The notes under the pieces were generated by a model. The model did no database searches and had not been told where the DNA came from. It saw only the letters and a program-made list of their open reading frames with translations. From an uncultured Bacteroidales bacterium (GTDB lineage Bacteria; Bacteroidota; Bacteroidia; Bacteroidales; F082), in the NCBI GenBank assembly GCA_946185535.1, contig CAMHJX010000013.1, positions 38,525-102,524 on the forward strand: 64,000 nucleotides of DNA, read 5' to 3'. The position numbers and the translations under genes are program-made. This document shows, in pieces, positions 1 through 64,000 of the stretch (position 1 is the stretch's first letter; each line of letters begins with the position of its first letter).

Positions 1-1
1 C

Positions 2-157
2 ATCGGTCTGACCTACCAAAGCGAAATGCCCAATCAGCCACAACTGCTTAAAGCCCAAAAGATAAACATCAACGGACAGAACGTGCGTTTCCTGTGCAAC
101 AACGGTTGCTCGGCGCAAGACATACTGGTCTCGGCCAACGACATCATCAAAAAATAA
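2..157 (+). CDS. 3' end of an unidentified gene (partial)
   Basis: An open frame runs in from the left edge and stops with TAA six bases before the next gene. The 51 visible residues include the stretch NGQNVRFLCNNGC and end in NDIIKK. No domain is recognisable. The short gap suggests it is co-transcribed with the lipoprotein gene that follows. The start and the bulk of the gene lie outside the window, so no function can be given. Confidence 0.6.
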   Translation: MGLTYQSEMPNQPQLLKAQKININGQNVRFLCNNGCSAQDILVSANDIIKK

Positions 158-163
158 CCAGCC

Positions 164-988
164 ATGAAGAAAACCATCACATATCTTTTGCTGCTCCTCT
201 TGACGGCGATGGTGGCCTGTTGCGACAACGAAAGCGGACAGGAAACGACAAGCCCGTACGATACAAATGCCGCGCTCAAACTATATTGCCAATATGCCGA
301 CAACGAGAACCTGACCGTGGCTTATCTCGGCGACTTTGAAATCAACGGCAACCCTATCGACGCTGTCATGATCCAAGCCGACAACGACCTCGACTGGCAA
401 GAGCTGAGCAAAGACTTCGACATATTTACAAAAATTGATTCATGCGTCGAACAAAACAACATATCCATGTGCCCCAACCGCGACGAACTTATCTCCTTAG
501 GCATTGGCATCGAGACCGACTTCCTGCAAGTACTCGGACTCGACAGCACTATCACACGCGACCAAATCACCGAAGAACACATCAATACATTCTCGAAGTA
601 CTTGTCCCTACAAATCAAGGACATCCTCAATAACTTCCAGGACTCCGACACCCTCATCCATGATGCCACCATCATCATTGGCGACGGCCCTGTGACCCCT
701 GCCAGCAACATGTCCATCGACGAATATATCAACACCGTGGCCGAAGTCCTCACCCAAAGCATCTTCGATGAATTCTTCACCAATCAAGACAGCCTCAACC
801 TCGCCCCCAACCCCATAGCTGAAAACAACGAATTGCTCGACAACGCCAAAAGCCACGGCCACAGCGGCTACGTTACCGCAGCCGACTACAAGAACCGCAC
901 CATGTGGCTCTTCTTCTATGATGACCAAAAGGAATGTAACGTCATCCTCACTCACATCAAAAACGACATCATCATCAAAGAAGAATAA
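164..988 (+). CDS. hypothetical lipoprotein, 274 aa
   Basis: The first 20 residues form a classical lipoprotein signal (MKK, a leucine-rich core, then VACC), so the mature protein is probably lipid-anchored in the envelope. The remaining 250 residues are acidic and rich in Asp, Asn and Ile, with no membrane segment and no catalytic motif I recognise. It follows the partial upstream gene by six bases and probably shares its transcript. A 377-base gap with a terminator-like hairpin separates it from the giant adhesin gene. Codon use matches the neighbours, so nothing suggests recent transfer. Confidence 0.8.
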   Translation: MKKTITYLLLLLLTAMVACCDNESGQETTSPYDTNAALKLYCQYADNENLTVAYLGDFEINGNPIDAVMIQADNDLDWQELSKDFDIFTKIDSCVEQNNISMCPNRDELISLGIGIETDFLQVLGLDSTITRDQITEEHINTFSKYLSLQIKDILNNFQDSDTLIHDATIIIGDGPVTPASNMSIDEYINTVAEVLTQSIFDEFFTNQDSLNLAPNPIAENNELLDNAKSHGHSGYVTAADYKNRTMWLFFYDDQKECNVILTHIKNDIIIKEE

Positions 989-1208
989 ACAAGAATAAAC
1001 AGAGAGACCGGGACTTCCACATTTTTCATGTTTTTATCACGTTAATAATGCTAGTTTGTCAGAGACAATTTCTTTTTTCGCAATGATTTTCCCCAAAACC
1101 ATTGCATGTGGAAGTTTTTCCATATGATGACGCCTCTTGAACCCCGAAGAAGCAATGAGAATGAGAAAGCTTAATAAATTGGTTAATTAATTCAGTGAAA
1201 GCGAAATG

Positions 1209-1236
1209 GGCGGCCTTCAAGGTCGCCTTTTTCTGT
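1209..1236 (+). terminator. Rho-independent terminator-like hairpin
   Basis: GGCGGCCTT and AAGGTCGCC can pair (one G-T wobble) around a very short loop and are followed directly by a T-rich tract. It lies 220 bases after the lipoprotein stop, so it may instead end a long 3' transcript or act in the leader of the adhesin gene. Confidence 0.55.
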
Positions 1237-1263
1237 TTTGTGGAATATTTTTCCAAAAAGGCA

Positions 1264-1291
1264 GTTATTTTTCCCCAGACTTTTGCACCTA
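1264..1291 (+). promoter_or_regulatory. bipartite upstream motif shared with gene at 9628
   Basis: GTTATTTTTCC, ten unconserved bases, then GCACCTA. The same two blocks with the same ten-base spacing occur at 9551-9578. Both copies precede genes for related T9SS cargo, 74 and 49 bases before the start codon. The first block resembles a weak Bacteroidetes -7 box. A shared promoter or activator site is inferred. Confidence 0.4.
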
Positions 1292-1365
1292 GACTCCTCA
1301 AAGGATGAAAAATGTCCTTGAGTTTTTATTTATTTTTCTATTAATTAACTAATTTTCAAAACTTT

Positions 1366-4300
1366 ATGCAAAAGAAAGCATTTTCTTTCGTTTTGACGCT
1401 CCTGCTCGCCTTCATGGGCATGGCGAGAGCTGATGTAGTGACCATCGGCGAAGGGACGAGCACGGGCTACGTGACCCCGTTCAACAGCCTTTGGGGCTAC
1501 TCATGCGTTGAGCAGATCTACACTGCCAACGAAATTGGGACTGCTGGAACCATCAACTCCATCAGTTTCAATCTGTCCTCTGGTTCGCAAACGAACCAAG
1601 TTGAGGTTTTTATGAAGAACGTGACAAGAAGCACGTTCTCAAGTACTTCGGATTACGAAGCCCTCACCGCTTCGGACATGGTGTATAGCGGCACCGTGAC
1701 GTTCAACGCCGGGTGGACCACGATCACGCTCGACACTCCGTTTGCGTATGACGGCAGCAGTAATCTGTTGATTGCCATGCACGAGTTCACCTCGGGCTAC
1801 AGCACAATCAACTTTTATTACACCTCGGCTGCGAACACGGTGGTGACGTTCCACAGCGACAGTGTAAACCCCGACCCTTACAATCTGGGTTCGTTCAGCG
1901 GTAGCTCCTACACCTCGTCCAACCGCGCCAACATCCAAATCGACATCACTCCTGGTGGTGCTGGCAACGGCGACAAACTGCACGTGCAGTTCATGGACGG
2001 TGAAAACGTGGTCATCGACTCGCTGAACATGGGCATCCGCCCGATTAACGCATGGATGGAACCTTTCGAGTTCACCATGTACAGCGAAGGCCCGACCTAT
2101 ACGGTGACCAACCTCGACTTCACCCCAAGCGATGGCATGTTCAGCGTCAGCGGTCAGGAATTGCCTTTCCAAGTGACCCGTTCACACGGTGTTGACCTTA
2201 CCATCAGCTCCAATGCCACACAAGCTGGCGTGGTTGAGCGTCAGTTTGTGGCCATCACCGAAGGCAATCGCGCCGCCCACATCTGGCCCATCGTGGTCGA
2301 GGTCTACAACCCCGCCGTTCCGGATGTGTGGGAGATGGCTTGCACCCAAGCCACCACGTTCCCCTTCGTGGAAGTGCCTGCAACAGCCCACAATACCACT
2401 CTGCACAACGACTACACCCTGCCTTTCCCCGAAATCGAGGAAGGTTATGATGCCGTCTACAAGCTCGTGTTCACGCAAGACCGTATGCTGAACGCCAGCG
2501 TCAGCAATGGCCAAAACGGCAAAGTGGCCCTCTACAAGGAAGGCTTTGAAGGCCAAGGCGGCCCCATGGCTACCAACAACTACACTGGCCCCCAAACCGC
2601 CACTGCCGAAGGCATCAGCTACGGCCCCGTCATCACCAACGCTGCCGTCGAAGCTGGCACCTATTATTTGGTGGCCTCTTCGACCACGCCTGACTTCCAG
2701 GTGACCATCGATGCCCAAGCCATGCCTTGCCCGACGGTTGAAGGTTTTGCTTTCAACCCGACGCCTGCCGACAATGCCGACGGCCTCGAGCCTGCCAGCG
2801 TCACGCTGCAATGGACGCTGCCCGCCTACACCACCGAGTGGCGCCTGGTGTTCGGAACGACCTACTATCCTGAAGCCGGTCATCCGCAAACCATCATCAC
2901 CGACTGGTCGAGCGAGCTGGCCAACAGCTACACCGTGACCAACCTTTGGAACAACACCAACTACTTCTGGAGGATAGAGATGCGCAACGACGGTTGCCCG
3001 CAAGGCGTGAGCAGCCCGATTTGGGGCTTCACCACCAACCTCAACCGCCCGCACGACCTGACCACCGTCGACCAAAACATCTTCGAGGACGAGCAAGTCG
3101 TGTTGAACTGGACGGCTGTCGTCGACCGTACTTTCCGTACCTATAACGTGTACCGCGACGGTCAGCTCATCGGCACCACCCAAGTGAACAACATCGGCAA
3201 CGCCACCTATACTGACGGTCCTCTGGCCTACAACATGAACGGCTACACCTACCATGTGACCGCCGTTTACGACGAAGGCGAAAGCGCCCCGTCGAACACC
3301 GTCACGGTGAACGTGAGCGGCTATACCAACACCACTGGCGTCAACGGTTACGTTTGGGAACAAGACGGTGAAACGGGCATCCAAGGTGCCTTGGTCACCC
3401 TGACCACTACCGACGAATTTGGCGACCCGCACACCTACACGGTCACTTCGGGTGCCAACGGTTACTACAGCAAGCAAATCTATGCTGGCACCGTGACCAA
3501 CGCCGTGGCCACTTTGGACGGCTACCAAGAGACTGTCACCGTCCACGAATTGCCCTTCACCGTGGCCCACAATGCTCAAGAGGACAACGTGAACTTCTTG
3601 ATGGACGAAAACTTCAACCCCGTTTGCTCAGTCATCGCCGAGTATTATCCCGACAGCCTCGACCCGAACAGCCCGTATGTGAAGGTTTCGTGGGGCTGCG
3701 GCCTGCCTGGTGAGGAAATCATCGAGCCTTTCGAGACTGGCGACTTCAGCCAATTCGATTGGCAAATCGATGCCAACTATCCTTGGAGCATCACCACCAC
3801 CAACCCGTATGAAGGCCAATACTGCATGAAGAGCGGCGGCGCTGGCGTGGCCAACGTCACCAGCAACATGACCGTTACGGTCGACATCCCCAGCGACGGC
3901 GAGATGAGCTTCTTCGGCAAGATCAGCTGCGAGCAGAACTGGGACTACGGCTACTTCTTCATCGACGGCCAACAGATGGGCAGCTACACTGGTGCCGGCA
4001 ACTGGGCCGAGCGCAAGTTCCCCATCACCGAAGGCACACACACCTTCCAATGGAGATACACGAAGGACGGTAGCGTCAACAGCAACGACGACTGCTTCTA
4101 CGTGGACTACATCAGCTTCTACCATCAACCCGCTCCCGTGGAACCCGGTTGGGTGTTCTACGACGACGGCGTGAACGTCGACGCCATCGGCCTGACCGCC
4201 GGCGGTTCGTTCTACTGGGGCGTGATGTTCCCCGCTGGCCAATATGCTGGCAACAGCCTGACCAAGGTGAGCATGTACGACTATGCCGCCCACACTGGTA

Positions 4301-7300
4301 ACATCATGGTTTACCAAGGTGGCGCCACCGCTCCTGGCACGTTGCTCTATCAACAGCCCTACACCTGCACCGGCAGCGAAGACTTCGTGGAATGGACGAT
4401 GAACACGCCTGTGGCCATCGATCCTACGCAGAACCTCTGGATTGTGATGAACAACAACGACGGCCAATATGTGGCTTCTTGCTGCGCCAACACGGGCGAC
4501 CCGAACGGTCGTTGGATCAGCATTGACGGCACGGCTTGGCAAGACCTCGTTGATGCAGGCCTTGATTACACCTTCATGCTCCGCGCCTACGTGGCCAACG
4601 GCGCCAAGGGTGAATACATCGCTTCTGTCAACAACTGGGATGCTGCTTCGCAAATGGTGAAGAAAGCCGCTCCCGTGAAGGGCGAAAGCCGCACGAGCCT
4701 CTTTGCCGTTTCGGGCAATACCACCAAGTACAACGTTGGTGTTCCCACCCGCAATGGCAACACCCGCAGCCTGGATCACTACAGAATCTATCGTACGCAC
4801 TGCTACAACGACGGTCCTTACACCGAAGAGAACACCGTGCTGCTGGCCACCAACTGGCCCAGCGACACCATCTACATCGACGTTGAATGGGCCGACCTGC
4901 CGGCTGGTATCTACAAGTGGGGTGTTGGCTGCGTCTATGCTGGCAACCGTGGCGAACTCGTCGAGTCACCCATCAGCTGGGGCGCTCCTCAAGCCATCAA
5001 CCACGTCAACGGCGACCGTACTGGCCTCGCCAAGCACAGCATTGAGCTGATGCCCGGTGCCAATGCCAACCACAACGCCAAGGCCATCGGCCAAGCCCTC
5101 CGTGGCGCCACTGCCTACGGCATGAACATCTTCGACGGTCTGGCTCTGCCTGTGGGTTACCTGAGCTTCGATATGGACAACATCAATGGCGCTTCGGTCA
5201 TCAACAGCCTCGCTGCCGTTGGCGGTTCGGCTTACGATGCCGCTACAGGTCACCTCTTTGTGAGCGATATTGAAAACAGTCTCCTCTACGAATTGGATCC
5301 TGCCACCGGTAACATCCTCAACCAAGTGGAGACCACCTACGGCCTGCTGACCATCGCCATGGATCCCACCACGGGCATCCTCTACGGCGAAGACGACTAC
5401 GGCTACCTGATGACGGTTGATCCTGCTACTGGCGAGACCACCGACATCGATGTCATGGGTGCAGCCATGACCAGCATCAGCTTTGATGGCAACGGACAAC
5501 TCTACGGCTTGGCCGTTGGAGCTCCCACTGCTTTCTACAGCATCGACAAGACCACGGCCGTCGAGACGCTGGTTGGCAACCTCAACCACGATTCCAACTA
5601 CGCCCAAAGCTTCGCCATCGACCCCGTCAATGGCAAGATGTACTGGGCTCAGTGCCTCAATCCTGACGACACGCACTTCTATGAAGTCGACATGACCACT
5701 TTAGTCCTGACCGAACTGGCCGCCAACATCGGCGAAGTGACTGGCCTGGTGATTCCTGCCTACACCGAACCTGGTCCTGGCCCGGAACCCACTCCTGGTA
5801 GCAACATCAACGAGCTGGCTCTGCCTCGCGAAAGCGAGACCATCTGGTCCAACTGCCTCGAAAAGGGCATGTACCTCGGCGAAGACATGGTTGACATCAA
5901 CGTGCTGCTCAACAGCGCCGACAGCCCAGAGGGCGTCAGCGTGAGCTTCACCAACCTCGACGAAAACGAACAAGCCGAACACCCGATGGATGCCATCGTC
6001 CTCGACGAGACTGGTTTCTACAGCTGGGATCTCTTCCGCAAGGGCGACTACATCGTCAACATCAACTTTGAGGGTTACTACCCGATCGTCGACACCGTGA
6101 GCATCTGGGAAGAGACTCACATGCGCTATGTGATGACCGAGATCATCTACGGTGTCGAAAACCTCTACGTGAGCCGCACTGGTTGGGCCATGTGGGATCC
6201 TCAGGGCGCTGCCCCGACTCCTCCTACCCCGCCCACACCTCCCACTCCTGGTGAAGACGCCGTGATCGTGCTGAACGTTCCTGCCGACATCTGGGGCGAC
6301 GGCTCTGGCTATCAGATGCTGCTCGATGCCGATGCCACGATGTTCACGCAACTTGATGCCGTCAGCTTCTTCAACGAAATTGGCAGCTTCAGCGATTTCG
6401 AATACACGATTCCTGCCGATGCCGACTATGGCCTCAACCCCGCCCACGTGGTGGTTGGAACCAGCGTCTCCATCACCGTGCCCGCTGGCACCTACGACTA
6501 CGCCATCATCAACCCTGACAAGGTCAGCACCATCTATTTCGCTTCCAACAACGGCAATGCCCCGAGCAAGGGCGACGATATGGTGTTTGAAGCCGGCAAG
6601 GCCTACACCTACACCGTTTACGAAAGCGGCACTGGCGATGCTGTCGACCTGACCGTCACCGACCGCGAAGGCAGAAGCATCAAGCCCGCCGCTCAGCACA
6701 ACGTTGCCAACGCTGCTGCTCGCGTGCGCGAAAATGTTGCCAACAACGATCGTCACCTCGAATATTATAAGGTGATGTGCGAGAGCCTCGACCACGAGCC
6801 CATCTTCAATGCCGACGTTCCTGCTTCGCAGCCTTTCTGCCAAGTGAACACCGCTGAACTGGTTGAAGGCGAACACTACCTCTGCAAGGTAGCTGCCGTC
6901 TACAGCACTGGCATGAGCGATTGGACCGAATGCATCTGGCAGTATGAAAGCTGCGAGAACTATGCTGGCACCCTCAACGGCGTGACCGTTGACGGCAATG
7001 TCATCAGTTGGGATTACCCGAACGGTAGCGGTCCTCAACCACCGGTTCCTCCGGTCCCGGGCGACAATGCCGAAATCGTCTTGAACGTGCCCACCGACAT
7101 CTGGGGCGACGGCTCTGGCTATCAGATGCTGCTCGATGCCGATGCTTCGATGTACACGCAACTTGAAGCCGCCCAGTACTTCAACGACCTCGGCAGCTTC
7201 GAAGGCTTCGAATACACGATTCCTGAAAACGCCGACTACGGCATCAACCCTGCCAACGTGGTGGTTGGAGCCAGCGTCACCATCACCGTGCCCGCTGGCA

Positions 7301-9450
7301 CCTACGACTACGCCATCATCAACCCCGACAAGGTCAGCACCATCTGGTTTGCTGGCGCCGGCAACGTTGAGAGCAAGGGCGACGATATGGTCTACGAAGG
7401 TGGCAAACGTTACACCTACACTGTTTCCGCCAGCGGCACTGGCGACGCTGTCAACCTGACCGTCACCGACCGCAACGGCAGAACGTATCAGCCCACCTTC
7501 CAACACGTGGCCACGGGTCAAGTGGTGCGTCATTCTGACAACATCGCTTCCAGCCGCGAGGGTCAGTGGTACTACTACGACAATGGCAACAACATGGATG
7601 CCATCGGTCTGAGCAGCGGCACTGCCAACTTCTCATGGGGTATCATGTTCCCTGCCGGCAGCTACACTAGCGGCAGCCTGACCAAGGTTGGCTACTACGA
7701 CTATGTGGCCCACACGGGTAACATCCACATCTACCAAGGCGGCACGGGCAACAGCACTCCTGGCGCTGAGGTCTACGCGCAGCCTTACGCAGTGAACGGC
7801 ACCGAGACCTACATCGAGATCGCCTTGACCGCTCCTGTGGCCGTCGACGCCACGCAAGCTCTGTGGGTGGTGATGGAAAGCACGACTCCTGGCTACACCG
7901 CAGCCATCGACGACAGCGGCATGACCAACCCGAATGGTGGCCTCGTCTCGACCGACGGTGTCAGCTTCTCGCCCATCGACGTCGTCTCTGGCGGTGGCAT
8001 CACGGGCAACTGGAACCTCCGTGCCTACATCGAGGACGGCGCTCCTGTGCCTCCTGTTCCGGCTGGCAACGTCCTCGGCGCCATGATCTTCGCCGATGGC
8101 GAATGGGAAGCCTTCGTCGAGTACCCGACCAACAGCTACGTCTACGAAGGCGATGCCGAAAATGTTTGCGTCCGCATGGTCTATGACGGCACGGCCGAAC
8201 TGCCCGACAACAACTTCTACTATGCCATGAGCTGCGAAGAGTGCGAAGCCGCCCTGATGTGCGAAAGCGAAATCATGATCCACGGCGAAGCCATGACCGA
8301 CACCGACCAAGCCAGAGTGTGGTGGGGCGAGCGTGCCGAAGGCTGGCTGACCTACCTGCCTGAAGAGTTTACTCCCGAAGGTGCAGTCGCCTTAGGCGAT
8401 CCTAACGGTGGTGGACTGCCGTTCTACGGCGGTTGCATGTATCCCACTTCGGTGCTGACAGAATACATCGGCAGCAACCTTGACCAGATTGCTTATCTCG
8501 ACATGGCTGATCCTGAGACCACAGGAAATCTGCAAGTGCACATTTACCTCGGAGGTGACCAGGATCCTGAAACATGGATGACCAGCCAATCCTTCACAGT
8601 CACTGGTAACGAGTATGGCATGCAAACTGTCAACCTTGATCACCCGATCCATATTGATGGCGACAAGAACTTGTGGGTCATGTTCTACACCGATCCTGCA
8701 CAGCAAGGTGCTCCTTTGCCATTCGTCAACGACCTTGGCGATGCCAACACTCGTTGGGTCGGCATTATGGGTTCGTGGATGGACTTCGCAAGCATGGGTG
8801 CCAACTATAGCTTCGTCCAGATGATCCACTTCGGTGGCAACAAGTCGGCTGGCCTGACATTGAACGATGGCATTGCCGTTAACCCCGGCACCGGTGTCAA
8901 CATTAGCGACATCAACGTCAACGTCATCAATGTCAATGCTGGCTCGCTCCATACGAACGTCATGTATGACTTCGCGCCTGTCCAGTACAACGTGTACCGT
9001 TCTGCCGACAACACCAGCTACGAGCTCATCGCTTCGGTGCCTTACGTTGAAGGCCAGACCTACTACGAGTACGTCGACACGCCCGAAACGAGCGACGACT
9101 ACTACTACCAGGTCCGCACGGTCTACGAAGACGGTTGCGAATCCACGCCGGCCCTCAACGCCGACGACGAGACGCAGAACTACGTCCTCGTGGCTGTCAA
9201 CGTCGGTATCGGTGAGAATAGCGACAATGTCGCCCTCTTCCCAAACCCGACCAACGGCAACGTGACCATCCAAGCCGCTGGCATGAGCCACATCACCGTG
9301 ACGAGTGTCCTCGGCCAAGTGGTTTACGACACCGATGTCAATGCTGACGAAATGGTCATCAACATGGGCCAATTCAACGCTGGCATGTACATGGTTCGCA
9401 TCAACACCGAAAATGGTGTGGTTGTGAAGCGCGTCACTGTCATGCAATAA
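1366..9450 (+). CDS. giant multidomain T9SS-sorted surface adhesin, gingipain/haemagglutinin-like
   Basis: The 2694-residue product has a signal peptide (about 1-22) and a type A T9SS C-terminal domain (about 2619-2694, FPNPTNG...GMYMVRI...KRVTV), so it should be exported through the type IX system to the cell surface. Between them lie: a beta-sandwich module (about 30-195), fibronectin III-like domains (about 455-645), a carboxypeptidase regulatory-like domain (about 650-745), a cleaved-adhesin/anchor-J-like domain (about 785-922), a beta-propeller-like stretch (about 1250-1465) and two DUF2436 domains (about 1631-1772 and 1901-2039; key residues IWGDGSGYQMLLDAD). DUF2436 is known from Porphyromonas gingipain and haemagglutinin adhesins. 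Three further copies of the WG.MFPAG...GNI..YQGG module sit at about 925-1080, 2066-2224 and 2342-2495. Proline-rich linkers separate the blocks. No protease domain is visible, so an adhesin or haem/host-binding role is inferred. Confidence 0.85.
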   Translation: MQKKAFSFVLTLLLAFMGMARADVVTIGEGTSTGYVTPFNSLWGYSCVEQIYTANEIGTAGTINSISFNLSSGSQTNQVEVFMKNVTRSTFSSTSDYEALTASDMVYSGTVTFNAGWTTITLDTPFAYDGSSNLLIAMHEFTSGYSTINFYYTSAANTVVTFHSDSVNPDPYNLGSFSGSSYTSSNRANIQIDITPGGAGNGDKLHVQFMDGENVVIDSLNMGIRPINAWMEPFEFTMYSEGPTYTVTNLDFTPSDGMFSVSGQELPFQVTRSHGVDLTISSNATQAGVVERQFVAITEGNRAAHIWPIVVEVYNPAVPDVWEMACTQATTFPFVEVPATAHNTTLHNDYTLPFPEIEEGYDAVYKLVFTQDRMLNASVSNGQNGKVALYKEGFEGQGGPMATNNYTGPQTATAEGISYGPVITNAAVEAGTYYLVASSTTPDFQVTIDAQAMPCPTVEGFAFNPTPADNADGLEPASVTLQWTLPAYTTEWRLVFGTTYYPEAGHPQTIITDWSSELANSYTVTNLWNNTNYFWRIEMRNDGCPQGVSSPIWGFTTNLNRPHDLTTVDQNIFEDEQVVLNWTAVVDRTFRTYNVYRDGQLIGTTQVNNIGNATYTDGPLAYNMNGYTYHVTAVYDEGESAPSNTVTVNVSGYTNTTGVNGYVWEQDGETGIQGALVTLTTTDEFGDPHTYTVTSGANGYYSKQIYAGTVTNAVATLDGYQETVTVHELPFTVAHNAQEDNVNFLMDENFNPVCSVIAEYYPDSLDPNSPYVKVSWGCGLPGEEIIEPFETGDFSQFDWQIDANYPWSITTTNPYEGQYCMKSGGAGVANVTSNMTVTVDIPSDGEMSFFGKISCEQNWDYGYFFIDGQQMGSYTGAGNWAERKFPITEGTHTFQWRYTKDGSVNSNDDCFYVDYISFYHQPAPVEPGWVFYDDGVNVDAIGLTAGGSFYWGVMFPAGQYAGNSLTKVSMYDYAAHTGNIMVYQGGATAPGTLLYQQPYTCTGSEDFVEWTMNTPVAIDPTQNLWIVMNNNDGQYVASCCANTGDPNGRWISIDGTAWQDLVDAGLDYTFMLRAYVANGAKGEYIASVNNWDAASQMVKKAAPVKGESRTSLFAVSGNTTKYNVGVPTRNGNTRSLDHYRIYRTHCYNDGPYTEENTVLLATNWPSDTIYIDVEWADLPAGIYKWGVGCVYAGNRGELVESPISWGAPQAINHVNGDRTGLAKHSIELMPGANANHNAKAIGQALRGATAYGMNIFDGLALPVGYLSFDMDNINGASVINSLAAVGGSAYDAATGHLFVSDIENSLLYELDPATGNILNQVETTYGLLTIAMDPTTGILYGEDDYGYLMTVDPATGETTDIDVMGAAMTSISFDGNGQLYGLAVGAPTAFYSIDKTTAVETLVGNLNHDSNYAQSFAIDPVNGKMYWAQCLNPDDTHFYEVDMTTLVLTELAANIGEVTGLVIPAYTEPGPGPEPTPGSNINELALPRESETIWSNCLEKGMYLGEDMVDINVLLNSADSPEGVSVSFTNLDENEQAEHPMDAIVLDETGFYSWDLFRKGDYIVNINFEGYYPIVDTVSIWEETHMRYVMTEIIYGVENLYVSRTGWAMWDPQGAAPTPPTPPTPPTPGEDAVIVLNVPADIWGDGSGYQMLLDADATMFTQLDAVSFFNEIGSFSDFEYTIPADADYGLNPAHVVVGTSVSITVPAGTYDYAIINPDKVSTIYFASNNGNAPSKGDDMVFEAGKAYTYTVYESGTGDAVDLTVTDREGRSIKPAAQHNVANAAARVRENVANNDRHLEYYKVMCESLDHEPIFNADVPASQPFCQVNTAELVEGEHYLCKVAAVYSTGMSDWTECIWQYESCENYAGTLNGVTVDGNVISWDYPNGSGPQPPVPPVPGDNAEIVLNVPTDIWGDGSGYQMLLDADASMYTQLEAAQYFNDLGSFEGFEYTIPENADYGINPANVVVGASVTITVPAGTYDYAIINPDKVSTIWFAGAGNVESKGDDMVYEGGKRYTYTVSASGTGDAVNLTVTDRNGRTYQPTFQHVATGQVVRHSDNIASSREGQWYYYDNGNNMDAIGLSSGTANFSWGIMFPAGSYTSGSLTKVGYYDYVAHTGNIHIYQGGTGNSTPGAEVYAQPYAVNGTETYIEIALTAPVAVDATQALWVVMESTTPGYTAAIDDSGMTNPNGGLVSTDGVSFSPIDVVSGGGITGNWNLRAYIEDGAPVPPVPAGNVLGAMIFADGEWEAFVEYPTNSYVYEGDAENVCVRMVYDGTAELPDNNFYYAMSCEECEAALMCESEIMIHGEAMTDTDQARVWWGERAEGWLTYLPEEFTPEGAVALGDPNGGGLPFYGGCMYPTSVLTEYIGSNLDQIAYLDMADPETTGNLQVHIYLGGDQDPETWMTSQSFTVTGNEYGMQTVNLDHPIHIDGDKNLWVMFYTDPAQQGAPLPFVNDLGDANTRWVGIMGSWMDFASMGANYSFVQMIHFGGNKSAGLTLNDGIAVNPGTGVNISDINVNVINVNAGSLHTNVMYDFAPVQYNVYRSADNTSYELIASVPYVEGQTYYEYVDTPETSDDYYYQVRTVYEDGCESTPALNADDETQNYVLVAVNVGIGENSDNVALFPNPTNGNVTIQAAGMSHITVTSVLGQVVYDTDVNADEMVINMGQFNAGMYMVRINTENGVVVKRVTVMQ
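6256..6680 (+). repeat. intragenic direct repeat, copy 1 (DUF2436)
   Basis: This stretch is a near-identical copy of 7066-7490, offset by exactly 810 bases (270 codons). Long runs are identical at the DNA level, for example around 6286-6335 and 6451-6535. This points to recent duplication or ongoing gene conversion. Confidence 0.85.
7066..7490 (+). repeat. intragenic direct repeat, copy 2 (DUF2436)
   Basis: Second copy of the DUF2436-encoding repeat, in frame and 810 bases from the first. It follows a proline/valine-rich linker. It differs mainly near 7150-7230 and 7350-7420. Confidence 0.85.
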
Positions 9451-9497
9451 TTAGGCTTGTAGGGCTGTCGTACCACGGCAGCCATCAAACCGAAAAG

Positions 9498-9530
9498 AAG
9501 AGGCAATCCGCACGGGTTGCCTCTTTTTTT
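9498..9530 (+). terminator. Rho-independent terminator of the giant adhesin gene
   Basis: GAGGCAATCC and GGGTTGCCTC form a ten-pair stem around GCAC, followed by seven T. It lies 50 bases after the stop codon. Confidence 0.9.
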
Positions 9531-9550
9531 GATTATTTTCCCACGATTTC

Positions 9551-9578
9551 GTTATTTTTCCGCCATTCCACGCACCTA
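9551..9578 (+). promoter_or_regulatory. second copy of the shared bipartite upstream motif
   Basis: GTTATTTTTCC, ten bases, GCACCTA: the same blocks and spacing as at 1264-1291. It lies after the terminator of the preceding gene and 49 bases before the start of the module paralogue, a reasonable promoter position. Confidence 0.4.
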
Positions 9579-9627
9579 AATAAAACATAAAACAAAACGT
9601 TTTACCAATAATTAAACCAAAAGCACT

Positions 9628-10488
9628 ATGAAGAAAAATGTATTCTCATTGATGTTGTTGTGCTGCTTCGCCTTCGTGGGCGTGGCTAAGGCACAGGAAG
9701 GAATCAAAGTGACGGTCAACACTGACGTCAACGCAACGATTTCAGACCTGAGAGCTCCTATCGTACTGACCTATGCTCCCGAACCCATTACACCTGCCGG
9801 CTTCCTCTCCATCGGCATGGCCTTCCACTGGGGCTACATGTTCCCCGCTGAAATGATTGCCGAATACGACGGCAAGTATTTAACCCAGGTCGCCTACGTG
9901 GACTACACCAACTCCGCAGGCGAATACGAAGTGCACATCTGGCAAGGTGGCGACACGGCTCCCGCGACTGAAATCACTCGCCAAGCCTTCACAATCACAG
10001 GCACACTCAATAACATTGTCCCGCTTTATCTCGACCAACCTGTACTCATCGATGGATCACAGAACCTATGGGTGACCTTCTATCAAGACGGCTCGGTGCA
10101 ACAAGCCGCTTGCGTCATCACCGACATGGGCGACCCAAACAGTCGCTGGATTGGTGTTGATGGCTACGGCTGGATGGATATGGCTACGGTGCAAGGCGGT
10201 GCTGGCTACAGCTTTGCATTATGGGCCATCGCCGACGACTACGATATCATTGGCGAGTTCGACAGCAACGTGGCCGTGTATCCCAACCCCACCACGGGCA
10301 AAGTAAACGTGGCCGCCCCCGGCATGAACCACATCACTGTGTTCAATGCCATGGGCCAAATGGTGATGGACATGCCCGTCAGCACCAACAGCCAGGTCTT
10401 GGACATGAGCCAATACCAAGCGGGTGTCTACATGGTGCGCGTGGCCTCTGAGAAGGGCATCAGCACCAAACGCGTGACCGTGATGTAA
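9628..10488 (+). CDS. T9SS type A sorted protein, single-module paralogue of the giant adhesin
   Basis: 286 residues: a signal peptide ending about ...VAKAQ (residue 22), one beta-sandwich module (about 55-205) and a T9SS C-terminal domain (about 212-286, VYPNPTTGKVNV...GVYMVRV...KRVTVM). The module shares WG.MFPAE, VHIWQGG, QNLWVTFY and GDPNSRWIG with the three copies in the preceding giant protein, so it looks like a stand-alone version of that unit. Its terminator and upstream motif indicate its own transcript. Known for the family: such C-terminal domains direct secretion and surface attachment. The ligand is unknown. Confidence 0.85.
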   Translation: MKKNVFSLMLLCCFAFVGVAKAQEGIKVTVNTDVNATISDLRAPIVLTYAPEPITPAGFLSIGMAFHWGYMFPAEMIAEYDGKYLTQVAYVDYTNSAGEYEVHIWQGGDTAPATEITRQAFTITGTLNNIVPLYLDQPVLIDGSQNLWVTFYQDGSVQQAACVITDMGDPNSRWIGVDGYGWMDMATVQGGAGYSFALWAIADDYDIIGEFDSNVAVYPNPTTGKVNVAAPGMNHITVFNAMGQMVMDMPVSTNSQVLDMSQYQAGVYMVRVASEKGISTKRVTVM

Positions 10489-10509
10489 TTTTTATGGCTA
10501 ATGACAAAG

Positions 10510-10540
10510 AAAGGCGACCGCGAGGCCGCCTTTCTTGTTT
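10510..10540. terminator. bidirectional terminator between convergent genes
   Basis: AAAGGCGACC and GGCCGCCTTT pair (one mismatch) around GCGA. T-rich tracts follow on both strands, so it can serve the gene ending at 10488 and the minus-strand receptor gene ending at 10541. Confidence 0.8.
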
Positions 10541-13012
10541 TTAATACCCTTCTTCGGATTGTTCTTCGCCACCACCGTCATCACCGCCTTCGTCGCCACC
10601 CGGACGGTTGCGCTTGATGTTCTGCTGGTTGATGCGGTAGTTGAAGTTGAGCGAGAACGAACGGCGGTTCCAAGTGCTGGTGTTGTATTGCCAGAAACCG
10701 TCGCCCCACGACTCACCGCCCCAGCTGCGCGAGTTGAACAAGTCGCGTACGTTGAAGGTGATGGTGCCGTTGCCATTGAGGATTTCCTTGCTCACGGCGA
10801 GGTCGACCCACCAATTGCCCTTGCGCATACCTAAAGGCTCCTTGTGCGGACCCATGATGTGGGCTGTCAGCTGCAAGTCGAACCAGTTGCTGATCTTGAA
10901 CTTCGACACGGCACGGCCAAAGAGCATCCAAGTGGCATCGTCATAGACCTTGTCGTTAATGGTGCCTTTGAACTTGGAACGGAAGAAGTTGACGTTGCCG
11001 TTGAGGTTCCACCACTTGGTCATCTGGCCTTGGGCCACAGCCTCCACGCCGAAGTCGTCGGCCTTACCGAAGTTGATGGGCATGCTGTAGAATACGCCAT
11101 CGTCTTCGTAGGTGTAGTTGCGTATCATATTGGTGCCGTGGCGATAATAGGTCGTGAAGTTGAAGCTGGCTTTATCCCAGAAATGGATGTAACCCAACTC
11201 ATAGCTATCCATGTAGGTCGGCGTCAAGGCGGGATTACCCAAACGGATGTTGCGGTTGTCGTTGAACGAACGGAAGGGGCTCATCTGCCAAAAGCCCGGA
11301 CGACGGATACGGCGGGTGTAGCTCACCTGGAACTGGTTGAACTCGTTCACCGAATAGTTGATGTGTGCACTCGGGAAGAAGTCGAAATAAGGCTTACCGC
11401 CATTGATGGAGTCAGTGCCGTCATGGGCATAGCCTTTCAGGTTGGTCAAGATGTCGGTCATCTCGGCACGCAGACCCACTTGTCCCGACCAGCGGCCCCA
11501 TTCATTGCCGAGACTGGTGTACAAGGCGGCCACCTGTTCGCTGTATTCGTAGTCGTAACAATAGTTTTCCAATGGCTCCCAAATGCCGCCATTCTTCTGC
11601 CATACGCTGTCGTTGCTCAAAATATTGCGGTTGGTGTATTTGCCGCCAATCTCCCACTGCGCCTTGGTGCTGAAAGGATGCACATAGTCAATGCTGGCCT
11701 GGAGGTTGCGCATACGCTGGTCGTTGCCCGTCTTCTGATAGATGGTCCACAAAGCCTGTTGCGCGACAGCATTAGGATAAAGCGACTCATTGATGTCGGA
11801 ACCCGCGTTTTCGGTATTGGTGAAGAAACGCACATTGGCTTTCAGACTGCGGCCCTTGCGTTCAAAGGTCTTGTCGTAGTCCAAAGTAACCTCATACATG
11901 GGGTCATATTCCCAATAGTCCTCGGCGCGCACATCATACGAAGCAGAGTCCCAAAGCGGATACTCATCGGAATAACGCACCACAGGATGCGTCTCGAGCT
12001 TGCCGTAACGGTAGACGAATGCGGCACTCACAATGTCGCGGTCCGTGATATAGTAATCGGCGCCCACGCGAACATTGTGGCCCATACGGTTCATCCTACG
12101 TTCAGTGGTCTGGTCGGTGAGTTGGGTGAAAAGGGTGTCGCCATCGATGATATCGCTGAAACGTTTGGTCCTATTGACGCCGCCTCCAATATTGCGACGG
12201 TTATTGAAGCCATAGCTGCCGAAGAAGTTCCAACGTTTCAAACGGTAATTACCCGAAAGACTGGCACCATACATCCAAGGATAGCCCGTGCGAATATTGA
12301 CCGCGCCATTGAAACCCTGGCGTTTGTCCTTCTTTAAGATGATGTTGATAATGCCAGCAGAACCTTCCGCATCGTAACGCACCGAAGGGTTGGTGATGAC
12401 CTCAATGCGTTCGATCATGTCGCCCTGCAAGTTGCGCAAAGCATCTTGGGTGCTCATGCCCGAAAGGCCTGACTCCTTGCCGTCGATGAGGATACGCACG
12501 CCATCGTCGCCACGCAGGCTGACATTGCCTTCCACGTCAACCGACACGGCGGGGATGTTCTCCAGCACCTCGATGGCGTTGCCAGCAGTGTTGGCCACGT
12601 CCTTGCCCACGTTGAACACGTGCTTGTCCAAGGTCATCTCGTAGGTACTCTTCTCAGCCACCACGTTGACTTCATTCAGCATGCGACTGTCGGGCGAGAG
12701 GCTGATCTTGCCCACGTCGACCGTGCTTTTTGTACCATCAACGTTGACGGTTTTGTAGGAGGTGATAAAGCCCATATACTGCACCTCGAGCTCATAGCGC
12801 CCTTTCTCGAGTTCCATAATAAAATTTCCCGAGGGGTCAGTGACGCAGCCCGAAACAAATGTTTTATCAGGCAAAGTACAGGCGCGCACCGTGGCATATT
12901 CCATAGGCTGACCCGTAGAATTATCAAAAACGCGACCTTTAACAGTAATGGCGACAAAAGAGAATTGGGCGCAACATAGAAGCGCCAAAAAGAATAAGAT
13001 AGTTTTTTTCAT
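10541..13012 (-). CDS. outer-membrane beta-barrel receptor (TonB-dependent type) with carboxypeptidase-like N-domain
   Basis: 823 residues from the ATG at 13012. The frame stays open upstream and would overlap priA, but MKKTILFFLALLCC is a proper signal peptide and a -7 box lies just upstream, so the shorter start is chosen. Domains: signal peptide (1-21), carboxypeptidase regulatory-like domain (about 25-105), TonB plug-like domain (about 120-235, with VRILIDGKESG and IERIEVITNPS), then a beta-barrel typical of the outer-membrane beta-barrel family 3. The C-terminus is an unusual Gly/Asp/Glu-rich tail after NRPGGDEGG. Known for the family: uptake across the outer membrane; the substrate is unknown. 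No SusD-like partner is adjacent, so it is probably not a glycan-utilisation receptor. Confidence 0.85.
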   Translation of the reverse strand: MKKTILFFLALLCCAQFSFVAITVKGRVFDNSTGQPMEYATVRACTLPDKTFVSGCVTDPSGNFIMELEKGRYELEVQYMGFITSYKTVNVDGTKSTVDVGKISLSPDSRMLNEVNVVAEKSTYEMTLDKHVFNVGKDVANTAGNAIEVLENIPAVSVDVEGNVSLRGDDGVRILIDGKESGLSGMSTQDALRNLQGDMIERIEVITNPSVRYDAEGSAGIINIILKKDKRQGFNGAVNIRTGYPWMYGASLSGNYRLKRWNFFGSYGFNNRRNIGGGVNRTKRFSDIIDGDTLFTQLTDQTTERRMNRMGHNVRVGADYYITDRDIVSAAFVYRYGKLETHPVVRYSDEYPLWDSASYDVRAEDYWEYDPMYEVTLDYDKTFERKGRSLKANVRFFTNTENAGSDINESLYPNAVAQQALWTIYQKTGNDQRMRNLQASIDYVHPFSTKAQWEIGGKYTNRNILSNDSVWQKNGGIWEPLENYCYDYEYSEQVAALYTSLGNEWGRWSGQVGLRAEMTDILTNLKGYAHDGTDSINGGKPYFDFFPSAHINYSVNEFNQFQVSYTRRIRRPGFWQMSPFRSFNDNRNIRLGNPALTPTYMDSYELGYIHFWDKASFNFTTYYRHGTNMIRNYTYEDDGVFYSMPINFGKADDFGVEAVAQGQMTKWWNLNGNVNFFRSKFKGTINDKVYDDATWMLFGRAVSKFKISNWFDLQLTAHIMGPHKEPLGMRKGNWWVDLAVSKEILNGNGTITFNVRDLFNSRSWGGESWGDGFWQYNTSTWNRRSFSLNFNYRINQQNIKRNRPGGDEGGDDGGGEEQSEEGY

Positions 13013-13040
13013 AGTAATAATTCTGCTCGTTTTAAGGTTG

Positions 13041-13048
13041 CAAAAATA
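13041..13048 (-). promoter_or_regulatory. -7 box for the outer-membrane receptor gene
   Basis: On the minus strand this reads TATTTTTG, fitting the Bacteroidetes TAnnTTTG box, 28 bases ahead of the ATG at 13012. It supports that start over the longer open frame. Confidence 0.6.
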
Positions 13049-13187
13049 GGTCTTTTTGGGCAATACAGCGCTAAAAATGTTGCAGAAAATGAGCATCTTC
13101 AATTTTGCTGACCGATACGACACAGCCATAGATGCCCGCAGACGCACATGCCAGCGTTGGCATGACATGGCTGCTGCAATGACAGCC

Positions 13188-15671
13188 CTACATCGGATCC
13201 ACATCAATCTGCACCTGGACCGCCTTATACTCGGAATTCTGTTGGAACAAACGAATCTGCTGTGCAATCAACTCCTTCACCTTTTGGGTATTGTAGTCCC
13301 GCCTAAACTTCACCATCATCTGCTTGATATACAGATTCTTGACTCTTGAAACCACGGGGTATTCCGGCCCAAGCAGATCCTGCTTGAAAATGGGGCGCAG
13401 CATCCTAGCCAATTCGGCCGCTGCGGGGTTGAGCTTTTGGTAGTCCTTGTGCTTCAATCGGATAAGGATGAGACGGTAGAACGGCGGATAGCCAAACTGT
13501 CGGCGAATAACCATTTGTTTCTCGTAAAGCCCACGGAAGTCGTTGCGTAACACATCCTGTAAAACGGGATGCGCAGGCTCGTAGGTCTGGATAACGACCT
13601 TGCCTTGTTTGCCTTTGCGGCCTGCGCGGCCCGCCACCTGAGCCATCAGCTGGAAGCTGCGCTCGTGGGCACGAAAATCAGGGAAGGAAAGCATATTGTC
13701 GGCGTTGAGGATGCCCACCACTTTCACCGAGTCGAAATCCAAGCCCTTGGTGACCATCTGGGTGCCCACGAGGATGTTGGTTTCATGGTCCTGGAAAGCC
13801 TCAAGGATGCTCTGGTAGTCGTTTTTCGAGCGGGTGGTATCGAGGTCGAGACGCGCCACCTTGGCCTCGGGCATGACAAGACTCAAGTCTTCTTCGATTT
13901 TCTCCGTGCCAAAACCATGCATTCGGATATTGGTGCTGTGACAAACGGGACACTCCGTCGGCACGCTGGCTGTATAGCCACAGTAATGGCAGCGCAACAC
14001 GTTTTGGCTCTTGTGGTAAATGAGGCTCACATCACAATTGATACACTGCGGCACATAATGGCATTCATCGCATTCCAAACGCAGCGAGAAACCGCGCCGA
14101 TTCTGGAACAAGATGGTCTGGTTATGCTCGTCCAAGGTCTCTTTCATCGCATCAAGAAGCGTACTACCAAAGTCGGCTTTCATCGTCTTGCGCCGTCGCT
14201 CCACGCGCATGTCGCTGAGGATGATTTCAGGCATCTGCACGCCCCCAAAACGCTCGGTGATTTCCACGAGATGATAACGGCCATTCAAGGCGTTGAAGTA
14301 ACTCTCGTATGACGGAGTGGCTGACCCCAATACGATGTTAGCCTGATGCATGGCAGCCAACACAATGGCGGCATCGCGGGCATTGTAGCGCGGTGCAGGG
14401 TCGATTTGCTTGAAGCTGCTGTCATGCTCCTCATCCACGATGATGAGGCCAATGTCAGAGTAAGGCAAAAAGATGGCCGAGCGCGAACCAATAATAATTT
14501 GATGTTTAGGCGATTGCGTCTGACCAAAATCACGTACTTGCTCCCAAACTTCAACCCGCTCATTGTTGCCATAACGAGAATGATACACACCCAGCCTGTC
14601 GCCAAAATACTCTTTCAGACGGTTGATGATTTGTGCCGTAAGTGCAATTTCTGGCAAGAGATACAAGACCTGCTTGCCTTGATCGATGGCTTCCTTGATC
14701 AACTTGATATAAATAGCCGTCTTGCCGCTTGAGGTCACGCCATGAAGCAGCACAGGCTTCTTCTCACCAAAACCCGCCTTAATGCCATTGTAGGCCCTCT
14801 GTTGGGCTTCTGTAAACTGAATGCTGTCCACATCAGTCTGCACCTTAAACTCTTTTAGACGGCTCACCTTTCGCTCATAGACCTCAAAAACACCTTTCTC
14901 AGCCATGCTTTTCAGTATCGAGGAAGTGGCATTAGCTTTTTCCAGCAAAGCCTTGGCCATAATATCGTTATCGGCATCACCGCCAAGGGTGATGAAGGCA
15001 AGCAATACCTCAAGTTGCTTGTAGGCACGCTTGGTGAGGTTGTCCATCAGGTCATGGAGTTTCGCCTCATCGCGGTAAGCAGCCGCAAGCCGCACAAAAC
15101 GCTCGTATTTGGCCTTGTATTTCTCATTCAGCTCCTCTTCCATCACGAGGATGCCTTTCTCCATCATCGAATGGATGAGGGGCATCACCTTCTTGAAACC
15201 GATGATCTTGCTCACCTCGCTGATGGCAATTTTCGGCTTGATTTGCAAGGCTTCGACAATAAGGTACTCGAAGTCGTTCAAGGCTACCGAATCGAGGACA
15301 TAGTCGGGCGACAAGGCCACGGTGGTCTCGCTGCTCAGCTTCAATGCCGAGGGCAAAGCAGCCTGCATCACCTCGCCGAGATGACACATATAATAGGTCT
15401 TCACCCAGTCCCAAAACTTCAGCTGTCTCTCGTTGACAATCGGCTGGTCATCTAACAAATCCATCAGGAATTTGACTTCGACCGAAGGGACTTTATCGGT
15501 CAATCCAACAATCAACCCCGACATGATTTTGGTCTTGCCGAACTGCACCACCGCCCGTTGGCCTACATGCACTTGGTCGTTCAAGGCGAAAGGCACACGA
15601 TAGGTGAAGGTGCTCGGAACTGGAATCGGTAGTAAGATTTCAGCAAAGAGGGTGATACGGGAGTCGCTCAT
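13188..15671 (-). CDS. priA: primosomal protein N' (PriA), replication-restart helicase
   Basis: 827 residues. The N-terminal PriA DNA-binding domain (ILLPIPVPSTFTYRVP) is followed by a superfamily 2 helicase with Walker A LLHGVTSSGKTAIY and Walker B DEEH. A zinc-binding insertion has paired cysteines (CDECH, CINC, CHYCG, CPVCH) and the C-terminal helicase motifs include QVAGRAGR. PriA reloads the replicative helicase at stalled or repaired forks in the cytoplasm. Length and motif order are normal. It stands apart from its neighbours, with a 195-base repeat-rich gap upstream. Confidence 0.95.
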   Translation of the reverse strand: MSDSRITLFAEILLPIPVPSTFTYRVPFALNDQVHVGQRAVVQFGKTKIMSGLIVGLTDKVPSVEVKFLMDLLDDQPIVNERQLKFWDWVKTYYMCHLGEVMQAALPSALKLSSETTVALSPDYVLDSVALNDFEYLIVEALQIKPKIAISEVSKIIGFKKVMPLIHSMMEKGILVMEEELNEKYKAKYERFVRLAAAYRDEAKLHDLMDNLTKRAYKQLEVLLAFITLGGDADNDIMAKALLEKANATSSILKSMAEKGVFEVYERKVSRLKEFKVQTDVDSIQFTEAQQRAYNGIKAGFGEKKPVLLHGVTSSGKTAIYIKLIKEAIDQGKQVLYLLPEIALTAQIINRLKEYFGDRLGVYHSRYGNNERVEVWEQVRDFGQTQSPKHQIIIGSRSAIFLPYSDIGLIIVDEEHDSSFKQIDPAPRYNARDAAIVLAAMHQANIVLGSATPSYESYFNALNGRYHLVEITERFGGVQMPEIILSDMRVERRRKTMKADFGSTLLDAMKETLDEHNQTILFQNRRGFSLRLECDECHYVPQCINCDVSLIYHKSQNVLRCHYCGYTASVPTECPVCHSTNIRMHGFGTEKIEEDLSLVMPEAKVARLDLDTTRSKNDYQSILEAFQDHETNILVGTQMVTKGLDFDSVKVVGILNADNMLSFPDFRAHERSFQLMAQVAGRAGRKGKQGKVVIQTYEPAHPVLQDVLRNDFRGLYEKQMVIRRQFGYPPFYRLILIRLKHKDYQKLNPAAAELARMLRPIFKQDLLGPEYPVVSRVKNLYIKQMMVKFRRDYNTQKVKELIAQQIRLFQQNSEYKAVQVQIDVDPM

Positions 15672-15687
15672 GGGAAGTTGTTTTTAG

Positions 15688-15843
15688 CACGCAGAACACA
15701 CAGAATTTCGGGAATCGCTCATATGAAATAGTTTTTTTCACGCAAAACTATTATGGCACGCAGAATGCGCAGAATAATATGAATCGCAAAGCGACGCAAA
15801 GTTTGCGTCCGACAGGTTCTGCGAATTCTGCGAGTTCTGCGTG
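15688..15843. repeat. intergenic inverted and degenerate CGCAGAA repeats
   Basis: CACGCAGAAC at 15688-15697 is mirrored by GTTCTGCGTG at 15834-15843. Between them are further CGCAGAAT and TTCTGCGA units and a tight hairpin GACGCAAA-G-TTTGCGTC at 15793-15809. The function is unknown; it may be a decayed repetitive element or a folded 3' region of the Plug transcript. Confidence 0.5.
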
Positions 15844-15866
15844 AGACAATTCATAAAAAAACATTT

Positions 15867-17138
15867 TCAATGTGAATTCACCGTGGAATAACCTACCAGC
15901 TCATCATAGCCCTTGAGAGCGTTGTAAAAATAGAAATACAGCTTGTAGACGTTATTGGTTTCCCAGTGGTTACCCGCCGTCATGTCGGTCATGATTTCGT
16001 GGGTCTGGTGGTCGAGGGTAACGAACATGAAGTTGTAGTAGCCTTGTTTGAGTACCATCGAACAGGTGTAGCCGCGCAGACGGTAGTCGTAGGTCATCTT
16101 GTTGCTCTCATTGAAGCACCAGTCGTTGAGCGCTCCCATGATATAAATGTCCTCGTGGGTCAGCGGTGCCTCACTCTTGTAGAAGAAGTTGACGCGGCAA
16201 TAGTCGGCCTCGGTTGAGTTATCGAGGTTCTCGTTCTCCACATAAACAAATTTCTCGCCGTGGATGTCCTCGTAGGAAGTGTAGGCCAACCGTGCCCGCG
16301 ACTCACAAGTGGCGATGTCGATTTCAAAACACTCGTCAGTCTGGCGAATGTGGGCCAAGTTTTCCGATTGGAAATAGAAGTTGCTCGTATTGAAACGTCT
16401 GTATTGGTTGGCTGCCTCAAAAACCGTCTGAGGATGATGCTCAAAGGAGATATAATCGGGATAAACATAGGTAGGTTTCAAACCCTCAGCGGCATTGTCC
16501 CAACGACCATTTTGTCGGATGGTCAGGAAGCTGTACTGCTGCGTGTTGCCCGTCAAATAGTTGTTCATGTTCACCTTGACATTGAGTTGCTGGTGCGTAT
16601 CGGTGTAGTTGAGGTCGTCGGGATAACGCGGCACGGTGGCACCCACATGGGCTTTCTCGTCAACCACCATGAAACGACGCGTCAGATACAAATCGTTCAA
16701 ATCGTCGCCATATACGATAAGCAGATAGTTGCCAGAGATAAGCGGCACCATGTCCTCCCTTGGAAAGGTGAGGTGGTAGTTGACATATTCTATCAAGGTG
16801 TTGCGCGAAAAAGCATAGTCGTCCAAACGATCCGATTCGAAGCCCGAGGCATACTGGATGCGTTGGATATCGGTAGGCTGCCAATCGTGGCTGCAATGGA
16901 TGAAGGTGTAGTTGAGCACCTCGCCTTGCCCGTCAATAATGTCGAACGAAAGGGTCAAACGGCCCATCATATCGTCTAGAGGGATGATGGGGTCGTTCAG
17001 TTGGTTGTCGTCAGCATAAAGCAATACAGTCTGTATTTCTGGCTTGTAATTGAGGTTGCCACAAGGCAGGTCGAAATCCTGGGCAAACATACCTGTCATT
17101 ACACAAAGCGCCAATAGTAACAAGGTGATTCTTTTCAT
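15867..17138 (-). CDS. type IX secretion system Plug protein (DUF5103 family)
   Basis: 423 residues with a signal peptide (MKRITLLLLALCVMTGMFAQ). The N-terminal half carries the family pattern FDIIDGQGEVLNYTFIHCSHDWQ...GFESDRLDDY, and the C-terminal part the Y..MGALNDWC region. Known for the family: these proteins close the SprA translocon of the T9SS on the periplasmic side when no PorV-cargo complex is present. Its presence fits the several T9SS cargo genes in this window. It has its own -7 box at 17155-17162 and stands outside any T9SS cluster here. The family assignment is confident; the exact role rests on homology. Confidence 0.85.
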   Translation of the reverse strand: MKRITLLLLALCVMTGMFAQDFDLPCGNLNYKPEIQTVLLYADDNQLNDPIIPLDDMMGRLTLSFDIIDGQGEVLNYTFIHCSHDWQPTDIQRIQYASGFESDRLDDYAFSRNTLIEYVNYHLTFPREDMVPLISGNYLLIVYGDDLNDLYLTRRFMVVDEKAHVGATVPRYPDDLNYTDTHQQLNVKVNMNNYLTGNTQQYSFLTIRQNGRWDNAAEGLKPTYVYPDYISFEHHPQTVFEAANQYRRFNTSNFYFQSENLAHIRQTDECFEIDIATCESRARLAYTSYEDIHGEKFVYVENENLDNSTEADYCRVNFFYKSEAPLTHEDIYIMGALNDWCFNESNKMTYDYRLRGYTCSMVLKQGYYNFMFVTLDHQTHEIMTDMTAGNHWETNNVYKLYFYFYNALKGYDELVGYSTVNSH

Positions 17139-17154
17139 TGGTCAATAATTTCGG

Positions 17155-17162
17155 CAAAGATA
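17155..17162 (-). promoter_or_regulatory. -7 box for the T9SS Plug gene
   Basis: Minus-strand TATCTTTG, 16 bases ahead of the ATG at 17138, a typical Bacteroidetes -7 box. Confidence 0.65.
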
Positions 17163-17180
17163 ACAAAAAAACAATGTATA

Positions 17181-17308
17181 GATTCCCTTTCGGGAATGGA
17201 GCGCCGAAGTATGGCCAACAAGCGGCGGCCTGCAGAGCCTACAAACCGTAAGCGCTACAAGCCGCCGCATTAAACTAATTTGATAACTCCATTCCCCAAA
17301 GGGGAATC
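17181..17308. repeat. 128-bp element with imperfect terminal inverted repeats
   Basis: The 21-base left end (17181-17201) is matched by the complement of 17287-17308 with one substitution and one indel. Each end is also a small hairpin by itself (ATTCCC/GGGAAT type). The interior has a second inverted pair, GGCGGC against GCCGCC. No target-site duplication is evident. It resembles a small non-autonomous or REP-like element. Confidence 0.55.
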
Positions 17309-17311
17309 TCC

Positions 17312-17704
17312 TTAAAGATTCTCCACAATACGCTTCTGCACCTCGCGGAACTCCTCTTCGCTCATATGCACATGTTCTTTCTTGAAGTCCATATCGCCTT
17401 CCTGGGAGATGGGAATGAGATGGATATGCGCATGAGGCACTTCCAAGCCGATGACGGCCACGCCGATGCGCTTGCAGGGCACAGCTTTCTCGATGGCTTT
17501 GGCCACTTTTTTTGCAAAGACCATCATGGCAGCGATTTCATCGTCTTCAAGGTTGAAGATGTAGTCATCCTCACGCTTGGGAATCACCAAAGTATGGCCC
17601 ACGGCAACGGGATTAATATCCATGAATGCGAAGAAACGTTCATCCTCGGCAATCTTATAGCAAGGGATTTCCCCTTTCACGATTCTTGAGAAAATAGTAG
17701 CCAT
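17312..17704 (-). CDS. HIT family nucleotide hydrolase
   Basis: 130 residues with the histidine triad HAHIHLIPI (about 95-103) and the N-terminal HIT pattern PCYKIAEDERFFAFMDINP...GHTLVIPK. HIT proteins hydrolyse or transfer nucleoside phosphoramidates and dinucleotides in the cytoplasm; the exact substrate cannot be told. It lies 11 bases downstream of greA on the same strand and is surely co-transcribed, an arrangement common in Bacteroidetes. Confidence 0.93.
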   Translation of the reverse strand: MATIFSRIVKGEIPCYKIAEDERFFAFMDINPVAVGHTLVIPKREDDYIFNLEDDEIAAMMVFAKKVAKAIEKAVPCKRIGVAVIGLEVPHAHIHLIPISQEGDMDFKKEHVHMSEEEFREVQKRIVENL

Positions 17705-17715
17705 GACTTGAGGTT

Positions 17716-18189
17716 TTAACGGGTAATTTCTATGACTTCGAACTGCACTTTGCCGGCAGGCACCTGAATCTCGGCAATGTCGCCCACCTGCTTGCCCAAC
17801 AGGCCTTGACCTATGGGCGAGTTGATAGAGAGCTTGCCTTCCTTGAAATTGGCCTCCTTCTCAGGCACGATGGCGTAAGTCATCATCATGCCCGACTTGG
17901 TGTTTTTGATCTTCACAGTCGAATAGAGCAGCACTTTCGAGTTGTCCATCTTCGACTCATCGAGGATACGGGCATTGAAAATGAGGTCTTGCAGTTCGGC
18001 GATTTTGGCTTCAAGCAGGCCTTGAGCCTCTTTCGCAGCATCATATTCGGCATTTTCAGAGAGGTCGCCTTTGTCGCGTGCTTCCTGAATGGCTTGCACG
18101 ATGCGTGGACGTTCGCGAAGAATCAGGTCGTCAAGTTCGTCCTTCAGTTTTTGTAACCCTTCTGGGGTAAAGTATTTGATTTCTGACAT
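17716..18189 (-). CDS. greA: transcription elongation factor GreA
   Basis: 157 residues. The N-terminal coiled coil begins YFTPEGLQKLKDELDDL and includes ARDKGDLSENAEYDAAKEAQG, whose acidic tip stimulates RNA-polymerase cleavage of backtracked RNA. The C-terminal FKBP-like domain has SPIGQGLLGKQVGDIAEIQVPAG. Length and sequence are typical. First gene of a greA-HIT operon. A -7 box 84 bases upstream and a terminator-like hairpin in between suggest leader attenuation. Confidence 0.95.
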   Translation of the reverse strand: MSEIKYFTPEGLQKLKDELDDLILRERPRIVQAIQEARDKGDLSENAEYDAAKEAQGLLEAKIAELQDLIFNARILDESKMDNSKVLLYSTVKIKNTKSGMMMTYAIVPEKEANFKEGKLSINSPIGQGLLGKQVGDIAEIQVPAGKVQFEVIEITR

Positions 18190-18223
18190 AGTAATTATGT
18201 TTATTTATTTCGTTGCAGGTTGC

Positions 18224-18253
18224 AAAAAAGAGACCCTTACCGAAATAAGGGTC
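18224..18253 (-). terminator. terminator-like hairpin in the greA leader
   Basis: On the minus strand GACCCTTA pairs with TAAGGGTC around TTTCGG and is followed by a run of T. It lies between the only clear -7 box (18273-18280) and greA. It may end the PorV-like operon, attenuate greA, or both. Confidence 0.65.
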
Positions 18254-18272
18254 TTCTTTTGGTTTGCGACTG

Positions 18273-18280
18273 CAAAGATA
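18273..18280 (-). promoter_or_regulatory. -7 box upstream of greA
   Basis: Minus-strand TATCTTTG, 28 bases after the stop codon of the PorV-like gene and upstream of the leader hairpin. No second -7 box is seen between the hairpin and greA. Confidence 0.55.
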
Positions 18281-18307
18281 CAAATTATTTCTAAACTGAT
18301 ACCAGTT

Positions 18308-19396
18308 TTAGAAAATAATTCTCAAGCCCACGCTGTGGGTGCCACCATAGGTGTAGGTGTCTCTGTAGGAATAATCCAGAGCAAAACGCATGGCGTCTTC
18401 CTTCTTCGAGACCGGCACATCGATGGACATACCAGCGCTGAGGCCACGGTTGATGTTCATGCAGCCATCATCGTAAAGGATGCCTTCCTTCGACCACAAG
18501 CCGTTTTCATAGGTGTAACCGGCACGAATCATAAACATCTCTTTCCAACCATACTCCAGACCAACAATGAATTGGTCGTTGGTGAAGGAGTTGGAGCAGA
18601 AGTTACCAGCCAAGGTGATTCTGTTGGTTTCGGCAAACAGGAAATCGTAGGCGGCTGCAATGCACAACTGAGTGGGCAATTCGAAGTCGTCGACGCGCTG
18701 CACCATAGTGAACTGCTGGTTGCTAGCGTTGTCCATAAACACTCTGAGGGAGAGACCGTCACCAGAGAACTTCATGGTGGGTCCGATGTTCTTCAAGGTG
18801 ATACCGAAATGGATATTGTCGAAGGGACCAGTGACATACTGGATACCAGCATCGAGGGCAACACCAACACCATCCATATCCTTAATGGACTCGCTGATGA
18901 TCTTCAGATTGACGCCACCACTGATGCTGTTGGAGAAAGCTTTGGCGAACGACAAATTGATGTTCATCAGGTTAGGCTTGAAGGTACCCAAGGTGTTCGG
19001 GTCAGGGTTATCAACAGTCGTAATCGGAATTTCACCGAGGCTGAACGACATGAAGGAAAGACCCAACACGCTTGACTCACCAACGCGAGCCAAGAAGCCG
19101 AATGAGGAGATGCGGGTGTCATTACCCACACCAACCAGCCAGCTGGTGTGGGTAAAGTTCACATCCAGGGTGCGGCACGAGCTGATGCCTGCCACGTTGC
19201 CGTAGATGGCTTCGACGCCATGAACGAACGACATGCCAGCATTGCCCCAGCCCGACGAAGCGGCCCAGGGATTGATCAACAGCTCGGGAGCGCCAGCTTG
19301 GCCTGAACGGTCTTTGTTTCCTGCAAATGCTTGAGGAGCACTTAATCCAAATAGGATTACGAAGCTCAATACGATATATCTAAATGATTTCTTCAT
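18308..19396 (-). CDS. PorV/PorQ family outer-membrane barrel protein
   Basis: 362 residues with a signal peptide (about 1-25, ending QAFAG). The sequence GAPELLINPWAASSGWGNAGMSF...EAIYGNVAGIS is the N-terminal signature of the PorV/PorQ (UPF0164-like) barrel family, and the rest is regular amphipathic beta strands ending in GLRIIF. Known for the family: PorV shuttles T9SS cargo from the translocon to the attachment complex. This copy is the third gene of an operon with a TonB receptor and a large secreted protein, so it may be a dedicated carrier for that partner rather than the housekeeping PorV. That pairing is inference. Confidence 0.8.
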   Translation of the reverse strand: MKKSFRYIVLSFVILFGLSAPQAFAGNKDRSGQAGAPELLINPWAASSGWGNAGMSFVHGVEAIYGNVAGISSCRTLDVNFTHTSWLVGVGNDTRISSFGFLARVGESSVLGLSFMSFSLGEIPITTVDNPDPNTLGTFKPNLMNINLSFAKAFSNSISGGVNLKIISESIKDMDGVGVALDAGIQYVTGPFDNIHFGITLKNIGPTMKFSGDGLSLRVFMDNASNQQFTMVQRVDDFELPTQLCIAAAYDFLFAETNRITLAGNFCSNSFTNDQFIVGLEYGWKEMFMIRAGYTYENGLWSKEGILYDDGCMNINRGLSAGMSIDVPVSKKEDAMRFALDYSYRDTYTYGGTHSVGLRIIF

Positions 19397-19432
19397 GATG
19401 ATAAGTTATTTACGGTTAGCAATTACATTTGA

Positions 19433-22400
19433 TTAGAATGTGTTCAGGTCAACTTGACGCATGGCACCGAAGAACTTGATGGTACGCTCGCCACCGCTGG
19501 TCAAATCCTTGACGTGAATCAAGTAGAAGCCGCTGGCCACAGGCGTATTGGCAAAGTTCGTGAGGTCCCATTCAATACTCGTTGTTTCATTGTCCTTACG
19601 GAACTGACGCACCTTCGTGCCACTCAAAGTGTAAATCGAAACGATACACTTGTCAGGCAGATTGATGATCTTCACCTTATTGGTCAGTGCATTGCCCTCG
19701 TATGCATTGTAGGCATAGTAAGGATTAGGCACCACCGTGACGAGGTTCAGGTCTTCATCCGACTTCTTTTCATCGTTCATGATAGGATCCCAACCCTCAA
19801 TCTTGAAGGTGTACTTCGGATTCATGTTGTTGATCATCAAATCAGGATTCTCTTCCTGCAGCGGGAAGCCATAGCCAGGAGCGTAAGGCTTGGCAAGACG
19901 GATACGGACACGGCATTCGTTGCCTTCGGGCAACCATTCCATACCTTCGATACCCATCGGCATACCAATCCACATGACCAGTTTATAGAAAATTCTATTA
20001 ACGGTCAAAGCAGCAGAAGGAACCAAGTTCTGAATAGCGTTCATTGAGTTGAACAGCAACTGACCACCGTCATAACCATAGTTCTTCAATTGCTTCCATG
20101 GGAAAGTGCTCGGCAAGTTCGTGAGCGAGTCCATACGCCAGATGTAAACAAAGTGCTTACCACCAAAGACGGGATCATTGTCAGCACCACGGAAAATGGC
20201 AGGGTCATACTCTTGCATCAAACCCGTCGGGTCTTCAGCGGTGACCTTCTGAACCTTGGCAGGATTGAAGATCATATCGCGACCATTCAAATCTTCAAGG
20301 TAAGAATCTTCACCGAAGGCAACATTCAAACGTACACCGTTTTCAACATCGATGACATAGCCTGGGAACCATCCCATACCTTGGGCACCGATAAAGTTCG
20401 GATCCTCTGGGTTGTTAGAAACATATTGGGCATCACCAGCTTGTGACCACAAGTTGAACGGAATGTCTTGGTTGTTTTCGTCCTTAATCATATACGGATT
20501 ACCATCCTTGTCAACTGAAGCGTGCTTACGCAAGTTAAAACGTGCCACGCCATTTTCGCTAAGGGCAGGATCCATACACATCTCGATGACGGGGCAACGG
20601 GTCCACTTGCTCTTGTCGGCAGTGAATACAACATCAATACTAGTAGTATACTTAAACAGAGAGTCAACACGTCCACCAGGAGCCACCGGACCGGGATCCA
20701 CGCTAGAGGTGTGCTTCGTATTGGTAGCAAACAACGGGGTAGTCCACGAACGGTTGGCGATCTTCTCCCAATTCTCGTTCGGGTCCCAAGGCTGGCTTTG
20801 ACCAGTGGAACCATATTGCTGGGACGACATGTTGTAGTCGTTATAGGAGGAATTACCCATTTCGACATACGTACCAGAACGAATCCAGTTTAGGTAAGAA
20901 CTAGGCACATCGATGTCGCGGATTCCGCTCATCCACTGGTAGCTGGGATCAGTATATTCGATGGAGGAACCGATAACACCATTGTTTTTGGCGACGACAG
21001 TCTCATATTTCTGCCATTCGGTACCATCGTTCTTCTTATTATAATACCAACCAGCCCAGATACGACCAAACTCATAGACTTGGGTCACATTGACAGAAAT
21101 ACCGAGATCCAAGAACATCTGTTCATTGTCATAAATCGTAGTTGTGTCGCTATGGAAAATGCTATCCAAATCAAGGTCTTTAAGATACCAGCTGTTGACC
21201 AAGCGGACAGAAGAGTCACCCTTAATATCAGGATTGCTGGTTACGTTATGCGTATACTTCTGATACATGTCGTCAAACACAAGTTCATAACTGTGCGACT
21301 TCACGTTCAACGGGTCGATAATCTTCACGTCGATAGGACCAAAACCAGGCGCGTAAGTAGGATGATACGCTGCAGGATAATTGGGATTACCAAAGCGGTT
21401 GGTCGAATCATTGGCCATAGGCTTGCTCAAAATCTCGTCAATCGTAGCCTGGCTCAGCTCAAGCTCGTTGAAACCGTTACCAGTACCCACGATACGGGTA
21501 ATCGCAGGGCTGTCACCATACTGTGCTTGCAGCACGGTACCATTGACAATCTTGTGAGGAATAGCGGTATACACCTGAATGTTCTTTCTACCTTCAAGGT
21601 AAGGCTTCTTTTGGCCTTGAAGGCCAAGAGCGTCTTCCTGATTGTAGGGCAAATAGTTGTTGTAGGCGTAAGCCACAGCCATATAGTAATAAGGTGTATG
21701 GTTGACAAGCGTCGGGTTGTCGCTCATGGAGAACTCGTCCTCTGTGACCACGAAGCTGTGGGTGATACCGGCATCGCCGCCACTCACCTTCAGGCTCGGC
21801 ACATTGGCTTGCAACGATTCGTCGAATTCGTAGTTGAGCAGACGGCCAACGTTATTGCGCACGTCGCATTGGAACACCAAACGAGCCTTATCGTTGTTGC
21901 TCAACTCGTCGGCACCCACTTCGGCATTAGCCAACTGATAAACCTTGTAACCTTCGAAACGATAGTGTCTATCGTAGACATATACGCTATCTTTTTTATC
22001 TTCGGTAACAACCATGCCAAGGGTATCACCGTCAGGACCGATATTCCATGTAGTATCTCTATAAATCAAAGTCTCGGTTCTACCCGTCGGGATTTCGGGG
22101 TCGAGTTCGACGTATTTCTCCTTATAGTTGTTGGAGAGCGTACCATTCGACAGATAGATGATGAGCTTCTGGTCAAGCTCGCGGATGGTCAAATCGGGAG
22201 CGCTAGGACCGTCGATGACCTTAAAGCAGTTGTCGAACAAGGCTTGGCACTTGTCGTCGACCACGCGAAGCAGTTCAACAGATGCCCATGCACCGCCAGA
22301 GGTAGCACGTGCCCACGGCACACCGAAGGTAATGTAGTTAACAGCACCGGGTTCCAAGGTGAAGGGGCCTGCCGACTGCATGAAACGACGGTCGTTAGGT

Positions 22401-23974
22401 GCATTGCCGCACTGTTCTTCTGACCAGTACTTTCCATTCGTATTGAAACCACCTCCAGGAGGATTACCACCAGTACCCCAGTTCCACGGGTCGGAATCGC
22501 CAGGGAACATGAAGTCGCAGTCAGGACCGACAACGTCAGTCTGGAAAGCATCACCACCATAACTCATCTTGGCACCGTTCTTCCAAATACCACGCAAGTA
22601 GTTGTAGTACTCAGGAGCAGACTCCGGGTCACCATTTTGAGAGCTGTTATTGTTGTGATACACGAAACGACGCATACCGAAACGTTCATCGTCGACGATA
22701 CCATTACCGAAGTTCACACCATTGATGCTGAAGTCAACCACTTGGGTCTGACCAACGGTATCGTAAGTGAAGATGGAGTCGTTGCCATCCATGTGGTCGA
22801 AGGTAACCACAACTTCAAAGTTATACTTGGGATTGTCGATACCATCGGGATCCATGTATGGACCTTGGAAGAAGTCGATACCCAACGCAGGAGGCTGAGC
22901 ACCATAGGCTTCAGGTTCACCGCTACCGTCAACGGCAGTACCATTATAACCATAACCGAGACCACGACCCACGTCGCAACCTACATAGTCGTCCCAACCG
23001 TAACCGAGGTCAACGTCGGTCCAAGGCGAGAAGTAAGTGCCCGTTAAGGTGTAAGTGGAACGGTTGATGATTTCGTAGCTATAGAAAGTCATGTTGTTGA
23101 TTTCGTCGTTCGTGGCGAAAGCGAAAGCTTGGGCACGCACTTCGATACCAATAGCTTGACCCTTAGATTCAGTGTGGGCAGCACCCTTATCGTTGAAGAT
23201 CCACCACAAGGTTTGGTCACCCTTCAGCACCTGGTCAGCCAAAATGGAACCGTGCATGGTACCAAACTTTTCCTCTTCCATGGTCGGAATCTTGGTGTGG
23301 CAGAGTTCGTTTTCGATGTCGTAGTATGGATAGTCACCGTTTTCCGGATTATACAAACCGTCGCCATCGACATCATAGAAAGGCGCCAGATACTGGGCAA
23401 TGCCTACCGGATCATCATCACCGCGCATGGCGGGCCAATTCTTGATGATAGATGGCATCTGATAACCTTGTTCAAGTGCGTGCGTTACAGGGTCGCAGTG
23501 GCTGAGGAATTCATCCACCTCGGCACGAGTAATCTTGAAAATCTTATCCCACTTGGCGCAGGTCTCAGGCGTAATGGAGGCCTTGCCATCAACGGTCAGA
23601 GGACCAGTGTAGTAGTCGTTACCAACCTGACGGAAACGCAAGGCGGCGCACTTCAACTGGTTGTTGACGTCGACACCAGCGATCCACAAGGAGCCAGCGA
23701 ACAGAGAAGTAGCAGAACCGTTGGCAGGGATAAAGTACTTGGAGCCCGTTCCCGAAGGAAGGTCCCACCACATGTCACCACCCGCATTGATACGGGTTCT
23801 GACATTGTTGATGTCGAGCCATTCGAAAGCTGACGAAGGCGTACATCCGGCTGCGGTCTGGGCACGCTGGCCATTATTGCCAGTTTGTCCATACTTGTAC
23901 ATTTCAGCCTTTCCGGGAGTCACAGCGCCCGCAATGAGCAGCGCCGCTAACAAAAATCGAAATATATTCTTCAT
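19433..23974 (-). CDS. large secreted protein (1513 aa) with T9SS-type C-terminal domain
   Basis: A signal peptide (1-23, ending PGKA) precedes a very long beta-rich, Asp/Asn/Tyr-rich body without recognised catalytic motifs. Residues about 25-95 contain WLDINNVRTRINAGGDMWWD and SLWIAGVD, which recur in uncharacterised Bacteroidetes secreted proteins. The C-terminus (about 1415-1513) reads VVPNPYYAYN...IVSIYTLSGTKVRQF...SGFYLIHV, the pattern of a T9SS/FlgD-like sorting domain, but with about ten extra residues at the end. It lies 37 bases after the TonB receptor and 36 before the PorV-like gene, so all three form one operon. I infer surface export assisted by the PorV-like partner; the substrate or ligand is unknown. 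Confidence 0.75.
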   Translation of the reverse strand: MKNIFRFLLAALLIAGAVTPGKAEMYKYGQTGNNGQRAQTAAGCTPSSAFEWLDINNVRTRINAGGDMWWDLPSGTGSKYFIPANGSATSLFAGSLWIAGVDVNNQLKCAALRFRQVGNDYYTGPLTVDGKASITPETCAKWDKIFKITRAEVDEFLSHCDPVTHALEQGYQMPSIIKNWPAMRGDDDPVGIAQYLAPFYDVDGDGLYNPENGDYPYYDIENELCHTKIPTMEEEKFGTMHGSILADQVLKGDQTLWWIFNDKGAAHTESKGQAIGIEVRAQAFAFATNDEINNMTFYSYEIINRSTYTLTGTYFSPWTDVDLGYGWDDYVGCDVGRGLGYGYNGTAVDGSGEPEAYGAQPPALGIDFFQGPYMDPDGIDNPKYNFEVVVTFDHMDGNDSIFTYDTVGQTQVVDFSINGVNFGNGIVDDERFGMRRFVYHNNNSSQNGDPESAPEYYNYLRGIWKNGAKMSYGGDAFQTDVVGPDCDFMFPGDSDPWNWGTGGNPPGGGFNTNGKYWSEEQCGNAPNDRRFMQSAGPFTLEPGAVNYITFGVPWARATSGGAWASVELLRVVDDKCQALFDNCFKVIDGPSAPDLTIRELDQKLIIYLSNGTLSNNYKEKYVELDPEIPTGRTETLIYRDTTWNIGPDGDTLGMVVTEDKKDSVYVYDRHYRFEGYKVYQLANAEVGADELSNNDKARLVFQCDVRNNVGRLLNYEFDESLQANVPSLKVSGGDAGITHSFVVTEDEFSMSDNPTLVNHTPYYYMAVAYAYNNYLPYNQEDALGLQGQKKPYLEGRKNIQVYTAIPHKIVNGTVLQAQYGDSPAITRIVGTGNGFNELELSQATIDEILSKPMANDSTNRFGNPNYPAAYHPTYAPGFGPIDVKIIDPLNVKSHSYELVFDDMYQKYTHNVTSNPDIKGDSSVRLVNSWYLKDLDLDSIFHSDTTTIYDNEQMFLDLGISVNVTQVYEFGRIWAGWYYNKKNDGTEWQKYETVVAKNNGVIGSSIEYTDPSYQWMSGIRDIDVPSSYLNWIRSGTYVEMGNSSYNDYNMSSQQYGSTGQSQPWDPNENWEKIANRSWTTPLFATNTKHTSSVDPGPVAPGGRVDSLFKYTTSIDVVFTADKSKWTRCPVIEMCMDPALSENGVARFNLRKHASVDKDGNPYMIKDENNQDIPFNLWSQAGDAQYVSNNPEDPNFIGAQGMGWFPGYVIDVENGVRLNVAFGEDSYLEDLNGRDMIFNPAKVQKVTAEDPTGLMQEYDPAIFRGADNDPVFGGKHFVYIWRMDSLTNLPSTFPWKQLKNYGYDGGQLLFNSMNAIQNLVPSAALTVNRIFYKLVMWIGMPMGIEGMEWLPEGNECRVRIRLAKPYAPGYGFPLQEENPDLMINNMNPKYTFKIEGWDPIMNDEKKSDEDLNLVTVVPNPYYAYNAYEGNALTNKVKIINLPDKCIVSIYTLSGTKVRQFRKDNETTSIEWDLTNFANTPVASGFYLIHVKDLTSGGERTIKFFGAMRQVDLNTF

Positions 23975-24011
23975 AATACTTGTAATTTTTCGTTATGAAT
24001 AGTCTCTCCTA

Positions 24012-27000
24012 TTAGAAATTGAAGCTCAAACCAACTCTGATGTGACGAGGCATCGAGTAGTTGCCGCCACTGTTGACATAGAGTTCATACATTTGGATGT
24101 AGGCCTGCGGGTCAATCATGGAGTTGATTTCACTAGCCCATTGAGGTGCTGAGAGGTAACCGTCGTCATCGGGATTACCGGTAGCGTTATACACACCAAC
24201 GATATTCTTCGAGTTGAGCAGGTTCAGCACTTGCAGGTACACGTTCACGAAAGCTTCGCGACCCTTCTTGCCTTCTTCCTTGCCACCAATGGTGAAGTCG
24301 AAGTCCTTGTCGACACGGAGGTCGAAACGGAACGAAGCGGGGATACGGGAACCGTTATAGGTACCTTGCAGCAGGTTGTTGCCGCCCGAAATGGGTGACG
24401 ACACGTTACGTGCAGCGGTGAAAGGAGTACCCGAACCACCATTGACTTGCAATGCAAAACCGGTGTTGGACAGGAATTGGACACCCTTGATGGTAGGACC
24501 ATCATAGTCCTTGCCACTGCTGTAACGATAGTCGAGCGTCAGGTTGAAGCTGTGACGACGGTCAGCATTGGTCGGGAAGGTGGATCTCAGATTAGGCACA
24601 CCAGCGGCAATCAGAGCGGCAGCGGTGGAGGTCGAAGAACCGGTCATGTCGGCATACTGCAAAGTGTAGCTAGCACGGATACGGGCGTTCTTCGTACGAC
24701 GCATGTCATAGCTGGCTGTCAAACCCTTGACAGTACCGAAGTCGAGATTGCTATAGGAGTTGTAAGGCTTGGGGAATGCACCATTGAAACGGTACATCTG
24801 AATCATGTTACGCAATTCATGGTAGTAGGCCGAAATCGTCATTGACGAAGTGTTGGTCACCTTCTGAGTGAAACCGAGTTCGTACTCGATGGTCTGCGAA
24901 GGCTTCAGGTTGGGGTTAGCAACCGTACCCGAGAGGTCGGTGAAGCGGTAGTAGTACAGCGGGCTGCAGTAGAAGGCACTGGTAGGACGCTGAGTCAACA
25001 CATCGTAGTGAGCGAAGAACAAGGCTTCGTCGGAAATCGGGAAGGAGAAGGAGATACGAGGCATGATGCTCCAAGCGGGATCGTAATCCTTGAAGGAGTT
25101 GATGTCAACCTTACGGTTTTCCATGTTCACATAATCTTTCTTAACCCAAGGCGTGACACCGGTACCCATGTCAAGAACCTCAGGGTTGGAGATTTCAACA
25201 CCATCGGCATTGTACCAAGTGTTACCCGAACGGTAACCAACGATTTCAGTGATTTCGCTGATCTTGTTCACATAAGGAACGTAATCATCACCGATATTGT
25301 CAGGAATATAAATATCAGACACAACACCGGCAAAGTTGAAGTCACCTTCGTTCAGCTTGTTGTTGGCAATAGCATTCTTGATGTCGCCAACGGTATTAAA
25401 GTCATACAGAACATAAGGATCTCTCAGCACTTGCTGGTTGGCATCGAAACGGTCGACACGGACACCGATGTTGAAGATCAAGTCTTTGAAAGCGAACTTG
25501 TCTTGGAGGTAACCGGCCATGTAGATGGGCTGTTGGGCACCAATCGGGCGGTCAAAGACATTATCAGAATCCTGATGGTTGAAGAAATCGTTGAGTGAAG
25601 GACGTTCAGTCAGTGAATACTTCTTATGGCCATCGTAGCTATAGCCATAATAGTAAACTGAGAAGTTACCGTCACGGGTCAGCTCGTCGGCACCGAACAT
25701 GCTCATGTCGAGGCCACCTTCAACCTTACCGGTTCTCATCTTACCGTTTTCATCGTAATATTTAATGGTATTGTTATCAAAATCGTAGGTATCAATCAAG
25801 ATCCACTCCGTGCCATCAACCGGCAGACCCATGGCTTTACGCAAACGGGCGTCGAAAGTGTATTGGCTCTTATCGTCATACAGTCTGTGGTAGAGCACAG
25901 TATCAACATGACCGTCATAAGAGTTGGCATAGGGGTGTTCGAGGTCGAGCTCTCTGATGTGGAAGTTGGTCATGTCACGCATCAGCGTCCAGTAGTTGGA
26001 GCTGTACGACATCTGAGCGTTGTTTTGTTGCTCATATTGGAAACCTAACTTGATATCGTGAGAGTTGTCGCCTCTGCCAAGGGTCATTGAACCGTTGACG
26101 TTCACAGCAATCTGGTCGTTGACAGCCTTGCCATAGGAATCTTGGATGGTTCCAGGCACTGCATACAGGCCATACACATAGCTGGGTGACATACCGTTGA
26201 TCAGACCGCTATTCAGCATGATGTTGGACAAGTTGTTGTAGTAACCCACAGCACCATAGTCTTTATACAGTTCAAAGTAATTGTTGGCATAGGTAGCCAG
26301 ATCAGGATTGAAGTTAGAGGGCTTGAAGGTCACCAAAGTGTCGTAGAAGTTATCCAACACGAACACGTTGCTGAGGTTCTTGTATTGGCCATTGACCAGA
26401 ACCGAATCGACAGTTGCTGATTGGAAGTGGACGTTAGGAGCTCTATAGGTGGTGAACTTACCCAAGTTGCCATAGGCAAAGATGTTGTTCCACAAGTCGG
26501 GGTCGCCCGATTCGCTGGTGTAGCGAGAATAGTCGGCCTGGATGCTGTAGTACACATTGGAAACCAACGAAGTACTATTGGGATCGCTCTGGAAGCGTTG
26601 GGTGAAGCGGACATAACCACGATAGGTGCCCGACTTGGCCAGATAGTTCTTGTCAGTATTGAAGTAGTACTGGCTGCGACCGCCAGGATAGTGGCCACCT
26701 GACAAAACCATCGAACCACCGATGGTGAGGTTGGTGGTCTTACCTGTACGAACGTCGATCTTACCGGTCAAGTTAACGCTTTGGTTGGTCGAGTTGTTGA
26801 GGAAACGGGTGTGATACAGGTCATCCTTTGTCGTATAAGAAGCGGTAGCGTTTGTACCGATGCCGATAGTCAAAGGATTGGTTCTGATCTTTTCCATGTA
26901 CTCGTCTTTAGCACGCCAATAACCCACAGCTGAGCTGTAGCCATACTTGTTGTGCGTGATATCAAAAGCGAGGAAGAAACCGAGGAGGGCTTCCTTGTCG

Positions 27001-27782
27001 TCCTTCTTGCTCTTGATGAGCGGTCCTTGCAAACTACCACCCAAGCGTGCATGGCCGTATCCGTCAACCGAATACTCGGCTTCGATACCGCCACCCCAAG
27101 TACGGCTGGGGCCCTTGGTGGTCATGTTGATGATACCACCCATGGCGTCACCATACATGGCAGGCGTACCACCCAAGATAACATCGACCTGGTCGATGGC
27201 GCTTTGAGGCACGCTCGTGCTACCGATAACTTTCACACCGTCGATGTAATAGACGGCACCTTCACGCGAACCACGAATGGAGCCGACCTCACCGTCAGAC
27301 GAGAACACGCCACCGACGCTGGCGGCAACACCTTCTGCCGAACGCACCGGCAACTTGGCGATTTCCTCGGAGGTGATGGAGGCACCTTGCGTAGTGTTAT
27401 CCTTTGAAATCAAAGGAATTTCGTAGTCGACAACCGTGACTTCACCAATGTTAATAGCTCCACTGGCCATCTTGATGTCGTAGAAGGTGATCTTGTTGGC
27501 AGGGATAACAATGTTCTTCACAACGAAGGCATTGTAGCCAATACAGCTCGCCTTGAGGTCATACGTTCCCGGAGGAATCGGGTTGATGTCATAATTACCG
27601 TCAAAGTCAGAAGATGTACCTCCCACTTGCGTACCGCCTTTTTCAACAATGACGTTTGCAAATGGTACCGTTTCTCCTGTGTCATCGGTAATCTTGCCTT
27701 TGAGTCTTCCTTGCGCTTGTGCCATGGTCAACGTGCAGGTGGCCAGGACGATAGCAAGGGTCATTAGTAAATTTTTAAACAT
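24012..27782 (-). CDS. TonB-dependent receptor with carboxypeptidase-like N-domain, 1256 aa
   Basis: Signal peptide (about 1-21), carboxypeptidase regulatory-like domain (about 23-110, GRLKGKITDDTGETVPFANV), plug domain (about 125-225, with REGAVYYIDGVKV and AMYGDAMGGIINMTTKG), then a long beta-barrel ending in the classic terminal phenylalanine (GLSFNF). Known for the family: energy-dependent transport across the outer membrane with TonB. It is the first gene of the receptor / 1513-aa protein / PorV-like operon. No SusD gene is present, so it is not a standard SusCD pair. The large partner may take the binding role; that is inference. Confidence 0.9.
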   Translation of the reverse strand: MFKNLLMTLAIVLATCTLTMAQAQGRLKGKITDDTGETVPFANVIVEKGGTQVGGTSSDFDGNYDINPIPPGTYDLKASCIGYNAFVVKNIVIPANKITFYDIKMASGAINIGEVTVVDYEIPLISKDNTTQGASITSEEIAKLPVRSAEGVAASVGGVFSSDGEVGSIRGSREGAVYYIDGVKVIGSTSVPQSAIDQVDVILGGTPAMYGDAMGGIINMTTKGPSRTWGGGIEAEYSVDGYGHARLGGSLQGPLIKSKKDDKEALLGFFLAFDITHNKYGYSSAVGYWRAKDEYMEKIRTNPLTIGIGTNATASYTTKDDLYHTRFLNNSTNQSVNLTGKIDVRTGKTTNLTIGGSMVLSGGHYPGGRSQYYFNTDKNYLAKSGTYRGYVRFTQRFQSDPNSTSLVSNVYYSIQADYSRYTSESGDPDLWNNIFAYGNLGKFTTYRAPNVHFQSATVDSVLVNGQYKNLSNVFVLDNFYDTLVTFKPSNFNPDLATYANNYFELYKDYGAVGYYNNLSNIMLNSGLINGMSPSYVYGLYAVPGTIQDSYGKAVNDQIAVNVNGSMTLGRGDNSHDIKLGFQYEQQNNAQMSYSSNYWTLMRDMTNFHIRELDLEHPYANSYDGHVDTVLYHRLYDDKSQYTFDARLRKAMGLPVDGTEWILIDTYDFDNNTIKYYDENGKMRTGKVEGGLDMSMFGADELTRDGNFSVYYYGYSYDGHKKYSLTERPSLNDFFNHQDSDNVFDRPIGAQQPIYMAGYLQDKFAFKDLIFNIGVRVDRFDANQQVLRDPYVLYDFNTVGDIKNAIANNKLNEGDFNFAGVVSDIYIPDNIGDDYVPYVNKISEITEIVGYRSGNTWYNADGVEISNPEVLDMGTGVTPWVKKDYVNMENRKVDINSFKDYDPAWSIMPRISFSFPISDEALFFAHYDVLTQRPTSAFYCSPLYYYRFTDLSGTVANPNLKPSQTIEYELGFTQKVTNTSSMTISAYYHELRNMIQMYRFNGAFPKPYNSYSNLDFGTVKGLTASYDMRRTKNARIRASYTLQYADMTGSSTSTAAALIAAGVPNLRSTFPTNADRRHSFNLTLDYRYSSGKDYDGPTIKGVQFLSNTGFALQVNGGSGTPFTAARNVSSPISGGNNLLQGTYNGSRIPASFRFDLRVDKDFDFTIGGKEEGKKGREAFVNVYLQVLNLLNSKNIVGVYNATGNPDDDGYLSAPQWASEINSMIDPQAYIQMYELYVNSGGNYSMPRHIRVGLSFNF

Positions 27783-27841
27783 ACCTTGTAATTTTATGTA
27801 ATACTACTTTGTTTGGTGCATAATAGTGCATTAAAAGTCGT

Positions 27842-27849
27842 CAAAATTA
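27842..27849 (-). promoter_or_regulatory. -7 box for the receptor/1513-aa protein/PorV-like operon
   Basis: Minus-strand TAATTTTG, 59 bases before the receptor start. No good -33 element was identified. Confidence 0.4.
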
Positions 27850-28032
27850 CAACCTTATTTGAAAGTACGCAAGAAAAATATGCGTTTTTCGCATTTTTTT
27901 CTTTGCGTTTTTTTGTTTCAGTTGTTTATATTTTTGATTTTCAGACATTTGGAAAAATTCGTTTCAATAAGATTTTTTACCGCTTCAATCGCGTTTTTTA
28001 GCTTCTATACCCATTTCTCGCTCATTTCAGGT

Positions 28033-28293
28033 TCAAAAGAACGGATTACTGCGCTGTCGACGCCGCATCCGCTCGGCACGACGTTTGTCTTTCTGCATCA
28101 TGCGCTTGGTTTTTTTCGCCTGACGCTTGTAATGGGTCGTCTTGGCCTTATCATACTGCTTCTTGGACTGCTTTTCCTGCTGCTCCAACTGACGCTCGGC
28201 CTTTCGCATGGCCCTCGACCTAGACGAGGCACACGAACCAAACAACAAAAGCAAAGCCAACAGATAGACAATTATACTGATTCGCTTCTTCAT
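28033..28293 (-). CDS. small basic lipoprotein, 86 aa
   Basis: The lipoprotein signal LLALLLLFGSCASS places the lipidated cysteine near residue 21. The mature part is almost entirely Lys, Arg, Gln and Glu and predicts a single charged helix (RKAERQLEQQEKQSKKQYDKAK), ending in the tail RRRQRSNPFF. The high charge suggests contact with peptidoglycan or nucleic acid, but no family function is known to me. It has a -7 box (28312-28319) 18 bases upstream. A longer plus-strand frame over the same region is a shadow. Confidence 0.75.
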   Translation of the reverse strand: MKKRISIIVYLLALLLLFGSCASSRSRAMRKAERQLEQQEKQSKKQYDKAKTTHYKRQAKKTKRMMQKDKRRAERMRRRQRSNPFF

Positions 28294-28311
28294 GACTAAC
28301 TATTTTGCATG

Positions 28312-28319
28312 CAAATGTA
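28312..28319 (-). promoter_or_regulatory. -7 box for the small basic lipoprotein gene
   Basis: Minus-strand TACATTTG, matching TAnnTTTG, 18 bases ahead of the start codon. Confidence 0.5.
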
Positions 28320-28374
28320 ACATTTTTCCATCATTAGGGTACTATTTCGAGAAAAAAAGCGTTTCTTTGCTGTC

Positions 28375-28881
28375 ATGAAAAACTCAAAACTACACCTATT
28401 AATATTAATATGCGCCCTGTCCTTACTGCACGGCTGCACGAAATATTCAGAAAACCCCAACAGGCCAATTCTGCCCAGCCCTATCACGATTTACCCCAAC
28501 CAGATGCAGTATCAGAATCTACATACCATTGGTGGCTGGGAATATATCACTTCCGAGATAGAAAGCACAAGCCGTGGCATCATCGTCTTCCGCAGACCCG
28601 ATGCCGACAATCTTAACGACACGTTTGCGGCCTACGACCGAATACCGCCCAACGAACCTGACGCTTGCACCGACAGTCAAGGCAACACCACAAGAATGAT
28701 TGTGGACTATCCTTTTGTCGTTGACCGTTGCAACAACGCTTATTATAACATACTGAATGGTCAGATTATCATTCGAGAGCCTGACATGATTCCTAGTTTT
28801 CCCACAGATGGCACACCGGTTTATAACTTAATCCAGTATCACACCACCTTCGACGGGAGCAAACTGACGATCTACAATTAA
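28375..28881 (+). CDS. lipoprotein with degenerate Rieske-like fold
   Basis: 168 residues. The signal LILICALSLLHGCTK gives a lipidated Cys at about 21. The middle (GIIVFRRP...FAAYDRIPPNEPDAC...VDYPFVVDRCNNAYYNILNGQ) and end (YNLIQYHTTFDGSKLTIYN) follow the layout of Bacteroidales lipoproteins with a Rieske [2Fe-2S] fold. The two Cys-x-His / Cys-x-x-His ligand pairs are absent, however; only isolated cysteines remain. I infer a fold without the cluster. Its stop codon overlaps that of the convergent DAHP synthase gene: the four bases TTAA at 28878-28881 contain both. Confidence 0.65.
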   Translation: MKNSKLHLLILICALSLLHGCTKYSENPNRPILPSPITIYPNQMQYQNLHTIGGWEYITSEIESTSRGIIVFRRPDADNLNDTFAAYDRIPPNEPDACTDSQGNTTRMIVDYPFVVDRCNNAYYNILNGQIIIREPDMIPSFPTDGTPVYNLIQYHTTFDGSKLTIYN

Positions 28882-29960
28882 TGGGAATCTTCCTCATTTT
28901 CCATGATGCGGCCCTGCCGCTCAATGGATGCCTGATGGATGGCCTCGAACACCTTATTAATTAATATGGGCGACAAACCCATCTCCTCACCTGTGGCCAC
29001 ATGGTCGGCGAGAATCTTCTTCCAACGGTCCATCTGCACCACGGTGACGTTATTGCGTTTCTTGTATTCGCCAATCTGCGCACTTACCTCCATGCGACGC
29101 GCCAACAGCTGCAACAGCTCGCTGTCGATGTCGTCAATCTCGCCACGCAAACCAGCGAGGTCGCGCTCCACATTACACGACTGCTTGGAGCGGAAAGTCA
29201 AGCTGACTAGCAATTGTTTCAACTCTTCAGGCGTAATCTGCTGCTTGGCATCGGTCAAGGCGGCATCAGGATTGATGTGACACTCTATCATTAATCCATC
29301 CGTGGCGAGGTCAAGGGCCTTCTGCGCCGTGGATTGCAACAGTTCACGATTGCCGCAGATGTGGCTCACATCGGTGATGAGCGGCACATTCAAACGCCGT
29401 GTCAACTCGATGGGGATTTCCCACATGGGATAATTGCGGTAAGGCGTTTCCTTATAATACGCAAAGCCACGATGAATGGCGGCCAACCGAGTCAAGCCAA
29501 CTTTCTGAAAGCGCTCGAAAGCGCCCAGCCAGAGGTTCAAGTCGGGCGAGACGGGATTTTTGATGAACACGGGAATGTCGGTGCCACGCAAGGCATCTGC
29601 AAGTTGCTGCACCGAGAAGGGGTTGACCACCGTGCGAGCACCTATCCACAAGGCATCGACTTCGTATTTCAACGCCAACTCGACATGCTCGGGCGTGGCT
29701 ACTTCGGTGGCGATAGGCAAGCCCGTCGCCAGTTTCGCTTCACGGAGCCAGACAAGGCCTTGCTCTCCACTGCCCTCGAAGGCATCGGGGCGGGTGCGCG
29801 GCTTCCAGATGCCGCCACGCAGCATCTTCACCTCGGGGATTTCAGCCAAGGCTTGCGCCGTGGCGAGGATTTGGGCTTCGCTTTCCACGCTGCAGGGACC
29901 GGCGATGATGATGTTTGTGAGAGCAGGGGTCACACTTCGCTGTATATATGTGTTCGCCAT
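28878..29960 (-). CDS. bifunctional 3-deoxy-7-phosphoheptulonate synthase / chorismate mutase (type II)
   Basis: 360 residues. The N-terminal DAHP synthase domain (about 1-255) shows IIAGPCSVES, LRGGIWKPRTRPDAFEG and GLMIECHINP. It condenses phosphoenolpyruvate and erythrose 4-phosphate at the entry to the shikimate pathway. A C-terminal AroQ-type chorismate mutase (about 268-345) shows LRGEIDDIDSELLQLLARRMEVSAQIGEYKK in segments and converts chorismate to prephenate. This fusion is standard in Bacteroidetes and couples early and late steps of aromatic amino-acid synthesis. A -7 box (29969-29976) lies just upstream. No other shikimate gene is adjacent. Confidence 0.93.
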   Translation of the reverse strand: MANTYIQRSVTPALTNIIIAGPCSVESEAQILATAQALAEIPEVKMLRGGIWKPRTRPDAFEGSGEQGLVWLREAKLATGLPIATEVATPEHVELALKYEVDALWIGARTVVNPFSVQQLADALRGTDIPVFIKNPVSPDLNLWLGAFERFQKVGLTRLAAIHRGFAYYKETPYRNYPMWEIPIELTRRLNVPLITDVSHICGNRELLQSTAQKALDLATDGLMIECHINPDAALTDAKQQITPEELKQLLVSLTFRSKQSCNVERDLAGLRGEIDDIDSELLQLLARRMEVSAQIGEYKKRNNVTVVQMDRWKKILADHVATGEEMGLSPILINKVFEAIHQASIERQGRIMENEEDSH

Positions 29961-29968
29961 AGTGATTG

Positions 29969-29976
29969 CAAAAGTA
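29969..29976 (-). promoter_or_regulatory. -7 box for DAHP synthase/chorismate mutase
   Basis: Minus-strand TACTTTTG, only eight bases ahead of the ATG, implying a very short untranslated leader. Confidence 0.5.
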
Positions 29977-30082
29977 CAACATTTTCAAGCGTCAATTGCG
30001 TTTTTTTTTGTTACTTTGCACTTTGGTTTGACAAGTTCACTAACCCGAATTAAACAATCGACAATATAGAATACATCATACA

Positions 30083-31522
30083 ATGAAAAGAGTTGAAATC
30101 AAGCAAGCCTTGCAGATGCAAGCCTCTGACAATGAGATTACTGTAATGGGCTGGGTGCGTAACAAGCGCGGCAGCAAGAACGTGGCCTTCATCGCCCTCA
30201 ACGACGGCTCCACCATCAACAACCTGCAATTGGTCGTCGACCTGAATGTCATCCCCGAAGAGAATTTGGCCTTAATGCACGCTGGTGCATCGCTTTGGGC
30301 CAAGGGTGTTTTGGTCGCATCAATGGGTAGCGGACAAGCTGTGGAACTCTCCGTGAAGGAGATTGGTCTGTTCGGTCCCGCCAACCCCGACGAATACCCG
30401 CTGCAACCCAAGAAGCACTCGTTGGAGTTCTTGCGTGACATCGCTCACCTGCGTTTCCGCACTAACACCTTCGGTGCCGTGATGCGTCTGCGCCACGCCA
30501 TGGTGTTCGCCATCCACAAGTTTTTCACCGAGCGAGGCTTCTATAATATCCACACGCCATTAATCACCGCCTCCGATGCCGAAGGTGCGGGCGAGATGTT
30601 CCAAGTGACCACCCTCGACCTCAACAATCCGCCTCGCGACGAACAAGGCAATGTCGATTACAAGCAAGACTTCTTCGGCAAGTCGACCAACCTCACTGTG
30701 TCGGGTCAACTCGAAGGCGAGTTGGCCGCCACGGCCCTGGGCAAGATCTACACCTTCGGTCCTACCTTCCGCGCCGAGAACTCCAACACCACGCGCCACC
30801 TGGCCGAGTTCTGGATGATTGAACCCGAGATGGCCTTCTACGACATCAACGACAACATGGACCTCGCCGAGGAGATGCTGAAATACCTGATCCAATACGC
30901 TTTGAACAACAACATGGATGACCTCCAGTTCCTCAGCAAACGCCTGCAGGATGAAGAGAAGGGCAAGAAAGAGGAAGAAAAGTCGATGGAACTCATCAGC
31001 AAGCTGCACTTCGTGCTCGAGCATGAGTTTGTGCGCCTCACCTACACCGAGGCCATTGACATCCTGCGCAACTCCAACTACAACAAGAAGGGCAAGTTCC
31101 AGTATCCCGTGGATGGCTGGGGCGTTGACCTGCAGTCGGAGCACGAGCGTTACCTCGTCGAGAAGCACTTCAAGAAGCCTGTCATCCTGACTGACTACCC
31201 GAAAGAGATCAAGGCCTTCTACATGAAACAGAACGAAGACGGCAAGACCGTTCGCGCTATGGATGTGCTCTTCCCCGGCATCGGTGAAATCATCGGTGGC
31301 TCAGAGCGTGAGACTGATATCAACAAGATCCTCGACCGTATGCACGAGGTCGGTATCCCCGAGGCCTCCATGGACTGGTACCTCGACAGCCGCCGCTTTG
31401 GCTCAGTGCCCCACTCGGGCTACGGCCTGGGCTTCGAGCGTCTGCTCCTCTTCATCACTGGCATGACCAACATCCGCGATGTCATCCCGTTCCCACGCAC
31501 ACCTAAGAACTGCTTGTATTAA
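30083..31522 (+). CDS. asnS: asparaginyl-tRNA synthetase
   Basis: 479 residues. An N-terminal OB-fold anticodon-binding domain ([23 protein letters not shown]) precedes a class II catalytic core with motif 2 [21 protein letters not shown] and motif 3 [21 protein letters not shown]. It charges tRNA-Asn with asparagine in the cytoplasm. Presence of the asparaginyl rather than an extra aspartyl form is read from the overall family match, including [11 protein letters not shown]. Length is typical. It is followed by a long inverted repeat and then rpoN on the same strand. Confidence 0.95.
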
Positions 31523-31525
31523 ATA

Positions 31526-31607
31526 AGTTGTCAGTTGTTCAGTTATTCAGTTGTTCAGTTGATGAACAACACTAACTGAACAACTGAACAACTCCAAACT
31601 GACAACT
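31526..31607 (+). repeat. nested inverted repeat between asnS and rpoN
   Basis: AGTTGTCAGTT (31526-31536) and AGTTGTTCAGTT (31549-31560) are mirrored by AACTGAACAACT (31574-31585) and AACTGACAACT (31597-31607). The transcript can fold into a long hairpin whose right arm ends three bases before the rpoN ATG. No T-run follows, so it is unlikely to be a terminator. Confidence 0.75.
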
Positions 31608-31610
31608 GAA

Positions 31611-33116
31611 ATGAATAACCAACGATTGACTCAAACCCAGCGACAGGAGCTGAAGCTGTCGCCGCAGCAAATCCAGCTGATGAAGCTGCTGCAGCTGCCA
31701 TTAATCGAACTCGAACAACGTATCAAGGAAGAGATGGAAATCAACCCTGCCCTTGAAGATGTTCACGACAGCGATTATGACGAGAACGAGCCAACCGTTG
31801 ACGATTCCACCGACGACAACGGCGAAAATGACGACTATAACGACGACGAGATAAACTTCAGCAAAGACGACGAGTTCGACATTAACGACTACCTCTCGGA
31901 AGAAGACCGGGAAGACTATTCCTACAAGCTACAAGCCAACAACTACAGCGACGACGATGACGACTACGAAGCCCCTATTGTCAACGAGGAGACCTTCCAA
32001 GACTATCTGAACCAGCAGCTCGCCTACCACGACCTGACGGAAAAGCAACTCGAAATCGGGCAATACATCATCGGCAACTTGGATGACAACGGCTACCTCA
32101 ACCGCCCCATCGCCAACATCGTCGACGATATGCTATTCACAATGAATGTCTCCACGACTGAGGAAGAAGTTTCAGAGGTACTCCGCATCGTGCAACAACT
32201 CGACCCTCCTGGCATCGCCGCCCGCGACCTGCAGGAATGCTTGCTCATCCAATTGAAACGCCTTCAGGAGGACAATCCCTTCCACAAGGACTACAGCCTC
32301 GCTATGACCATAGTCAAGGATTTCTTCGACGAGTTCACCAAGAAGCACTATGACAAAATCTCCAAGAAGCTGGAAGTCAGCAATCGCGATCTGAAAGCCG
32401 CCCTGGACGAGATCCTCAAACTCAACCCAAAACCTGCTGATGCATCCAGTTCCAGCACCAAGAACATCCATTACATCACACCCGATTTCTTCGTCTATGT
32501 CAGAGACGGTAAGGTGGAACTTTCGTTGGATGGCCGCAATGCCCCCGAACTGCGTGTCAGCAAATCGTACCTGAAGATGCTGGATGAATTCTCGAACAGC
32601 AAGGACAACCGCGGCAAACAAGAAGCCGTGCAGTTCGTGAAACAGAAAATCGACTCCGCCAAGTGGTTCATCGACGCCATCAATCAGAGGCAGAACACGC
32701 TCTATATCACCATGAAAGCTATTGCCGACATCCAAGAGGAATACTTTCTGACTGGCGACGAGACTCGACTTAAGCCCATGATCCTGAAGGATGTGGCCGA
32801 CAAAGTGGGGCTCGATATTTCCACCATCTCCCGCGTGGCCAACAGCAAATATGTCCAGACGCCATACGGCACTCACCTGCTGAAGTTCTTCTTTAGCGAA
32901 GGCATCACCAACGAAGAAGGCGAAGAAGTTTCAACCCGCGAAATCAAGAAAATTCTGAAAGATGCCGTCGAAAACGAGGACAAGGCCAGCCCCATGACTG
33001 ACGAGCAACTGATGTTCGTCCTGAAGGAAAAAGGCTACCCCATCGCCCGCAGAACGGTAGCAAAGTATAGGGAACAGTTGGGCATCCCTGTGGGGCGAAT
33101 GAGAAAAAAGATTTGA
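31611..33116 (+). CDS. rpoN: RNA polymerase sigma-54 factor
   Basis: 501 residues with all three sigma-54 regions: an N-terminal Gln/Leu-rich activator region (QELKLSPQQIQLMKLLQLP), an acidic region of about 80 residues dominated by Asp and Glu, a core-binding domain, and the C-terminal helix-turn-helix and RpoN box IARRTVAKYRE (about 480-490). It directs RNA polymerase to -24/-12 promoters that need an enhancer-binding ATPase; no such activator gene is in the window. The start lies immediately behind a strong hairpin, which could limit translation. Confidence 0.95.
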   Translation: MNNQRLTQTQRQELKLSPQQIQLMKLLQLPLIELEQRIKEEMEINPALEDVHDSDYDENEPTVDDSTDDNGENDDYNDDEINFSKDDEFDINDYLSEEDREDYSYKLQANNYSDDDDDYEAPIVNEETFQDYLNQQLAYHDLTEKQLEIGQYIIGNLDDNGYLNRPIANIVDDMLFTMNVSTTEEEVSEVLRIVQQLDPPGIAARDLQECLLIQLKRLQEDNPFHKDYSLAMTIVKDFFDEFTKKHYDKISKKLEVSNRDLKAALDEILKLNPKPADASSSSTKNIHYITPDFFVYVRDGKVELSLDGRNAPELRVSKSYLKMLDEFSNSKDNRGKQEAVQFVKQKIDSAKWFIDAINQRQNTLYITMKAIADIQEEYFLTGDETRLKPMILKDVADKVGLDISTISRVANSKYVQTPYGTHLLKFFFSEGITNEEGEEVSTREIKKILKDAVENEDKASPMTDEQLMFVLKEKGYPIARRTVAKYREQLGIPVGRMRKKI

Positions 33117-33120
33117 GAAA

Positions 33121-33169
33121 GGGGATTACAAATCCCCAATTCGGCACGGTCGGATTGCAAATCCAACCG
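33121..33169 (+). repeat. two tandem small hairpins after rpoN
   Basis: GGGGATT-ACA-AATCCCC at 33121-33137 and CGGTCGGATT-GCA-AATCCAACCG at 33147-33169 (one mismatch) share the GGATTxCAAATCC core. They resemble repeated intergenic palindromes common in Bacteroidetes. They may act as a weak terminator or transcript-end stabiliser. Confidence 0.55.
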
Positions 33170-33207
33170 AACTATAATAATTTTCGAACATTATCGTTTT
33201 TAACTTT

Positions 33208-34716
33208 GTGAAAACGAATCTCTATACCAACAAAAAGCACTGGAAATGGGCTTTGGCAGTCGTTGCCCTGCTCATTATCGGTGTCTCGTTGTGGTACACC
33301 AACCATTTGGTGAAATCCATTGCCATACAAGAGACGCGACAAGTGAAGATGTGGGCTGCCGCCATGGAGCAGCATGCCGTGATGATGCAGTCGACCGAAG
33401 AGTTTTTCAACAAGGTGAGTGAACAGGAACAATTGCGCGTCGACCTTCTAGCCAACGCCTACCGTAGCGTCATCGACATCTCGACCAACGAGAACACCGC
33501 TATCTACCTCGACATCATCCGTAACAACATCAGTATTCCTTTGGTCATCACCGACACCAAGGACAATATCATCTTCAAAAGCAACCTTCCTGCGGCACAA
33601 GACGAGAAGGAAATCTTCGACGAGGAGATGAAAAGCGCCTATTCCAAATATCCGCCCATAAAAATCGACCCAGGCTACGGCACCATTCAGTACCTTTATT
33701 ACAACGAGTCGCAAATCTACACTGACTTGAAGGCCGTGTTGGAGGATATGATCGACCACTTCATGGAGGAAATCACGCTCAACTCGATGGGCGTACCCGT
33801 CATCGTCACCAATGAAGCCCAGGACACCATCCTCAGCTTCGGTAACCTCGACTCCCTCATGATGCGTGACACTAACTATGTGCGACAACAGTTGGAAATC
33901 ATGCGCAACGAGAACGACCCGTTGCAAATCGAGTTCATGAACAAGGGCAAGGCCACCATCTTCTACCGTACCACCGACTTGGTGCAACAGATGCGCTACT
34001 ACCCTGTCATCCAGTTTGTTGTATTTGCCTTGTTCTTACTCATTGCCTATCTGCTCTTCAGCTATGCCCGACGTTCGGAGCAAAACCAAGTGTGGGCTGG
34101 CATGGCCAAGGAGACTGCGCACCAACTAGGCACCCCGCTCTCCTCGCTGATGGGCTGGATTGAGCTTTTGAAGATGCAAGAAGAGCCTTTCGTGGGCACC
34201 TACGAGATGGAAAAAGACATCGAACGCCTGCAAATCGTCACCGACCGCTTCTCGAAAATCGGTTCTGTGCCAACTCCCGAGCCTACCGACATCAACTACC
34301 TCATCCGCGACACGATGGACTACCTGCAAAAGCGGTTCTCCAAGAAGTTCGAGTTTGAAGTCAACCTGCCTGATGGCGAATTGATTATGCCCTTGATTCC
34401 TTCGCTGTTCCGCTGGGTGCTTGAAAATCTGACCAAAAACTCCGTCGATGCCATGGGCGACCACGGCAAAATCACCCTTGATCTCATCGATGACGGCGAC
34501 CACATCCACCTCGATTTGAGCGACACGGGCAAAGGCATTCCGAAGTCGCAAATCAACCAAGTGTTCAACCCTGGTTTTACGAGCAAGAAACGCGGCTGGG
34601 GTCTCGGCCTTTCCTTGGCCAAGCGCATCATCGAGGACTACCACAAGGGTAAGATTTTCGTAAAATCCTCCGTCGTGGGCGAAGGGACGACCTTCCGGAT
34701 TACATTAAAGAAATAA
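33208..34716 (+). CDS. membrane-bound sensor histidine kinase
   Basis: 502 residues. A first transmembrane helix (about 13-32) and a second (about 266-288) enclose a roughly 230-residue periplasmic sensor region without a recognised fold. The HisKA-like helix carries the phosphate-accepting His305 in KETAHQLGTPLSSL, and the ATPase domain shows NLTKNSVDAM (N box), DTGKGIP (G1) and GWGLGLSLAKRI (G2). No response regulator is adjacent, so the partner is elsewhere. The called start is GTG. A TAACTTTG -7-like box at 33201-33208 overlaps it, so the real start may be downstream or the message leaderless; the first helix makes large shortening unlikely. Confidence 0.9.
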   Translation: MKTNLYTNKKHWKWALAVVALLIIGVSLWYTNHLVKSIAIQETRQVKMWAAAMEQHAVMMQSTEEFFNKVSEQEQLRVDLLANAYRSVIDISTNENTAIYLDIIRNNISIPLVITDTKDNIIFKSNLPAAQDEKEIFDEEMKSAYSKYPPIKIDPGYGTIQYLYYNESQIYTDLKAVLEDMIDHFMEEITLNSMGVPVIVTNEAQDTILSFGNLDSLMMRDTNYVRQQLEIMRNENDPLQIEFMNKGKATIFYRTTDLVQQMRYYPVIQFVVFALFLLIAYLLFSYARRSEQNQVWAGMAKETAHQLGTPLSSLMGWIELLKMQEEPFVGTYEMEKDIERLQIVTDRFSKIGSVPTPEPTDINYLIRDTMDYLQKRFSKKFEFEVNLPDGELIMPLIPSLFRWVLENLTKNSVDAMGDHGKITLDLIDDGDHIHLDLSDTGKGIPKSQINQVFNPGFTSKKRGWGLGLSLAKRIIEDYHKGKIFVKSSVVGEGTTFRITLKK

Positions 34717-34718
34717 AC

Positions 34719-34750
34719 AAAGGTCGGATTTTGCCTTCCGACCTTTATTT
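34719..34750. terminator. terminator after the histidine kinase
   Basis: AAAGGTCGGA and TCCGACCTTT form a perfect ten-pair stem with an eight-base loop, followed by ATTT. The flanks are A-rich/T-rich on both strands, so it may also stop the convergent gene ending at 34844. Confidence 0.8.
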
Positions 34751-34843
34751 CTTACATGAATTACCAGAAACAACCCACAAATTATCAGATATTTAATTCT
34801 TGAAAATTTCGTGGCCAATTAATGGCAATTCATATTATCAAAA

Positions 34844-36040
34844 TCATTTCACGACAATTCTTTGTGCCTCAGTCTTGCCTGATTGGTCATAAACCTTCAG
34901 CATGTAAACGCCTTGACTCAACGAACTGACATTCATCTTCTCAACCAGGCTTTCCATTAGTTTCTGTCCAGTAAGGCTATAGATTTCAGCCTTTTGGAAA
35001 CCTTCGGCCTGAATCTGGATTTCATTCTCGGCAGGCACGGGATACACTTTGAAGCTAGCAGCAGAAACATTTTCGTTCACACTTGTCAGATCGACATAGA
35101 CCACTTCAACCCAATAGCCGTAGTATTCGTTACTCTTTTCTCCATTGCCGAATACCATCTCGATATCACCATCGTCCGACACCCAATCATAACCTCCAAA
35201 CTCAAGGCAAAGACCGCTCACTGCGTTACCGTTGTCGTCATAAGTGTATTCAAACTTCAGATGATTCTCCCAATCCGAGCCGTTCCATTCCTTCACGGTC
35301 TTGGTGGGGAAAACATCGCCTTCATAATTGTAAGTCGTCAATTCATCATTGACCCATGAAGAGCCAACCCAGTCTTGATCGAGGATTTCAATGACTCTCT
35401 CATCAAAATTAAGGGTAATAATCTCTTTCTCCTCGTTTTGCCAAGCACCGCCTTGCATGTATTGCATAACGAGTTCGATAGTATTGTCAGTGCGGGTGTA
35501 GGTGTAAAGTTCATCAGAAGTCCAGTTGTTGCCGTTCCAATCCCAATAAAGGACTGTGGTCACATCACCGTTGTAATTGTAGACCTCTTTCATTTCGTTC
35601 ACCCAAGCTCCGTTTTCCCATTCTTGATAAACGACTTCGTTCAACTGATCACCATCGTAGGTATAGGAAGCGCGAGCCTCATTTTCCATCACACCTGTTT
35701 CGTAAGCCGACTTGGCCACCGCCTCAAGCAAATTGCCATAGAAGTCGTACTCATAGTTAATCATGTAATAGTCCATCCAGCCATCGCCTTCGTCTATTTT
35801 TGTGTACTCTTCGATGAGATAATAATCATACTCATCGTAAGTGTAGACAGTGCGATACTTCTCTCCATAAGAGGTTTCCCAAGTGGCAATCTCAGGCACC
35901 AAAGTTGTCTCGTCGCGAACACCATAGTGCTTGAGCACATTAGATGTCGCATCAGATTTCAGATTCGCTTTGTGTTGTGCAAAGCCGGGATTTCCAAATG
36001 CCATCACGAGGACGGCCAAAGTAAATAATGCTTTTTTCAT
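34844..36040 (-). CDS. secreted T9SS type A sorted protein with YD-like repeats
   Basis: 398 residues with a signal peptide (about 1-21, ending NPGFAQ). The body has irregular repeats rich in Tyr, Trp, Asn and Asp such as YTYDGDQLNEVVYQEWENGAW and YNYNGDVTTVLYWDWNGNNW in segments, resembling the beta-strand repeats of RHS/YD-type proteins. The C-terminus (about 325-398) is a T9SS sorting domain (VYPVPAENEIQI...GVYMLKV...QRIVVK), so surface export is expected. It lies 12 bases after a lipoprotein gene on the same strand and likely belongs to the metallopeptidase operon. Confidence 0.8.
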   Translation of the reverse strand: MKKALFTLAVLVMAFGNPGFAQHKANLKSDATSNVLKHYGVRDETTLVPEIATWETSYGEKYRTVYTYDEYDYYLIEEYTKIDEGDGWMDYYMINYEYDFYGNLLEAVAKSAYETGVMENEARASYTYDGDQLNEVVYQEWENGAWVNEMKEVYNYNGDVTTVLYWDWNGNNWTSDELYTYTRTDNTIELVMQYMQGGAWQNEEKEIITLNFDERVIEILDQDWVGSSWVNDELTTYNYEGDVFPTKTVKEWNGSDWENHLKFEYTYDDNGNAVSGLCLEFGGYDWVSDDGDIEMVFGNGEKSNEYYGYWVEVVYVDLTSVNENVSAASFKVYPVPAENEIQIQAEGFQKAEIYSLTGQKLMESLVEKMNVSSLSQGVYMLKVYDQSGKTEAQRIVVK

Positions 36041-36052
36041 AGTTGTAAGTAT

Positions 36053-36586
36053 TTAGTTTTTAATGACATCGAAATAATAATTGACCTTAGACTTGACATA
36101 ATAAACAGTCATGCCGCTTGGATCCACTTTGATTTCATACGTGATATGACGGGCGAAACCGTGAAGGCGGATTTTGCCCTGGGCATTTTTATAGACATAA
36201 ACCGTCAACTCATAATCAGGATGTGTGTTTCCCGAAGGAGCCGTCATGTTGATCAGGAAATCGTCATCAGCCACACAAGGTCTACCCTCAAACGTGCGGT
36301 TGAACTCATCGCTCGGACAATTCACTTTAAACTCGATAGTGCTCCCCGAACTAGCCGTAATATCGATTTTAGCATCCTCGCAAATATGCAGGTAGGTGCC
36401 TTCTGTCAAATCATCAAAAGCACTCGAAACATTGGAAAAAGAATACGACCCAACGATTTCCGCATTCGTGTATCCATAATACTTTTCCCATTCGCTCTCC
36501 TGAGGCTGTTTTTCGCAAGAAACGAAAAGAAAGCTCAGCATGAGCAAAACCGACAAATACTTGATATTCTTCATTTTATTTCTCAT
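36053..36586 (-). CDS. hypothetical lipoprotein, 177 aa
   Basis: The signal MLSFLFVSCEKQ gives a lipidated Cys at about residue 24 from the first ATG. The mature part is a beta-rich domain without known motifs. The first ATG overlaps the stop of the upstream metallopeptidase gene as ATGA, which implies translational coupling; a second ATG (36574) four codons later is an alternative. It is the third gene of a four-gene minus-strand operon (lipoprotein, M1 peptidase, this gene, T9SS protein). Confidence 0.75.
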   Translation of the reverse strand: MRNKMKNIKYLSVLLMLSFLFVSCEKQPQESEWEKYYGYTNAEIVGSYSFSNVSSAFDDLTEGTYLHICEDAKIDITASSGSTIEFKVNCPSDEFNRTFEGRPCVADDDFLINMTAPSGNTHPDYELTVYVYKNAQGKIRLHGFARHITYEIKVDPSGMTVYYVKSKVNYYFDVIKN

Positions 36587-38880
36587 TTAACGATTAATTT
36601 CTTAGTTTCCATTACCGTGCCAACCTGATTGAGGCGCACCACTGTGTAGCAACCCTTTGCCAAGCCTTCCGTTGAAAGTACAAGGTTGTCAGCTTGGGTA
36701 AACGTAGCGTTTCTCACTTCTTTCCCATCCATGCTAAGGACGCGGATGACACCATCGCAAATGCCACTCCAAGTCAGGCGAACCTTGTCTTTGGAAGGAT
36801 TGGGGAAAAGATGCATCTGCTTCTCCGGCTCGGCATATTCCTCAGTACTGAGGGCTTCCTTGTCCCATACAGCGATGGCATATTCACCCGGCATGACATC
36901 ATCGACCACAAGACGACCTACTTTCCAAGTGGAGCCTGAATAGATCGTGTGGGCGATTTCATGCCAAGCCTCCGAAGCGTTCTTGCGGTAAAGCAAGGTG
37001 GCCGAATCATTTTCGGATTGGATGATGTCGCCATCCTGGGTCTTTGAGTAATCAAACATGCCCTTCACCTTTGCTGCACCAAAGTCATAACGGTTGATGG
37101 ACCAGAAATGCTTTGACGAAAGGGTCAGATTGGGTATCAGCGGGTCATCGTAAGGACCCACCAAGTTATTCTCGACTGCGACAAACAACGAATCTGCCAG
37201 AGCAGTAGCCTCAAACCTGAAGCCAGGGCAAACTTGTTGTGCCGACGTCTTCACCATGACGCTCTTCTGCTGCTTTCCGTCCAACCAATTGTTGTTGATG
37301 TCACTCACCATACACACAGGTTCAAAGTCGAGGGTGACCGTAGCGCTGCCATGCTGGTTGTCCCAACTCACTTTCTCAGTGACCCACTGGAAGTCAGGAC
37401 CAATGAAAGTCAGTTCGCTTACATTGCTTTGACCGATGTGTGAATCGCCAATATGTTGATAGTGCAAGTCAAGCGTCACTTCGTATTGACCACCAACTGG
37501 TTCGATAGAGATAATTGATGCGAACAGATTAGGCATGCCGCTCGAATAGACATAGGTGTCAAAGAAACCGTGCATGTCAATGCCAGAATATTGGGTTAAG
37601 GCTTCACACAGTTGCTCGGAGGTAGCTGTCTGATAGGCATATTGTTGGAAATAGGCTCGCATGGCTGCCAGGAAGTTCTCGCGACCCATGTAGTTCATCA
37701 TCGTGTTGACAATGACAGCACCGCGCTCATAGACCGCATCGCTGTCGTAAGTCATGTTCAAGGGCATGTTGTTGAGCGGCATCCAGTTGGAGGGGCTATT
37801 GCACCATGCAGTAATGGCACTCACCTTATTCGAAATCGTATTCTGGAAATGCTGTTCACCATAGACACCGGCTTCGTAAAATGCACCCCAGAACTGGGCG
37901 AAGCCTTCGTTGAGCCACATATCGCCCGCTTCGGTGCAAGTCACCAGATTGCCCGACCACATGTGTGACAATTCATGGGCAACATACTCCTCACCCAAGG
38001 TGGTGCCGTCGATGATGCTTGCTGCAAAGGCGATATTGTCGGTATGCTCCATGCAACCCTTGCCCGTGCTGACATAGCCGATACGGTTGAAAGGATAAGG
38101 GCCAAGATTCTCTTCAAAGGACGCTATGATTTCCTTGATGTGGACAAAGGTTCCTGGTACATTATTCATTTGGTTGGGTTTGGCGTACACATCAATCAGG
38201 ATGTCACCATTAAGGCCTTCATAGGTATCTTGCCACAGTTCGTAATCGCCGATGGCGAACGAGATGTGATAGGTCGAAATCTCTTGAGGCGTAAACCAAT
38301 GCCAAGTGGAAGTACCATCTCCATTGTCATAATGTTCCACAAGGTTGCCGCCACAGATGGCCTTCTTGTCATTACTGACGCTGATGATCAGGTCGTAGGT
38401 GGCCTTGTCGGTGAAGTTGTCCACGCAGGGGAACCAGGTCTTGCCGAGATTGTGGGGTTGGCTGTCGAAACCCACACCGAGGTTGTAGACGTAATCGGTG
38501 CCCCACCATTCCACGCCGCCCCAGGTCTCGCTGAAGGTAGATCCTCCATAGCGCACGTCTAAGGTGACATGCTCGTTGGCGGCTATGGTCTCATCGAAAA
38601 CGATGGTCAGGAAATCGCCCTCTTGGCTGAAACTCTCCACACCATAGTAGTCGGAGGCCACATCGGTGACGGTGAGGGTCTTCAGCTCCAACACGAGGGT
38701 GGAAAGACTGGCTGTTGTGTTGAAGTCGATAAAAGCCTCACCTTGCAGCGTACGGTTGGCAAAGTCGAAGCCCCAAAGGTGGATTTCATAGTGCGTAACA
38801 TCAATGTTCTCGCCAACGGTTTGCGCTTGTAAACTGGCAAAAGTCAATAACAAAACTAAGAATAATAAAAGTCGTTTCAT
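36583..38880 (-). CDS. secreted M1-family metallopeptidase with T9SS C-terminal domain
   Basis: 765 residues with a signal peptide (1-19, ending LQAQ). The gluzincin zinc site is H302-E-L-S-H306 with the third ligand E325 in WLNEGFA. The usual GxMEN exopeptidase motif appears as KGCMEHTDN, so substrate choice at the N-terminal pocket may differ from classical aminopeptidases. The C-terminal 80 residues (FPNPSKDKVRLTW...KGCYTVVRL...KKLIVK) are a T9SS sorting domain, so the enzyme should act on peptides outside the cell. It starts 12 bases after a lipoprotein gene and overlaps the next one by four bases, marking a tight operon. Confidence 0.92.
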   Translation of the reverse strand: MKRLLLFLVLLLTFASLQAQTVGENIDVTHYEIHLWGFDFANRTLQGEAFIDFNTTASLSTLVLELKTLTVTDVASDYYGVESFSQEGDFLTIVFDETIAANEHVTLDVRYGGSTFSETWGGVEWWGTDYVYNLGVGFDSQPHNLGKTWFPCVDNFTDKATYDLIISVSNDKKAICGGNLVEHYDNGDGTSTWHWFTPQEISTYHISFAIGDYELWQDTYEGLNGDILIDVYAKPNQMNNVPGTFVHIKEIIASFEENLGPYPFNRIGYVSTGKGCMEHTDNIAFAASIIDGTTLGEEYVAHELSHMWSGNLVTCTEAGDMWLNEGFAQFWGAFYEAGVYGEQHFQNTISNKVSAITAWCNSPSNWMPLNNMPLNMTYDSDAVYERGAVIVNTMMNYMGRENFLAAMRAYFQQYAYQTATSEQLCEALTQYSGIDMHGFFDTYVYSSGMPNLFASIISIEPVGGQYEVTLDLHYQHIGDSHIGQSNVSELTFIGPDFQWVTEKVSWDNQHGSATVTLDFEPVCMVSDINNNWLDGKQQKSVMVKTSAQQVCPGFRFEATALADSLFVAVENNLVGPYDDPLIPNLTLSSKHFWSINRYDFGAAKVKGMFDYSKTQDGDIIQSENDSATLLYRKNASEAWHEIAHTIYSGSTWKVGRLVVDDVMPGEYAIAVWDKEALSTEEYAEPEKQMHLFPNPSKDKVRLTWSGICDGVIRVLSMDGKEVRNATFTQADNLVLSTEGLAKGCYTVVRLNQVGTVMETKKLIVK

Positions 38881-38892
38881 ATTGCTGTATTA

Positions 38893-39456
38893 TTATTTCA
38901 TTGTAGGATTAGTAAAAATGGGCTCGGTCTGTATCACATTGCTTTCATGCAAAGCACGGTCAAGGATACGAATCTCAAACTTCACCGTGTCGTTGGGTGA
39001 GAAAGGATTTTGTACTGTAAGCTTGTACTCCATCGTGCCACTGATGGCCTTCGGTTCCTCCGAGTCACAAAGTCGTTTGAAACGGGCATTGAAGGTCACC
39101 GTATCGTAAAGCACAAGCGTGTCGGCAGGGCTGGTCGGCACATGCGGACTCAGCAGCGGCGTCTTTACGAACTCGCCATTGACACATTTCAGGTAATCAA
39201 TCACCATATTATAATAATGTGTATCGTGGAAGCCGAAAGGCGGCAATGTATCGCCGTCGTCAAGGCCAAGGTCACCGTCGCCATCGGTATAAGAAAAAGC
39301 AATGATACCCTCACCGCTGAATGTACTGTCAGCATTAATTAAATAGGTGAAACCCTCGTATGTAATCTTTGGCTCGATAGGATACTCCACGGGCTTCTGA
39401 CAGGAACATATCGCCAGAGCCATAAGTAGTAATCCGATAATCGTACGAATCTTCAT
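38893..39456 (-). CDS. lipoprotein with acidic Asp-Gly repeat motif, 187 aa
   Basis: The lipobox LLLMALAICSC places the lipidated Cys near residue 19. The segment YTDGDGDLGLDDGDTLPPF is calcium-loop-like, and similar sequences occur in many uncharacterised Bacteroidales lipoproteins. No enzymatic motif is seen. It is the first gene of the operon with the secreted metallopeptidase and could be a surface or inner-leaflet accessory to it; that role is inference. A TACTTTTA -7-like box lies about 18 bases upstream. Confidence 0.75.
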   Translation of the reverse strand: MKIRTIIGLLLMALAICSCQKPVEYPIEPKITYEGFTYLINADSTFSGEGIIAFSYTDGDGDLGLDDGDTLPPFGFHDTHYYNMVIDYLKCVNGEFVKTPLLSPHVPTSPADTLVLYDTVTFNARFKRLCDSEEPKAISGTMEYKLTVQNPFSPNDTVKFEIRILDRALHESNVIQTEPIFTNPTMK

Positions 39457-39553
39457 TGCGTTGGATTGAGGCGGTAAAAGTACAACTTTTTGGGAAGAAT
39501 CAGCATAGAATTACGGAAAAAGGACATGTTATCGCAAAAGTTAGGTGTCAATA

Positions 39554-39701
39554 GGCTTCAGAAAGCATGTCATTCCTGTGCTGGGCTGTGTGAGAGCATG
39601 GAATCTATGCTTTCTGAAGCCGGCCCATTAGGTTAACTGCTTTGAACCGCCTCCCATAGATTCCTAGCCAACGCACACACCTCCGTAGGAATGACATGGG
39701 A
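39554..39701. repeat. nested inverted-repeat element
   Basis: Four inverted pairs are present: GGCTTCAGAAAGCAT (39554-39568) with 39607-39621; CATGTCATTCCT (39566-39577) with 39687-39698; GGAATCTATG (39600-39609) with 39655-39664; and CTCCCAT (39651-39657) with 39695-39701. They overlap, so alternative folds exclude each other. No coding content is seen. Confidence 0.65.
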
Positions 39702-39777
39702 GGCTAAGTTGAAATGACATAGGTTTATCAACTAGTATGATTTTCAGATAATTAAAAGGAAATCCACAAAAAATATC

Positions 39778-39797
39778 GTGGAAAAGTGTGGAAAAGT
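39778..39797 (+). promoter_or_regulatory. tandem 10-bp direct repeat, possible operator
   Basis: GTGGAAAAGT occurs twice without a gap, ending one base before the -33-like TTGACA element. This is a plausible binding site for an autoregulator of the kinase/partner pair. Confidence 0.45.
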
Positions 39798-39798
39798 G

Positions 39799-39827
39799 TT
39801 GACACATTCACATTTTTTGTATCTTTG
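39799..39827 (+). promoter_or_regulatory. promoter of the zeta-like kinase operon
   Basis: TTGACA at 39799-39804 and TATCTTTG at 39820-39827, with 18 bases between TTG and TA, match the Bacteroidetes -33/-7 pattern. The ATG at 39883 is 55 bases further on. Confidence 0.7.
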
Positions 39828-39882
39828 CAGCGTGAATTGGCATGAAATATGTCATCACAAAAACGAGCAGAATTATTATTTG

Positions 39883-40476
39883 ATGCCTAATTTATATATC
39901 ATATCAGGATGTAACGGAGCTGGAAAGACCACAGCCTCCTTGACTGTTTTGCCTGAGACGCTGCAGTGCAAGGAGTTCGTCAACTGCGACGAAATCGCCA
40001 AGGGTCTGTCACCGCTCAACCCCGACGGTGCCAAAGTTGCCGCAGGTCGCCTGATGTTGACATGCATCAAAAAACACATCGCTGACAAAGTTGATTTTGC
40101 CATCGAAACCACCTTGGCTGCCAAATCCTATCACTCCCTCATCCTCAAGGCACGCGAGCAGGGCTACAAAGCCAGCCTTGTCTATTTCTGGCTGCAAAGT
40201 CCCGAACTGGCCATCAAGCGCGTGGCTGAGCGAGTGAAGCATGGCGGTCATCATGTGGACGACAACATTATCCGCAGGCGCTACAAGGCGGGCATCAAGA
40301 ACCTATTCCACCTTTATTGCCCCGTCGTTGACTATTTCTTGTTCATCGACAACAGTATCATGCCCTCCGAAATCATCGCCGAAGGAAACATCAAATCCAT
40401 CAAGTTTTACAACGAAGAAAAATTTAAAAAGATCAGACAATATGACAACAGTAACAGTGAATGCCAAGAAGAATGA
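39883..40476 (+). CDS. zeta-toxin-like P-loop kinase
   Basis: 197 residues from ATG 39883. The Walker A loop is SGCNGAGKTT (about 8-17), followed by NCDEIAKGLSP (the acidic substrate-side residue) and FAIETTLAAKSY, the typical layout of zeta/PezT-like kinases. Known zeta toxins phosphorylate UDP-N-acetylglucosamine and block cell-wall synthesis; stand-alone relatives also occur whose substrate is unknown. No epsilon antitoxin lies upstream. Instead a 66-residue gene overlaps its 3' end by 35 bases in another frame. Toxin activity is therefore inferred, not shown. Confidence 0.8.
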   Translation: MPNLYIISGCNGAGKTTASLTVLPETLQCKEFVNCDEIAKGLSPLNPDGAKVAAGRLMLTCIKKHIADKVDFAIETTLAAKSYHSLILKAREQGYKASLVYFWLQSPELAIKRVAERVKHGGHHVDDNIIRRRYKAGIKNLFHLYCPVVDYFLFIDNSIMPSEIIAEGNIKSIKFYNEEKFKKIRQYDNSNSECQEE

Positions 40477-40642
40477 AGTATCCTCCTTCACCAAGAAGCT
40501 GATGAGTGGCCTCGACCTCTCCATGCAACGCTTGCTCACCATGCGCTGCCGCCACAATGGCACCTTCTGCTTCTGCGATGCCGATGGTAACATCTACACC
40601 GTGAAAGCCAAGGAAGTCAAAGCCCTGATGGAACAGGAATAA
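40442..40642 (+). CDS. small partner protein of the zeta-like kinase, 66 aa
   Basis: ATG at 40442 lies inside the last 35 bases of the kinase gene, in a different frame. The product begins MTTVTVNAKKNEVSSFTKKL, continues with LTMRCRHNGTFCFCDADGN and ends KALMEQE. A short strand then helix at the N-terminus resembles small antitoxins or DNA-binding partners, but I recognise no family. A strong terminator follows 27 bases after the stop. Overlap and shared transcript support it as a real gene; an antitoxin or adaptor role is inference. Confidence 0.65.
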   Translation: MTTVTVNAKKNEVSSFTKKLMSGLDLSMQRLLTMRCRHNGTFCFCDADGNIYTVKAKEVKALMEQE

Positions 40643-40669
40643 TCTTCCAACATCACATAGAAAAACCGA

Positions 40670-40707
40670 CCACGATTTGCAGTGTTTGCTGCGAATCGTG
40701 GTTTTTT
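40670..40707 (+). terminator. terminator of the zeta kinase operon
   Basis: CCACGATT (40670-40677) pairs with AATCGTGG (40694-40701), extended by GCAG/CTGC, and is followed by six T. The fucosidase -33 element lies in the loop and right arm. Confidence 0.85.
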
Positions 40708-40717
40708 CGTATCTTTG
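40685..40717 (+). promoter_or_regulatory. promoter of the GH29 fucosidase gene
   Basis: TTTG at 40685-40688 and TATCTTTG at 40710-40717 with a 21-base spacer; the ATG follows 20 bases later. The promoter overlaps the preceding terminator. Confidence 0.65.
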
Positions 40718-40737
40718 GCGCATTAAAACTCAGCTCC

Positions 40738-42225
40738 ATGAAGAAAAAAGCATCACTCCTCTTATTAATAAGCATTTTCTACGCAACCACCTTTGCCCAA
40801 ACCGACCAACTTCCCGAAACCGACCCCGTCATCACCAACCGCATCAGCCAATGGCAGGACCTGAAATTCGGCTTCATGATGCATTGGGGCATCTACGCCC
40901 AATGGGAAGTGGTGGAGTCGTGGTCCATCTGCAACGAACCATGGATTAATCGCAACGGTGCCGATTATTACCAATATAAGACTGATTACCAAAACCTTAA
41001 CAAGACCTTCAACCCGCAACAATTCGACCCTTCAAAATGGGCCGAGGCCGCCAAAAACGCGGGCATGAAGTATGTCGTCTTCACCACAAAGCACCACGAC
41101 GGCTTCTGCATGTTCGACACGAAGGAGACTTCCTACTCCACTGTCGACCCAAGCTGCCCATTCTCGAAAAACCCGAAGGCCGACATTACCGGCGAAGTGG
41201 TGAAAGCCTTCCGCGGCAAAGGCTTTTGGACAGGGCTCTACTTCTCCAAACCCGACTGGCACTGCGATGACTATTGGGCACACGAATGGGCCACCCCCGA
41301 CCGCAATGTCAACTACGACCCGACCGCCATGCCCGAGCGTTTTGAGAAATACAAACAATTCACCCATAGACAGATACGTGAACTCACACATAACTACGGC
41401 GACATCGACATCCTTTGGCTCGACGGTGGCTGGGTGCGTCCCGAATGGAGCGTGAACGATGAGACGCGTCCCTGGCTCGGATGCCAAGGCTACATCCAGG
41501 ACATTGACATGCCCAAAGTAGCTGAAATCGCTCGCGAAAACAATCCCGACCTCATCATCGTCGACCGCTCGGTAGGCGGCAAATTTGAAAATTACCAGAC
41601 TCCCGAGCAGCAGGTGCCCGACTCGCTCCTGCCCTATCCTTGGGAAACTTGCATGTCGATGGGCAACTCGTGGTCGTATGTCTCCACCGACACTTACAAA
41701 AGCACCAACAAACTCATCCACCTTTTGTGCGACATCGTGGCCAAGGGTGGCAACTTCCTCCTCAACGTGGGCCCCGATGCCGATGGCAACCTGCCCGACA
41801 CCGCCTTGCTTCGCATGAAGGAAATCGGCGAATGGATGCAGGTGAACGGGGAAGCCATCTATGGCACGCGACCCATCTATCCTTTCACTTACGGCAAGTT
41901 CCGTTTCACGCAGAAAGGCGACAAAGTCTACGGCATTTTTCTCTTGGATGAACAGGAAAACCCAGTTCCCGACACTTATTGGTTTGATGCCAAAGACATG
42001 AAGCTGAAGACAGGAAAAATCAAAGTCTTAGGCAGCAAGAAAAAAGCTTCCCTTTGCAAGGAGGCTGATGGCCGTTACCGCATCGACTTCCCGAACTCGT
42101 TCGAGATGCCTCATGCGGTTGTGTTTGAGATGCAGAAAAAAAATAAAAAAGGCACCATCAGACACTTTGATAAAATAAAAGCTAATAATATAAATGTAGG
42201 ATGTTTGAAAAAACATGCTGACTAA
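40738..42225 (+). CDS. alpha-L-fucosidase, glycoside hydrolase family 29
   Basis: 495 residues with a signal peptide (1-21, ending TTFAQ). GH29 motifs are clear: KFGFMMHWGIYAQ, YVVFTTKHHDGFCMFDT, and DIDILWLDGGW, where D229 is the likely nucleophile. These enzymes remove terminal fucose from host or plant glycans, here in the periplasm or outside. No sulfatase or SusCD genes lie nearby. The last about 30 residues (after FEMQKKNKKG) are encoded by an A-rich stretch beginning with eight A and look unlike the family end, so a small indel may have extended the frame. An AraC regulator follows and may control it. Confidence 0.93.
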   Translation: MKKKASLLLLISIFYATTFAQTDQLPETDPVITNRISQWQDLKFGFMMHWGIYAQWEVVESWSICNEPWINRNGADYYQYKTDYQNLNKTFNPQQFDPSKWAEAAKNAGMKYVVFTTKHHDGFCMFDTKETSYSTVDPSCPFSKNPKADITGEVVKAFRGKGFWTGLYFSKPDWHCDDYWAHEWATPDRNVNYDPTAMPERFEKYKQFTHRQIRELTHNYGDIDILWLDGGWVRPEWSVNDETRPWLGCQGYIQDIDMPKVAEIARENNPDLIIVDRSVGGKFENYQTPEQQVPDSLLPYPWETCMSMGNSWSYVSTDTYKSTNKLIHLLCDIVAKGGNFLLNVGPDADGNLPDTALLRMKEIGEWMQVNGEAIYGTRPIYPFTYGKFRFTQKGDKVYGIFLLDEQENPVPDTYWFDAKDMKLKTGKIKVLGSKKKASLCKEADGRYRIDFPNSFEMPHAVVFEMQKKNKKGTIRHFDKIKANNINVGCLKKHAD

Positions 42226-42332
42226 TTCAATAACGTCGCCAAACAATTAAAATAACCAGCATAACGTAGCAGTGACGATGGTGCCGTCTTGCTTCATTTT
42301 CCGATTCCAAAAATAGATACATTTCAACATTC

Positions 42333-42370
42333 ACTAAATAACAATCAGTACGAAATAATTGTCATTTAGT
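42333..42370. promoter_or_regulatory. inverted repeat, candidate AraC operator
   Basis: ACTAAATAACAAT (42333-42345) and ATTGTCATTTAGT (42358-42370) are 13-base arms with one mismatch, ending just upstream of the -33 element of the AraC gene. Autoregulation is inferred. Confidence 0.45.
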
Positions 42371-42375
42371 CGGTT

Positions 42376-42410
42376 TTTGTGAATGATTTAGACAATAAAA
42401 CCTATTTTTG
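42376..42410 (+). promoter_or_regulatory. promoter of the AraC-family gene
   Basis: TTTG (42376-42379) and TATTTTTG (42403-42410) with a 23-base spacer; the ATG is 18 bases downstream. Confidence 0.55.
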
Positions 42411-42428
42411 TAGGCAAAACTACCGAAA

Positions 42429-43289
42429 ATGACAAAACAGGCACATCAACTGGATGAAACGAGGGAACAAATCACCGAGCGTGGTTTGATGCTGTTTGAC
42501 AATATCAATCGAATGCCCATTTTCGAAAAGCCCTACACCTCGCCATATATCGTCATCAGTATCAACCATCGGGGATGGATGAAGGCCAATTTCGACATGA
42601 AGCTTGTTGAACTCCGGCCACATGACCTCGCCATGGTTCCTCCAGGTCATATCCTTTATGCAAAAGAATCAAGTGAAGATTATCTTGCTTCTTTACTTGT
42701 CATTTCACCTCACTTCATTGAAAAGTTGAGTCACAACAACCATCTTTTTACCATCAACCCTCTTGAATATCAATACAATTCAACTTTTCATTTGAGCGAC
42801 GAACAATACGAAGGAATGCTTGGAAATTTTAGAATACTCAACTGCATCAGCCAATTGAATCATCCCGATCGCGATGAATTGCTTGCCAACCAAATGGAAA
42901 TCGGAACCCGATTGATGGAAATCTACCTTCATGAAAAAGGCATTGTGTCGACACAAGTGTACAACTCACCTCAACAGTTACTCAATCGTTTCCTAAACGC
43001 TATCGTAAAGCATTTCCGAGAGAGCAAAGAGGTGCAATATTACGCCAACCTGCTTTGCTTGTCACCCAAATACTTTGGGACCATTATTAAAGAGAGCACT
43101 GGCACTAGCGCATCCGATTGGATTTCGCATTATGTCATCATCCAGGCCAAGTCCCTGCTTCGTCACAACAAGGACCTCAACATTCAGCAAATCAGCTACC
43201 AACTGGGCTTCCCAGACCCTGCCGCCTTCACCCGCTATTTCAAGGCGAATGCGGGACTATCCCCAAAGGAATACCGGGCGCAACAATAA
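42429..43289 (+). CDS. AraC-family transcriptional regulator
   Basis: 286 residues. The N-terminal part (about 1-170) is a cupin-like sensor region with ELRPHDLAMVPPGHILYA. The C-terminal about 100 residues hold two helix-turn-helix motifs, including ANLLCLSPKYFGTIIKESTG and ISYQLGFPDPAAFTRYFKANAGLSPKEYR in two segments, the AraC/XylS signature. The likely effector is a small molecule, unknown here. It follows the fucosidase gene on the same strand with its own promoter, so it may regulate that gene. An inverted repeat upstream of its promoter suggests autoregulation. Confidence 0.9.
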   Translation: MTKQAHQLDETREQITERGLMLFDNINRMPIFEKPYTSPYIVISINHRGWMKANFDMKLVELRPHDLAMVPPGHILYAKESSEDYLASLLVISPHFIEKLSHNNHLFTINPLEYQYNSTFHLSDEQYEGMLGNFRILNCISQLNHPDRDELLANQMEIGTRLMEIYLHEKGIVSTQVYNSPQQLLNRFLNAIVKHFRESKEVQYYANLLCLSPKYFGTIIKESTGTSASDWISHYVIIQAKSLLRHNKDLNIQQISYQLGFPDPAAFTRYFKANAGLSPKEYRAQQ

Positions 43290-43295
43290 AACTAA

Positions 43296-43323
43296 GTAGA
43301 GACGTAGCGCACTACGTCTCTAC
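43296..43323. terminator. perfect hairpin between convergent AraC and leuS genes
   Basis: GTAGAGACGTAG and CTACGTCTCTAC form a perfect 12-pair stem around CGCA. The flanks are A/T-rich on both sides, without a long T-run. Its position between two convergent genes eight bases from each end suggests a bidirectional terminator. Confidence 0.65.
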
Positions 43324-43330
43324 AAATTAA

Positions 43331-46300
43331 TTATCCTACTACGATATTCACAATCTTCTTCGGCACGTATATCACCTTGCGCACCTGCTTGCCCTCAATC
43401 CATTTGGCGGCTTCGGGGGCGGCAAGCACGGCGGCTTGCACCTCGTCGGCATTCATCGTGACAGGCAATTCCATATTAAAGCGCATCTTGCCGTTGAAGC
43501 TGATGGGATAGTTAAAGCTATTCTCTACCGTCTTGCTTTCATCATAAACGGGAAACACAGCATTCACCACCGAGGTTTCATGACCCAGCAGGTGCCACAA
43601 TTCTTCAGCGATATGCGGTGCGTAAGGCGAAATCATAATGGCCAAAGGTTCAAGGATTTCACGCTTGTTGCACTTGAGATCGGCAAGCTCGTTGACGCAA
43701 ATCATAAAGGCCGAGACAACTGTATTGAACGAAATGCTTTCGATGCCATCCTCTTCTTTCTTGATGAGTTTGTGCAGGCTCTTCAGCTCAGGAGCAGTAG
43801 CAGGTTCGTCACTAACGCAAAACTCGTTGTTTTCGTTGTGGAACAGCCTCCAGAACTTGCGCACGAAACGGAACGTGCCTTCGATGCCCTGCGTATCCCA
43901 AGGCTTGGATTGCTCCAAGGGGCCAAGGAACATCTCATAAAGACGGAGCGTGTCGGCACCGTATTTCTCCACAAGGTCATCGGGGTTCTGCACGTTGTAT
44001 TTCGATTTCGACATCTTCTCGATCTCATTGCCACAGACAAAGATATCGTTGCCATCCTTGTCCTTCTCGAAGATGAACTGCGCATCTTTCAGGTCATCGC
44101 GCCACAGGCGGAACGCCTCCACATCAAGGATGTCGTTGCGCACCATGTTGATGTCCACATGGATCGGGTCGCTGAACTGCTCACGGCCTTCCAGATTCTT
44201 CGAGATGAAGATAGGAGTGCCATCATAAGCCTCACCTTCGACAAATGCGGGAACTTCCCTCCCTGCGATAAGGTCCTTGATGCGCTGCTCAACAAAGTCG
44301 GTGCCGTTCTTGTAGTCATTCACCACATCGATAATCGGGACAAGCAACAGTTTGTAACCTTTCTCGGCAGCATAATCCTGCCAAGGCTCGGCCACCTTTT
44401 CGAGGTTGCCCATGCGGTTGATTTCGATAAGGATACCTTTCTCAGGGCAGAAGAAGTCGAAACGACGGCGGCCATCCTTGAAGTCCTTTTCAAACTTCAC
44501 GCCTAACTTATTGTCCTTGATGAGACGCCAAACACCGTACTCACACAATTTCTCCATGTTAGCACGATAGGCAAAGCTCGAACGGCCTTGTATCATGCCC
44601 TGGTTGATCATCCTCTGGAAAGGTTCATCCTTGCATGACAAACCAATGTCATAGAGGAACTTACACCAGAATCTACTGTAAATCAAGTGGCCAGTAGCAT
44701 GTTCAGCGCCTCCGATATAAAGATCTACGTTCTGCCAATAGTCGTTGGCTTCGCGACTGAAGTATTCCTTGTCGTTGTGCGGGTCTTCGTAACGGAAATA
44801 GTAACCACTTGAACCGGCAAAGCCCGGCATGGTGTTGGTCTCGATGGGATAGCCTTCCTCGGTGACCCAATTCTTGGCGCGAGCCAAAGGCGGCTCACCC
44901 GTTTCGGTGGGCTTATATTCACTGATGGCAGGCAACTCAAGCGGCAGTTTCGACTCATCCATAGCGTAAGGCATGCCGTCCTTGTAGTAAATCGGGAAAG
45001 GCTCACCCCAATAACGCTGACGGCTGAAGATGGCATCGCGCAGGCGGTAGTTGGTCTTGCCCGTGCCGACGCCGAGTTTCTCCAATTCTTCAATCATGCG
45101 CTCGATGGCTTTCTTCACGGTCAGGCCGTTGAGGAAGCCCGAATTGACTAATTCACCGTCCTTGGCATCGAAGCTCTCTTCCCATGTAGCGGGATCAGTC
45201 GGCTCGGTGCCTGGTTTCTTCACCACTTGGATGATAGGCAGGTTGAAATGGCGGGCGAAGGCGAAGTCGCGGCTGTCGTGGGCAGGCACGGCCATGATGG
45301 CACCCGTACCGTAACCCATCAACACATAGTCGGCAATCCAGATGGGCAACTTGGCACCCGTGATGGGGTTGATGCCGTAGGCACCCGTGAAAGCGCCGCT
45401 CACCTTACGGACCTCAGCCATACGCTCTCGCTCGCTGCGGTTCTTGGTGCGGGTGATGTATTCCTCTACCTCGGCGCGTTGCTCAGGCGTGGTGATTTCG
45501 CTCACCAGCTCATGCTCGGGAGCCAGCACCATAAATGTCGTACCAAACAAGGTATCTGCACGAGTCGTAAACACCTCTAAATCTATATCTTTACCCTCAA
45601 CCTTGAAGATAACGGAAGCACCCATCGACTTGCCAATCCAATTGCGCTGCAGGTCTTTCACCGACTCGCTCCAATCGACCGTTTCAAGGCCTTGCAACAG
45701 GCGGTCGGCGTAAGCGGTGATACGGAGTTGCCATTGCTTCATCGACTTGCGTTCCACGGGGAAGCCGCCACGCACCGAGAGGCCATCTGCCACCTCATCG
45801 TTGGCGAGCACCGTACCCAATCCCGGGCACCAGTTCACCATGGCCTCGGCTTGGTAAGCCAAGCGGTAGTTCATCAACACCTCTTGTTGCTCTTTCTCGC
45901 TCATCGCCTTCCACTCGGCGGCAGTGAAGCTCAGCGGCTTGCTCTCGGCCACATTGAGGCCTTCGGTACCTTTTTCCTCGAAGCGGGCAATCAGCTTGCT
46001 GATAGGCTGAGCCTTCTGGCAACCGTTGCAGTAGAACGAATTGAATAACTGAAGGAAAGTCCATTGCGTCCACTTGTAGTAGCCGGGTTCGCAGGTGCGC
46101 ACCTCGCGTTCCCAGTCGTAGCAGAAACCGATCTTATCCATCTGCTCGCGGTAGCGGTTGATGTTTTTCTCGGTCGTCACGGCAGGATGGGTGCCCGTTT
46201 GGATGGCGTATTGCTCAGCGGGCAGACCGTAGGCATCGTAGCCCATGGGATGCAGCACATTGAAGCCTTTCAGCCTTTTATATCTTGCATAAATATCCGA

Positions 46301-46471
46301 GGCAATGTAGCCCAGCGGATGTCCCACATGCAAGCCAGCTCCCGAAGGATACGGGAACATATCCAGAACATAAAATTTCGGCTTATTATGGTCAATATCA
46401 ACCTTATAGATTTTGTTATCGTGCCAGTATTGCTGCCACTTTTTCTCGATTTCGGTAAAGTTATAGTCCAT
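43331..46471 (-). CDS. leuS: leucyl-tRNA synthetase with inserted DUF559/Vsr-like domain
   Basis: 1046 residues, about 100-120 more than usual for Bacteroidetes. Class I signatures are intact: HVGH in [12 protein letters not shown] (about 42-53), the editing-site [11 protein letters not shown] and KMSKS at 819-823. Between GMIQGRSSF (about 630) and HVDINMV (771) sits an extra segment. Residues about 639-735 read [18 protein letters not shown]...[20 protein letters not shown]...[13 protein letters not shown] in order, matching the layout of the DUF559/Vsr-like endonuclease fold with D672 and E683. The usual following acidic residue and His are lost (EIN instead of ELD). The insertion sits where the leucine-specific domain normally lies. 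The enzyme charges tRNA-Leu; the insertion's role is unknown. Confidence 0.93.
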
Positions 46472-46508
46472 ACAACGAGGTGTTTTTTGCTGTTTTTGAA
46501 AGAAACTG

Positions 46509-46516
46509 CAAAAATA
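46509..46516 (-). promoter_or_regulatory. -7 box for leuS
   Basis: Minus-strand TATTTTTG, 37 bases ahead of the leuS ATG. Confidence 0.55.
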
Positions 46517-46624
46517 CGGAAAATTTGCTTTAGGATTGATGCCCGTAATAAAAACTGCGAATCAACCTACACTTTTTAAACAAGAAACAACTAAAATATT
46601 GAACAATTGTAATTTATCCGACAG

Positions 46625-46660
46625 CAAACGACTACAAACGACTATAGTCGACTACAAACG
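46625..46660. promoter_or_regulatory. CGACTACAAACG repeats around a CGACTATAGTCG palindrome
   Basis: The direct repeat CGACTACAAACG occurs at 46629-46640 and 46649-46660, overlapping the ends of a perfect 12-base palindrome at 46639-46650. It lies about 60 bases before the small orphan gene at 46721. A protein-binding site is plausible. Confidence 0.45.
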
Positions 46661-46720
46661 TTTAATCAACGGATAACTCTTGACAAATAGCGTTTCTTTG
46701 CAGCGTAACAACAAATAAAA

Positions 46721-47173
46721 ATGAGCCAATACAGACAAAATATAATTCCACAAACACATATACCTGAGGAATGGAAAGCCCTAACATCTATAGAACTCCG
46801 TAATGTTGTTATGGAAAGAGCGAAAGGACTCGTGTATGAAAAAGTGTTAAACATCGACACGGGAATAGAAATAGAGTTCAGTGTGACAAATGCAAGAAAA
46901 CTTGCTCGTGGAGGAGCCATATATTTAAAAAAAGCGTCATTAGTACCTATTCTTCCCGAATTGGTAAAAGTGGCTGAATATTCCAATTTTGGCCAAAGGA
47001 AAGAAACAGACAACCCTGAACTGTTAGGGTTTCTGAATTTTAAGGCAAAATGCATAATAGATGGGAAAACGGAACATGTTCGGCTTTCGGTGCAATTTTG
47101 CCGCAGAAACAAGTTTTTCTATAACGTGGAAGTGAATAAAATAAAGCTGCTACCCCAAAAGCCCCGTAGGTAA
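46721..47173 (+). CDS. orphan protein resembling polyvalent-protein domain LPD3, 150 aa
   Basis: The product begins MSQYRQNIIPQTHIPEEWK. Its core reads IEFSVTNARKLARGG, LVPILPELVKVAEYS, LLGFLNFKAKCIIDGK and RLSVQF...FYNVEV. This order resembles the LPD3-type domain found in large polyvalent proteins of phages and conjugative elements, a tentative match. The gene is A/T-rich with unlike codon use (many AAA, ATA, TTA), contrasting with its GC-richer neighbours, which suggests acquisition. No partner gene is adjacent. The repeat/palindrome cluster upstream could be its operator. Confidence 0.6.
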   Translation: MSQYRQNIIPQTHIPEEWKALTSIELRNVVMERAKGLVYEKVLNIDTGIEIEFSVTNARKLARGGAIYLKKASLVPILPELVKVAEYSNFGQRKETDNPELLGFLNFKAKCIIDGKTEHVRLSVQFCRRNKFFYNVEVNKIKLLPQKPRR

Positions 47174-47340
47174 CTTTAATAGCAGTAGCAGCTGTTTTTT
47201 AGTGATTTCTCTGAATCTTTCCCGGCGGCACACTCCGCCTTGTACCAATCACCAAAGGACACTGCAAAACTACAAAACTTTTTGAAAACCAAGTATAAAA
47301 ACTTGAAAAAAAACCAAAGAGAAGCAAAAACAGCATTCCC

Positions 47341-48372
47341 CTACTCAAACAAACTCATCTCCCCAGTAGGTTTAAACCTTGTCTTCCCTAAATGCTTGTA
47401 AGCCAAATCGGTGCATTCGCGGCCTCGGGGTGTGCGCATGATGAAACCTTCCTGGATAAGGAAAGGTTCACAGACCTCCTCGATAGTGCCAGGATCCTCA
47501 CCTACAGCAGTGGCGATGGTGTTCACACCCACGGGACCACCCTTGAACTTGTCGATGATGGTGGTGAGAATCCTGTTGTCCATGTCGTCGAGGCCATGCT
47601 CGTCGACATTGAGGGCTTTCAGGCCGATTTTTGCGATATCCAATGTGATGGTGCCGTCGCCTTGGATTTGGGCAAAGTCGCGGACGCGACGCAACAACAT
47701 GTTAGCAATACGCGGTGTGCCACGGCTGCGGCGTGCAATCTCGAAGGCTGCCGTGTCGTCGATGGGCACACGCAGGATGCCCGCCGAGCGCTTCACAATC
47801 GTCGACAAGGTCTTCGCGTCATAATACTCCAAACGCTGCTTGATACCGAAACGCTCACGCAAGGGGGCCGTCAGCATGCCGCTGCGGGTAGTGGCTCCAA
47901 TCAAAGTGAAAGGATTCAGCGTGATTTGGATGCTGCGCGCACTTGGGCCAGTCTCAATCATGATGTCGATGCGGAAGTCTTCCATGGCGGAATAGAGATA
48001 CTCCTCTACCACGGGGCTGAGGCGGTGGATCTCGTCGATGAACAGCACATCATTAGGCTCAAGGCTGGTGAGCAAACCCGCAAGATTGCCTGGCTTGTCG
48101 AGCACGGGGCCCGAAGTCATCTTCATGCCGACACCCAACTCGTGGGCAATGATATACGACAAAGTGGTTTTGCCCAGACCCGGAGGGCCATAAAGCAAAG
48201 TGTGGTCGAGGGCTTCGCCACGCTGGGCGGCGGCCTTCACGAAAACGCGCAAGTTGTCAACCACCTGCTTCTGTCCCGCAAAGCTTTCAAACATATCGGG
48301 ACGCAGGGCGTTTTCGAGGTCCTTCTCAGCCTTCGACAAATGAGAGGCATTCGCGTCAAGATTACTATTCAT
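47341..48372 (-). CDS. ruvB: Holliday junction branch-migration ATPase RuvB
   Basis: 343 residues from ATG 48372. A GTG six codons upstream (48390) extends the frame but overlaps a TATCTTTG -7 box, so transcription must begin after it; the ATG is chosen. Motifs: Walker [13 protein letters not shown], Walker [10 protein letters not shown], sensor [19 protein letters not shown] with the arginine finger, and a C-terminal winged helix ([25 protein letters not shown]). With RuvA and RuvC it drives branch migration in recombination repair. No ruvA or ruvC is adjacent. Confidence 0.95.
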
Positions 48373-48389
48373 GCGTTTGTTTTGAGCCA

Positions 48390-48397
48390 CAAAGATA
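48390..48397 (-). promoter_or_regulatory. -7 box of ruvB
   Basis: Minus-strand TATCTTTG whose last base is the G of a possible GTG start. It fixes the ruvB start at the ATG 18 bases further on (48372). Confidence 0.65.
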
Positions 48398-48435
48398 CAA
48401 CTTTCGCCGAAAATTGGGATATTCTCAAAAAAATG

Positions 48436-48443
48436 TATCTTTG
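48436..48443 (+). promoter_or_regulatory. -7 box of the SPOR-domain gene
   Basis: Plus-strand TATCTTTG, 20 bases ahead of the ATG at 48464 and divergent to the ruvB promoter. Confidence 0.65.
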
Positions 48444-48463
48444 CAGCCTAAAATGATTCCATT

Positions 48464-48886
48464 ATGAAGCGCATCATCTGCCTTTCCATACTTGTTGCTT
48501 GGGCAACCCTGACCTTCGCACAAAGCCATGGTTCATTGCATGTTGACCAAGACAGCCGCATCGAAAGCCTTATTGCAAAACAACGTTCGCTTTACAAAGT
48601 CGACAGCTCGTTCAGCGGCTACCGCATCCATATTTTCAGTGAAATCGGTAACGAAGCCTTGAATCACGCCAAAGCCGTAAAAAGCCGTTTTGAGCGGGCC
48701 TTCCCCGACATCCCAATCTATTTGACTTACGTAGAGCCCCATTTCCTCCTGCGTGCGGGCGATTTCCGCAACCGTGTGGAAGCCGAGAAATGTCTGCGCC
48801 AAATCAAACCGAAATTCAAGGAGGCATTCGTTACAGCTGACAAAATTTATCGACCAAAAGTTAGCCTTTATAAAAACGAAGAATGA
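48464..48886 (+). CDS. SPOR domain protein, 140 aa
   Basis: Signal peptide (1-19, ending TFAQ), a short linker, then one SPOR domain (about 52-130): GYRIHIFSEIGNEALNHAKAV, FPDIPIYLTYVEPHFLLRAGDFRNRVEAEKCLRQI in two parts. SPOR domains bind denuded glycan strands of septal peptidoglycan, so a periplasmic cell-wall or division role is likely. It is a single-gene unit with its own promoter and ends inside a perfect palindrome that also contains the end of the convergent dehydrogenase gene. Confidence 0.85.
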   Translation: MKRIICLSILVAWATLTFAQSHGSLHVDQDSRIESLIAKQRSLYKVDSSFSGYRIHIFSEIGNEALNHAKAVKSRFERAFPDIPIYLTYVEPHFLLRAGDFRNRVEAEKCLRQIKPKFKEAFVTADKIYRPKVSLYKNEE

Positions 48887-48911
48887 CGCAAATTTGCGTC
48901 ATTCTTCGTTT
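48874..48911. terminator. 38-base perfect palindrome overlapping two convergent stop codons
   Basis: The two 19-base arms (AAACGAAGAATGACGCAAA and its complement) are perfectly self-complementary with no spacer, and T-rich or A-rich ends flank both sides. The last codons of both the SPOR gene and the dehydrogenase gene lie in the arms. It probably ends transcription in both directions. Confidence 0.8.
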
Positions 48912-49825
48912 ATCCACCTCATCACATTGTCCACCACAATCCCCAACCGAAGGACAAAAGCCTCTTCGGTGGCGAAACCAATGTGTGGCAACATAACGAG
49001 ATTAGGCGCATCGAATAGCGGATTCTCGGGCTTCAGAGGCGGTTCCGTGCCATAGACATCGGTGGCTGCGCCCGCAATCTTGCCTTGTTTCAAGGCATTG
49101 GCTAAAGCTTGCTCATTCACCACGGGGCCACGTGCCGTATTAATTAATATGGAGCTTGGCTTCATCAAAGCAAAATCCTTCTCTGTGATGAAATCCCGAG
49201 TCTTGGTATTCAAGGCAATGTGCAAGGTGACAATGTCAGACTCTTTCAACAAGGTCTCTTTATCCACAAAGGTCACACCCTCAACTTGCTTTGGGGTGCG
49301 GTTCCATGCCAATACCATGCAGCCAAAGGCATTCGCCAACTTGGCCACACGCTGACCAATGTTGCCCATACCGATGATGCCCAAGGTCTTGCCTCCGATT
49401 TCTCGGCCAGGCATGATACCCTTACGGTTGCATTGGCGCGTAATCGCATCGTTTTCAAGCACTTTGCGATACACATCAATCATCATGGCGACGGCTAGTT
49501 CGGCCACGGCCTCAGTACTGTAACCTGCCGCATTCTTCACTACGATGCCGCGACGCTGACATTCCTCTATGTCGATGTGATCCAAGCCCGTGAAAGCGAT
49601 GGAGAGCATCTTCAGATTCGGACAAGCATCGAGGAAGTCCTTGCGCAAAGGGATATTGCTCTCGATGATGACTTCAGCACCCTCGGCACGGCGTTTCAAC
49701 TCATCAAGGTTCTCGTTGCGGTCAGGATAGACGACCACCTCATGACCAGCCTTTTTCAGGCCTTCACAAGCGGCTTCAATTTGGCTGACTTTCAAGCCTA
49801 ACGGCTCCAAAAAGACAATTTTCAT
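48899..49825 (-). CDS. D-isomer-specific 2-hydroxyacid dehydrogenase
   Basis: 308 residues. The Rossmann NAD-binding motif is LGIIGMGNIGQRVAKLA (about 147-163). The catalytic Arg lies in NTARGPVVNE, a conserved Glu in TDVYGTEPPL and the catalytic His in MLPHIGFAT. The family includes phosphoglycerate, lactate and glyoxylate dehydrogenases; the substrate is not certain. No ACT domain is present, so it is not the long regulated SerA type. Its start overlaps the stop of the ridA gene as ATGA, so the two form one operon, perhaps to handle reactive imines or keto acids. Confidence 0.88.
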   Translation of the reverse strand: MKIVFLEPLGLKVSQIEAACEGLKKAGHEVVVYPDRNENLDELKRRAEGAEVIIESNIPLRKDFLDACPNLKMLSIAFTGLDHIDIEECQRRGIVVKNAAGYSTEAVAELAVAMMIDVYRKVLENDAITRQCNRKGIMPGREIGGKTLGIIGMGNIGQRVAKLANAFGCMVLAWNRTPKQVEGVTFVDKETLLKESDIVTLHIALNTKTRDFITEKDFALMKPSSILINTARGPVVNEQALANALKQGKIAGAATDVYGTEPPLKPENPLFDAPNLVMLPHIGFATEEAFVLRLGIVVDNVMRWINEE

Positions 49826-50196
49826 TTTGCGGCAATCATTTCGATTTCGACCAAAGCCTTCTTGGGCAGTTCCTTCACGGCGAAAGCGGCACGGGCAGGA
49901 TAGTCGCCCTTGAAATACTTGCCATAAACGGCATTCATCTCGCCAAAATAGCTCATATCAGCAAGATAGCAAGTCGACTTCACCACATTATCGAAGGTGC
50001 AGCCTGCCTCGTTGAGGATGGCTTCAAGGTTTTTCAGGCTCTGTTCGGTCTGAGCAGTGACGCCTTCAGGCATCTCACCCGTGGCGGGATTGATGGGAAG
50101 TTGGCCCGAAATGAACACCATTCCGTTGGCTTCAATGGCTTGAGAATAAGGACCGATGGCTCCGGGAGCCTTTGTTGTTGCAATAACTTTTTTCAT
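49822..50196 (-). CDS. RidA family enamine/imine deaminase
   Basis: 124 residues of the YjgF/YER057c/UK114 family: GAIGPYSQAIEANGMVFISGQLP, the substrate-binding Arg in YPARAAFAV and the acidic pair in LVEIEMIA. RidA hydrolyses reactive 2-aminoacrylate-type intermediates released by pyridoxal-phosphate enzymes, protecting other enzymes in the cytoplasm. It is the first gene of a two-gene operon with a 2-hydroxyacid dehydrogenase (four-base overlap). Confidence 0.93.
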   Translation of the reverse strand: MKKVIATTKAPGAIGPYSQAIEANGMVFISGQLPINPATGEMPEGVTAQTEQSLKNLEAILNEAGCTFDNVVKSTCYLADMSYFGEMNAVYGKYFKGDYPARAAFAVKELPKKALVEIEMIAAK

Positions 50197-50247
50197 GATT
50201 ACTGAATTTTCAATGTATTGTTGATAAATTTATTGGATTTCTGAGCG

Positions 50248-50255
50248 CAAAAATA
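50248..50255 (-). promoter_or_regulatory. -7 box of the ridA operon
   Basis: Minus-strand TATTTTTG, about 50 bases ahead of the ATG at 50196; the divergent ftsB-like promoter lies 33 bases further. Confidence 0.5.
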
Positions 50256-50288
50256 AGAAAAAAGGTCGTTGAGTTCATCGAAATATAT

Positions 50289-50296
50289 TACCTTTG
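50289..50296 (+). promoter_or_regulatory. -7 box of the septum initiator/DUF5686/ApbE operon
   Basis: TACCTTTG, 40 bases upstream of the ATG at 50337, matching TAnnTTTG. Confidence 0.55.
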
Positions 50297-50336
50297 CGGT
50301 CTGAAATATTTTGGCAAGCACAACATCCTAGTCCTT

Positions 50337-50633
50337 ATGTCATTCAGGGAAATCTTACGCAAACTCAACAACCGCTATGTGTACGCCACATTGCTGTTTC
50401 TCATTGTCATACTTTTCATCGACCAGTTCAACCTTTTCGAGCAAATCAGGCTTTCGAAATCGGTGAAAGACAAGAAACAGCAAATCGAATACTACGAAAA
50501 ACTGGTGCCGGAAAGCAAACAGTATCTCAACGACCTGCAAAACGACACGGCCACTATGGAGAAAGTTGCCCGCGAACAATATCTGATGAAGCGTGACAAC
50601 GAGATCATCTATCTAACCGAGACACAAGAATGA
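50337..50633 (+). CDS. septum formation initiator family protein (FtsB/DivIC-like)
   Basis: 98 residues: a cytoplasmic N-terminus, one transmembrane helix (about 14-32, YVYATLLFLIVILFIDQF) and a coiled coil (about 38-75) ending with the family pattern VAREQYLMKRDNEIIYL. Such proteins belong to the FtsBLQ complex that activates septal peptidoglycan synthesis. Its stop overlaps the start of the DUF5686 gene as ATGA, showing translational coupling in one operon. Confidence 0.88.
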   Translation: MSFREILRKLNNRYVYATLLFLIVILFIDQFNLFEQIRLSKSVKDKKQQIEYYEKLVPESKQYLNDLQNDTATMEKVAREQYLMKRDNEIIYLTETQE

Positions 50634-53095
50634 AGCCCTCTTTGCGCATAAAGGTCTTCCCGTTTCTATTCCTCGTTTTCTTTACTCTTTCTGCCAATAT
50701 TCTTTATGGACAGACGCATACCCTAAGTGGCAAAATCACCGATGAGCGCAACCGCCAACCCTTGGCTTTTGTCAACGTGGTCATCAACGAAGGGCAGCAA
50801 GGTGTCATCAGCGACATCGACGGCAGATACACCATCACTGCCAACGAGCCCATTCAGAAGGTAAAATTCTCTTCCATCGGCTACGAGCCCAAAGAAATCA
50901 CGCTACAACCTAACCAAAAGAAGTGCAACGTCGCCTTGGCACCCATGACCTTTGAATTAGGCGAAGTCACCATAGAAGCTGGCGAAAACCCCGCCCATCG
51001 CATCATCGACAGCCTGATGGCACACCGTAAGGCCAACAATCCCAACTCGCTCGAATCCTATCGTTACAACATCTACGACAAGATGGTCATTACTGTGGAC
51101 AGCAGCAGCTTCGGTCAAGCCTTAGCCAACGACACCGCCATGGAAATGACCGACTTGCACTTCTTCGACAGCATCATGAAAAAGAGCGACTTGATGGTGA
51201 TGGAGACCGCTTCGGAAGTGCTGTTCATGTCGCCCGACCGCAAACTGCAACATGTGCTCGGCACCAAAGTGGCAGGTATGAAAGAGCCCACATTCATGTA
51301 TCTGGTGAACAGCATGCAAAGTGTCAGCTTTTATGAGGAAACCGTCAGCATCACGGGCACCGAATATGTCAACCCCATCAGCCGAGGCAGCAAAACACGC
51401 TATTTCTTCACCTTGGAATCAGTTCACCCCATCGGTCAGGGCGACTCGCTCTATGTAATCTCGTTCCACCCGATGCGCGGCAGCACCTTCGACGGCCTGC
51501 GCGGCACGATGACCGTCAACAGCGACGGCTGGGCGCTGCAAAGCGTGAAAGCCGCTCCCGATGGACAAGGTGGAATTTTCAAGGCCGACATACAACAGCT
51601 GTACCAAAAAGTGGAGGGACAATGGTTTCCGAAACAACTGAATATCAATCTGATATTTCCAAGTATGGTGGTCAGCATGGATGACTCTAGTTTTCCCATG
51701 GCTGCTATTGGCAAAAGCTACTTGAGCGACATCGAAATCAATCCCGACATCAACAAACGACAGTTCTCCGACATCGAAATCAAGGTAGACCCCGACGCCG
51801 CTTTCCGCGATGAGACCTTTTGGAACGAACATCGCATCGACTCATTGACAGAACGGGTGAAAGCCACCTACATCCTCGTTGACTCCCTCACCCGAGGCAC
51901 CGACCTCTTCGACCGTGTCCTTGGCCTAACCGACAAACTGATGAATGAGGCAGCCCTTCCTATCGGGTGCATCAACCTTGACCTTGGCAAGATTGTCAGA
52001 ATTTCATCGAATAGAGGATGGTATTTCGGTTTGGGAGGCCGCACAAACGACAGACTTTCGCGATGGTTCTGTCTCAACGGTTCGTTCGGCTATTGGACTC
52101 GCCTCAAAGCATGGGACTATAGTGGAGGACTGAAGCTAAATCTCAATCGACAGCGACAGATGGAACTTGCTTTGCAATACAGCCGCAGGTCGGAACCCAT
52201 GGGCGAATTTGGTGGCATGCTTGAGAAAGAAACCAACTCCGAGCTTTCCACTTCAAACTACAAATATACCTTCTACGAGAACATCCGCACGCGGAGAAAC
52301 CGCTTCGACCTCACCTTCTCGACCCGCTTCGCACAACATTTCAAGGCTTATCTCAACCTTAGTACAAGCCAAAAACACTACAACCAGCAGTTCTATCATG
52401 TCCCTACCGACTCGCTAACGGAAGGACGCTTCACCGTCGCAGAACTCAAACTCAGGTTTGCCTATAAGGAAAAATTCCTCAGCACGCCACAGGGCATCCG
52501 TTCCTTAGGCACGCTTTATCCCATTGTATGGGTGTCATACCAACATGCTTTCCCCAACATATTCGGCAGCGAATATGAATACGATCGCTTCAAGTTTGAA
52601 GCCTCAAAGAATTTCTACACGCCCTATCTCGGAGTCGCCAAGGTTCTCGTGCAGGCCGGCTATGCCACTGAGTCGTGTCCCGTTATGGAGACTTTCAACA
52701 TCTTAGGCACCTACGAACGCTTCGGGCTATATTCACCAGGCAGCTTCAGCACCATGCGATTGGACGAATTCTTCTGCGACCGCTTCGTTGCCCTTTATCT
52801 TAGCCATAACTTCAGCGGCATGCTTTGGAAAACGAATTCTGAGTGGTTTAATCCCGAACTTTCCATTATCACGAATATCGGCTGGGGCGATATGAAACGC
52901 GCCGAGGCTTACCCTGACAAGAACTTCAAAACAATGGAGAAGGGCTACTTCGAGAGCGGCATCGTCATTGACGGACTAATGACTACGCCCCTGACAAAAG
53001 TCGGTGCAGGTGTGTTCTATCGTTACGGCCCCTATAGCCTGCCCAACGTGTGGGACAACTTCGCTTGGAAATGGAGCGCAATTATAGACTTTTAA
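50630..53095 (+). CDS. outer-membrane protein with carboxypeptidase-like domain and DUF5686
   Basis: 821 residues with a signal peptide (about 1-27, ending ILYGQ), a carboxypeptidase regulatory-like domain (about 30-115: LSGKITDERNRQPLAFVNVVI), and a long DUF5686 region that ends in beta-barrel-like strands. The family is widespread in Bacteroidetes and predicted in the outer membrane; its function is unknown. It overlaps the septum-initiator gene by four bases and is followed two bases later by an ApbE gene, suggesting a common envelope function. Confidence 0.88.
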   Translation: MKPSLRIKVFPFLFLVFFTLSANILYGQTHTLSGKITDERNRQPLAFVNVVINEGQQGVISDIDGRYTITANEPIQKVKFSSIGYEPKEITLQPNQKKCNVALAPMTFELGEVTIEAGENPAHRIIDSLMAHRKANNPNSLESYRYNIYDKMVITVDSSSFGQALANDTAMEMTDLHFFDSIMKKSDLMVMETASEVLFMSPDRKLQHVLGTKVAGMKEPTFMYLVNSMQSVSFYEETVSITGTEYVNPISRGSKTRYFFTLESVHPIGQGDSLYVISFHPMRGSTFDGLRGTMTVNSDGWALQSVKAAPDGQGGIFKADIQQLYQKVEGQWFPKQLNINLIFPSMVVSMDDSSFPMAAIGKSYLSDIEINPDINKRQFSDIEIKVDPDAAFRDETFWNEHRIDSLTERVKATYILVDSLTRGTDLFDRVLGLTDKLMNEAALPIGCINLDLGKIVRISSNRGWYFGLGGRTNDRLSRWFCLNGSFGYWTRLKAWDYSGGLKLNLNRQRQMELALQYSRRSEPMGEFGGMLEKETNSELSTSNYKYTFYENIRTRRNRFDLTFSTRFAQHFKAYLNLSTSQKHYNQQFYHVPTDSLTEGRFTVAELKLRFAYKEKFLSTPQGIRSLGTLYPIVWVSYQHAFPNIFGSEYEYDRFKFEASKNFYTPYLGVAKVLVQAGYATESCPVMETFNILGTYERFGLYSPGSFSTMRLDEFFCDRFVALYLSHNFSGMLWKTNSEWFNPELSIITNIGWGDMKRAEAYPDKNFKTMEKGYFESGIVIDGLMTTPLTKVGAGVFYRYGPYSLPNVWDNFAWKWSAIIDF

Positions 53096-53097
53096 TT

Positions 53098-54090
53098 ATG
53101 AAAAGAATAGCTTTTTTCATCGGATTTTTGGCCTTACTCGCCTCCTGTAACCAAGGGCCTCAAAAGATGGTGCTTCAAGGCGAGGCACAAGGCTCCTACT
53201 ATGCCGTCACCTATTACGATGAACAAGGCCGCAACTTCCAGCAGAAAATCGACTCTATCTTTCATGCCGTGGATGTCTCGGTCAACCTTTGGGTCGACAC
53301 TTCCGTCATCTCGAAAGTCAATCGCAATGAAGAAGTCAAACTTGATTCCATCTTTGTTGACAATTTCCGCATTGCCCAAGAAGCCGCAAGCCTTTCCGAT
53401 GGTTACTTCGACCCCACCATCTCGCCCATCGTGGCCGCCTGGGGCTTTAGCTACAAACATGGAGACACCATCACGCCTCAACTCATCGACAGCCTAAAGC
53501 AATTGGTCGATTATCGAAACATCCGCATCGATGAGGGAAAAGTCGTCAAGGCAAATCCCGCCATGACCTTGGATTTCAATGCCATCGCTCAAGGCTACAC
53601 CTCCGACTTGATTGCTTCCTTTTTAGACAGCCGAGGCATCAAGAACTATTTGGTTGATACTGGAGGTGAAATCATGGCTCGTGGCGAAAAGCCCAATGGG
53701 CAGCCGTGGATTGTAGGTATCGAGAAGCCTGCCGACAATTGGGATTCGGAACAAGTGGTGCATACCCGCATCGCCTTGCGCGACAAGGGCTTGGTCACTT
53801 CGGGCAGCACACGCAAATATGTGGAACGCAATGGCAAACGCTATTCCCACTGCATCGACCCGAAGACAGGATATCCCGTTGAACACAATGTGCTCAGCGT
53901 GACCGTATTGGCCGAAAACTCCGTTTGGGCCGACGCTTTGGCCTCCATCTGCATGGTGATGGGCATGGAGAAGTCACTACCGCTCATTGAGAGCATGAAC
54001 GGTGTGGAAGCGTACTACATCTATGTCAACGAGCAGAATGCATTGGAAACCTTCGCAACAGATGGATTTGCAAAGCTTGTTGTGGATTAA
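53098..54090 (+). CDS. FAD:protein FMN transferase (ApbE-like lipoprotein)
   Basis: 330 residues from ATG 53098. A start 16 codons upstream would lie in the DUF5686 gene and lacks a signal; from 53098 the sequence begins with the lipobox LALLASC. ApbE motifs are present: EAQGSYYAVTYYD, FNAIAQGYTSDLI, YLVDTGGEIMARG, and CIDPKTGYPV. ApbE transfers FMN from FAD to threonines of membrane redox proteins such as NqrB, NqrC and RnfG. Lipidation places it on the periplasmic face. It is the last gene of the ftsB-like/DUF5686/ApbE operon; two hairpins follow. Confidence 0.9.
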   Translation: MKRIAFFIGFLALLASCNQGPQKMVLQGEAQGSYYAVTYYDEQGRNFQQKIDSIFHAVDVSVNLWVDTSVISKVNRNEEVKLDSIFVDNFRIAQEAASLSDGYFDPTISPIVAAWGFSYKHGDTITPQLIDSLKQLVDYRNIRIDEGKVVKANPAMTLDFNAIAQGYTSDLIASFLDSRGIKNYLVDTGGEIMARGEKPNGQPWIVGIEKPADNWDSEQVVHTRIALRDKGLVTSGSTRKYVERNGKRYSHCIDPKTGYPVEHNVLSVTVLAENSVWADALASICMVMGMEKSLPLIESMNGVEAYYIYVNEQNALETFATDGFAKLVVD

Positions 54091-54109
54091 TTAGTTCTAT
54101 ACCAAGATT

Positions 54110-54188
54110 GTACTCCCAGCAGGGGAATAAAAACAACGAAAGCCGCTGAAAATCAGCGGCTTTTCTGTACTCCCGCAGGGAGTATTTT
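54110..54188 (+). terminator. two terminators flanked by TGTACTCCC repeats
   Basis: AGCCGCTGA (54141-54149) and TCAGCGGCT (54153-54161) form a stem followed by TTTT. ACTCCC-GCA-GGGAGT (54169-54183) is a second hairpin followed by ATTTTT. A direct repeat TGTACTCCC(A)GCAGGG brackets the first hairpin (54110 and 54167). Between here and the integrase promoter the sequence is A/T-rich without genes. Confidence 0.75.
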
Positions 54189-54328
54189 TGTAAACATTGT
54201 TTGAAAAATGTAAATATTTTCCTGCTCATGTTGCTAATTTTATAAAGTTGATTTTCAGCATTTTATAAAGATAAGCAAAGATTTGAAATATTTACGTTTT
54301 ATCGCTATTATCCAACTTTTTTTCATTC

Positions 54329-54350
54329 CGTTGACACGGCGTTGACACGG
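54329..54350 (+). repeat. tandem 11-bp direct repeat upstream of the integrase
   Basis: CGTTGACACGG occurs twice back to back. The second copy supplies a TTGACA placed 22 bases before the -7 box. It could be an integrase arm site, an operator or simply a duplicated -33 element. Confidence 0.5.
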
Positions 54351-54374
54351 ATTCAAAATTATTTCGTATATTTG
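54342..54374 (+). promoter_or_regulatory. promoter of the integrase gene
   Basis: TTG at 54342 and TATATTTG at 54367-54374. A hairpin GAAAGATA-GGGG-TATCTTTC at 54387-54406 lies in the 80-base leader before the ATG. Confidence 0.6.
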
Positions 54375-54453
54375 CAGAGCCTTTGAGAAAGATAGGGGTA
54401 TCTTTCGCAGGGGTAACGATAACTAACTGATGTTTAATTAAATAACTAATCTA

Positions 54454-55947
54454 ATGGCAACAATTAAGTATTACCTTTCGAGGTACATCAAGAAGGATGA
54501 CGAAAGGGGTGAAATTCAACTTCGTTTTAGCGGGAATCGCAATTTTGTGAAAAGAGCGGCTACTGGAATCCGCATTACTGCGGGAAGTTGGGACGCTGAA
54601 AGAGGCACACCAAGGACGCGCAAAGTAAACAAATATGGCGACAACTGCGAGGAAATCCGGGATAGGCTCAGCCAACTTTCAGGCTATCTCCTGCGCTGCT
54701 GGGAACAGGCAGATGAAGGAACCGTGAAACCTGATGCACTCACAAGATGGATGGCAGACATTGAATGGAGAAGCTCACAAGAGAGCATCTTCATCAACGG
54801 ACAGGAAACCACAGTGACCAAATGGTATATCGAGAGCAAGACCCAGCAGCAAGAGAAGAAGGTGGAAGAGAAGAAAGAGAGGAAGAAGATTGAAAACAAG
54901 ACTTTCCTCGATGTCTATTCCTATTTCATCGAAGAGCAGTACAATAATGGCGTTATCGGCGACAGCAGACACAAGACCTACTACACTTGCCACAGCTTAT
55001 GGAATAGGATGGAAAGATACCAGCATAAGCAATACAGGGTCAAAGACATCACAACAGCCACGATATATGACTTCAGACATTTCGTGCTGAATGAATGTGA
55101 CCTTTGGGAGATGAGGCGAGTCAAAGACGATAAGACAGGGGAAATGGTTGACAAGCTTATGCCCAAGAAGCAATACGATTACATCTACCAAGGCTACGAA
55201 ATCATGAAGAGCCGAGGCGTAGAAAAGCGCAGCTTGAACTATGTAGTAATCCAAGTAAAGTATTTGAAAGCCTTTTGGCATTGGCTTATGAAGATCAAGA
55301 AAGTGGGTGTTGAAGACATTTTTTTGACCTACAACATGGACCAGGCTGTTTACGGCACACCTTACTATTTCACAAAGAAGGATAGGGAAATCCTTTACAA
55401 AGCAGATTTCAGCGATAGCCCTGAGCTGGCAATCCAAAGGGATATCTTCGTGTTTCAATCGCTCGTGGGGTGTCGCGTTGGAGACTTGAAACGCTTGAAG
55501 AAATCTAACATAATAGACGGAGAAGTCCTGCAGTACGTTGCCGGCAAGACCAAGAACAAAAGCGGAAAGATTGTGACGGTGCCGTTACACCCAATCGCAC
55601 AGGAAATCATCAAACGCTATAGTATCATCGAAGGCGACCAGCTCCTCCCCTTCATCGCAGACCAGAACTATAATGAAGCCATCAAAAAGATGTTCAAGAA
55701 GGTTGATAAGATTGACCACGTGGTGACGGTACTTGACCCAGTGACCAGGCTGGAGAAACAGGTGAAGCTGTCGGAGGTGGCCAGCAGTCACATGGGCAGG
55801 AGGAATTTCTGCGGCAACCTTTATGAAGCAGGATATAGGGATGCGGACATCGCATCGATGAGTGGACACGCGGAAGGTAGCAGGGCGATTGCCCGGTATC
55901 GAAAAGTGAGCGATGAAAGAAAAAAGAAGATGATTAAATCGCTATAA
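54454..55947 (+). CDS. tyrosine-type site-specific integrase
   Basis: 497 residues. The N-terminal half holds an Arm-like domain and a core-binding helical domain with a charged stretch of Lys/Glu (about 130-150). Catalytic residues are visible: Arg341 in GCRVGDLKRL, His446-x-x-Arg449 in HMGRRNF, His472 in MSGHAEGSR, and the nucleophile Tyr482 in ARYRKV. Such proteins integrate conjugative transposons, prophages and smaller elements in Bacteroidetes. It heads the accessory region and is followed by its own terminator. Its target site could not be identified; no tRNA gene is near. Confidence 0.92.
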   Translation: MATIKYYLSRYIKKDDERGEIQLRFSGNRNFVKRAATGIRITAGSWDAERGTPRTRKVNKYGDNCEEIRDRLSQLSGYLLRCWEQADEGTVKPDALTRWMADIEWRSSQESIFINGQETTVTKWYIESKTQQQEKKVEEKKERKKIENKTFLDVYSYFIEEQYNNGVIGDSRHKTYYTCHSLWNRMERYQHKQYRVKDITTATIYDFRHFVLNECDLWEMRRVKDDKTGEMVDKLMPKKQYDYIYQGYEIMKSRGVEKRSLNYVVIQVKYLKAFWHWLMKIKKVGVEDIFLTYNMDQAVYGTPYYFTKKDREILYKADFSDSPELAIQRDIFVFQSLVGCRVGDLKRLKKSNIIDGEVLQYVAGKTKNKSGKIVTVPLHPIAQEIIKRYSIIEGDQLLPFIADQNYNEAIKKMFKKVDKIDHVVTVLDPVTRLEKQVKLSEVASSHMGRRNFCGNLYEAGYRDADIASMSGHAEGSRAIARYRKVSDERKKKMIKSL

Positions 55948-55955
55948 GAAAGGGC

Positions 55956-55990
55956 GGGGCGGTTGCCGAGGCAATCGCCCCATTTTATTC
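55956..55990 (+). terminator. integrase terminator
   Basis: GGGGCGGTTGCC (55956-55967) and GGCAATCGCCCC (55970-55981) pair with one wobble and are followed by ATTTTATT. Confidence 0.85.
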
Positions 55991-55999
55991 AATAAAAAA

Positions 56000-56068
56000 G
56001 GGAAGCCGCGATATAGGGGTAACGGCTTCCCATTCAGTGATAACTACTGAACTCCATCTAATGGCAAC
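56000..56068 (+). promoter_or_regulatory. leader-like segment resembling the integrase leader
   Basis: A hairpin GGGAAGCCG/CGGCTTCCC (56000-56031) has AGGGGTAACG in its loop, followed by ATCTAATGGCAAC at 56056. The integrase leader has the same two blocks (54409 and 54449) at nearly the same spacing (40 versus 41 bases), the second containing its start codon. Here no open frame follows. Confidence 0.45.
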
Positions 56069-56218
56069 GGAGCGACTGCAAAGATAGATATTTTCAGAAT
56101 ATAAGAGGGCGAGAGCTGAGGTTTTTTCGCGCACTGTGTAGGCTGCCACACGGCCATTGCCGAACACTGCGCCGCAAGCCCTCCAAATGTGTACCCCGCT
56201 GGAGCCTGACTGGATGGC

Positions 56219-56272
56219 AAAGGCTGCGGCCAAAAAGCTACCCTAAAAGGGTGAAAGCTGACCCCGCAGCCT
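56219..56272. repeat. long hairpin unit 1
   Basis: AAAGGCTGCGG pairs with CCGCAGCCTTT across a roughly 32-base loop containing CCAAAAAGCTACCCTAAAAG. It is related to unit 2, with paired base changes. Confidence 0.65.
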
Positions 56273-56389
56273 TTGACAGCCAGGCAGCCCTCCGAATCGA
56301 TTAAATTGCTGGAGTGGATTTGCGGATGACCGACCGAGGATGAGAAACGAGAGCGGGAAAACGCAAACCCACTATTAGCCGAAGGCGGA

Positions 56390-56448
56390 CAAAGGTTGCG
56401 GCCAATAAGCTTCCTAAAAGATGCGCCACCTTCCTCCGCAACCTTTGG
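56390..56448. repeat. long hairpin unit 2
   Basis: CAAAGGTTGCGG pairs with CCGCAACCTTTG across a loop starting CCAATAAGCTTCCTAAAAG. Compared with unit 1, a C-to-T change in the left arm is matched by G-to-A in the right arm, keeping the stem. Confidence 0.65.
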
Positions 56449-56524
56449 CCGACTGAGGATTAATTAAAACCACCTACCAAGCCAGACGAAGTGACATAAA
56501 AAAGGAGAAGACTCCCCGATTCAT

Positions 56525-57004
56525 TCAGGAAGTCTTCACCATCTTGATCACAATTACTATAGCGGTAACGATGACGGCCAGCAACACTATCACCATACCG
56601 AGCAGAAACCACATGAAAGCGGGAGGCTTCTTCTTCGCTGGAGGCGATTCCTCGATGACGACTTGCGAATAGTGCAGCGTGTCGGAGAAGTGGACTGGCT
56701 CGGGTTCTGCCTCGTAGGTGACTGTGAGGCTGTCATCGGTGGCCGTCGCCGTGAAGGTGCCCTGCTCCGTCTGGATCTTGACGGCTTGGCCGTCAAGCAG
56801 CGGAGCGAGGGGCATCACGGCGGTATCGGCCAAGGGTGGCAATTCGATGAAGGTGTCGATGGGATGCGCCTGGACGCTCAGCAGCTCCGGGCATTGCTCC
56901 GTGATGCGACGGATGCGACGCTGAGCGCGGCGCTTCGCGTCGCAGGCGCATAGCGCCAACGACACCGACAACACTAGGAAGAGGATGAAAAGTCGCGTCT
57001 TCAT
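56525..57004 (-). CDS. lipoprotein with C-terminal membrane helix (spanin-like layout), 159 aa
   Basis: The N-terminus is a lipoprotein signal (FLVLSVSLALCAC, lipidated Cys at about 19 or 21). The middle is about 100 residues of acidic, extended sequence. The C-terminus is a strong transmembrane helix (about 129-155: FMWFLLGMVIVLLAVIVTAIVIVI) with a short basic end. A protein anchored by lipid in the outer membrane and by a helix in the inner membrane is the layout of unimolecular phage spanins. It is the last gene of the DUF6266/holin-like operon, three bases after its neighbour. Spanin function is inferred from layout and context only. Confidence 0.7.
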   Translation of the reverse strand: MKTRLFILFLVLSVSLALCACDAKRRAQRRIRRITEQCPELLSVQAHPIDTFIELPPLADTAVMPLAPLLDGQAVKIQTEQGTFTATATDDSLTVTYEAEPEPVHFSDTLHYSQVVIEESPPAKKKPPAFMWFLLGMVIVLLAVIVTAIVIVIKMVKTS

Positions 57005-57007
57005 GGC

Positions 57008-57268
57008 TTACAGGTTTTCGATCATCTGCTTCAGTTCGGCATTCTCCAGCGTGAGCTGTGCGACCTGAGCCGAGAGCCCGACGATTTCACGCCGGGCCTC
57101 GGTAAGCTCGGAATAGACGCGCTTGTTCTCCTCGACCAGGTTGAAGATGGTCTGCTGCATCTCGCGGATGGTGCGGTTTTGGCGCAGCCGCGTAGCGGCG
57201 AGCCAGGAGGCCACGCCCGTCAGAGGTGCAAGCAGCAGCGAAGTCCATTCAAAGATGCTCATGGCCAT
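57008..57268 (-). CDS. small membrane protein with coiled coil (holin-like), 86 aa
   Basis: One N-terminal transmembrane helix (about 6-25, IFEWTSLLLAPLTGVASWLA) is followed by basic residues (TRLRQNRTIRE) and a coiled coil (about 35-86) of Glu, Leu and Ala. Size, topology and position between the DUF6266 array and the spanin-like gene fit a holin or a phage accessory membrane protein, but no specific family was recognised. Spacing to both neighbours is under ten bases, so it is in the same operon. Confidence 0.7.
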   Translation of the reverse strand: MAMSIFEWTSLLLAPLTGVASWLAATRLRQNRTIREMQQTIFNLVEENKRVYSELTEARREIVGLSAQVAQLTLENAELKQMIENL

Positions 57269-57274
57269 AGGTTT

Positions 57275-57958
57275 TTACTTGCCGATTTTACGGCCAACCT
57301 TCTCGGCGCGGGTCTTGATGATGAAAGATCCGAAGCCTCTTAAATAGACGTTCTCACCCGAGACGGCATAGGTCAGGTAGAAGCGGACATTGTCGCCCTG
57401 CTCTGCCCAGTTGCCGACAGGCACGGACACGCCCATGGACGGGTCAGTGACATCGGTGTTGAAGATGCCAATCTTCTTTTGGGTGATGTTGTAGGCGACC
57501 GCGATGAAGTTGGCTTCGGCGGGCTTGCCGATGCTCTCAGCAGCGGCAGCTTCGGCGTAGATATCCAACACATCGTCGGTGACAGTGACCATGCTCTCGA
57601 GCATCGGCGAGTCGATGCGCTCGCCGTTGCCGATACCCTCCAGCGTGGAGAGGTCGACGGCCTTCACGTCGTCGGTGATGGCTGCGGCAGCGGCCAGCTG
57701 ACGGGTGAGCATGTTGCGGCGAGTCATGCCACGCATGACCGTCGGGAAGAGCGAGGTGAGCTGCTCATCACTGAGCTGCGAGACAAGCGACTGCAGGTCC
57801 TTGAAGAAGGCGCGCTGCTGCAGCTGCGCTGCCGTCTTCTGGTTCTTTACGGATTGGGCAAGCCCACGCATGTAGGCGATGCCGTTCCACGATGCACCTA
57901 TAACGGTGCCGACTTTACCTTTGAATCCGCCAAGGATTCCTTGCTTGATTTTTCCCAT
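57275..57958 (-). CDS. DUF6266 family protein, copy A
   Basis: 227 residues. The N-terminus MGKIKQGILGGFKGKVGTVI... to about residue 40 is nearly identical in all four tandem copies; the helical part (about 45-100, with MRGMTRRNMLTRQLAAA) and the beta-sandwich C-terminal half diverge. DUF6266 is a Bacteroidetes family without known function. This is the most divergent copy in its second half, lacking the LGNAPTA motif seen in the others (it has IGNGERI). It lies six bases before the holin-like gene and 34 after copy B. Confidence 0.85.
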   Translation of the reverse strand: MGKIKQGILGGFKGKVGTVIGASWNGIAYMRGLAQSVKNQKTAAQLQQRAFFKDLQSLVSQLSDEQLTSLFPTVMRGMTRRNMLTRQLAAAAAITDDVKAVDLSTLEGIGNGERIDSPMLESMVTVTDDVLDIYAEAAAAESIGKPAEANFIAVAYNITQKKIGIFNTDVTDPSMGVSVPVGNWAEQGDNVRFYLTYAVSGENVYLRGFGSFIIKTRAEKVGRKIGK

Positions 57959-57992
57959 TGCTTTACTTGTTTTTAGGGGTTAGACATTAGTT

Positions 57993-58676
57993 TTATTTGC
58001 CCGTGCGAGGGTTGCGACGCTGGCGGGCTGGACGAGTGACGACACCCAAGGTACCAAAGCCGACGAGGACGACCTTGGAGCCTGTGCTCAGCATGAAGCC
58101 GCTGTATTCGTCGGAGCCGATGCCGAAGGCGTCGTGATTGACGCTGAAGGACTGCGAGCCGGATGTGCCGACCGTCACTGTGGAATGCACGAGGAAGATC
58201 TTCTTCTGCGTGACGTTGAACACACAGATGGTCGGGTACTCGTCACCATGCTGGGCGCGCCAGTCGTTCTCGGCATCCCAAGTGATGGTGATGTTGGAAC
58301 GCGAGGCGGTGATGGCCACATCAGGAAGGTCAGCCGTTGGAGCGTTGCCCAGAGAAGTGATGTCGGCCAGGTCGGCATGTTTCACGCCCTCAGTGATGAG
58401 CGGGTCGGCGGTCAACTGCTTAACCAACAGATTACGGCGGGACATGCCCTTGGCCGAGTTGGGGAACAGGAAGAGCAGCTGTTCGTAGGACAGCTGGCCG
58501 ACGAGATCCTGGACTTCCCTGAAGAAGTCGCGCTGCGCCTGCTGCGCTGGGGTCTTCGGGTTCTTAATCGATTGCGGAAGGCCTCGCATGTAAGCGATGC
58601 CGTTCCAGCTGGCACCGATGACGGTGCCGACTTTGCCTTTGAATCCTCCGAGGATTCCTTGTTTAATTTTTCCCAT
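57993..58676 (-). CDS. DUF6266 family protein, copy B
   Basis: 227 residues with the shared N-terminus (GGFKGKVGTVIGASWNGIAYM), the conserved NPKTPAQQAQRDFFREVQDLVGQLS helix region, KGMSRRNLLVKQL, LGNAPTADLPDV and a C-terminal beta-rich half ending TRPARQRRNPRTGK. It is closest to copy D. No signal peptide is present, so the protein is cytoplasmic unless exported by an unknown route. The function is unknown. Confidence 0.85.
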   Translation of the reverse strand: MGKIKQGILGGFKGKVGTVIGASWNGIAYMRGLPQSIKNPKTPAQQAQRDFFREVQDLVGQLSYEQLLFLFPNSAKGMSRRNLLVKQLTADPLITEGVKHADLADITSLGNAPTADLPDVAITASRSNITITWDAENDWRAQHGDEYPTICVFNVTQKKIFLVHSTVTVGTSGSQSFSVNHDAFGIGSDEYSGFMLSTGSKVVLVGFGTLGVVTRPARQRRNPRTGK

Positions 58677-58706
58677 GATTTTTAGAGTTGTTGAATGGTT
58701 GTTGAT

Positions 58707-59462
58707 TTAGGTTTTAGCTTGCGGACTTGGTAGGGACTTGGTAGGGACTTGGTCAGGACCAGAATCGGGCTGTTTTTCATCCCCAGATCCTTTCGTTTTT
58801 TTGGGTGGCCATGGAGGCCGTTTTGAGACCGACAGAGTGCCAAATCCGACCTTTGAACCACGTTGGCCAGTGGCGAACATGAATCCTGAGAACTCGTCGC
58901 GCTCACGCCCGTAGGGCTTGAGGTCGATGTCGAAGGATTGTTTGCCAGACGGCTTCATCATCACTGGAGAGGCCACGAGGAACAGCTGCTGCTGTGTGAT
59001 GTTGGCCACAAGGATGACGGGATAGTCGTCGGGATGCTGGTCGCGGTAGTAGGTCACATCGTCCCACGAGATTTGCAGGACGGTGCGGTTGGCAGCGACC
59101 GAGACCGCCGGAAGGTCGGTCGTCGGTGCGTTGCCGAGAGTGGCCAGGCTGTCGAGGTCGACGGTCTTGGACTTGTCGACGACAGCCGCATAGGAAGCCA
59201 GCTGCTTGACGAGCAGGTTTCTGCGAGTCATGCCTTTGGGCTTCTTTGGATAGATGAACACCAGATCCTCGTTGGACAGCGACATGGCCAAGGTGATAAG
59301 CTCCTTAAAGTAGCTTTGCTGCCTCTTCTGCGAGCCTGACTTGCCTTTTCGATAGTTCTGCGGGAGGGCTTTCATGTAGAAGATGCCGTTCCAGTAGGAG
59401 CCGACGACGGTGCCAACCTTGCCCCTGAAGCCTCCGAGGATGCCCTGTTTGATTTTTCCCAT
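58707..59462 (-). CDS. DUF6266 family protein, copy C with extended repeat tail
   Basis: 251 residues. The shared N-terminus is more divergent here (GGFRGKVGTVVGSYWNGIFYM), and the middle keeps KGMTRRNLLVKQL and LGNAPTTDLPAV. After the common end (RPPWPPKK) it has about 25 extra residues, PDQVPTKSLPSPQAKT, encoded partly by 11-base repeats (GGGACTTGGTA type, about 58731-58757). The repeats may have arisen by slippage that moved the stop codon. Same operon as the other copies. Confidence 0.85.
   Translation of the reverse strand: MGKIKQGILGGFRGKVGTVVGSYWNGIFYMKALPQNYRKGKSGSQKRQQSYFKELITLAMSLSNEDLVFIYPKKPKGMTRRNLLVKQLASYAAVVDKSKTVDLDSLATLGNAPTTDLPAVSVAANRTVLQISWDDVTYYRDQHPDDYPVILVANITQQQLFLVASPVMMKPSGKQSFDIDLKPYGRERDEFSGFMFATGQRGSKVGFGTLSVSKRPPWPPKKTKGSGDEKQPDSGPDQVPTKSLPSPQAKT
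58728..58757. repeat. 11-base tandem repeat at the 3' end of DUF6266 copy C
   Basis: GACTTGGTAGG recurs about two and a half times in direct tandem and encodes the variable tail of copy C on the minus strand. It is a likely slippage site. Confidence 0.7.
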
Positions 59463-59540
59463 GGCGCTTGATTTTTAGTGTTTTCAAAAAAAGCCGCCCG
59501 ACTGGACGGCTTCGCGAAAGAATTATGAAAAGACAACAAA

Positions 59541-60212
59541 TCAATCGCGCTTCTTGGGTCTGGCGGGACGCTTGGTGACTGCCATCGTACCGAAGCCCAC
59601 GAGGACAATCTTGGAGCCGGTGAGCATCATGAAGCCGCTGAAGGTGTCGGTGGCTTCGCCGTAGGCGGCCAGGCCGACGTTGAAGGACACTTCACCGGAT
59701 TCGCCGAGGGCGGCGGTGGAGTTGACCAGGAACACCTTCTTCTTGGTGACGTTGGCCACAAAGACGGTCGGGTACTCATCCGCATTCTCAGCGCGTTCGG
59801 TGGTGGCACCATCCCAAGAGATGGTCAGGTTCTCGCCTGCGGCGGTGATGCTGACTTCAGGCAGCTCAGCCGTCGGGGCGTTGCCGAGGGAGTTGATGTT
59901 GCCCAGGTCGACGCTCTTGGTGTCGCCATCGACGGCGGCGACAGCGGTGAGCTGCTTGACAAGGGCGTTGTGGCGGGTCATGCCGCTGGGAGCCGTCGGG
60001 AACAGGAAGGCCAGCTGTTCTCTGGAGAGTTGGCCAACGATGTCGAGGACTTCCCTGAAGAAGCCGCGCTGCGTGGTTTGGCCAGCGGTCTTCGGGTTCT
60101 TTACGGATTGGGCGAGGCCACGCATGTAGGCGATGCCGTTCCACGAGGAACCAATGACGGTTCCGACTTTACCTTTGAATCCTCCGAGGATTCCTTGTTT
60201 GATTTTACCCAT
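59541..60212 (-). CDS. DUF6266 family protein, copy D (first of operon)
   Basis: 223 residues: the shared N-terminus (GGFKGKVGTVIGSSWNGIAYM), NPKTAGQTTQRGFFREVLDIVGQLS region, SGMTRHNALVKQL, LGNAPTAELPEV and a beta-rich C-terminal half with YPTVFVANVTKKKVFLVNST and GSKIVLVGFGTMAVTKRP. It begins the minus-strand operon of four DUF6266 genes, the holin-like gene and the spanin-like gene. A -7 box lies 132 bases upstream. The 78-base gap to copy C is the largest in the operon. Confidence 0.85.
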   Translation of the reverse strand: MGKIKQGILGGFKGKVGTVIGSSWNGIAYMRGLAQSVKNPKTAGQTTQRGFFREVLDIVGQLSREQLAFLFPTAPSGMTRHNALVKQLTAVAAVDGDTKSVDLGNINSLGNAPTAELPEVSITAAGENLTISWDGATTERAENADEYPTVFVANVTKKKVFLVNSTAALGESGEVSFNVGLAAYGEATDTFSGFMMLTGSKIVLVGFGTMAVTKRPARPKKRD

Positions 60213-60343
60213 GATTTGTAAGTTTTTAGGGGTTAGTGAATAAGTGAATTACTGGCAGTCGTCATCATGGGCAGCGCAGCAGATCATAATCTTTATATTG
60301 TTTTTGGTGCGGCGTTTCATGCCTTTTTTTGACGACAGCAGGG

Positions 60344-60351
60344 CAAAGATA
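60344..60351 (-). promoter_or_regulatory. -7 box of the DUF6266/lysis operon
   Basis: Minus-strand TATCTTTG, 131 bases before copy D. It diverges from the nuclease/peptidase promoter less than 100 bases away. Confidence 0.55.
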
Positions 60352-60438
60352 GTGGAAATGTGGTTTTTTACATGATAATTGGCTGATACTGACGCATTTT
60401 GACGCGATTTGACACTTTATTTGAGGGATTTTTTGTAA

Positions 60439-60446
60439 TATCTTTG
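60439..60446 (+). promoter_or_regulatory. -7 box of the thermonuclease/M15 operon
   Basis: Plus-strand TATCTTTG, 24 bases before the ATG at 60471. Two TTTGAC-like blocks lie upstream at 60400-60424. Confidence 0.65.
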
Positions 60447-60470
60447 CAGGGCACACAAAACAATAGGATT

Positions 60471-61067
60471 ATGAAGAAATTTTTGATTGTGGCCGCTGCG
60501 CTCCTTATGCTTTCCTGCAGCTGCCGGAATGAAATGACGGAAAGCAACCCGAGCCGCGCAGCGGCGAGTGTAACGAAATGCCTTTCCGGGCGTGACACCA
60601 TCGGTGTCGTTTTGAACGTGAGCCGCGTCATCGACGGCGATACGTTTGAGGGTCGGCTGGATAACGGCGGCAATCCTGGTGTCAATCCGTGGATGCTGCA
60701 GCTCACGAAGATTGTGGTCCGCATCAACGGCATCGACGCGCCTGAGCGCGGGCAGTTCTACGGGGATGTGGCCACACTGCATCTGCAGTGGCTCATCAGC
60801 GGGAAGGCCGTAGGCCTGAAGCTGAAGCAGCGTGACATGTACGGGCGATGGATAGCGACGGCCTATCACGACGGCGCTGACATCGGCGCGGAAATGCTGA
60901 AGGAGGGTTTAGCCTGGCATTATAAGGAGGTCGACGGCAATCCGCGCTACGCTCAGCTGGAAGCTGAGGCGAAACTGGCCGGATTGGGTTTGTGGTGCGA
61001 TGACAGAGCCGTTCCCCCTTGGGAATGGCGAAGGATGGATAAGTACGAGCGCGATGCGTACAGATAA
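60471..61067 (+). CDS. thermonuclease-family lipoprotein
   Basis: 198 residues from ATG 60471; the longer frame starts upstream of the -7 box. The signal LIVAAALLMLSCSC gives a lipidated Cys near residue 15. The SNase domain (about 45-180) has VSRVIDGDTFEGR, VRINGIDAPERGQFYGD and RDMYGRWIA, keeping the catalytic Asp, Glu and Arg. Staphylococcal-type nucleases cut DNA and RNA, here at the cell envelope. It is co-transcribed with the M15 peptidase gene 11 bases later and diverges from the DUF6266 operon. Confidence 0.88.
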   Translation: MKKFLIVAAALLMLSCSCRNEMTESNPSRAAASVTKCLSGRDTIGVVLNVSRVIDGDTFEGRLDNGGNPGVNPWMLQLTKIVVRINGIDAPERGQFYGDVATLHLQWLISGKAVGLKLKQRDMYGRWIATAYHDGADIGAEMLKEGLAWHYKEVDGNPRYAQLEAEAKLAGLGLWCDDRAVPPWEWRRMDKYERDAYR

Positions 61068-61074
61068 GGAGGTG
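61066..61074 (+). promoter_or_regulatory. strong Shine-Dalgarno of the M15 peptidase gene
   Basis: AAGGAGGTG overlaps the stop codon of the thermonuclease and precedes the ATG at 61079 by about six bases. Such sequences are rare in Bacteroidetes and not seen at other genes in this window, suggesting a phage-derived gene. Confidence 0.75.
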
Positions 61075-61078
61075 AGCG

Positions 61079-61444
61079 ATGGAACTGTCAAAGCTATCGA
61101 TGGAACGGCTGGAGGGCGTGGATGAGCGTCTGAAGGCCATCGTGATTGAGTGTGCTGCGCGTTGCCCTTATCCCTTCAACGTGTCGGAGGGACTGCGAAC
61201 GAAGGAGCAACAGCGCGAATATGTGAGGCAGGGGAAATCGAGGACGATGAACTCGAAGCACCTGACCGGGAAAGCCGTGGATCTATATCCGCTGACGATG
61301 AATCGGAAGCAGGTGGACTGGTCCAGGTTCGAGGAGTTGGCCGACCTGATGTTTCAGGTGGCCGGCGACCAGGGCACCGAAATCGTCTGGGGTGGCAACT
61401 GGAAGACGTTCGTCGACAAGTGCCACTTCGAGCTTAAGAATTGA
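61079..61444 (+). CDS. M15-family peptidase, endolysin-like
   Basis: 121 residues, essentially only the catalytic domain. The zinc site is read from SKHLTGKAVDLYP (His and Asp, about 61-73) and CHFEL near the end (His117), the M15 pattern of phage endolysins and D-Ala-D-Ala carboxypeptidases; the SEGLRTKEQQ segment is also typical. It cleaves peptidoglycan stem peptides. There is no signal peptide, so release would require a holin, and a holin-like gene lies in the divergent operon. A terminator follows. Confidence 0.88.
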   Translation: MELSKLSMERLEGVDERLKAIVIECAARCPYPFNVSEGLRTKEQQREYVRQGKSRTMNSKHLTGKAVDLYPLTMNRKQVDWSRFEELADLMFQVAGDQGTEIVWGGNWKTFVDKCHFELKN

Positions 61445-61492
61445 GGCTGCCCTATAAAGTAAACATAGTATCATTTTTTTCATTTTGTTACG

Positions 61493-61530
61493 GAAAGCTC
61501 CCAAGAAAATTTTCAAGGGAGCTTTCTATT
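61493..61530 (+). terminator. terminator after the M15 gene
   Basis: GAAAGCTCCC and GGGAGCTTTC form a perfect ten-pair stem with an A/T-rich loop, followed by TATTTCT. Confidence 0.75.
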
Positions 61531-61592
61531 TCTACACTCTGAAGAATTGAGACGACTGCGCCTTTGTACAAAAACGAGGTGGTTAAAAAAGC

Positions 61593-61661
61593 AAGTTCCC
61601 TAACGGCAAACGGAGACCCGCGATAGCGGGGCGGAGTTTATTTAGGGACTTGGCATTTTTT
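61593..61661 (+). ncRNA. possible structured RNA or terminator
   Basis: AAGTTCCCTAA (61593-61603) pairs with TTAGGGACTT (61642-61651) with one bulged base, enclosing a hairpin CCCGC-GATA-GCGGG (61617-61630), and is followed by a run of T. No promoter was identified. It could be a small RNA, a second terminator or a recombination site. Confidence 0.35.
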
Positions 61662-61709
61662 AAGCACCGTACCCTTAGAAAGAGACATTAAGCCGATAAT
61701 GACTGATTT

Positions 61710-62549
61710 TTATAACGGAAGAGTCTGTATTCTTCTAACCACTCCTTGGTACTCTTCAGGAAGTAATTTCATTACATGTTCCTCAATGGATTGCGGGATA
61801 TTACCATAATAAGCCTCAGCAATACCACCGGTAATACAAGCCAAAGTGTCACTATCACCACCTAGAGAAACCGATAGACGCACAGCTGATTCAAAGTCAT
61901 TGCTGTCTATAAAAGCAACAATGGCTTGAGGAACAGTCTCCATGCAAGAAGATTCGTATCTGTAATATGGACGTATTTCGTCACATGTTCTATGAAGATC
62001 ATATCCAAATTGTCGTTCTATGAATCTGGAAATATCTTGCTTTGTGGCACCATGACGACCCATAAAGATTGAAGAAGCCACAGCTTGTGCGCCCTTTATT
62101 CCTTCAGGGTGATTATGTGTGATTTCGGCGCTTCGTTTACCCCAATACAGAGCATCTTCGATTGATTGGGCATACCAACCGCATGCAGATACTCTCATAG
62201 CTGCACCATTGCTAAATGAATTATATGGGTGACGCGTTCCTCCTCTGTAATCATGGAGATGTTGGGCATCCCTATATTCATACAGATATTCGGGATGAAA
62301 TAGCCATTTGTTAAAACCGCTACCATAACCGCCCATAGGATTTGGGTAACGGTTGGCAATATTCAAAATACACTGTTCTAATTCAGCGGATGAATGGTCG
62401 CTATCCAATAGCCACATTGCAACAGCAATGGACATCAGCGAATCGTCTGTAAACATGCTGTTCTCAGAAAACAGTGGAAATTTGGTTGTCTTGATGTTAT
62501 TGAACTCATAGACAGACCCCACAACGTCACCTATAATTGCACCTAACAT
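61710..62549 (-). CDS. ADP-ribosylglycohydrolase family protein
   Basis: 279 residues with the DraG-type metal-binding motifs: GAIIGDVVGSVYEF at the start, FTDDSLMSIAVA (about 33-44), SNGAAMRVSACGW, and GGDSDTLACITGGIAEAYYG (about 230-250). These enzymes remove ADP-ribose from proteins, nucleic acids or small molecules using two magnesium ions. It lies seven bases after a PD-(D/E)XK-like gene and forms one operon with it. No ADP-ribosyltransferase is encoded nearby, so the substrate is open. The A/T-rich codon use differs from the core genes. Confidence 0.9.
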   Translation of the reverse strand: MLGAIIGDVVGSVYEFNNIKTTKFPLFSENSMFTDDSLMSIAVAMWLLDSDHSSAELEQCILNIANRYPNPMGGYGSGFNKWLFHPEYLYEYRDAQHLHDYRGGTRHPYNSFSNGAAMRVSACGWYAQSIEDALYWGKRSAEITHNHPEGIKGAQAVASSIFMGRHGATKQDISRFIERQFGYDLHRTCDEIRPYYRYESSCMETVPQAIVAFIDSNDFESAVRLSVSLGGDSDTLACITGGIAEAYYGNIPQSIEEHVMKLLPEEYQGVVRRIQTLPL

Positions 62550-62556
62550 GATATTA

Positions 62557-63540
62557 TCAAGCTTTCTTTTTCAATGAGTAGATTGTATCAAGGACTTCGA
62601 TGAAATATGATTTTAATAATTCAATTTGAGCGTTAAGGTCTTTTAATTCGTTAAACTCTGCCGCTTTGTTGAACTCAAACCATACAGCTCCGTCTTCTTC
62701 CTCTTTAGGTTCGACGAAGTACTTGCCTGCTCCAATTTGACCAAGGTGGCTCATCAACAGATTATAAACAGGTTTCCCCCAATCTTCGCGAAAGTCGAAA
62801 CAAACACAAATCAATGGATGCTCACGTTCAAAAAAGACACCCATCCATCCCCACGTTTCTTTCATCCTTATGCCTTTGAATTTTACTTCAAAGTATTTTC
62901 CCATCACTCCCTCTCTGGGACCATATAACCTATAGCCACCGTTATTTGTGTCTTTAAGGCTGTTATATAAGTGCGAATTGTATTTTTCGTTGTCAACTGC
63001 AAATACCTCATCCAATGAATGATAAAAGGTATATAGCGAAAACATTCCTTCTAAGTTCATGTGCTTTTCAAATATATAAATGTTACAAACAGACTGCAAA
63101 TAACTCAAATAGCCATTCCATAGTTCTGATTCTTCAGATGGTATTTGTTTTTTGAGAAATAAATAAAGCTCAGTCCATGTGCGAACAACAAAACCCTTTT
63201 GTTGCATTGGATAGTTGGTAATATATCCCAATTGCTCTGGAGTGATTTTATAATGCTTAATGTATTGTTCAAAGTGGTGATTAGGATCCCAGATTTTGCA
63301 TTCAATAAGATATGTTTTTCCTTCATATTCAAATTTAAAGTCAGGTCGGCAATCACCATCAGCAGCTTCTCTTTCGAGATAAATCTCATCAAATGGAACA
63401 TTCGGGAAAAAGAAATCCAGAAAAGCTGTCAGGAACATGTTAGATGTTTGACACATTGCCCAGGTTATGTCTGACAAATCGTTTTCGTGATAAAATCGTT
63501 CAGACAAAATCGACAAGAAATCCTCTATCATACTATTCAT
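62557..63540 (-). CDS. PD-(D/E)XK nuclease-like protein, 327 aa
   Basis: A nuclease-type core appears at about residues 60-85: DGDCRPDFKFEYEGKTYLIECKI, that is an Asp, about ten residues and then Glu-Cys-Lys, the PD-(D/E)XK pattern. The rest is helical and unfamiliar. It precedes the ADP-ribosylglycohydrolase gene by seven bases. A TACTTTTG -7 box (63546-63553) ends only five bases before the first ATG, so ATG 63531 (Met4) may be the real start. The A/T-rich composition suggests transfer. A role in defence is inferred from fold and setting, not shown. Confidence 0.7.
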   Translation of the reverse strand: MNSMIEDFLSILSERFYHENDLSDITWAMCQTSNMFLTAFLDFFFPNVPFDEIYLEREAADGDCRPDFKFEYEGKTYLIECKIWDPNHHFEQYIKHYKITPEQLGYITNYPMQQKGFVVRTWTELYLFLKKQIPSEESELWNGYLSYLQSVCNIYIFEKHMNLEGMFSLYTFYHSLDEVFAVDNEKYNSHLYNSLKDTNNGGYRLYGPREGVMGKYFEVKFKGIRMKETWGWMGVFFEREHPLICVCFDFREDWGKPVYNLLMSHLGQIGAGKYFVEPKEEEDGAVWFEFNKAAEFNELKDLNAQIELLKSYFIEVLDTIYSLKKKA

Positions 63541-63545
63541 AGATG

Positions 63546-63553
63546 CAAAAGTA
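63546..63553 (-). promoter_or_regulatory. -7 box of the PD-(D/E)XK/ADP-ribosylglycohydrolase operon
   Basis: Minus-strand TACTTTTG, five bases from the first possible start codon, favouring a leaderless message or the second ATG at 63531. Confidence 0.5.
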
Positions 63554-63610
63554 GAGATTTTCCATAAATGAATAGAAATGGAAATAAAAAATACTGTAAA
63601 GAAATTGTTC

Positions 63611-63903
63611 AGGGTGGCGGTGGGGACGATGGTGGTACGGAGCGAAGCGATAGCGGAGCGACACCTTTCCGAACTCTCGACTTAGGGTGGCGGTTGGGGA
63701 CGATGGTGGTACGGAGCGAAGCGGTAGCGGAGCGACACCTTTCCGAACTCTCGACTTAGGGTGGCGGTTGGGGACGATGGTGGTACCAGAGCGAAGCGGT
63801 AGCGGAGCGACACCTTCCGAATACTCGACATAGGGTGGTTGGTGGGGTAAGTGGTGGTTGCCCAAAGCGAAGCGTTAGCGGAGCGACCTGACCTGAACTT
63901 CGG
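63611..63903. repeat. 74-bp GC-rich tandem repeat, four copies
   Basis: Units start with AGGGTGGCGG at 63611, 63684 and 63758, and a more divergent unit starts at 63832; spacing is 73-74 bases. Each contains GCGAAGCGGTAGCGGAGCGA. A decayed fifth unit may begin at 63903. No spacers and no gene content, so it is not a CRISPR array. The last about 100 bases of the window hold no recognisable gene. Confidence 0.85.
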
Positions 63904-64000
63904 GGTGGTGGTCGGGGGTGACGGCGGCATTGCCTGTGCGTTGGAAAAAACCGAAAGGGGGAAAAGCGCCTGCGGCCTACTTACGCGGGAGTTTCAGCAG

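What the first reader, a model, noticed from the sequence alone, without database searches (positions are those of the whole stretch)
54454..61444. Compact integrated element combining a DUF6266 array with a phage-type lysis set
Seen: an integrase, four tandem DUF6266 genes, a holin-like membrane protein, a lipoprotein with a C-terminal membrane helix, and a divergent thermonuclease/M15 peptidase pair. Known: endolysin, holin and spanin together lyse Gram-negative hosts. No capsid, tail, portal or replication genes are visible. Inference: this may be a phage satellite, a domesticated lysis/release island or an anti-competitor device in which DUF6266 proteins are the released product.
Basis: partly seen in the sequence, partly recalled or inferred. 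Interest (0 to 1): 0.75.

Follow-up and report, generated by a model that had tools for sequence, protein, structure and literature searches.

The report
Mobile self-lysis island with DUF6266 proteins
A bacterium related to gut and rumen species carries a mobile DNA island with genes that look able to burst its own cell plus four copies of a protein family of unknown function, and since no ordinary virus shell genes were seen, what it releases is an open, testable question.

Summary
Observation confirmed: integrase, four tandem DUF6266 genes, a small membrane/coiled-coil protein, a u-spanin-type lipoprotein, and divergent nuclease and M15 endolysin genes. But the element does not end at 61444: its left end is a 14-nt copy of the 3' end of tRNA-Lys(CTT) at 54167 (a relative keeps the empty site), and its right end lies beyond the contig, which stops at 64000. 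The set recurs: 22 of the 30 closest loci carry at least one lysis gene, 15 have holin candidate, spanin and endolysin together. DUF6266 also sits beside unrelated lysis genes elsewhere. The genes are under purifying selection, and at synonymous sites the cassette is closer between species than most host genes tested and the adjacent integrase, so it seems to move on its own. New features: a divergent promoter region with 10-bp-phased repeats, and a double-hairpin DNA module with compensatory changes. No capsid or terminase gene was seen in what was searched. One 8-kb phage record with a rolling-circle-type Rep carries three DUF6266 homologues. Best reading: a satellite- or virus-like island that lyses its host to release DUF6266 nucleoprotein or particles. 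The release is inferred.

The parts
54167..54180 (+). attL core GTACTCCCGCAGGG, the 3' end of tRNA-Lys(CTT); left end of the element
   Evidence: same core near apbE in five other occupied sites, and as the 3' end of intact tRNA-Lys in the empty site of G021 and at the right end in L063, L066, L067
54331..54348 (+). twin TTGACAC repeats 11 bp apart upstream of the integrase
   Evidence: same spacing in all 10 integrase upstream regions found (window and 9 others; L062 and L075 were also asked for and gave none)
54454..55947 (+). tyrosine integrase (intA), 497 aa
   Evidence: PF00589 2.8e-11, phrog_1 5.7e-21
55956..55981 (+). terminator-like hairpin after the integrase
   Evidence: 5 such sites in 801 bp, 1.4 expected
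56206..56463 (-). double-hairpin DNA module found 3' of most related cassettes
56507..56537 (-). terminator-like hairpin at the end of the DUF6266-lysis operon, before the module
56525..57004 (-). u-spanin-type lipoprotein, 159 aa: lipobox-like N-terminus and C-terminal membrane helix
   Evidence: median dN/dS 0.187
57008..57268 (-). 86-aa N-terminal hydrophobic + coiled-coil protein, holin candidate by position
   Evidence: median dN/dS 0.089
57275..57958 (-). DUF6266 paralogue D4
   Evidence: PF19781 5e-12
57993..58676 (-). DUF6266 paralogue D3; C-terminal 32 aa resemble part of HU
   Evidence: PF19781 9.3e-15, PF00216 2.4e-6 over residues 196-227
58707..59462 (-). DUF6266 paralogue D2
   Evidence: PF19781 8.8e-9
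59541..60212 (-). DUF6266 paralogue D1, first gene of the operon
   Evidence: PF19781 4.2e-20
60249..60287 (-). short leader reading frame (12 codons, read by eye) behind a 20-nt block conserved in most lysis-bearing loci
60344..60446 (.). divergent control region: two TAnnTTTG boxes 87 bp apart with 10-bp-period direct repeats between them (about 60380-60415)
60471..61067 (+). staphylococcal-nuclease-type nuclease with a lipoprotein-like start, probably exported
   Evidence: PF00565 8.2e-17; start read by eye
61079..61444 (+). M15 endolysin, 121 aa, no hydrophobic signal seen
61710..62549 (-). ADP-ribosylglycohydrolase, probable cargo
   Evidence: PF03747 8.7e-33
62557..63540 (-). 327-aa protein of unknown family (nuclease-like by eye), probable cargo
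   Evidence: no Pfam hit at E 0.1

Best explanation
The window holds the left 9.8 kb of a mobile island integrated at the 3' end of tRNA-Lys(CTT). Its core is a horizontally exchanged cassette (about 56206-61444). When switched on from the central divergent control region it makes four basic DUF6266 proteins and then lyses the cell with a Gram-negative lysis set: holin candidate, M15 endolysin and u-spanin-type lipoprotein, with a probably exported nuclease. I infer that lysis releases DUF6266 proteins bound to, or enclosing, element DNA, with the double-hairpin module as the DNA site for replication, recombination or packaging; that is, a satellite- or virus-like island rather than a bacteriocin. 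Shown: integration site, exchange of the cassette, co-conservation, purifying selection, pairing of the module, conserved divergent promoter boxes. Inferred: induction, order of events, what DUF6266 binds, and transfer.
For: Integration: attL and empty site; 23 of 62 DUF6266 loci have a tRNA whose 3' end faces the array within 1.5 kb, against 1 of 64 with any tRNA on the other side. Exchange: synonymous difference per site of cassette genes to G002, G003 and G034 is 0.16-0.53, against 0.58-0.91 for apbE, ftsB and the 821-aa host gene and 0.73-0.80 for the integrase. Selection: median dN/dS 0.08-0.23. Coupling to lysis: the set in 15 of 30 closest loci; a second endolysin type (phrog_873, tested on L136) beside DUF6266 in eight loci, with a second spanin-type lipoprotein in seven and a holin (PF05105 in L049) in six; a phage lysozyme in one locus. 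Virus link: phage record OP209177.1, 8038 bp, has three DUF6266-like proteins (77, 32 and 24 bits; hhalign probability 97.9%, E 3e-13), a G2P-type Rep and a CHAP lysin; no capsid family in the 7 of its proteins scanned. Module: 6 of 36 pairs change on both sides, 98.4% of cells paired, 0 of 500 shuffles as high on either, lying between two terminator-like hairpins. DUF6266 proteins have pI 9.2-9.8 (no host control).
Against: Only one phage record carries DUF6266 homologues, and it was not shown to be circular or complete. A pattern-based scan of 2.9 million viral contigs gave two matches, which look like bacterial chromosome or integrated element. DUF6266 genes without lysis genes are common. 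No replication or packaging gene is visible in the window's part of the element. The holin call is positional. One host gene, ridA, is as close between species (0.37 in G003) as the cassette, so codon constraint may add to the contrast. In the module test, the number of further pair types was no higher than in shuffles (8 against 7.6, 268 of 500), and the covariation term of the consensus fold is small, -0.58. L080 has the whole set but no module match at E 1e-6. The near-invariance of the DUF6266 N-terminus is partly built in: the genome scan and my filter both required the GKVG motif. Structure could not be predicted.
Confidence: 0.45

Rival explanations
1. Helper-dependent phage satellite. 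The island is packaged in a helper phage's capsids; DUF6266 proteins steer the helper or bind element DNA, and the lysis set times or completes lysis.
For: Near DUF6266, L054 has an integrase-like gene (PF13102 at its cut-off), an HTH_17 (PF12728) protein and a DUF3987 (PF13148) primase; L048 has an integrase and DUF3987; L108 and L135 have relatives of the last two by clustering but no integrase seen. These are three of the four mandatory genes of the PICMI satellite model (PMC10803314, passages). A complete 22.6-kb relative carries Dnd-like cargo, named by eye, as satellites carry defence genes (PMC9122126, passages).
Against: Known satellites take lysis from the helper (recalled); a whole lysis set is unusual. 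No primase or AlpA-like gene was recognised in the visible 9.8 kb. No Terminase_6N in this genome; other terminases were not tested, and a helper need not be resident.
Confidence: 0.27
2. Domesticated lysis or release island: altruistic lysis sets free DUF6266 proteins or cell contents that act on competitors or kin, as colicin lysis does.
For: Lysis set without recognised virion genes; several diverged paralogues.
Against: No immunity gene recognised; the paralogues are under purifying selection, median dN/dS 0.14-0.23; homologues sit in a phage record with a Rep.
Confidence: 0.12
3. Abortive-infection system: DUF6266 proteins sense phage and the lysis genes kill the cell.
For: Genes next to cassettes include defence-like ones, by eye; three DUF6266 loci lie beside cas-like genes, by eye.
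Against: PADLOC gives only weak matches, SNase 5.7e-4 and the coiled-coil protein 0.0089; DUF6266 also stands alone without a recognised effector.
Confidence: 0.1
4. Decayed remnant of an ordinary tailed prophage.
For: The second integrase copy in this genome is split into two frames.
Against: Same compact gene set at many sites and in many species, purifying selection, conserved control region and module, no structural family among those shown for 85 flank proteins except one single-protein tape-measure match.
Confidence: 0.04

Closest known systems
PICMI phage satellites (PMC10803314, abstract and passages)
   Same: Small integrative islands; integrase, an AlpA/HTH_17-type gene and a DUF3987 primase occur near DUF6266 in relatives; variable cargo; no capsid genes seen
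   Different: PICMIs are described from Vibrionaceae and their model also needs a Fis gene; these islands carry DUF6266 arrays and a lysis set, and the window part shows no primase or AlpA
u-spanin T1 gp11 (PMC6139136, passages)
   Same: Lipoprotein signal plus C-terminal membrane helix, last gene of the operon with the holin candidate
   Different: No match to a known family; one cysteine after the lipobox (Cys38), whereas none of the 58 u-spanins in that paper has a periplasmic cysteine
Bacteriophage N55_L8635_C17.5 (OP209177.1)
   Same: Three DUF6266-like proteins and a lysin gene in a small genome
   Different: Has a G2P-type Rep, a CHAP lysin and a PAPS reductase, and no integrase was recognised; 0 of 295 order genomes match its Rep (no positive control)
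HU-HIG (PF18291) proteins of Bacteroidetes
   Same: Multi-copy, patchy family in the same order; in 1 of 20 places read (L313) an amidase-like gene lies next to it, by eye
   Different: No sequence relation to DUF6266 was tested; most copies stand alone

Membership tests
Unimolecular spanin (u-spanin) | Outer-membrane lipoprotein signal and C-terminal transmembrane domain | tested here: met
   Hydropathy peaks at residues 5 (2.45) and 135 (3.34) of 159, Cys19 and Cys21 after the first; definition from passages of PMC6139136. The residues before the cysteine fit its lipobox consensus only in part
Unimolecular spanin (u-spanin) | No periplasmic cysteine (0 of 58 in PMC6139136) | tested here: not met
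   Cys38 in the window protein; a trait noted in that survey, not its definition
Unimolecular spanin (u-spanin) | Complements loss of Rz/Rz1 | not testable with these tools
   needs a bench test
PICMI-type phage satellite | Integrase | tested here: met
   PF00589
PICMI-type phage satellite | AlpA regulator (PF05930/PF12728) and DUF3987 primase (PF13148) | tested here: inconclusive
   Not recognised in the window's 9.8 kb, which lacks its right end; PF12728 and PF13148 in L054, PF13148 in L048, both near DUF6266
PICMI-type phage satellite | Fis regulator | not tested
   no search made
PICMI-type phage satellite | Excised, replicated and packaged by a helper phage | not testable with these tools
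   needs induction experiments
Tailed prophage (Caudoviricetes) | Terminase, portal, capsid, tail genes | tested here: not met
   85 flank proteins of 100 aa or more from 8 related loci: of 83 matching PHROG families the 25 shown hold no terminase, portal or capsid; one tape-measure family matches a single protein. Terminase_6N absent from own genome. The window's own right flank could not be read
Gram-negative phage lysis cassette | Holin, endolysin and spanin | tested here: inconclusive
   Endolysin by family, spanin by architecture, holin only by position: a similar protein holds the holin slot in L135
DUF6266 (PF19781) | Score over the Pfam cut-off | tested here: met
   all four genes

The most novel reading that the evidence does not exclude
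DUF6266 proteins are the coat or genome-packaging proteins of a new, very small kind of temperate, tRNA-integrating virus or transfer particle of Bacteroidota. It carries its own lysis set, has no terminase, and uses the double-hairpin module as origin or packaging site.
Probability: 0.2. Interest if true: 0.93.

Novelty: new variant of a known kind. Interest (0 to 1): 0.72.

Why it matters
DUF6266 genes are found in 41 of 100 genomes searched first (this one, 59 of its genus, 40 of its order), in 43 of 295 of the order and 19 of 395 of the class, each count including this genome, and in up to 17 matches per genome. No paper in the library names them. If these islands lyse their host to spread, they are a source of lysis and gene transfer that virus collections hardly hold: a pattern-based scan of IMG/VR gave two contigs. 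The tRNA ends, control region and hairpin module make excision, induction and packaging directly testable.

Tried and rejected
Structure prediction of DUF6266: tool not available, so no fold search was made.

Relatives of the OP209177 proteins in viral contigs: none confirmed; none in other phage records by tblastn; Rep in 295 order genomes: none (no positive control). A divergent DUF6266 query found no phage record, and none of the plasmid records matched.

A family with a 'GxxG...FYK' start beside DUF6266 in three loci looked related by eye; profile comparison gave probability 0.2%, so dropped.

HU-HIG loci as a parallel system: an amidase-like neighbour seen in only 1 of 20 places (by eye), so not used.

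att repeats inside single loci: nothing longer than 11 bases, and at the tRNA 3' end itself at most 10; general repeat searches showed no clear att pair. The ends were found only by comparing genomes.

Hairpin module as an RNA: no Rfam family over its threshold (two weak matches elsewhere); the operon seems to end before it, so a DNA role is preferred. Modules without a DUF6266 neighbour turned out to lie near contig ends that cut the cassette.

Leader region as an RNA structure: z -1.4, not remarkable.

Literature: DUF6266, 0 papers; OP209177 and its name, 0. Other searches listed no paper on this protein or locus. Three papers are used, each seen as passages. The HU/IHF paper that I recalled is not held.

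Rows dropped: L073, L114, L115 and L120 had no DUF6266 gene in my reduced gene set and were left out of the tRNA count; L073 is in the table. Of the DUF6266 places listed only a part was fetched: 18 regions (plus the window's own), 20 and 20. Module alignment: 21 rows; L081, a partial match, was left out.
Full report
WHAT IS THERE. From the left: integrase 54454-55947(+); then on the minus strand, in order of transcription, DUF6266 paralogues D1 59541-60212, D2 58707-59462, D3 57993-58676 and D4 57275-57958, an 86-aa protein 57008-57268 and a lipoprotein 56525-57004; then on the plus strand SNase 60471-61067 and M15 peptidase 61079-61444. Beyond lie an ADP-ribosylglycohydrolase 61710-62549 and a 327-aa protein 62557-63540, both minus strand. 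Base 64000 is the end of the contig. The genome holds a second cassette at C1, about 713-7082, with M15, SNase, three DUF6266 genes, the 86-aa protein's relative, the lipoprotein and an integrase split into two frames.

ENDS. The gene left of the integrase is apbE. In relative G021, apbE (97% identical) is followed directly by a tRNA-Lys sequence and a response regulator gene, named by eye. The window departs from that empty site inside GTACTCCCGCAGGG, the 3' end of the tRNA; the same tRNA sequence is called tRNA-Lys(CTT) in L063, L066 and L067. The 14 bases also lie near apbE in G002, G003, G024, G019 and G033, each followed by an integrase, two of them named by eye, and form the end of the intact tRNA at the right end in L063, L066 and L067. 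Contig C10 of G019 holds both ends, about 22.6 kb apart, with integrase, primase-like and Dnd-like genes, named by eye, and three DUF6266 genes. So the window element runs from 54167 to beyond 64000. In G024 the left end has the integrase and module, cut by a contig end, and another contig has a D2-D4 array, module and tRNA-Lys; the missing right end of the window element may hold a second array too (inference).

tRNA ENDS ARE GENERAL. Among 80 loci with DUF6266 in my gene set, 62 have enough sequence downstream of the array: 23 have a tRNA within 1.5 kb whose 3' end faces the array, and none has only a same-strand one. Upstream, 1 of 64 has any tRNA that near. Arrays of two or more: 21 of 39; single genes: 2 of 23. 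Counting the nearest tRNA, eleven kinds are involved. Several loci share a site in related species, so they are not independent.

CO-OCCURRENCE. Of the 30 closest loci (L039, L040, L058-L085), 22 carry at least one of holin candidate, spanin or M15, and 15 carry all three. Six of the other seven end within 570 bp after the array; the seventh, L065, has only the spanin. Eight have none; one of them, L079, ends 650 bp after the array. Elsewhere, eight loci have DUF6266 beside another endolysin, seven beside another spanin-type lipoprotein and six beside a different holin-type protein; representatives match phrog_873 endolysin at 8.8e-38 and Phage_holin_4_1 at 2.1e-5. One contig (L048/L106) has a phage lysozyme there, and L270 a CHAP match under the cut-off. 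In L135 a 97-aa protein with an N-terminal hydrophobic stretch (1.72) stands where the others have the holin; this is the best support for the 86-aa window protein as a holin. Against a fixed pairing, in 20 loci from the wider class no lysis gene was recognised by eye next to DUF6266, and in 20 further places of the order endolysin-like genes stood beside it in two, one of them the L135 locus again.

SELECTION AND EXCHANGE. Median dN/dS is 0.227, 0.184, 0.140 and 0.160 for D1-D4, 0.089 for the holin candidate, 0.187 for the spanin, 0.195 for SNase, 0.077 for M15 and 0.108 for the integrase (only five pairs for the integrase). Between this genome and G034, synonymous differences per site are 0.16 for D1, 0.27 SNase, 0.37 spanin, 0.39 D4, 0.42 D2 and holin candidate, 0.45 M15 and 0.49 D3, against 0.76 for apbE, 0.86 for the 821-aa host gene and 0.80 for the integrase. 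G003 (cassette 0.33-0.53; apbE, host gene and ftsB 0.66-0.70; integrase 0.73) and G002 (cassette 0.20-0.50; apbE 0.58, host gene 0.76-0.91; integrase 0.73-0.74) agree; the host gene is only partly covered in G002 and G034. One host gene, ridA, is low (0.37 in G003), so codon constraint may play a part. With that caveat the cassette has moved between species more recently than the host genes and apart from the integrase beside it. Its G+C is 56% against 50% for the host part, 46% for the integrase and 39% for the cargo.

CONTROL REGION. Between D1 and SNase two TAnnTTTG boxes (the Bacteroides -7 type, recalled) point apart. Of 18 loci aligned, 17 could be measured: the boxes are 86-88 bp apart in 15 (97 in L078, 74 in L080). 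A 10-bp period is the best lag in 14 of the 17 (p 0.000-0.010 in 500 shuffles each); L061 is weaker (p 0.024), and L058 and L080 do not show it. The repeat unit differs between elements, as an operator that changes with its regulator would. No regulator gene was recognised. A 20-nt block and a short reading frame lie in front of D1 in most lysis-bearing loci; L080 and L081 lack the block at three mismatches. The same block precedes DUF6266 start codons in other arrays. All ten integrase upstream regions found have twin TTGACAC 11 bp apart.

DOUBLE-HAIRPIN MODULE. A 258-bp stretch, 56206-56463, has matches (69-91% identity) in 21 of 81 loci searched: with the window, 13 of the 15 loci with the whole set (L068, cut by its contig end, and L080 lack it) and all 8 of the closest loci without lysis genes. 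Where the position was checked it lies downstream of the cassette, before the integrase or tRNA. It folds as single-stranded DNA at -52.5 kcal/mol, z -5.5, 0 of 200 shuffles as low. In 21 sequences 98.4% of 754 cells pair, 6 of 36 pairs change on both sides, and 0 of 500 shuffles reach either; sliding the partners drops pairing to 19-46%. The count of further pair types is no better than shuffled (268 of 500), the covariation energy term is small (-0.58), and related rows inflate such counts. Terminator-like hairpins lie on both sides, and one weaker one inside it, so it is probably outside the main transcripts and acts as DNA. In a search of 60 genomes it occurs in 12, this one included, all of the genus. 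Of 12 places fetched, ten lie on contigs that end or begin within about 1.4 kb of the module, five of these with holin-candidate or spanin remnants. No phage record matches it.

LINK TO VIRUSES. No phage record matches D1 or the spanin. A second DUF6266 query found one record, OP209177.1, 8038 bp, called a complete genome, host 'bacterium', Ireland. The DUF6266 profile finds three of its proteins (77, 32, 24 bits); profile comparison gives 97.9%; Pfam's own model reaches 23.1 bits against a cut-off of 23.4 for the best of them. It also has a REP_ORF2-G2P Rep, a CHAP lysin and a PAPS reductase; no capsid family appeared in the 7 proteins scanned. Whether it was sequenced from purified particles is not stated in what I saw. 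In viral contigs two DUF6266 matches were found, one next to an integrase and one next to cas1/cas2-like genes, by eye. The M15 gene has 64 relatives there, at most 49% over its length; the 86-aa protein has none.

MECHANISM. Shown: an integrated, exchanged, selected cassette with lysis genes and a structured DNA site. Inferred: the divergent region switches both operons on together; DUF6266 proteins (pI 9.2-9.8; D3 with an HU-like tail) bind element DNA; the M15 enzyme, with no hydrophobic signal, needs the holin candidate to reach the wall; the lipoprotein joins the membranes; the cell bursts and a nucleoprotein or particle leaves. The probably exported SNase may clear host DNA. Each inferred step needs the tests listed.

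COMPARISON. The nearest systems are phage satellites. The PICMI model needs integrase, AlpA (PF12728 among its models), DUF3987 primase and Fis (PMC10803314, passages). L054 has HTH_17 and DUF3987 near DUF6266 and L108 and L135 have relatives of them; the window part shows neither, and Fis was not tested. It works like a satellite in layout but is not filed as one. The lipoprotein meets the architecture of a u-spanin (PMC6139136, passages) with one extra cysteine.

VERDICT. A real, recurrent and mobile lysis-bearing island family around an unstudied protein. The kind of thing it releases is open; a new variant of integrative satellite-like elements is the cautious filing, and a new small virus type the bold one.

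Noticed in passing
window 63611-63900: About 74-bp tandem repeats close to the contig end; similar sequence lies near the ends of other contigs with this cassette (L040, L054, L055).
   Followed up: partly
L254-L260 (G538, G071, G086): Another cassette: DnaJ-like protein, DUF6266, a 490-579-aa protein with a DUF6266 N-terminus and InlB-type repeats, small proteins and, in three, a small two-helix membrane protein; a tRNA lies nearby in 6 of the 7.
   Followed up: partly
L094, L137, L268: DUF6266 genes lie beside CRISPR-Cas-like genes, by eye (cas1/cas2-like; a 1457-aa Cas9-like protein in L094).
   Followed up: no
L049:8465-8914, L264:9003-9407: DUF6943 (PF22105) lies next to DUF6266 in these two; similar proteins, by eye, stand near it in several loci outside the window genus.
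   Followed up: partly
window 57993-58676, residues 196-227 of D3: The C-terminal tail matches the HU family (E 2.4e-6), suggesting a DNA-binding arm or a captured fragment.
   Followed up: no
L422:4394-6093 (G020): A divergent cassette with an SNase (54%), a spanin-type lipoprotein and a different M15-like protein (by eye) on one strand, with the hairpin module and a related integrase nearby.
   Followed up: partly
window 61710-63540: ADP-ribosylglycohydrolase and a 327-aa orphan of low G+C (39%) behind the cassette; relatives have kinase, HEPN-like or Dnd-like genes in that region, mostly named by eye.
   Followed up: no
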